In this document: piece after piece, positions 1 through 33,248 of the stretch
Layout of the letters: each line of letters starts with the position of its first letter
Position numbering within the stretch: position 1 is the first letter of the stretch
Assembly (NCBI GenBank): GCA_015493765.1
Contig: WGCQ01000167.1
Location: 1 to 33,248, forward strand
Reading direction: 5' to 3'
DNA length: 33,248 bases
From: Deltaproteobacteria bacterium
Lineage (GTDB): Bacteria; Myxococcota_A; UBA9042; DTJE01; S145-11
Notes under the pieces: model-generated
Databases searched by the model: none
Told to the model about the DNA's origin: nothing
What the model saw: the letters and a program-made list of their open reading frames with translations, nothing else
Made by a program: the position numbers and the translations under genes

Positions 1-514
1 CACGGCCACGGACTCGGGCCTCTGGCATCGGGCATCGGGTCGCAGCCTGCGGCTGCTTCGGGACGGCCCTGCGGGCCTTGCGGGTGGGCTTCCGTTGTAA
101 CCGGAAACCACGGCCAACGGTCAACCAAAGGCGGGCGAGACGCCCGCGAAACAAGCAGGCGAGGCCGCCTGCGCTCCACGGCTTTCGTTTTCACCGGGAT
201 CACACGGCCACGGCCTCGGTCAACGGCCACGGACTCGGGCCTCTGGCATCGGGCATCGGGTCGCAGCCTGCGGCTGCTTCGGGACGGCCCTGCGGGCCTT
301 GCGGGTGGGCTTCCGTTGTAACCGGAAACCACGGCCACGGCCTCGGTCAACGGCCTCGGTCACGGCCAACGGTCAACCAAAGGCGGGCGAGACGCCCGCG
401 AAACAAGCAGGCGAGGCCGCCTGCGCTCCACGGCTTTCGTTTTCACCGGGATCACACGGCCACGGCCTCGGTCAACGGCCAACGGTCACGGTCAACGGCC
501 TCTGATGGTCCGAT
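1..514. repeat. GC-rich dispersed repeat, two left-hand copies
   Basis: No gene is supported here. Two near-identical units follow each other: the text from about 3 recurs from about 224. A 29-base core (starting CGGCTTTCGTTTTCACCGGG) lies at 179-207 and again at 431-459. The offset is 221 at the front and 252 at the core because the second copy carries about 31 extra bases of short CACGGC/CTCGGT/CAACGG words near 335-370. Each unit holds several perfect hairpins (listed separately). The same core occurs in reverse complement at the right end of the window. This looks like an intergenic dispersed element with internal minisatellite-like expansion. It could also act as a transcript end for the gene that runs leftward into it. 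Confidence 0.9.
42..172. other. Cluster of five perfect hairpins inside the left repeat
   Basis: Perfect stem-loops seen by eye: 42-56 (GCAGCC, loop TGC, GGCTGC), 65-77 (GGCCC, loop TGC, GGGCC), 90-106 (TTCCG, 7-base loop, CGGAA), 131-147 (GCGGGCG, loop AGA, CGCCCGC) and 155-172 (GCAGGCG, loop AGGC, CGCCTGC). The set is repeated in the second copy. Dense short-loop hairpins resemble REP/BIME-type palindromic elements or structured RNA. No transposase or partner protein is visible nearby. Confidence 0.8.
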
Positions 515-2086
515 TCAGATCGGAAGGGCTGACCTGATGGACTGCCAGAGTTTTTGTTGTGTCTGTTGCGAATCCTGGTTTTCGCGCCACGCGTCGTGTC
601 TGAACCAGCGTGTGGAGGGACGGCAGCAGTCCTTGTGCAACTGCCTGTACCCGATGTTGCCACTAAGGACGCCGGTGAAACGGTCGATTTTGCTGATGTG
701 CGTCGTATTGGGCAATGGGTTTCGCATGGCGTGCTTCATCGCGCGTTGCATGATGCGAGGTATTGAAAAGGTTTTCTCGATCAGATTCCTGAGGTTGTGT
801 TCCAGTTCCTCTGGCGTCATGTTGGCAGGTTTGTAAACCACGTGTCCGATGTCATAAAACGACCAGTCCTTGTGCAGCAACCTGCCCTGTTTTTCCATGG
901 TCCTGTAAAGTTTGGTGCCTGGATAGGGTGTCAGGATACAAAAATCCGGTACATCAATGTAATTATCCACAAAATTCAAGAGGTTATCAAATGTTTCTGG
1001 CGCCCTGTCGCTGTCCAGACCCACTATGAAACTGCCGCTGATGGAAATACCGCAGGAATGGAGAGTCTCGATCTGGTTGATGTACTTGTCAACGTGGTTG
1101 CAACCCTTGCCAAGGTGATCCAGGCCTGCCTCGTCCAGGCTTTCCAGTCCGATCAACAGGGTTTCGCAGCCGCTCCTGGCCATCAGTTTCGTGAGTTCCA
1201 GGTCATCGCCCACGTCCAGTTCACCCTGGCCTATCCAGGTAATTTCCAGCGGTATAAGTGCCTCGAACAGTTTCCTGGCATACTCCGTGTCCCAGATGCC
1301 GCGTCGGTAATCGCTGTCTGACACGATATTGTTGTCCGTGAAAAATATGGGCTGGTGTGTAAGTATGCCCTCTTTTTTCAGGAATTTTATTTCTTCCACC
1401 ACGTCCTCGATGGGTCGGTGCCTGCGTTTAGGTCCCTGGAACCTGGTGGTTGCACAGAATTCACATGCATTCTTGCATCCCCGGCTGGTTTCCACGGGCA
1501 GCATTTCCGGGCAGTAATTGCCGTTTGCCGAGGCCTTCCAGTCCGGCATTGGGTGGTTCAGCATGTCCCTGGCCCTGCCACCCCGATACAACGGCTTCAG
1601 TTGACCTTCATAGAAATCCTTGAGGATCTGTTCCATGATCGGCTCCGCCTCGCCCATTGCCACACTGTTGGTGTGTTTTGCAGCCTCATGCGGCATCATG
1701 GAGGCGTGGATCCCGCCCATCATGGTCTGGATCCCCATTGCCATCAGTTCCTCGGAGAGCAGGTACGTGTCCGGTGCGGAAGGCGTATTCACACTGAACA
1801 TCACCATGTCATAATTTCCTTTTTTTAACAGGGGGCGCAGGTTTTCCACGTAGTCGTCCATGAATTTGAACTCGATGTCCAGGTTGTTTTGCCTGGCAAC
1901 CATCTTGCCCAGTCCTGCCAGGTAGGGCAGTGTCAACTGTGGTATAAATGGCTGGCCTTCCATCTCGCGCAGCCGCTTTTCCAGGCCCTTGTCACCCATC
2001 AGACCGATCAATTTGTACCATATATCGGATGCATGCCATGCCACATCATAGCGTGCCCTTACCCGCGCGATTGCGATCCTTTTCAT
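515..2086 (-). CDS. B12-binding domain radical SAM protein
   Basis: About 523 aa. The N-terminal half has the cobalamin-binding Rossmann-like layout seen in B12-dependent radical SAM enzymes, with a GGIHASMMP stretch near residue 125. The radical SAM cluster motif CxxxCxxC follows in SRGCKNACEFC (Cys 204, 208, 211), then a TIM-barrel-like region (FFTDNNI, GLESLDE, GSFIVGLD) and a C-terminal region. Known members of this superfamily methylate unreactive carbons or remodel lipids and tetrapyrroles; the substrate here cannot be read. Start: an ATG four codons upstream is in frame, but GGAGGT-AAAA-ATG places the ribosome site ideally for 2086. The stop at 515 lies against the repeat, inside a small hairpin (TCCGAT/ATCGGA, 509-524). 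It is separated from the barrel gene upstream by about 130 bases, so it may be co-transcribed or separate. Confidence 0.9.
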   Translation of the reverse strand: MKRIAIARVRARYDVAWHASDIWYKLIGLMGDKGLEKRLREMEGQPFIPQLTLPYLAGLGKMVARQNNLDIEFKFMDDYVENLRPLLKKGNYDMVMFSVNTPSAPDTYLLSEELMAMGIQTMMGGIHASMMPHEAAKHTNSVAMGEAEPIMEQILKDFYEGQLKPLYRGGRARDMLNHPMPDWKASANGNYCPEMLPVETSRGCKNACEFCATTRFQGPKRRHRPIEDVVEEIKFLKKEGILTHQPIFFTDNNIVSDSDYRRGIWDTEYARKLFEALIPLEITWIGQGELDVGDDLELTKLMARSGCETLLIGLESLDEAGLDHLGKGCNHVDKYINQIETLHSCGISISGSFIVGLDSDRAPETFDNLLNFVDNYIDVPDFCILTPYPGTKLYRTMEKQGRLLHKDWSFYDIGHVVYKPANMTPEELEHNLRNLIEKTFSIPRIMQRAMKHAMRNPLPNTTHISKIDRFTGVLSGNIGYRQLHKDCCRPSTRWFRHDAWRENQDSQQTQQKLWQSIRSALPI

Positions 2087-2216
2087 TTTTACCTCCATTG
2101 GTCAATGCCCACCCCTGAAAGTTTAACGTCATCAAACCTTTAGAATCAAGACAGTACGTTGATCTGCCTCACTGGTGAATCCCTCCTGTTGACGCCGATC
2201 AAATCCAAGAGGCATG

Positions 2217-3005
2217 TCACAGCCTGTAACTCATTCCAACCAGGACCATGGCCCTGAAGTAGTTGGTGGTATAGGCCGGGGTCTTTATCTTTACACCAAG
2301 GGCCTTGATCTTGTGCGGTGCCTCCACGCAGATTTCCGGCCCCATGTCCAGGGCAAAGAAAAAATTGATGTTGCGCAATACGTTGTATTCCATGCCTATA
2401 CTGAACAGGATGGGGATATCAACGACACGGTACGGGTACACGAAAACGGATACCGGCGCCTTTAGCCCGGCATTCAGCACGATATCAGGCATCACGGGAA
2501 ACGTGACCATCACTATGGGAAAACCCGCCTGGATATTGATATCCACACCGTCATAGGCATCGAACAACCCACCGGAATGGTAGTACCCAATCCGTGCGCC
2601 GGGCTCGAATATTAAGGCCACATCAAAACGCGGGGAACTGTAAAGGTTGAATTTGAACTGGAGTCCAGCGGTATCGCCTACGTCTATATTCGTATCCCAT
2701 CCGTAATCCAGGGTAAAAAACGGGTTCACCTCGATGTTTCTCCTGACCGGAACGTGATAACGTACAAATACCGCCGATGTAAACCCGGTCCCGAAATCGA
2801 TCATCCTGGTATGCAAGGGCAATACCATTGCGCCCATTGTGCCTGGCATTTTCGGGACGGTTTCAGGCGACTCAGCAGGTCCCTCATAGTTGCATGTCTT
2901 GATTGCCTTTCCAATATCCGGACTCTTAGTGCCCTGTTGCTGTGCATATGCGCTGATCCCGACAAACAAAAGTAAAGTGGCCGTCAGGCCTTGCATGCGG
3001 CTCAT
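2217..3005 (-). CDS. Exported outer-membrane beta-barrel protein
   Basis: 262 aa. Signal peptide with cleavage near AYAQQQ (about residue 22), then a short linker and alternating aromatic/polar strands ending in VLVGMSYRL, with a C-terminal hydrophobic residue after an aromatic as in outer-membrane barrels. Strand-like segments include NPFFTLDYGW, LQFKFNLYSS, IGYYHSGG and IPILFSIGMEYN. It resembles the small barrels common in Myxococcota and has the same general plan as the two barrels at 7037 and 7744, but I see no close sequence identity. Start ATG 3005 has GCGAGGT about 7 bases upstream, and a good promoter lies at 3039-3067. Function unknown; an envelope porin or structural barrel is likely. 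Confidence 0.75.
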   Translation of the reverse strand: MSRMQGLTATLLLFVGISAYAQQQGTKSPDIGKAIKTCNYEGPAESPETVPKMPGTMGAMVLPLHTRMIDFGTGFTSAVFVRYHVPVRRNIEVNPFFTLDYGWDTNIDVGDTAGLQFKFNLYSSPRFDVALIFEPGARIGYYHSGGLFDAYDGVDINIQAGFPIVMVTFPVMPDIVLNAGLKAPVSVFVYPYRVVDIPILFSIGMEYNVLRNINFFFALDMGPEICVEAPHKIKALGVKIKTPAYTTNYFRAMVLVGMSYRL

Positions 3006-3038
3006 AATTTACCTCGCATTAGAGGTGGCCCTGATTTT

Positions 3039-3067
3039 GTTATAAATACTAAGTGCTTATGGTGCAA
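3039..3067 (-). promoter_or_regulatory. Sigma70-type promoter for the barrel gene at 2217
   Basis: On the minus strand TTGCAC (3062-3067), a 17-base spacer and TATAAC (3039-3044). Expected start near 3032, about 27 bases before the ATG. Five of six matches in the -10 box and exact spacing. Confidence 0.6.
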
Positions 3068-3151
3068 TGTGTTGAATTGTTACTGGTCAAACTTGGTATG
3101 TATTACCCCAAATAACCTGTCAAGTTCGGGATGTTAGCCCATGGCATCATA

Positions 3152-4141
3152 CTATCGAACTGCGGAGTCACAAATCTTGAGCAGCAACTCGGAAAAGCCC
3201 ATGCCCGCCGCGGCAGCAGCCTTGGGAAACAGGCTGAACTCGGTCAGGCCCGGGATCGCATTTGTTTCCAGGACCCAGGCCCGGCCCGACTGGTCCACGA
3301 TGAAATCGGACCTGGAAAACCCGGACAGCATCAGGGCCTCATGCGCGATAATCCCGGCCTCGGACAGGCGTTTTGCCATCTCCCCGGGTATGGGTGCAGG
3401 ACAGACCTCGTCGGCCAGCGCAGGGTCGTACTTTGTCTGGTAATCGAAAAAGGCGTGTGAATGCACGCGTATCTCGATCAGGGGCAGTGCCCGCAGGCCT
3501 GCGGCATCCTGCAGCACCGGGACCGTGAGTTCCCGGCCCTTGATGAATCGCTCGGCCAGGACCAGGCCAGCCATTTCCGCCAATTCCTTCAAACCGCTGC
3601 GCAGTTCGTCCATGTCCCCGGCCAGGACCACGCCCACGGAGGACCCCAGCCTGGGCGTCTTCAGTACCACGGGCAGGCCCAGTGTATCCGCGGTCTTTTT
3701 TGCAATATCGTCCGTGTGTTCGATGCAGTCCCGCGATTTCAGCACCCGGTATGGCGGCACGTCCAGGCCCACGGCCTCGTAGATGCGCTTGGATATGACC
3801 TTGTCCATGGCTGCCGCAGCCCCGAAGTGGTCGGAACCGGTGAACGGGATACCCACGGATTCCAGGATCGCCTGCAAGGTCCCGTCCTCGCCGAAAGGCC
3901 CGTGCATGGCAATAAACACGCAGTCCATGTCCGTCAGCCTTTGCAAGCCCTCGTACAATGCCACACCCTGCTGGCCGTCACCCGGTGGCAGGTCGAATAC
4001 CACGCTGGTGTCCCGTCGGATCCACACGGGCAGCACTTCCATGCCCGCCTGGCGCAAGCCCTTTACCACGGCCCTGCCTGATGCTATGGACACGTCGTGT
4101 TCTTCACTGGGGCCGCCCATGGCCACTGCCACACGCCTCAT
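3152..4141 (-). CDS. ddl: D-alanine--D-alanine ligase
   Basis: 329 aa, usual Ddl length. It joins two D-alanines with ATP in the cytoplasm for peptidoglycan precursor synthesis. Visible signatures: GGPSEEHDVS (9-18), HGPFGEDGT (80-88), the KTPRLGSSVGV ATP-grasp serine loop (161-171), YQTKYD (224-229, omega-loop Tyr-Lys type typical of D-Ala specificity) and VLETNAIPGLTEFSLFPKA (289-307) holding the metal-binding Glu/Asn. The start overlaps the end of hutI by 38 bases; the overlap is real because GGPSEEHD follows within nine residues of the start. It is the last gene of a tightly packed operon that begins at 8412. No key residue is missing. Confidence 0.97.
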   Translation of the reverse strand: MRRVAVAMGGPSEEHDVSIASGRAVVKGLRQAGMEVLPVWIRRDTSVVFDLPPGDGQQGVALYEGLQRLTDMDCVFIAMHGPFGEDGTLQAILESVGIPFTGSDHFGAAAAMDKVISKRIYEAVGLDVPPYRVLKSRDCIEHTDDIAKKTADTLGLPVVLKTPRLGSSVGVVLAGDMDELRSGLKELAEMAGLVLAERFIKGRELTVPVLQDAAGLRALPLIEIRVHSHAFFDYQTKYDPALADEVCPAPIPGEMAKRLSEAGIIAHEALMLSGFSRSDFIVDQSGRAWVLETNAIPGLTEFSLFPKAAAAAGMGFSELLLKICDSAVR

Positions 4142-5330
4142 AGACCTTTACTCCATTCTTGTACACGCTCGCCACGTGTGGTGTCGCGTATTCGTAAAAC
4201 AACTGCCTGAAATCCGCACAATCCAGTACCACGAAGTCGGCCGGCCTGCCCGGCTGGATACTGCCTGCCGTATCCGCCATGCCCAGGACCTTCGCCGCAT
4301 GGGTCGTGATCGCGGCCATGGCCTCATCGTACGAAAAGCCCATGTATGCCACGGCCAGGCTGCCCATCAGTGGCAGGTTCACGGTCACGCTGGACCCGGG
4401 ATTGTAGTCCGTGGACAACGCCACTGCAACACCGTGTGCCTTGAAAGGCCTGATGTGCGGCAAGTTCCGTGTGCCCATGCTGATGCTGCAACCGGGCAGT
4501 AGCACGGCCACAGTGCCGGCCCCTGCCATTGCAACGATGTCATCCTCCTGCACGTGGTCCAGGTGGTCCGCGCTTTGCGCACCAATGGATGCCGCGTATT
4601 TGCTGATCCCCGTGTGTCCCAACTGTTCGGCGTGAACGCGCAGCCCCAGTCCCGCGTCCCTGGCCGCACGCAACAACCGCGCAGCCTCGTCAAAATCAAA
4701 GGCTATGGCGTCGCAAAACACGTCGAACTGCACGGCCAGCCCTGTTTTTGCCGCCTCGGGTATCCAGCGCTGCGCAATATCCATGACCATTTCCTTGCGG
4801 TCTGCACCGTAAGGCACGTGCGCCAGCAGCGTGGGCCGCACTGTCAACGGGTGTGCCTCGTTCAGGCGCCGGATCACCCGCAACATCCGCATTTCCTGTT
4901 CAAAATCCAGTCCGTAGCCGCTCTTTACCTCGATGGTGGTGACGCCCATGGCCATGAACCGGTCCAGCCTGTTCATCCCTGACTCGAATAGTTCCTGTTC
5001 GCCGGCCTTACGGGTGGCCGCCACGGTGGACCGAATCCCACCGCCCTGCCGGGCGATCTGCTCGTAACTGACCCCCTGCGCCCTCATTTCGAATTCATTG
5101 GCCCGCTCCCCTGCAAACACCAGGTGTGTATGCGCCTCCACCAGGCCGGGAATCACGGCCCTGCCACCCACGTCCACCGCATCCTGCACCTGCCCCACCC
5201 GCGTCATTGGCCCGATTGACCGGACCCTTCCCTGAACGGTTTTTATGAACACCGGTCCGTCAATAACCTGGCCAGGCCGCATCCACAACTGGCCTATGTT
5301 GACAAAGGTCACCTCACTTGCCTGCCGCAT
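4104..5330 (-). CDS. hutI: Imidazolonepropionase
   Basis: 408 aa, full length for HutI, an amidohydrolase that opens 4-imidazolone-5-propionate to N-formimino-L-glutamate in histidine degradation. Metal ligands are visible: HTH (67, 69), His 233 in RVHAEQLGH, and Asp 308 in LSTDYNPGS; the family stretches VFAGERANEFEMR and VKSGYGLDFEQEMRML are intact. It starts 17 bases inside the upstream HEAT-protein gene and runs 38 bases into ddl, so it is translationally packed. Oddity: no hutH, hutU, hutG or hut regulator is present in the window, so either the pathway genes are scattered or this enzyme serves another cyclic substrate. Confidence 0.95.
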   Translation of the reverse strand: MRQASEVTFVNIGQLWMRPGQVIDGPVFIKTVQGRVRSIGPMTRVGQVQDAVDVGGRAVIPGLVEAHTHLVFAGERANEFEMRAQGVSYEQIARQGGGIRSTVAATRKAGEQELFESGMNRLDRFMAMGVTTIEVKSGYGLDFEQEMRMLRVIRRLNEAHPLTVRPTLLAHVPYGADRKEMVMDIAQRWIPEAAKTGLAVQFDVFCDAIAFDFDEAARLLRAARDAGLGLRVHAEQLGHTGISKYAASIGAQSADHLDHVQEDDIVAMAGAGTVAVLLPGCSISMGTRNLPHIRPFKAHGVAVALSTDYNPGSSVTVNLPLMGSLAVAYMGFSYDEAMAAITTHAAKVLGMADTAGSIQPGRPADFVVLDCADFRQLFYEYATPHVASVYKNGVKVYEACGSGHGRPQ

Positions 5331-6591
5331 GCAGCACCCCTTTCAACAGCGCCATAAACCTGGCATTTCCGCCCTTGGCGATCCTTTCCCGAATTGCTGC
5401 GATCAACACCGCGTTGCCCTTTGCAATGCTCGCCACAGCGCCTTCCAGGCACCTGTAAAAATCCCGTTTCAGGCTCAACGCAATGGGTATGCCCACGGGC
5501 GGGTCCGTCTGGGTGTCAGGACACGTATAGGGGGCGTCGGTCCGCATCAGTACCTGTGCAAAGGCCCTTGAAAACCTGGCATCCGCCACGGCTGGAAAAT
5601 GCTGCAAAAACGCACACAGGGCCGGTTTATCCAGCGACGGTACGACCTTTGCCATCCTCTGTTCCGCCAGTGTAAACTGGGGTGTGTTGAGTGCAGGCGA
5701 CTTCAGGTCAATCAGCACTGCCGCGGCCTTCAGGTACGCGGTCACGGCCGCCTGCCGTGCCAGTCCCCGGAAATCACGGGCCATGTCCGCCAGCATATTC
5801 AGTGCGCGCAGGCCACCAATATCCCGGCAGGCCATGGCTGCGGCAATCCTCACCCGTGCGTCCCTGGCCCTGGCAACCACGTCGGTCAGGGGACCCAGCA
5901 ATTGCGGGTCGGAAACCCATCCGGCCGCATACACGCAACCCTGCAACGCCCCCGGGGCCTTTTCCCGCCTCAAACAGGTGGCCAGGTCCGAAAGCCGTTG
6001 AATAAGAACGATTTTTACCTGCCGGGCCTGCTTTTTCACGTCCACGTCCGCCTGCTGGGCCAGCAGGAGGTTCATCTGCCTGACCGCAAACCCCAGCCAG
6101 GCCACCGCATCCCCCCGCACAACCGGGTCCTTGTCCCCTGCCAGTCGCTCCACGGAAGGCAGCATCCCGGCCACAAAGCCCGGTGTAATCGCCTGGGCAC
6201 TGCGCTTCAGCCCCCAGATACGCTGGTTGCGGTCATGTGAACGCATGGCCGTGGCATAGACCCCGAACCGGGCGTAGTAGGAAAACCAGAAATCACCTGC
6301 TGTCAGGTCGGTCCACGCAAAATTTGCAATGATCGCAACCACCAGCAGCAGCGAGCGCCCCAGGTTCAGCCTGCGGCCCTTGACCACCTCCGCCTCCGGG
6401 TCCTGCTGTTTGGGCAGGATTACCTGTACCTCCACCCAGGATGCGGCCAGCACCATGGCTGCCCAGCCCAGGATTATCAGAAAATCCAGTCCCGTGCTCG
6501 TGGACCGCGTGCGCACATAGCCCAGCAAATACAATGGCCATGCCAGCAAGAGGACGTTTATTATGAGCAGAAATACATGAGTTCGCTTCAT
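5314..6591 (-). CDS. HEAT-repeat membrane protein
   Basis: 425 aa. The start is taken at ATG 6591, which forms an ATGA overlap with the stop of the upstream gene; an earlier in-frame start would add nine residues ahead of the MKRTHVFLL segment. Three hydrophobic helices lie in the first 100 residues (about 5-25, 36-58, 79-96). The rest is helical with HEAT-like repeats, for example ERLAGDKDPVVRGDAVAWLG and ARVRIAAAMACRDIGGLRAL. HEAT solenoids bind proteins, so a membrane-anchored scaffold is plausible. A few Cys residues in the repeat part (TCLRRE, GCVYA, MACRD, LCAFL, YTCPD) would fit a periplasmic, disulphide-bearing location. No enzyme motif is seen; function unknown. Confidence 0.8.
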   Translation of the reverse strand: MKRTHVFLLIINVLLLAWPLYLLGYVRTRSTSTGLDFLIILGWAAMVLAASWVEVQVILPKQQDPEAEVVKGRRLNLGRSLLLVVAIIANFAWTDLTAGDFWFSYYARFGVYATAMRSHDRNQRIWGLKRSAQAITPGFVAGMLPSVERLAGDKDPVVRGDAVAWLGFAVRQMNLLLAQQADVDVKKQARQVKIVLIQRLSDLATCLRREKAPGALQGCVYAAGWVSDPQLLGPLTDVVARARDARVRIAAAMACRDIGGLRALNMLADMARDFRGLARQAAVTAYLKAAAVLIDLKSPALNTPQFTLAEQRMAKVVPSLDKPALCAFLQHFPAVADARFSRAFAQVLMRTDAPYTCPDTQTDPPVGIPIALSLKRDFYRCLEGAVASIAKGNAVLIAAIRERIAKGGNARFMALLKGVLHAAGK

Positions 6592-7040
6592 TTCAATTTG
6601 GATGCATAATGCACCCACCAGCGGACCAGTTCCACACCGGGCAACTTGCCCAGAACGTGCAGGCGTTTGTTTACGGCCTTGATCTTTGCATTCAAGGCCA
6701 CCGGGTCGGCCTTTGCCAACTCGGCTGCATCATGTATGCCGGCCGCCTGCATCACTGTCGCCACCTTGGGTCCGATGCCCCGCACCCTCAGCAGGTCACA
6801 AAACTGGTGGAGCCGTTTCACCCTGCGCAAGGGCATGTGGAATCGTTTTGCCAGTTCATGGCGCTGTTTTTTCGTACTGGTGGCCTTCCACAAATCGAAC
6901 GTAGTCCTGACCCTGGCCTTTTGCAGGCGTCTAACGGGCACGGGGAATGGGAATTTCACCACGTTCAAAGGATATTGTCCCGCAAATACCGGCAGGCTTA
7001 ACAATAATACTGCCAATGCCAGACCAGTACGCTTCATCAT
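6588..7040 (-). CDS. Exported helix-hairpin-helix protein (DUF4332-like)
   Basis: 150 aa. Signal peptide MMKRTGLALAVLLLSLPVFAG, then a domain matching the DUF4332 layout: an ATSTKKQRHELAKRFHM helix, LLRVRGIGPKVATVMQAAGI (helix-hairpin-helix, about 83-102), DAAELAKADP, and the closing VRWWVHYASKL. Helix-hairpin-helix modules normally contact DNA or proteins non-specifically, so a clear signal peptide in front of one is unusual. ATGA overlap with the barrel gene upstream and GAGG five bases before the ATG support 7040. It overlaps the next gene in the same way, so the two are probably translated together. Role unknown; a periplasmic DNA- or protein-binding part is possible. Confidence 0.8.
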   Translation of the reverse strand: MMKRTGLALAVLLLSLPVFAGQYPLNVVKFPFPVPVRRLQKARVRTTFDLWKATSTKKQRHELAKRFHMPLRRVKRLHQFCDLLRVRGIGPKVATVMQAAGIHDAAELAKADPVALNAKIKAVNKRLHVLGKLPGVELVRWWVHYASKLK

Positions 7041-7738
7041 GGTGTCCTCTTTGGTTTACTCGGGAAATAGAAGCCCACACCAACCAGTACGGCCAGGTTG
7101 TTCGTGAGTTTGTTTTTGGATGTTCCGAATTTTGGCATATTCAGGATCCTGGGCACCATGTAATCCCTGAAGTTCAAGATAATGGAAAGCCCTTTGATCG
7201 GGAAATACCGCATTCCCACGCCGACCATGGCATTCCACGTGGCCTTGCTGCCAAGGGAGCCCGTGGCGCCAACGTAAGCCAGGCCTGCCCCGATGTCTAT
7301 GTGCAGGTCCGCGTAACCCAGGAACCGGTCAAAGACCACGAATTTACCGGAGAATGGCGTAAAACTGACGTAAGGCAAGGCTATCAGGTTCAGGTACGAA
7401 CGACTGAGCGAGTAGCTTGTGCCGTCCACCTTGCTGCGTTCCGCCTCGATGTCCTCGGTTAAACCCGTCTTCAAAGGTGCACCATACGCAATATCCAGGC
7501 CTATACCCAGCCAGTCATTGAGGTGGTACGCCGCGTTGACGTCCATCAGCAGGCTGCGGGTGTAGGCGTCGTTTAGGGTAATGCCAATGGAAGGGGCAAC
7601 TTCGATACGGTGGCTGCGCAACAGCCATTTATGCATAACGGCAGGCATGTTTTTGAGGTTGGTTGCCTGCTGTGCCTGTGCCTGGGATGCGACCAGGATA
7701 CTTGCCGTTAGCACAAAAAATATGGTTTGCTTTCTCAT
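7037..7738 (-). CDS. Outer-membrane beta-barrel protein (myxococcal-type)
   Basis: 233 aa from ATG 7738. A GTG three codons earlier is possible, but GAGGTG sits at good distance from 7738 and MRKQ gives a proper signal-peptide n-region. The signal ends near QAQAQQ. The mature protein has a short N-terminal piece (MPAVMHKWLLRSHRIEVAPSIG) and about eight amphipathic strands ending in NLAVLVGVGFYF, a barrel closure. It resembles the 'Myxococcales-plus' outer-membrane barrel family to which GltA/GltB-like proteins belong. It shares the plan 'basic linker, RxHRVE/RSHRIE, strand' with the gene immediately upstream, suggesting old tandem duplication. Function unknown. Confidence 0.75.
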   Translation of the reverse strand: MRKQTIFFVLTASILVASQAQAQQATNLKNMPAVMHKWLLRSHRIEVAPSIGITLNDAYTRSLLMDVNAAYHLNDWLGIGLDIAYGAPLKTGLTEDIEAERSKVDGTSYSLSRSYLNLIALPYVSFTPFSGKFVVFDRFLGYADLHIDIGAGLAYVGATGSLGSKATWNAMVGVGMRYFPIKGLSIILNFRDYMVPRILNMPKFGTSKNKLTNNLAVLVGVGFYFPSKPKRTP

Positions 7739-7743
7739 CCTGC

Positions 7744-8412
7744 TCACCTCGGATACTTATAGTGATAGGTAAAGGGAATAAACAGGCTGAACCCGGTCAT
7801 CAACTGGATGTTGTTGAATATCTTATGACCGTTCATGAAAGATTCCCTGTAAATGAAATCCCCTGCCTCGATATTGAATGTCAGGCATTTGTAGAACGCA
7901 AAACGCAATCCGAATCCAAAGCCTGGGGTAAAGTGCAGGCTGTGATACGTATTCCTGGTTACGCCAAGTGTGGCAAACATGTGAAAATCCCAGGCAAACG
8001 GGGCCTTGTTGAAGGCCAGAAATTTGCCCATGAAAAACGTGTATTCCGCGCCCACGCCCGTGTAGAAATCCAGGATGCGTTTTTCCGGGAACACCTGGTA
8101 CTGGTCGATTACGTCATCGGCAGTACCGGACAGCCACCCAAAGTACTTTGTGTAGTCCGCACGCACGGCCCAATGAGGCGTGATGTGGTATTTGAATGTC
8201 GCCGTGACACCATAATGTCTGGTCAGGACCTCGTTCAATCCGAATGAGGCAGCCACGGACAGTTCAACCCTGTGCCACTTTACAAATCGGCTGCGCTGGA
8301 TAACCTCGACCTTCTGGGCCTTGCGTTTCTTGTGCGCCTTGCCCTTCTTGGCAAATGCAGCAGGTGCTGCCAGGACCACGAAAATCAGTATAGCCAGTAT
8401 AGACTTCTTCAC
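7744..8412 (-). CDS. Outer-membrane beta-barrel protein (myxococcal-type)
   Basis: 222 aa from GTG 8412. GAGGTG lies about six bases upstream, and the residues that follow (VKKSILAILIFVVLAAPAAFA) form a complete signal peptide; an ATG 17 codons further upstream would spoil it and overlap the promoter. After the signal comes a very basic stretch (KKGKAHKKRKAQK) and then WHRVELSVAASFG, the same entry motif as the downstream barrel. Strands include FKYHITPHWAVRADYTKYFG, FYTGVGAEYTFFMG and FGFGLRFAFY. It is the first gene of an operon of six, with a promoter at 8436-8463. Probably an outer-membrane structural barrel. Confidence 0.75.
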   Translation of the reverse strand: MKKSILAILIFVVLAAPAAFAKKGKAHKKRKAQKVEVIQRSRFVKWHRVELSVAASFGLNEVLTRHYGVTATFKYHITPHWAVRADYTKYFGWLSGTADDVIDQYQVFPEKRILDFYTGVGAEYTFFMGKFLAFNKAPFAWDFHMFATLGVTRNTYHSLHFTPGFGFGLRFAFYKCLTFNIEAGDFIYRESFMNGHKIFNNIQLMTGFSLFIPFTYHYKYPR

Positions 8413-8435
8413 TTCTGCACCTCGTAACCATGAAA

Positions 8436-8463
8436 ACTTTATCGTAACCACAGTAAATGTCAA
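8436..8463 (-). promoter_or_regulatory. Sigma70-type promoter of the barrel-hutI-ddl operon
   Basis: Minus strand: perfect -35 TTGACA (8458-8463), 16-base spacer, TAAAGT (8436-8441). Expected start near 8429, about 17 bases before the GTG at 8412, which keeps GAGGTG in the leader. Confidence 0.6.
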
Positions 8464-8511
8464 GGTGCCACAGCGATATTTTTATATCACATACCCGCAA
8501 AAGGGCAGGAG

Positions 8512-8532
8512 CCCCCGGCGTATCGCCGGGGG
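8512..8532. terminator. Strong GC hairpin, possible transcript end
   Basis: Perfect 9-bp stem CCCCCGGCG / CGCCGGGGG with a TAT loop. On the minus strand it is followed by CTCCTGCCCTTTTG, only a modest T run, so it may be a weak intrinsic terminator for the lipoprotein transcript or protect its 3' end. It sits just upstream of the next operon's promoter, which fits an insulating role. Confidence 0.45.
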
Positions 8533-8693
8533 TCGCTTCTTGGTAGGAAGTACATTACGTACAGGCAGGAAAACCTTACGGTTTAAGTGATCTGAGTAAT
8601 GATCGTCGTTATTTCAACCATAACGATCGCCTAAAGTATATTGCAAAAAGCGTGCCATGTCAATTTTTTTGTGATATATGATGGCTTTTTACT

Positions 8694-8730
8694 GCAAACA
8701 AAGGGGATTAGCCAACAAGTCTTTGTTTGC
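8694..8730. repeat. 10-bp perfect inverted repeat
   Basis: GCAAACAAAG (8694-8703) and CTTTGTTTGC (8721-8730), spacer 17 bases. On the plus strand T-rich sequence (GGTTTGTTTTCTTG) follows it. It could be a regulator operator or a transcript-end hairpin; neither is proven. Confidence 0.6.
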
Positions 8731-8760
8731 GGTTTGTTTTCTTGATAATTTTGGAGCGTG

Positions 8761-8822
8761 AAAAAAATATACACATGCCGGAATGGATTAGAATGACTGA
8801 TTTTAAGTGTGTATATTTTTTT
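8761..8822. repeat. 15-bp perfect inverted repeat with A/T-tracts
   Basis: AAAAAAATATACACA (8761-8775) pairs exactly with TGTGTATATTTTTTT (8808-8822), with a 32-base spacer. On the minus strand the second arm ends in a T run, so it may serve as the end of the lipoprotein transcript that stops at 8902. The long spacer is unlike a classical terminator and would equally suit a protein-binding palindrome or a bent-DNA site. Confidence 0.6.
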
Positions 8823-8901
8823 TACATTGTGCAAAAAAAATACATTGATCACACTCAAAATGTTTCGATAGCAATACGTAATCTCAGTATAATCCCTTGA
8901 A

Positions 8902-11064
8902 TTATTTGCACTTCAACGAGAAAAGATAACTATCCTGGCCCACACCAAGTGCATGGAGATTGTAGTATCTGTACAGGAAGGCCTTGTTCAGGTTGAACCG
9001 TGCTGCTTTGTCCGGCTGGTTGGACGTAATATAATATGTATTGTACTCGACCTCCAGGGTATTACGCGCATAGTGCTGGTACACATTCGGGTTATCCAGG
9101 CTCGGAACCGGATTCTCCAGTTTGGGTAAACCAGGCCCTATGCCGGAGGGCTTGGGCAGGGTTATTGAATGCATATTGGGGGCCACCAGCACCTCCCACA
9201 GGCAGTGCGATGACGGCCCGCCAACACACCAACCCGGTTGTGGATTCATGTGGTTGGGCGGGGCAGGGGTCATGTAGTTCAACCGGACGATGTAGAGGTC
9301 CGGTTTGGCAGGTTTGGTGACCGCCTTCCATTCGAAGTGAAGGTCGCAAATGGTGGATTGGACAAAATCCAGAGCAGCACCCTTGGGCGGCGGCGAGGGG
9401 CTTACGCCCACCGGGATCGGCGGCCACGAGGAATCCCGGCCGAGGTCTATGGTGTCGCCGGCCCTGGCACCTGAACGTACGGGCGTGGATATGCCGGGTG
9501 GGTCCATGCCCTTTATGGAGGCCCTGCCAGCAAGGGCTACGACCATGTTCAAGGGGTGGATCCCCGCCTTGATGAATGCAGGCGAATCCGGGTCGGGCAG
9601 CACCATGGGCACCGGGTTGGCAAAATTCGGGTGGTCATAACTGGCATCCACGTCAAAAAACAAAAATCCCAGTCCTCCCGTATCCATTACGCCCATGAGC
9701 AGGCCATTTTTTAATGGTCCTTTGGTCAACGGGTCCGTGGGCAGTTGTGCAGGCATGAATACGTTCAGCTTGTCAGGATTGTTGTTCGTCAGGTCGATCG
9801 TAAGTTGTATGTCCACATCCTTGTTTTCGCCAGGCTGAAGGTCCACAACCGTTACGCCCAGTGCAAGCGGGCTGAAATGCAGGCCGTATGGGTCGTTCAG
9901 CACGTCCAGTACGTGCGATGCCCTGCCTGCCAGGGCGAATAGCAGGTGCCTGCCAGGGCGTAGGCCCTTTATTCGATATGTCGCATCCTTTGGGTGATTT
10001 GGGTCCAGGATGGCCAGGTTCATGGGCACAGGCAGGGCGGCATCGGAGGGCGGGGGGTTAAGGATGCTGCCCATGCTCATCGATGACAGGGGTACGTTGC
10101 GCAGGCCCACCTGGACGATTGCCAGGTTCACCTTGTCATCATCGTTTAACAGGTTGCCGTTGGGTGGAAACGGTTTGAGCCCGGTTTTACCCATAAAACC
10201 GGTTATGCGGCCGCTCACGTTTGCCAGGTCCTGCTGGCCTGGGACCGGGTCCAGGCGGATCATGGGCATGGAAATGTAAGACGCGTCGATGCCGAAATAA
10301 CTGATGTACCTGCGGCCCTTTGCACCGCAACTGATGTTCAGCGGGCCGTGCACGGCAGGGTCCTGGATGAATATCATGCCCTGGTCATCGGACTTTCGTT
10401 TGAAACTCTTTCCACCATCTACCTGGACCAGGCAATACGTACCGGGCAGGGGGCTCGGGGGGATGCCCGTAATGCCGATCGTGTCGCCATCCAGCGTAAA
10501 TATGGTAATGGCCCCCTGTGCTGGTCCGCTGTCCTCGTACGGCGGCGGGTTGATCCCGGGTTGTGGCAGGGTCTGTTTCAGGTTCAGGTACAACGTAATC
10601 GATGCCTTTACAGGCGGGAAGGTATCGTTTGGGTCGTCAAATGTGACCGTGCAGTGGACAACCTTGGGTTTGGATGTGCACACAGTGGCCCGGTAATGAC
10701 CCGGGTCCTGCGATTTTTCTTCCTGAACACTGCCCCAGTCCGTTTCCCATTGCAGGTGTTTGCCCGCAATGTCCCGGCCCTGGCCATTGGTCAGCAAGGC
10801 GGCCACCAGGGCGCACCGTTGTCCGTTTTTTTCCGAAAGACCCGCGAGGTGGAGGCTGAGCCTGGGGGTGTTTTCGTTCCCAAGGGGCTGGGGGTCCTGG
10901 CCGTCCGGTATGCCGTCGCCGTCCGTGTCAGGGTTATGCGGGTCCGTGCCAAATATCTTCTCCTGCTTGTCCGTAAGCCCGTCATGGTCGCTGTCAGTTC
11001 CAGGCTTGCGGCCGCAACCGAATGCCGTTGCCAACAAAAATATTGTGATTACTATGCGTTTCAT
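8902..11064 (-). CDS. Large lipoprotein with thrombospondin-3-type calcium loops
   Basis: 720 aa from ATG 11064, which overlaps the stop of the FadL-like gene as ATGA. An in-frame opening extends far upstream but is only the shadow of that gene. The N-terminus is a lipoprotein signal, MKRIVITIFLLATAFGC (Cys 17). Residues 24-60 carry Asp-rich calcium loops (DSDHDGLTD, DPHNPDTDGDGIPDGQD) as in thrombospondin type 3 or OmpA-linked calcium repeats. An Ig-like stretch follows (about 68-160, with LVAALLTNGQGRDIAG...LQWETDWGSV), then beta-rich Gly/Pro-rich segments with several D-P-N-H-P or D-P-D-S-P motifs that may be a repeated carboxypeptidase-regulatory-like fold. No catalytic motif is seen. Probably a surface or outer-membrane lipoprotein partnered with the barrel encoded just before it. 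Confidence 0.85.
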   Translation of the reverse strand: MKRIVITIFLLATAFGCGRKPGTDSDHDGLTDKQEKIFGTDPHNPDTDGDGIPDGQDPQPLGNENTPRLSLHLAGLSEKNGQRCALVAALLTNGQGRDIAGKHLQWETDWGSVQEEKSQDPGHYRATVCTSKPKVVHCTVTFDDPNDTFPPVKASITLYLNLKQTLPQPGINPPPYEDSGPAQGAITIFTLDGDTIGITGIPPSPLPGTYCLVQVDGGKSFKRKSDDQGMIFIQDPAVHGPLNISCGAKGRRYISYFGIDASYISMPMIRLDPVPGQQDLANVSGRITGFMGKTGLKPFPPNGNLLNDDDKVNLAIVQVGLRNVPLSSMSMGSILNPPPSDAALPVPMNLAILDPNHPKDATYRIKGLRPGRHLLFALAGRASHVLDVLNDPYGLHFSPLALGVTVVDLQPGENKDVDIQLTIDLTNNNPDKLNVFMPAQLPTDPLTKGPLKNGLLMGVMDTGGLGFLFFDVDASYDHPNFANPVPMVLPDPDSPAFIKAGIHPLNMVVALAGRASIKGMDPPGISTPVRSGARAGDTIDLGRDSSWPPIPVGVSPSPPPKGAALDFVQSTICDLHFEWKAVTKPAKPDLYIVRLNYMTPAPPNHMNPQPGWCVGGPSSHCLWEVLVAPNMHSITLPKPSGIGPGLPKLENPVPSLDNPNVYQHYARNTLEVEYNTYYITSNQPDKAARFNLNKAFLYRYYNLHALGVGQDSYLFSLKCK

Positions 11065-12311
11065 CGTATCCTGACCCAGATATCCAGTCCCACGGTCGCG
11101 GAAAAACCCTTGTACGAAATCGAAGGATAGCCCGGGTTGTCGGGCATGAAACGGGTTTTTGCATCGTTCTGGGACGCATACACCGTAAACGTGGACGCCA
11201 GGTCCATCCCCATGGGTACATGGACCAGTTTGTCCAGGTCCAGCCCCATGCCCAGGCTGATCGTGTGCTTGGGGCAATCCAGCAGGTTGGTGGCACCGGC
11301 CTGCTCCTTCAGGACCGCGGGCATGAAGGAGTAACCGCCTGTAAGATATAGATATTTTTGGGGCATGTACGTGATGGCCGCTGACGGATTGAACACGTTG
11401 CGGGGGCCGGGGGAAGGCGGGATGGAGGCCTTGGTCACCTTGTCCGAGGAATTCATCAGGTAAACCTCGGGGGAGGGCTGGACCAGGTTGGAGTAAATCA
11501 AGTAATTCAGGTCCGCTGCCAAACGAAAGCGATTGAACCGGAATGCGGCACCGGCGCTGATGATGTGCGGTGAATACAGTTCCCGGGCATCGATCCGGGT
11601 ATAGATGTCCGGGATCTGGTCGGACACGCGGACCGTTACCGGTATGGTCAGGGGCGTGTGATTGCCCCCCCGGTAGGCAACCCCCAGGCTGAGCCATTTT
11701 GCGGGCTGGTACGCGATGCCCACAACAGGTGCAAAGCGCAACCGCACGTCCACCTGGGTGGCGCTTGCCTTGCCGGACCGGGTGAAATCCACCGTGACCG
11801 TGCCGTCCACCTGCGGCTGGACAGTGAAACCTGCGCCTACGGACAGGTTGTCCAGTATGCGTACGGCCATGGCCACGGCCAGGTCCAGGCGTCGTACAGA
11901 TGGCCTTAGAAACAGGTATTGGGGCTGCGTCACCGGCAGGGCGTTTATGCTGTACACCTTGGTACCGGGGGTCTGGAGGTCAAGACCCAGGAACAGGCGG
12001 TTTTTCAGGCCGAACAGGGGGATGGGGCTGGCAAAGGCCAGTTCCTCGATACCGGAGTACCCGGTATGTGTGTTGCGGTCGATGTTCGTGTGGTCCGCAA
12101 CCATAAAAGCGCCCAGGCTGAGCACGGGACGGTCCGCCATCAGGAATGCGGGATTTCGGTATGCCGCGGACAACGGGCTCGTCCAACCGGTGCCCGTGCC
12201 GGACCCGGCCGCATCCCTGCGCGTGACCCCGTACATCATGAATCCCTGGGCGTAAAGGACCTGGGTCCACATTACGGCAAATGCTATGAAAAACAGGAGT
12301 GATCGTTTCAT
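11061..12311 (-). CDS. FadL/OMPP1-like outer-membrane barrel
   Basis: 416 aa. Signal peptide MKRSLLFFIAFAVMWTQVLYAQ, then GFMMYGVTRRDAAGSGTG...LSAAYRNPAFL, the FadL/TodX-type N-terminal plug pattern in which NPA is typical. Strands follow to the end, closing with GFSATVGLDIWVRI. FadL-family barrels take up hydrophobic compounds across the outer membrane; the cargo here is unknown. GGAG five bases before ATG 12311 is a good ribosome site and a promoter may lie at 12327-12354. Its stop is fused to the start of the calcium-loop lipoprotein gene (ATGA), so the two proteins are probably made in equal amounts. Confidence 0.8.
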   Translation of the reverse strand: MKRSLLFFIAFAVMWTQVLYAQGFMMYGVTRRDAAGSGTGTGWTSPLSAAYRNPAFLMADRPVLSLGAFMVADHTNIDRNTHTGYSGIEELAFASPIPLFGLKNRLFLGLDLQTPGTKVYSINALPVTQPQYLFLRPSVRRLDLAVAMAVRILDNLSVGAGFTVQPQVDGTVTVDFTRSGKASATQVDVRLRFAPVVGIAYQPAKWLSLGVAYRGGNHTPLTIPVTVRVSDQIPDIYTRIDARELYSPHIISAGAAFRFNRFRLAADLNYLIYSNLVQPSPEVYLMNSSDKVTKASIPPSPGPRNVFNPSAAITYMPQKYLYLTGGYSFMPAVLKEQAGATNLLDCPKHTISLGMGLDLDKLVHVPMGMDLASTFTVYASQNDAKTRFMPDNPGYPSISYKGFSATVGLDIWVRIR

Positions 12312-12326
12312 AAAAACTCCACGCGA

Positions 12327-12354
12327 AGTTTACTCGATTACAGGGATTGGTCAA
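12327..12354 (-). promoter_or_regulatory. Possible promoter for the FadL-like/lipoprotein pair
   Basis: Minus strand TTGACC (12349-12354), 16-base spacer, TAAACT (12327-12332), lying in the 96-base gap after thiL. Leader would be about 9-10 bases, short but containing GGAG. Confidence 0.4.
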
Positions 12355-12407
12355 GGACCATTGGGGGGAAAATGGCCGATGGCCTGACCATGGCAGGCAC
12401 TAATTTT

Positions 12408-13355
12408 CTAAAAATGTTGCCATCCGGTTTTTCGGGGAAGGTCAAATACCTTGCCAGCCTTTGTTGCCTTGATTCCGGCCTCGGGCACCACGCGACCTAT
12501 GGCAACCATGTCGGTGTTGGATGCAATCCTCTTGGCGGCGTCAGGTTCGGCGGTGATGATCAGCTCATACTCCTCGCCGCCGGTCAGGGCAATGGATACA
12601 GGGTCTTCACCCTTCATGTGGGCGTATTTTGAGACCTCCGAGTGTATGGGCAGGCGGTCGATGTCCAGGATGGCGCCGGTATTTGATGCCTCGCATATAT
12701 GCCCCAGGTCCGACAGGAGGCCGTCAGAGATATCAATACCTGCATTTACGCCTGGTAGGTTACCTAAGTACTGACCCAGGTCCAACCTGGCAACAGGCCT
12801 GCGAAAGCGGTTGACGGAATGGGGAAAAATCCCTGCGTCCATGCCTTGCTGCAACACCATGCGTCCTGTTTCAGCCCTGCCAGGGAACCCGGAAACCAGG
12901 ATTTCGTCGCCCGGCCTGGCCCCGTTACGCCTGACAGGCCTCGGACCTGCATGTCCGATCATGGTGATGGTAATCGATAGTCCGGCAGGTGATCCTGTGA
13001 TGTTTCCACCGATTAAATAGCAGTGCCCGGTATCCGCATATTCGGCCATGCCTCGGGCCACGGCAAGCACAAATGACTGCTTCTCGTGCGCAGGAACACC
13101 CATTTCCATCATAAAAACATACGGTTTGGCACCCATGGCCGCCAGGTCAGACAAGTTCACGGCAACGGCCTTGTAACCAATGTCAGGTCCGCTTAACCAC
13201 TGGCGTTCGAAATGTACGTGCTCGATCAGGGAATCCATTGTCACGGCATAACCTGAAAATACTCCGCAATCGTCGCCGTTTGGTATGACCACATCCGAAG
13301 GTGGTCGGGTATGGAACAACTTGCGCAGATGACCTATTAATTCGAATTCATTCAT
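12408..13355 (-). CDS. thiL: Thiamine-monophosphate kinase
   Basis: 315 aa from ATG 13355; a TTG five codons earlier is possible, but CGGAAAAAGAC-ATG fits better. ThiL phosphorylates thiamine monophosphate to the cofactor thiamine diphosphate in the cytoplasm. Motifs: NGDDCGVF (26-33), TMDSLIEHVHF (39-49), NLSDLAAMGA (67-76), GIDISDGLLSDL (186-197) and GGEEYEL (about 249-255). The common GGDT metal motif reads GGNI here (about 106-109), a conservative Asp-to-Asn change that I believe is also seen in some delta-group ThiL. It lies about 25 bases after the binding-protein gene, in the operon with dnaK and the polysaccharide genes. Confidence 0.95.
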   Translation of the reverse strand: MNEFELIGHLRKLFHTRPPSDVVIPNGDDCGVFSGYAVTMDSLIEHVHFERQWLSGPDIGYKAVAVNLSDLAAMGAKPYVFMMEMGVPAHEKQSFVLAVARGMAEYADTGHCYLIGGNITGSPAGLSITITMIGHAGPRPVRRNGARPGDEILVSGFPGRAETGRMVLQQGMDAGIFPHSVNRFRRPVARLDLGQYLGNLPGVNAGIDISDGLLSDLGHICEASNTGAILDIDRLPIHSEVSKYAHMKGEDPVSIALTGGEEYELIITAEPDAAKRIASNTDMVAIGRVVPEAGIKATKAGKVFDLPRKTGWQHF

Positions 13356-13379
13356 GTCTTTTTCCGGCAAAACTTCATA

Positions 13380-14471
13380 TCACATGGGTTGGATCGTGTC
13401 GTGGGTCACCTTGAACAGCCGTATTGTGCTGCGCCATTGCGTGTGATCGGGATTGAGGTATTCACCACCCATCCCTTGGAAGGCACTTGTTTGCTCCATG
13501 TATGAACGTATAGCCGCTTTGGTTTGTGCACCCTGTGTGTATGCCTGGCACACAAATTCCGTGCTGTCCATGGCCCAGACCTCCAGTGTGGACAGGTCAT
13601 GCCCTGTGAATCGACGGTATTGGGCAACCAGTTCCGGGTTTAATACGGCAGAAAACACGTCGCCAAATATCAGGCCCTCCAGGTCGGCTGCACGGCTGAG
13701 CAGCAGGGCAGGTACATCCAGCATCGGGCCACCCACCACCACGACCCTGGATTTTATTTGCATGTAACTTAGATATGCATAAAATCGCACCATTTTGTAC
13801 AGTTTGAACGGGGCGAATACAAAATAGTGGACATGACTCTTTTTGCCAATGGTTGCCGCCAGTTTTGCCGCACAGGTTTTGGGGTCGGTGCAATCCAGCC
13901 TGCCAATAACATTGCCGCCTGCTGACGTGACCCCTTTAGCAAATGATGTGCAGGCCTCGTCCTGAAAATTGTCTGCTCCACAAGCCACAAAACCGGATAA
14001 CAGGCCCATTCCGGCAACCTGTGTCCCCAGGTCCGTGAATAATGCTTCCCTCGTTGGACGCAGCCTCATGGTCCATACCGGCTTTTGTAACGGACCCTTG
14101 CCATTCAGTAACAGGCATGGAATGCCCGATACTTCGCTCCAGGTGGCCATATTTGAGCCGGTCTGGTCACCGATACCACCTATAATCACAAGGCAGTCCG
14201 GGTCGTTTGTCGCGTTGGACAAGGCAATGGTTGCATCGTCGCCGAGCCCCTTCGTATCGAACCCCTGGACGTCCAGGTCGCAAGCCCTGTCCCGTTGTGC
14301 CTGGAATTTGACGGCCCGCATCACCCGCTGGCCCAGGGCCGAGTATTGCCCGCTAAGCGGTACAACCACGCAGATTTTGGGTTTTGCCTGTAATGCCGAG
14401 GGGATACAAGCGGACACAAACAGGGTGAACAGGGGTAAAATGCGGTTCAAACGGATGTTACTCGCCATCAT
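13380..14471 (-). CDS. Periplasmic binding protein of the Leu/Ile/Val-receptor type
   Basis: 363 aa. The signal segment contains LFVSAC, a possible lipobox, but also a normal cleavage site LQA before KPKICVVVPLSGQYSALGQRV, so lipidation is undecided. The fold pattern is a type-1 periplasmic binding protein (LivK or LppC-like): VVPLSGQYSALGQ at the start, CLVIIGGIGDQTGSNMATWSEVSGIPCLLLNG, a hinge, then RVVVVGGPMLDV. These proteins bind small ligands, or in LppC-like cases regulate cell-wall synthesis. No ABC permease or ATPase is adjacent, so transport is not implied. It has several Cys, compatible with disulphides in the periplasm. The start forms an ATGA overlap with the dnaK stop; ATG 14468 is an alternative. 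Confidence 0.8.
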   Translation of the reverse strand: MMASNIRLNRILPLFTLFVSACIPSALQAKPKICVVVPLSGQYSALGQRVMRAVKFQAQRDRACDLDVQGFDTKGLGDDATIALSNATNDPDCLVIIGGIGDQTGSNMATWSEVSGIPCLLLNGKGPLQKPVWTMRLRPTREALFTDLGTQVAGMGLLSGFVACGADNFQDEACTSFAKGVTSAGGNVIGRLDCTDPKTCAAKLAATIGKKSHVHYFVFAPFKLYKMVRFYAYLSYMQIKSRVVVVGGPMLDVPALLLSRAADLEGLIFGDVFSAVLNPELVAQYRRFTGHDLSTLEVWAMDSTEFVCQAYTQGAQTKAAIRSYMEQTSAFQGMGGEYLNPDHTQWRSTIRLFKVTHDTIQPM

Positions 14472-16273
14472 CCGCCTTCATATACCAATTCCGATATCCG
14501 GACCGCTGAACCCTCGAGTTGACGGAAGGCCTCCTGGATGGCTTTAAAGTCCTGTCCGGACAGGGCAGACTTCAGGTTTCTGATGTCTTCCATGATTCGT
14601 GCTGCATCCTCTTCGGGGATCCGCTCCTTGAATTGTGCCAGGGAGCGCTCGGTAGCATAAATCAGTGTCTGGGCCTTGTTGCGCAGGCTCACGGCCTCAC
14701 GTTTTTCCTCGTCCTTCTTTTTGTATTCCTCGGCCTCTCGGATCGCGGCCTCGATGTCACCCTCGGACATGCCACTTGTGGGCCTGATTCGGACACTCTT
14801 TTCCTGGTTGGTGCCCAGGTCCTTGGCTGTCACCGCCAGTATCCCATCGGCATCCACGGAAAAGGTCACTTCGATCTTGGGTACACCGCGTTTGGCAGGC
14901 GGTATTCCGACCAGTTCAAAGCGCGCCAGGCTTTTGTTGTCCTTTGCCAGGGCGCGCTCACCCTGAAGGACGTGGATGTTTACCATGGGCTGGTAGTCCT
15001 GCGAAGTGGTAAACACCTGGGTCACCGATATGGGGACGGATTTGTTGCGTTCGATCAGCTTGGTGAACATGCCGCCTTCGGTTTCAATGCCCAGGGACAG
15101 GGGAATTACGTCCAACAACAGTACGTCACCCACGTCACCTGCCAGGATGCCAGCCTGGATCGATGCGCCGATTGCCACGGCCTCGTCAGGGTGTACGGTG
15201 CGGTTTGGCTCCTTGCCAAAGAACCGGGCCACTTTATGCTGCACCAGGGGCATTTTGGTCTGGCCGCCGACCAGCAACAGCTCATCCACGTCCTTGACGC
15301 CAAGGCCCGCATCCTCCAGTGCCCCTTTGCAGTGTTCAATGGTCTGGTCCACCAGGTCTTCTACCATTTGTTCGAGTTGTGCCCGTGTGATTTGTGCCTG
15401 CAAGTGCTTGGGACCGCTTTCATCCGCAAACAAAAACGGCAGGTTGACCTCGGTTTCTTTCAGGGTGGACAATTTGATCTTTGCCTTTTCCGATGCGTCC
15501 CTGACCCGTTGCAACACGACCCGGTCATCGCTGATGTCCACACCGTACTGGCGTTCGAATTCGCTCAGCAGGAATTCGGATATACGCATATCAATATCCT
15601 CGCCGCCCAGGAAGGTATCACCCCTGGTACTCCTAACCTGGAAGACGCCCTCTGACACGTCCAATACCGTTATATCGAATGTACCACCGCCGAAGTCATA
15701 CACCACCACGGTACCACTCGCCTTACCGCGTACGCCATAGGCCAACGCCGCAGCCGTGGGCTCGTTTATGATCCTCAGGACATTAAGTCCCGCGATCCTG
15801 CCCGCATCCTTGGTGGCCTGGCGCTGGGTATCGTCAAAATATGCAGGCACCGTGATAACAGCATCCGTGACCTTTTCCCCGCGGTATTCCTCGGCAAGTC
15901 CCCGCAGGTAGTCCAGTATCATCGCGGATATTTCCTGGGGTGAATACTGTCGGTCATTCAATACCACGTAGGCATCCCCATTCGGGGCCTCTGCGATCTT
16001 GTATGGATACAGGTGGGCCACCTTTTGAACTGCGTCATCCTTGTACTTGCGGCCAATCAAGCGTTTGACAGCGTATGCGGTATTGCCAGGGCTGCTCATG
16101 ATCTGGCGTTTGGCCATGCTGCCGACCAGACGACTACCGTCTTTTTGTATGCCCACCACTGATGGGATAGTCCGATTTCCCTCCTCATTCGGGATTACAA
16201 CGGGCATTCCGCCCTCTACCATGGCCACCACAGAGTTCGTGGTACCCAAGTCAATACCGATCACCACTGACAT
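14468..16273 (-). CDS. dnaK: Hsp70 chaperone DnaK (short-tailed paralogue)
   Basis: 601 aa, about 35-40 shorter than housekeeping DnaK. The nucleotide-binding domain is intact: IGIDLGTTNSVVA (5-17), VITVPAYFDDTQRQAT, NEPTAAALAYG, VVYDFGGGTFDITVLD, LLVGGQTKMPLVQ. The linker reads DVLLLDVIPLSLGIETEGG (Ile where most have Thr). The substrate-binding domain and helical lid are present, but the protein stops at LVYEGG without the usual disordered acidic tail. No grpE or dnaJ is adjacent. It is placed between a Wzc-like kinase gene (33-base gap) and a binding-protein gene. In M. xanthus the DnaK homologues SglK and Stk affect exopolysaccharide, so a dedicated polysaccharide-linked chaperone is plausible. 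GAGAGGTG before ATG 16273 is a strong ribosome site. Confidence 0.95.
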   Translation of the reverse strand: MSVVIGIDLGTTNSVVAMVEGGMPVVIPNEEGNRTIPSVVGIQKDGSRLVGSMAKRQIMSSPGNTAYAVKRLIGRKYKDDAVQKVAHLYPYKIAEAPNGDAYVVLNDRQYSPQEISAMILDYLRGLAEEYRGEKVTDAVITVPAYFDDTQRQATKDAGRIAGLNVLRIINEPTAAALAYGVRGKASGTVVVYDFGGGTFDITVLDVSEGVFQVRSTRGDTFLGGEDIDMRISEFLLSEFERQYGVDISDDRVVLQRVRDASEKAKIKLSTLKETEVNLPFLFADESGPKHLQAQITRAQLEQMVEDLVDQTIEHCKGALEDAGLGVKDVDELLLVGGQTKMPLVQHKVARFFGKEPNRTVHPDEAVAIGASIQAGILAGDVGDVLLLDVIPLSLGIETEGGMFTKLIERNKSVPISVTQVFTTSQDYQPMVNIHVLQGERALAKDNKSLARFELVGIPPAKRGVPKIEVTFSVDADGILAVTAKDLGTNQEKSVRIRPTSGMSEGDIEAAIREAEEYKKKDEEKREAVSLRNKAQTLIYATERSLAQFKERIPEEDAARIMEDIRNLKSALSGQDFKAIQEAFRQLEGSAVRISELVYEGG

Positions 16274-16306
16274 AAGTCACCTCTCTTATCAACCAAAGTA
16301 GTCCGT

Positions 16307-18439
16307 TTATTTATCCTCTTTCGAGGTGTAATAGGACTTCTTATAATATTTATAATAATACCCGTATCTCTTTTTTTCAAGGTCTATCATGTTTAAAATG
16401 GCACCGACGCATTTTGCGCCCACGCCGTCTATGCGCTCCTTGGCCTCCAGGAGTGCGGATTTTGCAGTGCTCCCGTGCCTGGCCACCAGGATTGTGCGTT
16501 TGATCACCCCGGCGGCAATCAGGGCATCACTGACACCCAGTACCGGGGGCGAATCAAACAATACGTAGTCATATCGCTGCTGGAGGGCCTCGATCAAACG
16601 AGGAAAACGTTCTCCGTGCAGTAATTCCGCAGGATTAGGCGGTACTGCGCCACGGGTGATGATATCGAGTCCCTGTACACTCGTATGCGTTATGGAGGCA
16701 TCGATATCGACCTGTCCGGCCAGGTAGTTGGACAGCCCAATCACGGACTTGACGCCGAATATGTGGTGAATGCTGGCCCGACGCATATCCCCGTCCACGA
16801 TTACCACAGACGACCCGCTGGTGGCGATTGCCGCGGCCAGGTTGGCCACGATCGTTGACTTGCCTTCCTTGGCGCTGGGGCTGGTGATCACCACGGATTT
16901 AACGTCCTCCGGGCCGCCGGCAAACATGAGGTTTGTTCGAACCACCCTCATTGCCTCAGCATACGAGGACTCTGGTTCTTTGATTACGTACAACTCTCGT
17001 TCGCCCTTGCCGCCGTTTTTCACGAGGGGCAGGACACCCAGGTTGGATGTACCCAGCTCATCCTCGATGAATTCCGGCGACTCCACTGTTGTATCCAGCC
17101 CTTCCAGTGCAAAGGCGGCAAGCAGCCCGGCAATCAAGCCACCCATCAAAGAGATGGCAAGGTTTGCCTTGGGCCTCGGCAGTACCGGAGCCTTCGGTTC
17201 CACAGCCCTTTCCAGGATATCCGTATTACTGGTTACCACCTCGCCGGTCAATTGAGTTTCGGTCTGCCTGCGCAGGATCTTGCGATAGAATGCCTTGTCC
17301 TCCTTACTGTTTTCCATCAGCCGCTGGTATTTGACCTGTTTCCATGCCAGTTTGTATTCCTCCTTGCGCAGGCTGTCCAGTTCGCTCAGGTAACTACGTT
17401 CCAACTGTTTCACCTCGTTATACTTGGCCTGGTACCCGGCAACGATACTTTGTACTTCGTCCAGTATGGCCTTCTTGAGGGTTTCCACCTGGGCCTTTAA
17501 TGCCTTGCATTCGGGGTGGTCCGGCAGATAACGTGATTCCATCTGTTTCAGGCGGGTAATTTGGTCCACGTATTTTTCCTTTAAACTCTGGACCAGTGGC
17601 GCATCGATCAGGCCGCTGGTAGGGATCCTGACCACGTCCTTGTTTTTCAGGACCTTGTTCAGTTCCTGCAGCACGGCTTTTAATTGCAGCAGGTTACTGT
17701 GCGCCTCGTTGTACTTCAGCGTGTAGTTGTCCAGGGACATGCCGAGTTCTTTCATCCTGGTTTCGATGGTGCCCACATTGTTCTTTTTCTCGAATTCGTA
17801 CAGAAGGTTTTCGCTGGCCTCACTACGCGCCTTCATGTCCGCCACCAGTTCCCTCAGGTCCGCGTATGCCTGCGCCACGCGATTACGGCGGGTTTCCATC
17901 TGGTACTGTTTGTAGGACATCGCATACGCGTCCGCAATCTGTACGGCCCTGTGTTTGTCCGTATCCTGGATCACGATTTCTATGATATTACTGTCCTCGA
18001 GGTTGTCGATCTTCAACTCGCCCATTACCTTGCCAATAGCGGCCTTCATGCGTTCGTCGGCAGACAGTTCCTTGGTGGTACTGTCCTTGTTTTTCGATAT
18101 ACCCAGGAAATCATCATCATCCTGTAGCCCCAATCTTTGCACGACCCGTTTTGCAATGGCCCTGCTCTTGATGATCCTTAGTTGGGTGTTGATGAAATTC
18201 TTTTCAACCCAGTAACCTGCCGGTTCCGTGTCCAGTACGTTGCGCATGCCAGGCAACAGTGCCGGTGTACGCCGATTGACCACGATCGTGGCCCTGGCCC
18301 GGTACTGTGGCCTTGTTGTAAAGGTCTTGTATGCCCCCAGGCCAACACCAACCACTACGAACCCCAGGATCACCCATCGCCTGCGCAATATGACGCCAAC
18401 GAGAGTCTTTAATCCCTCCTTGTTCTCGCGGTTCTTCAT
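16307..18439 (-). CDS. wzc: Wzc-like polysaccharide co-polymerase and tyrosine autokinase
   Basis: 710 aa inner-membrane protein that controls chain length and export of capsule/exopolysaccharide. First transmembrane helix about 22-40, then the Wzz periplasmic domain with long coiled coil (about 190-400), the PxxPxxP-type segment PKAPVLPRPKAN (416-426) and second helix (about 426-447). The cytoplasmic BY-kinase has Walker A SPSAKEGKST (520-529, Lys 527), Walker A' VVIVDGDMRR (545-554), Walker B DYVLFDSPP (624-632) and a Tyr-rich tail with eight Tyr between 692 and 704 (YGYYYKYYKKSYY). Kinase and membrane part are in one chain, as in proteobacteria. The start overlaps the stop of the export lipoprotein gene (ATGA). 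Confidence 0.96.
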   Translation of the reverse strand: MKNRENKEGLKTLVGVILRRRWVILGFVVVGVGLGAYKTFTTRPQYRARATIVVNRRTPALLPGMRNVLDTEPAGYWVEKNFINTQLRIIKSRAIAKRVVQRLGLQDDDDFLGISKNKDSTTKELSADERMKAAIGKVMGELKIDNLEDSNIIEIVIQDTDKHRAVQIADAYAMSYKQYQMETRRNRVAQAYADLRELVADMKARSEASENLLYEFEKKNNVGTIETRMKELGMSLDNYTLKYNEAHSNLLQLKAVLQELNKVLKNKDVVRIPTSGLIDAPLVQSLKEKYVDQITRLKQMESRYLPDHPECKALKAQVETLKKAILDEVQSIVAGYQAKYNEVKQLERSYLSELDSLRKEEYKLAWKQVKYQRLMENSKEDKAFYRKILRRQTETQLTGEVVTSNTDILERAVEPKAPVLPRPKANLAISLMGGLIAGLLAAFALEGLDTTVESPEFIEDELGTSNLGVLPLVKNGGKGERELYVIKEPESSYAEAMRVVRTNLMFAGGPEDVKSVVITSPSAKEGKSTIVANLAAAIATSGSSVVIVDGDMRRASIHHIFGVKSVIGLSNYLAGQVDIDASITHTSVQGLDIITRGAVPPNPAELLHGERFPRLIEALQQRYDYVLFDSPPVLGVSDALIAAGVIKRTILVARHGSTAKSALLEAKERIDGVGAKCVGAILNMIDLEKKRYGYYYKYYKKSYYTSKEDK

Positions 18440-19035
18440 AGGAGCGACTCCGGCACAAAGACGATATCACCCGGGACCAGGAAGAAATTAGGTGCCTTGC
18501 CTTCACTGATACTTTCTACCGGAACCACTACCTTTTTTTCCCCCTTTGGTGTCATCCGCGTCACGATCACATCATCCGTACGGGCGGTTCGTTTGAATCC
18601 ACCGGCCTGGGCAATGGCCTGGACAATGGTCATACGTTCCTGAAAGGGCAGGGTGCCCGGGTGTCTTACCTCTCCCAGCACATATACCCGTTTGCTGCGG
18701 TATTTTTTGATTAATACGGACACGTAGGCGTGCCTCAGATAGCGTTTGGCCAGGCCCTTTCTGATCATTTCGCTGACCTCCGAGGCCGATTTTCCACCCA
18801 CGTGGAGTATCCCCAGCAAAGGATAATCAATGGTTCCATCCTTGGATACCTGGAATTCCCCGGACAGGTCGTGCTCCCTGTAAACTTGTACTGCAAATAT
18901 ATCGCCCGGGCCCAGGACCATGGCCTGGGAACCATCAGTAACAGGAAAATTTATGTCCTTCAGATAGTCTCTTGAAGCACTACACCCTGTAATAAAAAAG
19001 ACGGACAAAACCGTCAGCCATAACCTTGTCAACAT
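18436..19035 (-). CDS. wza: Short Wza-like polysaccharide export (OPX) lipoprotein
   Basis: 199 aa. Lipoprotein signal with ITGC (Cys 18). Poly-export domain about 38-112 (LGPGDIFAVQVYREHDLSGEF, DGTIDYPLLGILHVGGKSASEV) and one SLBB domain from about 114 (KRVYVLGEVRHPGTLPF) to the end, NFFLVPGDIVFVPESLL. E. coli Wza is about 380 aa and ends in an amphipathic helix that forms its own outer-membrane pore. That helix and the extra domains are missing here, so the protein cannot itself cross the outer membrane. This is the arrangement described for short OPX proteins that work with a separate barrel, and a barrel gene lies just three bases upstream. Confidence 0.93.
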   Translation of the reverse strand: MLTRLWLTVLSVFFITGCSASRDYLKDINFPVTDGSQAMVLGPGDIFAVQVYREHDLSGEFQVSKDGTIDYPLLGILHVGGKSASEVSEMIRKGLAKRYLRHAYVSVLIKKYRSKRVYVLGEVRHPGTLPFQERMTIVQAIAQAGGFKRTARTDDVIVTRMTPKGEKKVVVPVESISEGKAPNFFLVPGDIVFVPESLL

Positions 19036-19038
19036 TCC

Positions 19039-20322
19039 TCAATAGTAAAGCCTCAGTCCACCCATTATATAGTTACGGGTATATTTGGCCTTATCCGTGA
19101 ATCGTGCGCCTGATGTGCTGACCGTGGTGATGGAGAAGTCGGTGAAATCCCCATAGAACTTGTATTGCACATTCAGGGCCAGGTATCGCAATATCGAGAA
19201 ATTGAGGCCTATCCCGGCCTCCAGCACGCTATCCCGCCGGTTTGTCGTGCTAACGGTTGTCGCAGCCGTGGCCGGTGTATAAGGGCCATACATCAGGTAG
19301 TTGTAGGCCAGGCCCACCTCGATATTGAATTTCTGCCAGAATTGCTGTTTAAATGACAGGTAAACACGATGGGCACCGTAATAGTTTGAATAGTAGGAAT
19401 CCTCGTAATAGTGCTTGTAACCGAATTCCAGCAAGGTCGATGGGGTGAATTTGTACCCCATTATCGCTTGTCCGGTCCAGTCCGTATAATCGTTACCGGC
19501 ATCATAAAACCCTTTTGTGAATCCAACACGCAGGTCCAGGATCAACTTGGCGGTTATATAGCCCACAAGGCCGATCCTGGCCACCAGGGGATCGGAATCC
19601 ACGTTCAACAGTGTGCCTGGTTTGCTGTGACTGTACTTAAAGAATGTTGTATAGGCATCTATGACCATACTGGTTTTGGGCAGAAAATCCCAACGTATCA
19701 TACCGCCCACTTTATGCGATATGAAATCACCAGTCTTATAGTCGTCATACCGTACCAATGTGTTCACGTAAAACAGGCCGATATCCAGGACACCACCACC
19801 CGGCCGTATGCCGATATTCAAGGCCGCCGTGTTTTCATGGTGGTTCAGGGTCTGGTTGGTGGAGTAATTCCTGGGCTCGATGCTACGTTTGTACGTATCA
19901 TGGATGTCGGCCCCAAAGTGTGCCCGGGGGAACAATTTCAATTCCATGTCAGCCGTTGCCCCCACGGTATTCAGATGTTCGATCGCCTTCTTGTTGCTGA
20001 AGTAATGCCGGTAATCCACTATGCCGGCCAGGCTGAAATATACCTTGCTACCATTAGGATTATGCAGTTTCAGGCCGCCTTGCGGCAGGATCAGGCCGGC
20101 ACTTTTGGGTGACTCGGACTTGTCCTGCCTGAAAATATTGCTATCCCAACCCGCCTGAACGCCTGCCAAAGGGACCAGTCTGAAAGAACCGATTTTAAAG
20201 CCCCTGATTTTTTCATGTTCCTGAGGGGGCAGGGATAAAATCTGGGCATAGGAAGCCCATCCAAGGAATGTGCATATAGAAAATACAATAAGACTATATC
20301 CTACCCGATTAAAGGCTTTCAA
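19039..20322 (-). CDS. Outer-membrane barrel, probable exopolysaccharide porin (Wzp-like)
   Basis: About 427 aa. No ATG lies near the start. TTG 20322 is preceded by GGGAGTAGAGGA and gives a signal peptide LKAFNRVGYSLIVFSICTFLGWASYAQ; TTG 20337 is an alternative. The mature part opens with RLVPLAGVQAGWDSNIFRQ, the GWDSNIF pattern typical of BBP2-type putative barrel porins of exopolysaccharide loci, followed by about 16-18 long amphipathic strands (FTPSTLLEFGYKHYYEDSYY, FNIEVGLAYNYLMYG) and a terminal GGLRLYY with aromatic closure. It is followed after three bases by the pore-less export lipoprotein and then the tyrosine kinase, so it is most likely the outer-membrane channel of that exporter, like M. 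xanthus WzpX-type porins. Confidence 0.85.
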   Translation of the reverse strand: MKAFNRVGYSLIVFSICTFLGWASYAQILSLPPQEHEKIRGFKIGSFRLVPLAGVQAGWDSNIFRQDKSESPKSAGLILPQGGLKLHNPNGSKVYFSLAGIVDYRHYFSNKKAIEHLNTVGATADMELKLFPRAHFGADIHDTYKRSIEPRNYSTNQTLNHHENTAALNIGIRPGGGVLDIGLFYVNTLVRYDDYKTGDFISHKVGGMIRWDFLPKTSMVIDAYTTFFKYSHSKPGTLLNVDSDPLVARIGLVGYITAKLILDLRVGFTKGFYDAGNDYTDWTGQAIMGYKFTPSTLLEFGYKHYYEDSYYSNYYGAHRVYLSFKQQFWQKFNIEVGLAYNYLMYGPYTPATAATTVSTTNRRDSVLEAGIGLNFSILRYLALNVQYKFYGDFTDFSITTVSTSGARFTDKAKYTRNYIMGGLRLYY

Positions 20323-20370
20323 ATCCTCTACTCCCAATCAACCAGAGTTGCCATATTCATCACATCCACA

Positions 20371-20994
20371 TCAATAGAATTCGGTACTTGGTACTACGTT
20401 TGCTTGCTCCATCATACTAAATCGGTCCGGAGGTGACAAGACCTCCTGTCCATAGGGATCAACCTCGGGTGCCGGCCTGGTGGCATCATCCACGATGTTG
20501 CCGGAAGGGACCCCTGGCAGGATTTCCTTTTGGACCTGGACTCCCCGTGCAAAGACCTGTTCGATATTTGCACTGCCGCATTGCTGTGCCCTGTTGTTTA
20601 GTTCCAACATCTTGCGGTTGCTGATCACGACCTTCACGAACTGGCTTTCCGCATCCATCCTGTCATTCGTAGCGCTCAATTCCTTGAGATTCAGGAGGCT
20701 TTGCTGTCCGATCCTGACGAGTCCCTTCATTGCCGGGATCAGGTTACGCAGGCAACTGACCTTGGAACTATCCTTGGCATTACCGGCCTTTTTCAGGGTT
20801 TTAAGTACGCTTGAATACATCTGGCTGCTGTCGTCCACGAGCCTTGATGCTTTGGATAGTAATTGTGACATGGAGAGTTTCTTCACCTCGTGGAGGTTGA
20901 CCTGACGCATTCCTTGATTTTGCTGGGCAGGCTGCGACCATGCGCCAACGGCAACAAAGGTCAATACAGCAATTGCCAGACCAGTTTTTTTCAT
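20371..20994 (-). CDS. Exported helical protein of unknown function
   Basis: 207 aa from ATG 20994 with GGAGGAGGCC directly upstream; an earlier in-frame ATG would add seven residues ahead of the signal peptide. Signal MKKTGLAIAVLTFVAVGAWSQ. The mature protein is mainly helical, with two cysteines (81 and 139) likely to form a disulphide and an acidic, Pro-rich tail (APEVDPYGQEVLSPPDRF). I do not recognise the family. It is the first gene after the TTGCAA-17-TATAAT promoter and precedes the barrel gene by about 50 bases, so it is probably a periplasmic accessory of the polysaccharide exporter. Confidence 0.7.
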   Translation of the reverse strand: MKKTGLAIAVLTFVAVGAWSQPAQQNQGMRQVNLHEVKKLSMSQLLSKASRLVDDSSQMYSSVLKTLKKAGNAKDSSKVSCLRNLIPAMKGLVRIGQQSLLNLKELSATNDRMDAESQFVKVVISNRKMLELNNRAQQCGSANIEQVFARGVQVQKEILPGVPSGNIVDDATRPAPEVDPYGQEVLSPPDRFSMMEQANVVPSTEFY

Positions 20995-21021
20995 GGCCTC
21001 CTCCGAACTTAACACATAAAC

Positions 21022-21050
21022 ATTATATCACAAAAATCCAACCATTGCAA
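21022..21050 (-). promoter_or_regulatory. Strong sigma70-type promoter of the polysaccharide export operon
   Basis: Minus strand TTGCAA (21045-21050), 17-base spacer, perfect TATAAT (21022-21027). Expected start near 21015, leaving about 20 bases to ATG 20994, with GGAGGAGG in the leader. It begins immediately after the stop of the TonB-like gene at 21054, so the two clusters can be expressed independently although no terminator is seen between them. Confidence 0.75.
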
Positions 21051-21053
21051 AAC

Positions 21054-22484
21054 TCACATTTTCTGGAACAATAGCGGATACATTACAGTTACAGGAGACC
21101 CCTTCGGCCTCGGGAAATGCCACGAACGTACCCTGCTGATTACGCATGCAGCGAGCCGGCTGTTCCCGGTCTCGTTTGCCCTCACCATTACGGATTGTAC
21201 CTGCCCGCTGAGACCAATCACAATGATCAGCGTGATTTTCCCATGTATATTCGGATTTGTTTTCAGAATGCGTTCATAGCATATCTTGATCGCACTTTGC
21301 TTACGGCGGAACAGCCTTTCCACGCTGTGTGCATCGATTTTTCCACCGATTTGCGAACCCATGTGGCCGCCTATACGCAATCTGACAGCCACCTCCTCGT
21401 TTTTGGACTTTACAACCCGGCCTACCTTGCCGGTCTTGATAGGTCCTCCGATTTCCTTGTTGGACAGCCCTTTGTATGAACCGGCACCAGTATTTACGCC
21501 AGTCTTGGGGCCGCCCTTGTACCCCACCAGGCCGGTACCGGCCTTTGCCGCCTTTACACCGGTTTTGCTGCCGAAGGCGTCTTTCAAGGCGCTCATGGTG
21601 GCACCGCTTTTGACCGTTGCACCCTTGATAATGCCATCCTTGCCCATTGCGCCGAGGTATTTGATCACCGAGTTTGAACGTACCGATGCCAGCAGTTTTT
21701 TCCTGTGGGCAGCAGCGCTTATTTTGTGGATGCCACCACCGCCTCTCCTGTGATGGCGATGTGCAACCTTACGGACATGGCGTACCGGTGCAGGTGCAGG
21801 CGCGGCCTTTTTCTTGCCTTTGCCGGCGTTATTGTTGGTTTTCACAACGATGGGCTTTTTCTTTTGTTCCATTTCCACTTCGGTCTTCAACAGTTCGAAG
21901 GCCTTGCTGTAGATATGGTTTTCCTCGAGGTGGGTTATCATGTGTCCCTGCCACCAGAATGCGAAGGCCACGAACGCAATGTGCACACCCAGGGATATGC
22001 CCAGGGATATGAACATCTTGCTGTCGATGTTGGTCAGGATCCCGCCGCGCACGGAGGCTGGCAATTGGTATTTCGGCAATGGCTTGGGCGGGTCAATAAA
22101 CTGGAACAACAGGGATACGTCGCCGAATTTCAGTTTACCCCTGGAATTTTCATCCAGAGGCATAAACAGATAACCCTTGGATTGTTTTACGAAATTGCTG
22201 GTTGCGATCTGGGCAAGATTAAAAATCTCACCGTTGATGGACAACTTGCCCTGCATTTTCTTGGTGAAGCACAGGTAATATTTGCCTTTCCTGTACCAGA
22301 ATAGTTTGAAGGACTCCGGAAATCCTTCGAGGGGCACCATGAACGTAGCCTTTTCCGATGTCCCTATGGTGACGTCCTTGGGCTTACGCATCAGGCGTTC
22401 TTCAACAAAACGGCCAGCCCGGACAATACCCAATCGCAGTATCTTGGGGACCGTTTTTTTCTTTTCTTCCGAGCCTTTCTTCAT
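21054..22484 (-). CDS. FHA-like/TonB-like one-helix protein (GltG/PglI/AgmX type)
   Basis: 476 aa from ATG 22484; a TTG two codons earlier has better-spaced AAGG and may be the true start. Layout: cytoplasmic FHA-like beta domain (about 15-135, LRLGIVRAGRFVEERL...VTIGTSEKATFMVP...GKLSINGEIF), one transmembrane helix (about 156-178), a periplasmic Lys/Ala/Pro and His-rich linker (PVRHVRKVAHRHHRR), Gly-rich segments, and a TonB-like C-terminal domain (about 393-476) with RKQSAIKICYERILKTNPNIHGKITLIIVI and VRSWHFPRPKGSPVTVMYPLLF. The last is the AgmX/PglI C-terminal signature. In M. xanthus such proteins link the TolQR-type motor to periplasmic and outer-membrane parts. The gene follows the two TolR genes directly. 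Confidence 0.9.
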   Translation of the reverse strand: MKKGSEEKKKTVPKILRLGIVRAGRFVEERLMRKPKDVTIGTSEKATFMVPLEGFPESFKLFWYRKGKYYLCFTKKMQGKLSINGEIFNLAQIATSNFVKQSKGYLFMPLDENSRGKLKFGDVSLLFQFIDPPKPLPKYQLPASVRGGILTNIDSKMFISLGISLGVHIAFVAFAFWWQGHMITHLEENHIYSKAFELLKTEVEMEQKKKPIVVKTNNNAGKGKKKAAPAPAPVRHVRKVAHRHHRRGGGGIHKISAAAHRKKLLASVRSNSVIKYLGAMGKDGIIKGATVKSGATMSALKDAFGSKTGVKAAKAGTGLVGYKGGPKTGVNTGAGSYKGLSNKEIGGPIKTGKVGRVVKSKNEEVAVRLRIGGHMGSQIGGKIDAHSVERLFRRKQSAIKICYERILKTNPNIHGKITLIIVIGLSGQVQSVMVRANETGNSRLAACVISRVRSWHFPRPKGSPVTVMYPLLFQKM

Positions 22485-22491
22485 TGGCAAA

Positions 22492-23178
22492 TCAATACCT
22501 TCTCACTGTGTAAATTACTGCAAATCGCATCTTGGTAAAATTCACCATACCAGCAGTGTGAACCACCTGTATCACCAGTTTAAAAGGAATGTCCCTGTCA
22601 CAGATGATATTGACGATACCCTTCCATTTTTTGTGTAAGGCCTTGTCCTGTTCACGTTGGATCTTTGCCTTTTTCTTGAGCACCTTGTACAGGGGCACGA
22701 TCAGGAAATTGTTTTCATCACCGTTTTTAAGGTACGTCTTGTCCACGTAAAAACGCATTTTGTTCAGGTATTTTTTCTCCTGATCGGAGCATTTTGCCGG
22801 GTTGGTATCACAGAACGTACGTCTTTTGATGGCATTTGCATCGCACCTGGCATCCCCTATCTTGCAATCCACGTTTACCACTTCCTGCTTGTCCACCAGG
22901 ATGCTCCTTTTGGTGATGGTAATCGGGATCGCATCCTGTGGCGTTGATTTAACCGTGGACTTTGCCAGCAACAGGTTTTCGTCCTGTTTGATGTTCAACG
23001 GGTCGGAGGTCAAGGTGATCAGCAGGAAGATCAGCAGGATCGTCATGGCGTCCATCAACGAGGTGATGCCAAAGGGCCATTCCTTCATTTCCCTCTTGGC
23101 CTTCAACTCGGCGATCCTCTCCCGCATCTTCAGGACTTCTTCGAAGTTTACTTCGTTGGTCTTGTTTTCGTCAGCCAT
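22492..23178 (-). CDS. TolR/ExbD-family motor protein (proton-site Asp present)
   Basis: 228 aa, longer than E. coli TolR (142 aa). Cytoplasmic N-terminus with a coiled coil (about 10-32), one transmembrane helix FGITSLMDAMTILLIFLLITLT with the essential proton-carrying Asp at 43 (codon 23050-23052), then a periplasmic domain with four cysteines in DCKIGDARC...FCDTNPAKC (an unusual Cys-rich insert) and a C-terminal part like ExbD (GIVNIICDRDIPFKLVIQVVHTAG). With TolQ it forms a proton-driven stator. It lies between the second TolR gene (10-base gap) and the TonB-like gene (a few bases). M. xanthus AglS/AglV are the nearest functional models. Confidence 0.92.
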   Translation of the reverse strand: MADENKTNEVNFEEVLKMRERIAELKAKREMKEWPFGITSLMDAMTILLIFLLITLTSDPLNIKQDENLLLAKSTVKSTPQDAIPITITKRSILVDKQEVVNVDCKIGDARCDANAIKRRTFCDTNPAKCSDQEKKYLNKMRFYVDKTYLKNGDENNFLIVPLYKVLKKKAKIQREQDKALHKKWKGIVNIICDRDIPFKLVIQVVHTAGMVNFTKMRFAVIYTVRRY

Positions 23179-23188
23179 AATCTGCCTC

Positions 23189-23806
23189 TTACTCCATCAC
23201 CACAAAGACCACCTGCGGGAACAAAAACCTGGGGATGATCTTTTTTCCCTCTGTTTCAGTATCCACCTTGGCAGTGGCAAAATCATTCAGGTCCTTGAAA
23301 TGGTCCTTTTTCAGGATGAACCTGGCGGTATCGATGACCCGTGCTATGATTTGCCAACGAATGTTAGGTGCCCCTGTGATATGGACCGTCTGTTCTTCCT
23401 TGAAGTGTTTTTTGATTTCATACAATTTCTGGTAGAGAGCGGGGTAATCGTATTCCAGGATGCGCTTTCCGGTTCGCGGGTCCTTGAAGACCTTTTTGGG
23501 TATGCTGATACTGGAGGGCAGGTTTACGGAACCAGCCACTTCAGGGTCCATTTTTATGGCAAAACCGGGTTTCGTTACTACCACGGTCAATTGTAAGGGC
23601 TTTTTCTTGTTGTCGCCCTGGTTGTTACCCGGACCTGCCGCCCCGATTTTCGGCGCGCTCACAGGTTGGACCTGAATCTTGTAAAAACTGAACGTATACA
23701 GCAGCAATGGTATCAAAATGGCCACCAGACCCATGACCGGCTTCAGGTCAACCTCCGCTGGTACGTCAGGTGTCTTATGGGCTTTTGACGATGGTGTTCC
23801 AGCCAT
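23189..23806 (-). CDS. TolR/ExbD-family protein lacking the proton-site Asp
   Basis: 205 aa from ATG 23806; AGGAGGTG five bases upstream chooses this among GTG-ATG-ATG-ATG candidates. One transmembrane helix in VDLKPVMGLVAILIPLLLYTFSFYKI. In ExbD/TolR the residue three after the Pro is the proton-carrying Asp (PxxD); here it is Gly (codon 23729-23731). The periplasmic part follows the ExbD plan (LQLTVVVTKPGFAIKM, ITGAPNIRWQIIARVIDTARFI). A TolR subunit without the Asp would not carry protons and may be structural. It sits between TolQ and the complete TolR, with gaps of 26 and 10 bases, so the three are co-made. Confidence 0.9.
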   Translation of the reverse strand: MAGTPSSKAHKTPDVPAEVDLKPVMGLVAILIPLLLYTFSFYKIQVQPVSAPKIGAAGPGNNQGDNKKKPLQLTVVVTKPGFAIKMDPEVAGSVNLPSSISIPKKVFKDPRTGKRILEYDYPALYQKLYEIKKHFKEEQTVHITGAPNIRWQIIARVIDTARFILKKDHFKDLNDFATAKVDTETEGKKIIPRFLFPQVVFVVME

Positions 23807-23832
23807 CATCACCTCCTACAGTAGTTGAGTGT

Positions 23833-24489
23833 TCAGTCCCGGCTACCGCCGCCCTGAGCCACACCGGCCTTCAGTCTTTCGATCAGCCTGTTTTCCAGTT
23901 TCACAGAGTACTCATCGATTTCCGCGATGATCTTTTTCGCCATGTTCTGAATCAGGATGTGGAACAAAAGCACCGGCACCGCCACGATCAGACCGAACGC
24001 CGTGGTGTACATGGCCACGGAAATACCCATGGACAACTGTGCCTGCCTCTTGTCAGCAGCCGCACCGCTCAAACTGTGGAATGCGGCGATCATACCGACG
24101 ATGGTACCCAACAGGCCCATCAGGGTGGCGATGTTGGCCAGGATGGGGAGGTTGTCGATACGTTTCAGGATCAACGGCACCACCTCCAACGTAGCCTCTT
24201 CCACTGCCGCCATGATCTCGGCCTCACTTTTGTTGGCCCTGACCAGGCCGGCCTTCACAACCCTTGCCAAGGCAGCATTAGGCGCATTGTTACACAATTT
24301 GATCGCCCGTTCGATGTTGCCGTGCTTGATCAGCTTGTCCACCTGTCCCATAAAGGCCTTACCATTTATGTTGTGCCTGTACAGGTGGTAAAACCTTTCA
24401 ATGATGATCCCGAGGGCAATGATCGATACAATCAGGATCATGTACATCCAGAATCCGCCCAATTGAAAGGCTTGAGCAATGTTTTCCAT
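23833..24489 (-). CDS. TolQ/ExbB/MotA-family proton channel
   Basis: 218 aa. Three transmembrane helices: 13-32, 115-138 (NLPILANIATLMGLLGTIVGMIAAF, the conserved TolQ/ExbB pore segment with GLLGTVxGM) and 155-182 (GISVAMYTTAFGLIVAVPVLLFHILI). It forms the pentameric proton channel around TolR subunits in the inner membrane. GGAGGAATAGT-ATG gives the start. Followed by two TolR-type genes rather than one, and by no TolA/TolB/Pal genes, so it belongs to the AglX/AglR-like gliding or envelope-machine branch rather than the housekeeping Tol-Pal system. Confidence 0.95.
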   Translation of the reverse strand: MENIAQAFQLGGFWMYMILIVSIIALGIIIERFYHLYRHNINGKAFMGQVDKLIKHGNIERAIKLCNNAPNAALARVVKAGLVRANKSEAEIMAAVEEATLEVVPLILKRIDNLPILANIATLMGLLGTIVGMIAAFHSLSGAAADKRQAQLSMGISVAMYTTAFGLIVAVPVLLFHILIQNMAKKIIAEIDEYSVKLENRLIERLKAGVAQGGGSRD

Positions 24490-24560
24490 ACTATTCCTCC
24501 ATCCGTTTACCTAAAAACCTGAACTAAAGCCATCCCCTGTGTGAGGGGTATCACCCAATT

Positions 24561-24818
24561 TCAAAACATATCCTCCTGTAAAGGGGTTTCCACCTTTTTC
24601 AGAAAGTCCTCCTTCAGGGGGATACCTTTATACTTGATCTTCTGTCGTTCCAGGATGAATGTGACCCTGGGCTTTTGTACACGGCCCTTAATACGTAACA
24701 CATTCATCTTGATTACCTTGCCAGGCGGCGGCGCCGGCCGACCCTTGGCATACGCCGTGCCTGCTAAGGCCATACTTGCCAGGGCTATGTAAAAAAGCAT
24801 CCTAACCATGGTAATCAT
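24561..24818 (-). CDS. Small exported protein
   Basis: 85 aa. Signal peptide MITMVRMLFYIALASMALAGTAYA, then a Pro/Gly hinge (KGRPAPPPGKVIKM) and a basic conserved-looking core (NVLRIKGRVQKPRVTFILERQKIKYKG) ending in an acidic tail. The core resembles proteins I associate with aglT/TolQ clusters in delta-group genomes, but I cannot name the family. ATG 24818 has AGGGGTGGTGG close upstream; ATG 24809 is possible and would fit better if the promoter at 24830-24858 is used. The next gene downstream is TolQ, 71 bases on. Confidence 0.7.
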   Translation of the reverse strand: MITMVRMLFYIALASMALAGTAYAKGRPAPPPGKVIKMNVLRIKGRVQKPRVTFILERQKIKYKGIPLKEDFLKKVETPLQEDMF

Positions 24819-24829
24819 CCACCACCCCT

Positions 24830-24858
24830 ATTATGTACGAAAAAAAGTTTTTTGACAA
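24830..24858 (-). promoter_or_regulatory. Possible internal promoter before the TolQ/TolR genes
   Basis: Minus strand TTGTCA (24853-24858), 17-base spacer, CATAAT (24830-24835): five of six in both boxes. Transcription would begin around 24823, only a few bases before ATG 24818, so the leader would be very short unless a later start is used. Confidence 0.45.
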
Positions 24859-24870
24859 ATCCTTTTTCGA

Positions 24871-26286
24871 TCATTTTTTACCCCCCTGATTACCCTGGTT
24901 TGAACCACCGGAATTCTGTGCAGGCGGAGGAGTGGTGTTTTGCTGTTTGTTTTGCGGTTCCTTTTGCTGCGGCGGAGTTTGCTGTGGTTGAGGTGGCGTC
25001 TTTGGAACCTGCTGAAGTTGTTTTAGTAACTGTTCCTGCTGGATGGCCATGCGTTTTGCCTCGTCCATGTACTTGTACACCGGGTCGTTGCTGGACAGGT
25101 ATTTTGCATTGGCCTGGTATTTTTTGAACCATTTTATGGCCCTGCGGTAGTGTTCAGGCCGATCCATGCCTGTTGGTTTGTCGGAGAGTTCGATTATCCC
25201 CAGGTCGAAATAGGCATAGGGATTGTCAGGCGAGACCTGTAAGGCCTTGTGAAAGACCTTGCGGGCCGCGTCAAATTTTACCATCTTGGTTAGCACGGTT
25301 CCCAGCCCCAGGTAACCTTCCACCCTGCCAGGCATCAATTTGATGGCATCCTCGAATTGTTGCCTGGCGCCGGTGTAGTCGCCCGCAGCCATGTAAAGCA
25401 GGCCCAACTGGATCCTGGCATCATACAGATTCGGATTATGTTTCAAGGCCTCCTCGAATATGGGAATCGCATCGCGTTTCTTTCCGGTTTTCAACAGGAT
25501 GTGGGCCATCATGTCCAGTGCATCAGGGTCATTTTTGTTTATGTCCTGGATCTGGGTGAGCACGAATTTTGTGGTTTCGTAACGCTTCATGGCCATGTAG
25601 CCCAGGGCGATCGTCTTCATCACGTCGATATTGGTCTCGGCCCTTTTCAGCACGTTTTTTGCCAGGCGCACCGCCTCGGACGGCTTACCCTGGTAGATGA
25701 GTACACGGGCGGCCAGGTTGGCCGCAGTAATCGATTTGGGATGTGATGACGCATACCTGTTCAGGAAATTGTACAGTTCGGTGTAATTGTGTCTGGCCAC
25801 GTCGGCCGAAAACAGCACGTTCAGGCACTTGTCCGTTTTCTTCAAACCCTCGATTGCCGAACGGGCCAGCTCAGCGGCGTCCGCATACTTACCCAGGCGA
25901 TATTTTACCACTGCGTCATTACATTTTGCCACCGGGTCATTGCCGGATGACGACAGGATGCTGTCCGCCCTTTGCAGGTCCCCTGCGGCCGCTGCCGCAG
26001 CAGCCTGTGCCACGACACCGGTATCCGCCTCGCCTGCATCAGGGACACTCGGCGCCCCTGAATTATCAGGAACTTGCGCCATATTACGGCCCTGGTTCGG
26101 TGTGGCATTTTCAACGGCCTTTTTTTCGTCCTTCTGTTGCTGTTTCCCGTTTGGTTTCGGCTGGGATTTGGCCTGGGTGGTTTTTTGTACCTCCACCTTT
26201 GCAGGCATCCGTTCACCTGCCACCTCTGCGACCGAGCCACCGCAGCCAAGGACGAACACAGGTATTACAAACCACAGCGTTTTCAC
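24871..26286 (-). CDS. TPR lipoprotein (AglT/GltE-like)
   Basis: 471 aa from GTG 26286, which overlaps the previous stop as GTGA. Lipoprotein signal MKTLWFVIPVFVLGC (Cys 15). A low-complexity Lys/Gln linker and an Ala run (VVAQAAAAAAAGD) precede about seven TPR units (about 95-390), for example DARIQLGLLYMAAGDYTGARQQFEDAIKL and YLGLGTVLTKMVKFDAARKVFHKAL. The last 40 residues are Gln/Pro/Asn/Gly-rich and probably disordered. TPRs hold partner proteins. An outer-membrane TPR lipoprotein is a known part of the M. xanthus gliding complex (AglT, now GltE). Expected to hang from the outer membrane into the periplasm. Confidence 0.88.
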   Translation of the reverse strand: MKTLWFVIPVFVLGCGGSVAEVAGERMPAKVEVQKTTQAKSQPKPNGKQQQKDEKKAVENATPNQGRNMAQVPDNSGAPSVPDAGEADTGVVAQAAAAAAAGDLQRADSILSSSGNDPVAKCNDAVVKYRLGKYADAAELARSAIEGLKKTDKCLNVLFSADVARHNYTELYNFLNRYASSHPKSITAANLAARVLIYQGKPSEAVRLAKNVLKRAETNIDVMKTIALGYMAMKRYETTKFVLTQIQDINKNDPDALDMMAHILLKTGKKRDAIPIFEEALKHNPNLYDARIQLGLLYMAAGDYTGARQQFEDAIKLMPGRVEGYLGLGTVLTKMVKFDAARKVFHKALQVSPDNPYAYFDLGIIELSDKPTGMDRPEHYRRAIKWFKKYQANAKYLSSNDPVYKYMDEAKRMAIQQEQLLKQLQQVPKTPPQPQQTPPQQKEPQNKQQNTTPPPAQNSGGSNQGNQGGKK

Positions 26287-29200
26287 CTGGCCCTCCCCAA
26301 CTGAGGAACCGCAACTTCATGGTCCACTGGCATCACCTTTCCTTCCTTGACCAGGGGATAGTTCTGGGGCTCATAGGAATTCAAGCGTTCCCATGCCTTT
26401 TTTACCCACTTGTTTATGAGTTTGTTTTTCCTGGCCTCTTCCACCATGACCTTGTACCTGGTCAGGGCCTTCTTTTGCAGTGGCTGCGCAAACTGGTCCA
26501 ACTGGTCCTTGTACATGTCCTGTTGTTCCTCGTTAAACCCGGCAGGCACAGGGGCATCGAACAAGGCCTGTGCGAACAGTTCGTATATCTCGGCCAGCCT
26601 GTACACGGCCGCTGACGACCATTCCCCTGACTTGTACACCAGGACCTGGGAGTAGTCCTTTTCCAGTTCCGCAAGCAGCCGCTTTTTTTCCTTGATCTTG
26701 CGGCCCGCCTGTTTCAAACTGCCGCTGAAGTCAATAGCCTTATAGCGTTTGTACTTGGGTTCGATACGATTGAACACGATTTGGGCCACGTAATCAGCGG
26801 CCTTGCTGCCGGCCGGCAATCCCAGTTTGTTGTATTCCGACACGATCTTGTCCAGCAAGCGCCTGTATTCCCGCCTGTTGCGCATGCGTTTGGCGATTTT
26901 TGCCATGTTCCACAAGGCCTCGATTACCCGTTGGCCCTGGTCAGGACGATCGCCGAAGCGCCTGATGAATTCCCGGTAATATTTTACAGCGGCCGACAGG
27001 TTGCCTGCCTTTTTCATGTAGATTGCGGCCGCATACATTGCGTTCACGGCATTTTTGTCCGTTTCATAGACGCGGGAATATTTTTCCAGCAGCCTTGCGG
27101 CCTCCTCGTACTTGCCCATTGCGATATTCAAAAATGCCGATTGGTACAAGGCTGCCTTGGCGTACTTGCTGTCAGGGAATCGGGTCAGCAACGTCTGGTA
27201 GGCATTGACAGCGGCCTGGAAGTTAAAGAACTTGCGTGCGGTTTCGGCCAGGGTGGCCAGGGACGATTCTATGAAACTGGATTTCTGGTATCTGGGGTCC
27301 GTGACCAGTCGTGTCAGGACCTTGGTTGCCGAATCGTATTTTTTTACCTGGATGTAGGCGATCGCAGCGTTATACAATGCCTTGTCTGCGAATTTTGCAC
27401 CCGGGTCCTGGTCCACAACCTTGATAAAGGCCTTGGCCGCGGCCTCGTATTTCTTTTGCTTGAACAGTTTGGCCGCACCTTTGAATGCAGCACCCAGTTG
27501 GAATATCTTGATTTGTGCCGCCAGTTTGGCCCTTTCCTCGGGTTTGCCCAGGTGCAAGGCCTCCAATTTCTTGGCCCATTTCTGGATTCCGGCCCAGTCA
27601 TTTTCGAGGCGGTACGAGTTGATGATATTTGCAGCAGCATAACTGGCCACTACCTCCTTGGGGTATTCCTTGATGATTTGGGCAAAACGTTTCCTGGCCT
27701 CGGCCAGGTGCCTGCGTTTGTACAATTCCAGGGCCACCCGGTACATCAACTTGGGCCTGGCGTGTGGGTCATTGGGACGATTGAGCCCCAGTTTTACATA
27801 CCTGTCCACAGCGGCGATCCATTTTTTTGTGAGTTCAGGCAACGGTTGTTCGGGGACCTTGATTTTGGTCTTGGCATTGGGCATGGACACTTCCTCGATG
27901 GGACCCATTTCGCCCGGGCGGTCCGATGGGGTCAATTGTCCGCTCTTGATGGCCTTTTCAATGGCCTTTTCATAGGAAAAAATGACCGAGAATCCGGCCA
28001 GTTCCCGGTATTTGTCCTTGCCCTTCCAGTCCCGGACCTTTGCGTAGTACTTCGCCGCTTCAATGTAATGCAGGCTGTAGTAAAGCGAGTCGGCCAGCCA
28101 CAGCGTAATGTCATAGTTATTGGGATTTGACGGATAGCGTTTCAGAAACAATTTGAATTCCTCGGCAGCCTTGTTGTATTCGCCGATTGCCTTGGCCATG
28201 GTAACCAGGTCACCGGGGGTGGACTCGGCCTTTTTTCTGAGGTCGGATGCCCGTTTCTTGTGCAGTGCCGCCGCATTATACAGGGCCAACTGGATCTGTC
28301 GTTCCACCCTGGCCATGGCAATTGGTTTGGCCTTGTTTTTTGCATACCACGCGCTGCCTGGCCCGAAATCCTTGATCAATTTTTCGCGTTCCTCGGTGGC
28401 CTTTTCCCATTCGCCCATTTCCTGGTAGGTCAGCACGATCTTTTCCTCGAGTAGCGGGTTGTCCGGGTGCCCGGGGTATAGCATCATAATGGAGCGGTAC
28501 GCCTTGATTGCCTGCTGGAATTTTTCCTTGGTACGTTCCGCGAACAGGCGGTCGGCGTATTTAATCAGTACCTCGCGTTCGTAAGGTTTGCCTTCCGACA
28601 GGTAACTCAAGGCCCTTTGGACACCGGCATCCGGGTCCGGTTCGCCATCGCCGTCCCAGTCATCGTCGGCCAGGCTATAGGCCAGGTATTCGACGGCTTC
28701 ATCACGCAACTGGGCGCCCAGGCTGCCCTTCCCGTGGCCCGCATCGAGGTATTCGATGAAGCGCTTGAATGATGCGATGGCCGTTGGATACTCGTTATTC
28801 TGGAAGTATGACCAGGACAATTTGTAAAGGGCGTCCGTGTACCACTTGCTTTTCGGATTTTCCAGCACCTTTTGATATGCATGCTGGGCCTTGACCCACT
28901 CGCCCATGTCAAAATAGTACTCGCCCAGCCGCATCCAGGCAGCGCCACGCATCTTGCTTTTCGGATACCTGGTGACCAGTGCCGTGTACGCCTGCATGGC
29001 CTTTTCGTCTATACCCATGTCCTCGTAACAATAACCCAGCAGGTATTCCGCCACATCCGCCATCCTGTAGTTGGGAAAACGCTTCAGCAATTGTACGTAT
29101 AATTTTATCGACGGAGTGTAATCCTTTTGTGGCGGTTTGGGCCTGGCAGGGATCTTCCCTTTTTCGTACAAGGCCATCTTACGGTCGAAAGCGTCGTTGG

Positions 29201-29735
29201 CATCCAAAAATGCCTCGAATGAACGGTCATAATAGAGGTCTGCCAGCCTCATCATGACCTCCGGTGTGTACGTTGGATTATTGGGATATTTCTTCAGAAA
29301 GTCCTCGAGGGTTTTGATCGCCTCTATCCGTCGTTTGCGGACCTCATTTTCCGGTTCCTTTGCCGCAGCGGCATAGGCCCGCTCAATGTCCTTTTCCCTG
29401 CGCATGATTTCAACCTGTAGTACTCCAGCCATGCCTTGCAGGGTGCTGATACCGGCAGCGCGGTATTGCCTGACCAGGTTTTCGTAGTATTTGCGTTCTT
29501 TTTGGGTAAGGGTGTTGTGTTTAAGCGTTTCAGCCTGTTTTTTTTGAGTTTTTTCAGTCCCTTTGATGGTTGTTTTTTTGCCTTTTTGCTTTATTGCCTT
29601 GTTTTTCTGTTTTGCGCCGGCCTTTTGTGCGGCCGTATGGCCCGGTTTTCCCCCGGGGGTCTTCTGCGCATAGACCACCGGGGATGCCAGGAAGAGCAAT
29701 ATAATGATGTAAGAAAAGTATTTACTTTTGTCCAC
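26283..29735 (-). CDS. Giant periplasmic TPR protein
   Basis: 1150 aa from GTG 29735, preceded by AAGAAGGG. It starts 14 bases inside the upstream gene. Signal peptide MDKSKYFSYIIILLFLASPVVYA, a Lys-rich linker (about 27-72), then TPR/YbgF-like repeats almost to the C-terminus; clear units are YVQLLKRFPNYRMADVAEYLLGYCYEDMG, AYTALVTRYPKSKMRGAAWMRLGEYYFDMGEW and YQTLLTRFPDSKYAKAALYQSAFL. An Asp-rich calcium-type loop, DDDWDGDGEPDPD, interrupts the repeats at 357-369 (28629-28667). Large TPR proteins of this kind (AgmK/AgmU type) form the periplasmic scaffold of the Myxococcus gliding/spore-coat machines. Probably a spring-like scaffold linking inner- and outer-membrane parts. Confidence 0.88.
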   Translation of the reverse strand: MDKSKYFSYIIILLFLASPVVYAQKTPGGKPGHTAAQKAGAKQKNKAIKQKGKKTTIKGTEKTQKKQAETLKHNTLTQKERKYYENLVRQYRAAGISTLQGMAGVLQVEIMRREKDIERAYAAAAKEPENEVRKRRIEAIKTLEDFLKKYPNNPTYTPEVMMRLADLYYDRSFEAFLDANDAFDRKMALYEKGKIPARPKPPQKDYTPSIKLYVQLLKRFPNYRMADVAEYLLGYCYEDMGIDEKAMQAYTALVTRYPKSKMRGAAWMRLGEYYFDMGEWVKAQHAYQKVLENPKSKWYTDALYKLSWSYFQNNEYPTAIASFKRFIEYLDAGHGKGSLGAQLRDEAVEYLAYSLADDDWDGDGEPDPDAGVQRALSYLSEGKPYEREVLIKYADRLFAERTKEKFQQAIKAYRSIMMLYPGHPDNPLLEEKIVLTYQEMGEWEKATEEREKLIKDFGPGSAWYAKNKAKPIAMARVERQIQLALYNAAALHKKRASDLRKKAESTPGDLVTMAKAIGEYNKAAEEFKLFLKRYPSNPNNYDITLWLADSLYYSLHYIEAAKYYAKVRDWKGKDKYRELAGFSVIFSYEKAIEKAIKSGQLTPSDRPGEMGPIEEVSMPNAKTKIKVPEQPLPELTKKWIAAVDRYVKLGLNRPNDPHARPKLMYRVALELYKRRHLAEARKRFAQIIKEYPKEVVASYAAANIINSYRLENDWAGIQKWAKKLEALHLGKPEERAKLAAQIKIFQLGAAFKGAAKLFKQKKYEAAAKAFIKVVDQDPGAKFADKALYNAAIAYIQVKKYDSATKVLTRLVTDPRYQKSSFIESSLATLAETARKFFNFQAAVNAYQTLLTRFPDSKYAKAALYQSAFLNIAMGKYEEAARLLEKYSRVYETDKNAVNAMYAAAIYMKKAGNLSAAVKYYREFIRRFGDRPDQGQRVIEALWNMAKIAKRMRNRREYRRLLDKIVSEYNKLGLPAGSKAADYVAQIVFNRIEPKYKRYKAIDFSGSLKQAGRKIKEKKRLLAELEKDYSQVLVYKSGEWSSAAVYRLAEIYELFAQALFDAPVPAGFNEEQQDMYKDQLDQFAQPLQKKALTRYKVMVEEARKNKLINKWVKKAWERLNSYEPQNYPLVKEGKVMPVDHEVAVPQLGRAR

Positions 29736-32118
29736 TCTTACCCTTCTTTTTATTCTGCGCAGATACGCCGAACGCCTTTATTTCCGCCTTTAAATCCCTT
29801 AACACTTGTCTGGCCCGTTCAAGTGCCTTCATTTTTTTTGCCTGTTCTTTTTGTAGTTTGGTAACCACGGCCTCCGCCTGGTTCTTGCTGCGCCATGCCA
29901 TTTCGACCCGGCCCAGTTCAGCCTCGAACAGCAGTTGCGTGAAACTCTTTCTGACGGCCATGAATACCTGTTTGCCCTCGTGCCTGGCAAATGATTTTGC
30001 CAATGTCCGGACGGTTTTGATATCCGCCAGGTCCTGCTTGATTTGCTGCTGCTGTACCTTGAGGACACCAAGCAGCCGTTTTGCCGTGGTATAGCCCATG
30101 GCCGTGATCTGCCGCGTCAGCTTGCTGGCGCGGGTCAAAATGCTCTTTACACGTCGTGACATGGTCCTCATGGGCGCGAGGCCATAGGATACGTTGGCCG
30201 GGACTGTATCCAGTCGCGAAACGATCAGCGCATTTTCCCGCAATAAGATACTTAGAAGGCCCTCCCTGACACCAGCCTCCCGGTTGATAGCGCCCGGTTC
30301 GCCCATCGACGCAGTCATTGCGTGTTCCACCTCGGTCCTGAGCGCTTCTACGGCGTTATACAATGCCTTTAAGCGGTCCTTTTCCACTTCAATGTCAATG
30401 GAGTCCGTAATGCTGGCGGCCCTGTCCTCTTTGCGTTGTATTTGCAGCCGCCTGGCCAGGTCCTCGATCCCGAGCAGTTGTTTTTTGAGTATCCTGAGGG
30501 CCGTTTCCAGTTCAAAGACATCTTGTTCGACCAGCATCATCTTGTTCTGCATCCGTTTGTTTGCCGCCTTGTACTGTGCAGCGGTAACGGGCTGTTTCGC
30601 AATAAGTGCGTGGGCCTTGCTGCGTTGGGCCTCCAACTGCAAGACCTGTTGCCTATCCCTGGCAGACAGGTAGGGAATGATGCGGGCTGCTGCCGCGCCC
30701 ACGGCCTCGGAGAACCCAAAAATCGTTCGATTCTTGACTTCCAATACCTTGTAATAATTGTCCCTCAGGGTCGGGAAAATATCCACCTTTGCAGGCTTCT
30801 GCAGCACGTAATTCAGGTCTTTTAGCCCTTTGCTGACCACATGGGCCGCTCTTTCCTGTTTCGCCAGGGACGTAAAGATCTTTTTGATCGTACGGATATC
30901 CGGGTCGTAATTCAGCCAACGCAAGGTCACCTCGCTGAGCGGTACATCCAGGTTGAAATGTTCCGGCGTTGAGGACATCATCCAGTCAAAATAGGCCCTT
31001 AGTTTCATGGGGCTGGCTGCCAGCATGTCCAGTTCCCTGGTTACAGGGACCAGCATTCGTGTCACGGCATTGTAGGCCTCTGTTGCACCCAAGTGATCGT
31101 TCATCCTGGCCAGGATGCGGCCTTTCAAGGCCATGGCCGTCAGGGACAGGTTGCCCTTGGGCAGGTTCAGCAGCAGGATGTCCAGGATATTGACCGCTGC
31201 CTTCGGCCGTTTCTTTGCCAGATATACCCATGCGGTTTCATACAGAGCCTGGAGGTATTGCTGGCTGGAAGCAGGGACCTTGTCATAGGCGGCAAGTGCC
31301 TGATCCAGTTTGTGCAGGTGTGCAAGAACCCGGGCCTTGCCCATGTAGGCGGCGGCGATGACCTCCTTGTCCCCTTTGGACATGGGGGCATTGGATTTGG
31401 CAATCGAGTCGAACAGGTTGATTGCCTGGTTAAATTGCCTGGCCCTGATGGCGATAGCCGCCCTGTAGTATGCCGCCCTGCGGTAATACGGGGAATTCGG
31501 TGCCACACGGGCCATCATTTTGTCACAACCCTGGTCGTTGTGTATGTGGTAGTAGTATTTGCCAACCGCGTAGGCGAGTGAGTCGTTTTGTGTCGCACTC
31601 AGCAACCGTTCCGCCATGGCGGCCAGGTCAGCCGCTGAATCCAGGCGGTTGAGTTTGATCGATGATTCCAGGGCACCAACGATCCCCTTGAACATGTATT
31701 TGCCTGCGGCAGGTTTCAGTAACATCCTGAAGAAGTGCAGGGCCGACAGGTAATTGTGTTGCAAAAACAGGCTGTTGGATAATTTGAAGATGGTCGGATA
31801 ATAGTCACGCCGTCCCTGCATGGCAGGGTCCATGATGCAGTCGCTGTACAACAGAGCGGCCTTTTCGTATTTATGTTCCTCCAAAAACAGGTCGGCCTGG
31901 ACCAGCTTATCCTCCAACCGAAAACGGGTAATGATTGCGTTCATGTTCCCCACGGTTCGTTCCATGGTGGAGAATATGCCTTCCGCGGTTTCCAGTTCTG
32001 ACAGGCCGTAAGTGATGCCCTTTGGGACTGACACCTGGTTATTATTGGATGCCAGTGCCAGGGTTGCAGGCATCAATATACTAACCAGTATGGGTATTGC
32101 CCGACGCATGTGTGTCAT
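29722..32118 (-). CDS. Exported TPR and coiled-coil protein
   Basis: 798 aa. Signal peptide ending near TLALASNN (about 24). TPR-like units occupy about 60-400 (YEKAALLYSDCIM, FNQAINLFDSIAKS, LDQALAAYDKVPASSQQYLQALYETAWVYLAKKRPKAAVNIL). The second half is long amphipathic helix/coiled coil (about 470-790: LRILKKQLLGIEDLARRLQIQRKED, VVTKLQKEQAKKMKALERARQVLRDL) ending in a Lys-rich tail. The start may be 32118 or ATG 32109. It forms a pair with the 1150-aa TPR protein encoded next, overlapping it. No exact family name can be given; a periplasmic scaffold subunit is likely. Confidence 0.85.
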   Translation of the reverse strand: MTHMRRAIPILVSILMPATLALASNNNQVSVPKGITYGLSELETAEGIFSTMERTVGNMNAIITRFRLEDKLVQADLFLEEHKYEKAALLYSDCIMDPAMQGRRDYYPTIFKLSNSLFLQHNYLSALHFFRMLLKPAAGKYMFKGIVGALESSIKLNRLDSAADLAAMAERLLSATQNDSLAYAVGKYYYHIHNDQGCDKMMARVAPNSPYYRRAAYYRAAIAIRARQFNQAINLFDSIAKSNAPMSKGDKEVIAAAYMGKARVLAHLHKLDQALAAYDKVPASSQQYLQALYETAWVYLAKKRPKAAVNILDILLLNLPKGNLSLTAMALKGRILARMNDHLGATEAYNAVTRMLVPVTRELDMLAASPMKLRAYFDWMMSSTPEHFNLDVPLSEVTLRWLNYDPDIRTIKKIFTSLAKQERAAHVVSKGLKDLNYVLQKPAKVDIFPTLRDNYYKVLEVKNRTIFGFSEAVGAAAARIIPYLSARDRQQVLQLEAQRSKAHALIAKQPVTAAQYKAANKRMQNKMMLVEQDVFELETALRILKKQLLGIEDLARRLQIQRKEDRAASITDSIDIEVEKDRLKALYNAVEALRTEVEHAMTASMGEPGAINREAGVREGLLSILLRENALIVSRLDTVPANVSYGLAPMRTMSRRVKSILTRASKLTRQITAMGYTTAKRLLGVLKVQQQQIKQDLADIKTVRTLAKSFARHEGKQVFMAVRKSFTQLLFEAELGRVEMAWRSKNQAEAVVTKLQKEQAKKMKALERARQVLRDLKAEIKAFGVSAQNKKKGKSGQK

Positions 32119-32119
32119 C

Positions 32120-32848
32120 CTATTTTGCCTTCTGGTTTGCGGCCTTCAGTGCTTTTTCCGTGAGATTGATACGCCTCAGTTCAAAACGCATCGTTGGGCT
32201 GTTTTCCAGGCTGGTCAGCCCGCCCTTCTGAAAACCAACCACCCTGATTATGACTTTCTGGCCCCGTGCAGCGAAAAACGGCAGCGAGCCCTTTACCGTG
32301 AATTTGTACGCCTTCACATAGGAAAAGAAACCGCTGCCACCCTGGTAAACCATCCTGACGGACAGGACGTGGTGCGTTGGTGATACGGACCCGTTGTACA
32401 CCACAAATTGTCGGCGTTTATTCAAGGTGTCGTTCCGGTTGTCACTGCCGTAAATTTTGTCGTCATCCAGGTAATAGGCAACACTTTTTAGTTTCAGGAT
32501 CGAAGATGCGTCATTGTAATGGATTACCTGGAGTTTTGATTCGGATACCAGGTTGTGCAGGATTTGTTCCCTCAATAACAGCAGCCTGGTTTTGGCATCG
32601 AATACCTTGGTTTTCAGGGCATTAACCTTGTCCCGCAACTCCTGTAACCGGACTTCGTAGGCACCCCTTCCGGTCATCTGGGTTGCCACCTTCGGTGCCT
32701 TGGTCGCCGTGTTTGGGGTTGCAGGCGATTGAGCCTGTTTTGGTGTGCTCGCGGCAGACGACGCGGCCTGTTTTTTTGTTGTGTCCTGTTTGGCAAACGC
32801 TGTCACAGATAACAATAGTAGTATAGCAATCGGAAGTACATGCTTCAT
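32120..32848 (-). CDS. Exported coiled-coil protein, first gene of the machine operon
   Basis: 242 aa from ATG 32848; a GTG three codons earlier is less well placed relative to GGGGGTG. Signal MKHVLPIAILLLLSVTAFAKQ, a Ser/Thr/Pro/Ala-rich linker (about 22-58) like those of periplasm-spanning proteins, a coiled coil (about 62-100, VRLQELRDKVNALKTKVFDAKTRLLLLREQI) and a beta-rich C-terminal domain (about 110-230, with VVYNGSVSPTHHVLSVRMVYQGG and KVIIRVVGF). I do not recognise the family by name; the Ala/Pro-rich linker can cause similar proteins to be mislabelled as dihydrolipoamide acetyltransferase, and there is no lipoyl or catalytic motif here. It stops just before the TPR gene and lies behind a strong promoter. 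Confidence 0.8.
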   Translation of the reverse strand: MKHVLPIAILLLLSVTAFAKQDTTKKQAASSAASTPKQAQSPATPNTATKAPKVATQMTGRGAYEVRLQELRDKVNALKTKVFDAKTRLLLLREQILHNLVSESKLQVIHYNDASSILKLKSVAYYLDDDKIYGSDNRNDTLNKRRQFVVYNGSVSPTHHVLSVRMVYQGGSGFFSYVKAYKFTVKGSLPFFAARGQKVIIRVVGFQKGGLTSLENSPTMRFELRRINLTEKALKAANQKAK

Positions 32849-32913
32849 ATTTAACACCCCCGTACGGAGTGATGTTTGATGACCGACATCACCGATACAA
32901 TTACCTCATAAAA

Positions 32914-32942
32914 AATATATCTCAAAAAAAGAAAAGAGTCAA
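32914..32942 (-). promoter_or_regulatory. Strong sigma70-type promoter of the envelope-machine operon
   Basis: Minus strand TTGACT (32937-32942), 17-base pyrimidine-rich spacer, TATATT (32914-32919). Expected start near 32907, giving a leader of about 59 bases with GGGGGTG before ATG 32848. The leader contains CGGTGATGTCGGT, a short direct repeat of CGGT that might be an operator half-site pair (weak). Confidence 0.7.
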
Positions 32943-32997
32943 ATAGATCCCGAGGAATCTTCGATGCAGGTCTATTTCTTGAGTACGTGGTTTATCA

Positions 32998-33248
32998 ATG
33001 GCCGTGGCCGTTGACCGTGTCCGAGGCCGTGACCGTTGGCCGAGACCGTGTGATCCCGGTGAAAACGAAAGCCGTGTGTAGTGCAGGTGGCCTCCTGGGA
33101 TCGCTGGCTTCCAGCCGGCCTTTTCCGAGTCAGTTGGCCGAATCCGAGGCCGTGGCCGTTGACCGAGTCCGAGGCCGAGACCGTTGGCCGAGACCGTGTG
33201 ATCCCGGTGAAAACGAAAGCCGTGTGGAGCGCAGGCGGCCTCCTGGGA
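32998..33248. repeat. GC-rich dispersed repeat, two right-hand copies, inverted to the left
   Basis: Same element as at 1-514, in reverse complement. The 29-base core is at 33046-33074 and 33194-33222; a 46-base identical block is at 33033-33078 and 33181-33226, a period of 148. Before each core are hexamer/heptamer words of type NRNCCG (TGGCCG, TTGACCG, TGTCCG, AGGCCG, TGACCG). The interior differs from the left copies: a hairpin GCTGG-CTT-CCAGC occurs near 33103-33115 in place of the CGCCCGC and TGC-loop hairpins. The window ends inside the second copy. From 32943 to 32997 I see nothing further. Confidence 0.88.

Follow-up and report, generated by a model that had tools for sequence, protein, structure and literature searches.

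The systems described closest to this locus are from Myxococcus xanthus. The core of the Agl/Glt machinery consists of aglR, aglQ, and aglS together with gltC, gltD, gltE, and gltG, and the M. xanthus GltD is a protein of 1191 amino acids (Luciano et al. 2011, PMC3169522). Homologs of gltD are MXAN_1922 in cluster G4, MXAN_1327 in cluster G5, and MXAN_3374 in cluster G3 (nfs), and the function of G4, G5, and M2 was called unknown in the same study (PMC3169522). The AglRQS motor serves both Glt and Nfs, and a two-hybrid assay shows AglR binding to both GltG and NfsG (PMC3858216). On the side of polysaccharide export, EpsX, ExoB, and WzpB are 18-strand barrels, and EPS requires EpsX, which adjoins a class-3 OPX (PMC9601211). 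For BPS, WzpB is MXAN_1916 and WzaB is MXAN_1915 (PMC9603273). The wzaB gene, with 1.016 Mb between it and the rest of the BPS genes, has been called orphan-like; wzaB mutant phenotypes match those of other BPS mutants, and in Sandaracinus amylolyticus the gene is reported to be contiguous with other BPS genes (PMC7310880).

The window studied here, 33,248 nucleotides in length, is the whole of one contig (C167) from a genome of 3.57 Mb that is in 279 contigs and 97% complete. With the large TPR protein (GltD-like) as the query, the relatives recovered were uncultured Myxococcota/Deltaproteobacteria metagenome-assembled genomes. Open reading frames and profile matches place all the genes of interest on the minus strand, where a complete Agl/Glt core (32118-21054) is followed by an exporter block (20994-16307). 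The features are, in the order in which they are transcribed:

32120..32857, minus strand: secreted protein of 245 amino acids and no known family (no Pfam or NCBIfam match) at the head of the cluster; many loci have a homolog 5' of their GltC-like gene
29722..32118, minus strand: GltC-like TPR protein (NF033756 GltC, E=1.3e-9, partial and below cut-off); position conserved
26283..29735, minus strand: GltD-like large TPR protein of 1150 amino acids (TPR families; size and position of M. xanthus GltD; orthologs 27-45% identical)
24871..26286, minus strand: GltE-like TPR lipoprotein (NF033758 GltE, E=1.5e-18, below cut-off; lipobox-like VLGCGG)
24561..24818, minus strand: GltF-like small secreted protein of 85 amino acids, from direct reading; homologs in the same place in most loci
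23833..24489, minus strand: AglR/TolQ-type motor subunit (PF01618, E=3.7e-23)
23189..23812, minus strand: TolR1, AglQ/AglS-type, with the proton-site Asp replaced by Gly28 (PF02472, E=1.7e-4, below cut-off)
22492..23178, minus strand: TolR2, AglQ/AglS-type, keeping Asp43 (PF02472, E=3.8e-8)
21054..22490, minus strand: GltG/TonB-like transducer without an FHA domain (NF033760 GltG, E=7.7e-36; NF033768, E=3.5e-24, the latter over cut-off)
21022..21051, minus strand: promoter-like TTGCAA-17-TATAAT with extended -10, from a consensus scan with a regional match total at chance level
20371..20994 (or 21015), minus strand: secreted three-helix-bundle protein of 207-214 amino acids (no family match; AlphaFold model)
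19039..20337, minus strand: outer-membrane barrel of 18 strands, Wzp/EpsX type (PF10082, a weak EpsL match, AlphaFold)
18436..19035, minus strand: class-3 (D1D2) OPX lipoprotein (PF02563, PF22461; lipobox ITGC with invariant Cys18)
16307..18439, minus strand: Wzc-type PCP-2A tyrosine autokinase (PF02706 and TIGR01007, over cut-off)
14468..16273, minus strand: DnaK, a conserved neighbor within the class of this bacterium (profile matches, class loci)
13380..14471, minus strand: periplasmic-binding-protein-like protein (PF13458)
12408..13370, minus strand: ThiL-like protein of the AIR-synthase family, a housekeeping neighbor (PF00586/PF02769)

Gaps between genes from TolQ to ThiL run from -4 to 59 bp, a spacing that would be compatible with one long operon. 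A preliminary description of this DNA had the genes and coordinates of TolQ, both TolR proteins, the GltG/TonB-like protein, the barrel, the OPX, and Wzc right, all on the minus strand. Its motor block of TolQ, two TolR proteins, and a TonB-like protein is present but belongs to a larger unit, with GltC-, GltD-, GltE-, and GltF-like genes directly upstream, that starts at about 32857. Likewise, the exporter block was put some 40 bases 3' of the motor block, which is close (38 or 59 bp, depending on the start codon of the helical protein), but its first gene encodes the secreted protein of 207-214 amino acids and not the barrel. The promoter placed in that gap does correspond to a 10/12 sigma-70-like match with an extended -10; since 11 such matches occur across the region where 9.8 are expected, the promoter is unproven.

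Homologs of AglR, AglQ, AglS, GltC, GltD, GltE, and GltG thus lie in one cluster, the GltC, GltE, and GltG matches being below their equivalog cut-offs and GltD being assigned only from its size, its TPR content, and where it lies. Core-carrying bacteria that do not glide have been described with the same arrangement, a single run of the seven core types (PMC3169522). The main text of that study has no exporter with the core, and two further differences are that the GltG here is without an FHA domain and that TolR1 is without the proton-site Asp. The GltG-like protein consists of an N-terminal domain, one predicted transmembrane helix, a periplasmic linker, and an AgmX/PglI (TonB-like) tail, and a profile of it retrieves TonB tails of solved structure (E=1.3e-4). 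The locus does not have the features of the M. xanthus gliding machine: its GltG scored 123.8 bits against a cut-off of 650, over model positions 208-647 only, a profile search of the protein gave no FHA match, and GltH, GltI, GltJ, and GltK had no match among the proteins scanned. Other GltG-like genes in the same genome outscore the locus GltG, and one of them has FHA-family matches. No protein passed the GltG equivalog cut-off in one other genome (G340) and its family.

The two TolR proteins differ consistently. The transmembrane Asp of TolR2 is kept in 42 of 42 aligned sequences, whereas the proton-site Asp of TolR1 is lost in 40 of 41, being replaced by Asn (29), Ser (5), Gly (3), or Ala (3) and retained once. 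If a 5:2 motor with a TolR1/TolR2 axle is assumed, one proton site would be left. A second AglRQS-type motor in the same genome, on contig C43, has Asp in both TolR proteins. The motor trio is not always part of the locus. It is absent in four class loci (G001, G002, G004, and G005) and from the locus in several further families, in some cases leaving a degenerate TolQ-like protein encoded between GltF-like and GltG genes. No TolR2 ortholog was found in five class genomes (those four and G011), of which two gave only 20-bit matches, and this counts against the explanation that we favor below. By analogy with the shared motor of M. xanthus, loci that have no motor of their own probably rely on a different Agl motor in the cell.

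The first protein of the exporter block is modeled by AlphaFold with helices within residues 42-137, at pLDDT above 90, and a disordered C-terminal tail. It has no family match in Pfam or NCBIfam, and its model had no match in the PDB at E<=0.001. A C-terminal aromatic motif was considered as a conserved feature and rejected, as it occurs in class members and not phylum-wide. The barrel model has 18 long strands (pTM 0.73); against the PDB it retrieved generic outer-membrane barrels with low TM-scores, which was uninformative. The OPX consists of domains D1 (PF02563) and D2 (SLBB) only, and its lipobox Cys is invariant. A D1D2-only lipoprotein beside an 18-strand barrel is what is found in a class-3 OPX/barrel translocon, and the pair is the predicted polysaccharide exit. 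The likeness to the EpsX/EpsY-type translocon (PMC9601211, PMC9603273) lies in an 18-strand barrel gene followed immediately by the gene for a D1D2 OPX lipoprotein, plus a PCP. Here, in contrast, a conserved three-helix protein and a Glt core precede the barrel, and no glycosyltransferase cluster was found within the window.

The genome has a single OPX (one PF02563 match), a single Wzc (one match), and a single initiating sugar transferase (PF02397, on contig C180). With its one OPX at this locus, the cell has its only detected OPX-type exit here, and the presence of both a PCP (Wzc) and an initiating sugar transferase in the genome is in keeping with a Wzx/Wzy-dependent pathway. Wzc was rejected as a core part of the locus, being found there in a minority of the class (G000, G016, G018, and G033) and elsewhere in the other class members. 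An OPX working without any copolymerase was also considered, as the Pfam Wzz family gave no PCP in several genomes, and was discarded when a profile of the locus Wzc found a match in every one of 18 genomes, that of G019 being split in two.

To follow the pairing of machine and exporter, 20 class loci were cut around GltG orthologs, and their genes were identified with profiles derived from the window sequence. In 15 of them, a single strand carries GltG followed by the helical protein, the barrel, and then the OPX; four of the remaining five were cut by a contig end or masked, and one (L050) was rearranged. Sixty further loci were picked across the phylum. The complete run was present in 39, nine had GltG and the barrel without an OPX, six were without the run (one, L106, is a paralog), and six were cut or partial. 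Independent phylum scans with GltG and with the barrel were also compared, family f6, in which the barrel is apart from GltG, being left out. Among the matches listed, 94 genomes had both genes, and in 78 of these the two were adjacent, with the barrel 645-7336 bp downstream on the same strand and a median gap of 949 bp, which leaves room for the helical protein. In the other 16 of the genomes among the matches listed, the genes were far apart on one contig (three) or on different contigs (13), several with GltG at a contig end.

Rearranged loci are informative as well. In L145, the motor and GltG have moved off, and GltC, GltD, GltE, and GltF are still beside the helical protein, barrel, and OPX. 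Where the barrel is away from the Glt genes (L138-L143, L146, and L147), the helical protein has gone with it; in L138-L142 the two are together with OPX and Wzc, and in the f6 members of that set (L140-L142) DnaK or ThiL is there too. In G196, an assembly of a single contig of 10,327,335 bp, and in G356, the exporter lies about 645 kb from GltG, near a Wzc. Given the separated modules of f6 and of these two genomes, export evidently does not need this Glt set close by, which we count against the explanation favored below. L136 and L137, from a different family, have an Hsp70 gene following the OPX.

Adjacency of motor and exporter, from which the preliminary description had proposed a direct physical or regulatory link, is therefore not private to this genome and has been maintained in many families of the phylum. 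Such an old and widespread gene linkage argues for a functional or regulatory link. The linked unit itself turns out to be more variable than was first described: Wzc comes and goes, TolQ and the TolR pair are absent from many loci with GltG, barrel, and OPX, the exporter stands alone in L140-L142, and nine loci have the barrel and Glt genes without OPX.

The same description took Nfs and Exo of M. xanthus as its model. In the spore coat, a Glt-type machine does work with an OPX-exported glycan (PMC3858216), but nfs and exo are separate loci and their motor is shared with gliding, whereas machine and exporter are contiguous here. A closer M. xanthus counterpart seems to be cluster G4 (MXAN_1922) together with the BPS exporter genes wzpB and wzaB, judging from the distance between published locus tags. 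MXAN_1922 and MXAN_1915 are seven tags apart, near the spacing from GltD to OPX in two loci (L144 and L108) with the order GltD, GltE, GltF, GltG, helical protein, barrel, OPX. Both systems have Glt core genes near an 18-strand barrel and a class-3 OPX, and the BPS copolymerase, WzcB, is a kinase-fused PCP-2A like the Wzc here. They differ in that the M. xanthus motor genes are elsewhere (M1 and M2), and in that the papers treat G4 and wzaB separately; we found none in the open-license literature that joins G4 with WzpB/WzaB. A polar mutation in MXAN_1922 left motility intact (PMC3169522, where BPS is not reported), which we count against the explanation that follows.

On balance, we favor the view that the block encodes a dedicated trans-envelope machine of the Agl/Glt family, of the type seen in cluster G4 of M. 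xanthus, and with it the exit by which one Wzx/Wzy-type glycan crosses the outer membrane. As conserved genetics, the link between machine and exporter is well supported. The Glt-type machine and the sugar exit channel probably work together, and direct mechanical coupling is one candidate for how they might do so. The conserved pairing makes the barrel and OPX the likely outer-membrane partner of the machine. In the mechanism that we propose, proton flow through TolQ-TolR would drive the GltG-like tail, and the GltC-, GltD-, and GltE-like TPR proteins and the GltF-like protein would relay the movement through the periplasm, with the barrel, the three-helix protein, and the OPX at the receiving end. 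The glycan, made with the Wzc copolymerase, would leave through the OPX and barrel, and the machine may position, gate, or move this exit, or the strand leaving it.

Machine and exporter might instead share only their regulation, being made together for one surface program and acting independently; the machine would then move polymer that has already been released, in the way proposed for Nfs/Exo. We consider this rather unlikely, though it has real arguments in its favor. Mutants of agl in M. xanthus still display Exo polymer at the surface, which also counts against our preferred explanation, and Nfs acts downstream of secretion (PMC3858216); the modules are separable in f6 and in G196 and G356, and a promoter-like site lies between them in the window. 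Shared regulation alone fits poorly with gene order and tight spacing kept over many families, and with a barrel and helical protein that remain with Glt genes even where there is no OPX.

A more ambitious form of coupling, which we hold to be doubtful, is a proton-powered glycan exporter, in which a half-active stator, with one Asp-bearing and one Asp-less TolR, would drive the TonB-like tail to open the OPX/barrel exit or pull polymer through it. Export of Exo without Agl favors placement of the exporter, or movement of polymer after release, over force-driven export, and we found no description of an energized outer-membrane step of polysaccharide export in the open-license literature.

In M. 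xanthus, GltA, GltB, and GltH form the outer-membrane end of the Glt machine. The barrel and helical protein could be such an end, with OPX added later in some lineages and glycan export secondary, and the nine loci with GltG and barrel but no OPX, which nearly always have the helical protein and in several cases continue with FtsK/LolA/RimO-type genes, speak for this. We find it improbable, as L138-L142 keep the helical protein and barrel with OPX and Wzc after the Glt genes have gone, and as EPS depends on the 18-strand EpsX barrel, itself next to a class-3 OPX (PMC9601211). Neutral synteny of two unrelated operons, suggested by DnaK, ThiL, and the binding protein being likewise conserved neighbors in many class members, is very improbable, because those neighbors are in 0 of the 60 further loci, most of which keep GltG with the barrel, so that the linkage is not mere frozen synteny, and because the rearrangement in L145 left Glt TPR genes and exporter together.

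A machine dedicated to a glycan exit would give a candidate function to the Glt paralog cluster G4, reported with unknown function, and could account for the position of wzaB in M. xanthus, a megabase away from its pathway. The locus also draws attention to a three-helix protein, conserved and still without a name, as a partner of Wzp-type barrels, and to a stator in which the loss of one proton site is conserved. Whether a gliding-family proton motor acts where a polysaccharide leaves the outer membrane becomes a question that can be tested.

The two TolR subunits of the AglRQS-type motor in the window differ at the transmembrane Asp that serves as the proton site.

23189-23812, minus strand, TolR1: proton-site Asp lost, the loss being conserved and the replacement mostly Asn
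22492-23178, minus strand, TolR2: proton-site Asp retained, unlike in TolR1

The other AglRQS-type motor examined in the same genome, G000 (locus L149, 4025-5118), has the Asp in both of its TolRs. Two further GltG-like genes were found in G000 outside the window, on contigs C18 and C43 (loci L148 and L149). One of the pair gives FHA-family matches and has genes for a TPR protein and a histidine kinase beside it, and the other adjoins an AglRQS-type trio, located on C43.

Within the window, the 931-amino-acid open reading frame listed at 8902-11697 extends into the FadL-like gene (11061-12311). Translation of this frame probably begins only around 11050, which would yield a protein with a TSP3 repeat.

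In a different family of the phylum, a diverged Hsp70 gene follows the OPX gene (L136, 7141-8793; L137, 12687-14378), paralleling the DnaK gene after OPX in the window's class. Loci with GltG and the barrel but no OPX (L116, L117, L121, L122, and L126) carry putative FtsK/SpoIIIE-, LolA-, and RimO-like genes after the barrel, judged from resemblance by eye.

L137 also has a third TolR-like frame (7427-8206), placed between TolR2 and GltG. Several families contain a lone degenerate TolQ-like membrane protein, without a TolR, between the GltF-like gene and GltG (L093, L095, L097, L100, L102, L123, and L128), as if a motor had decayed in place.
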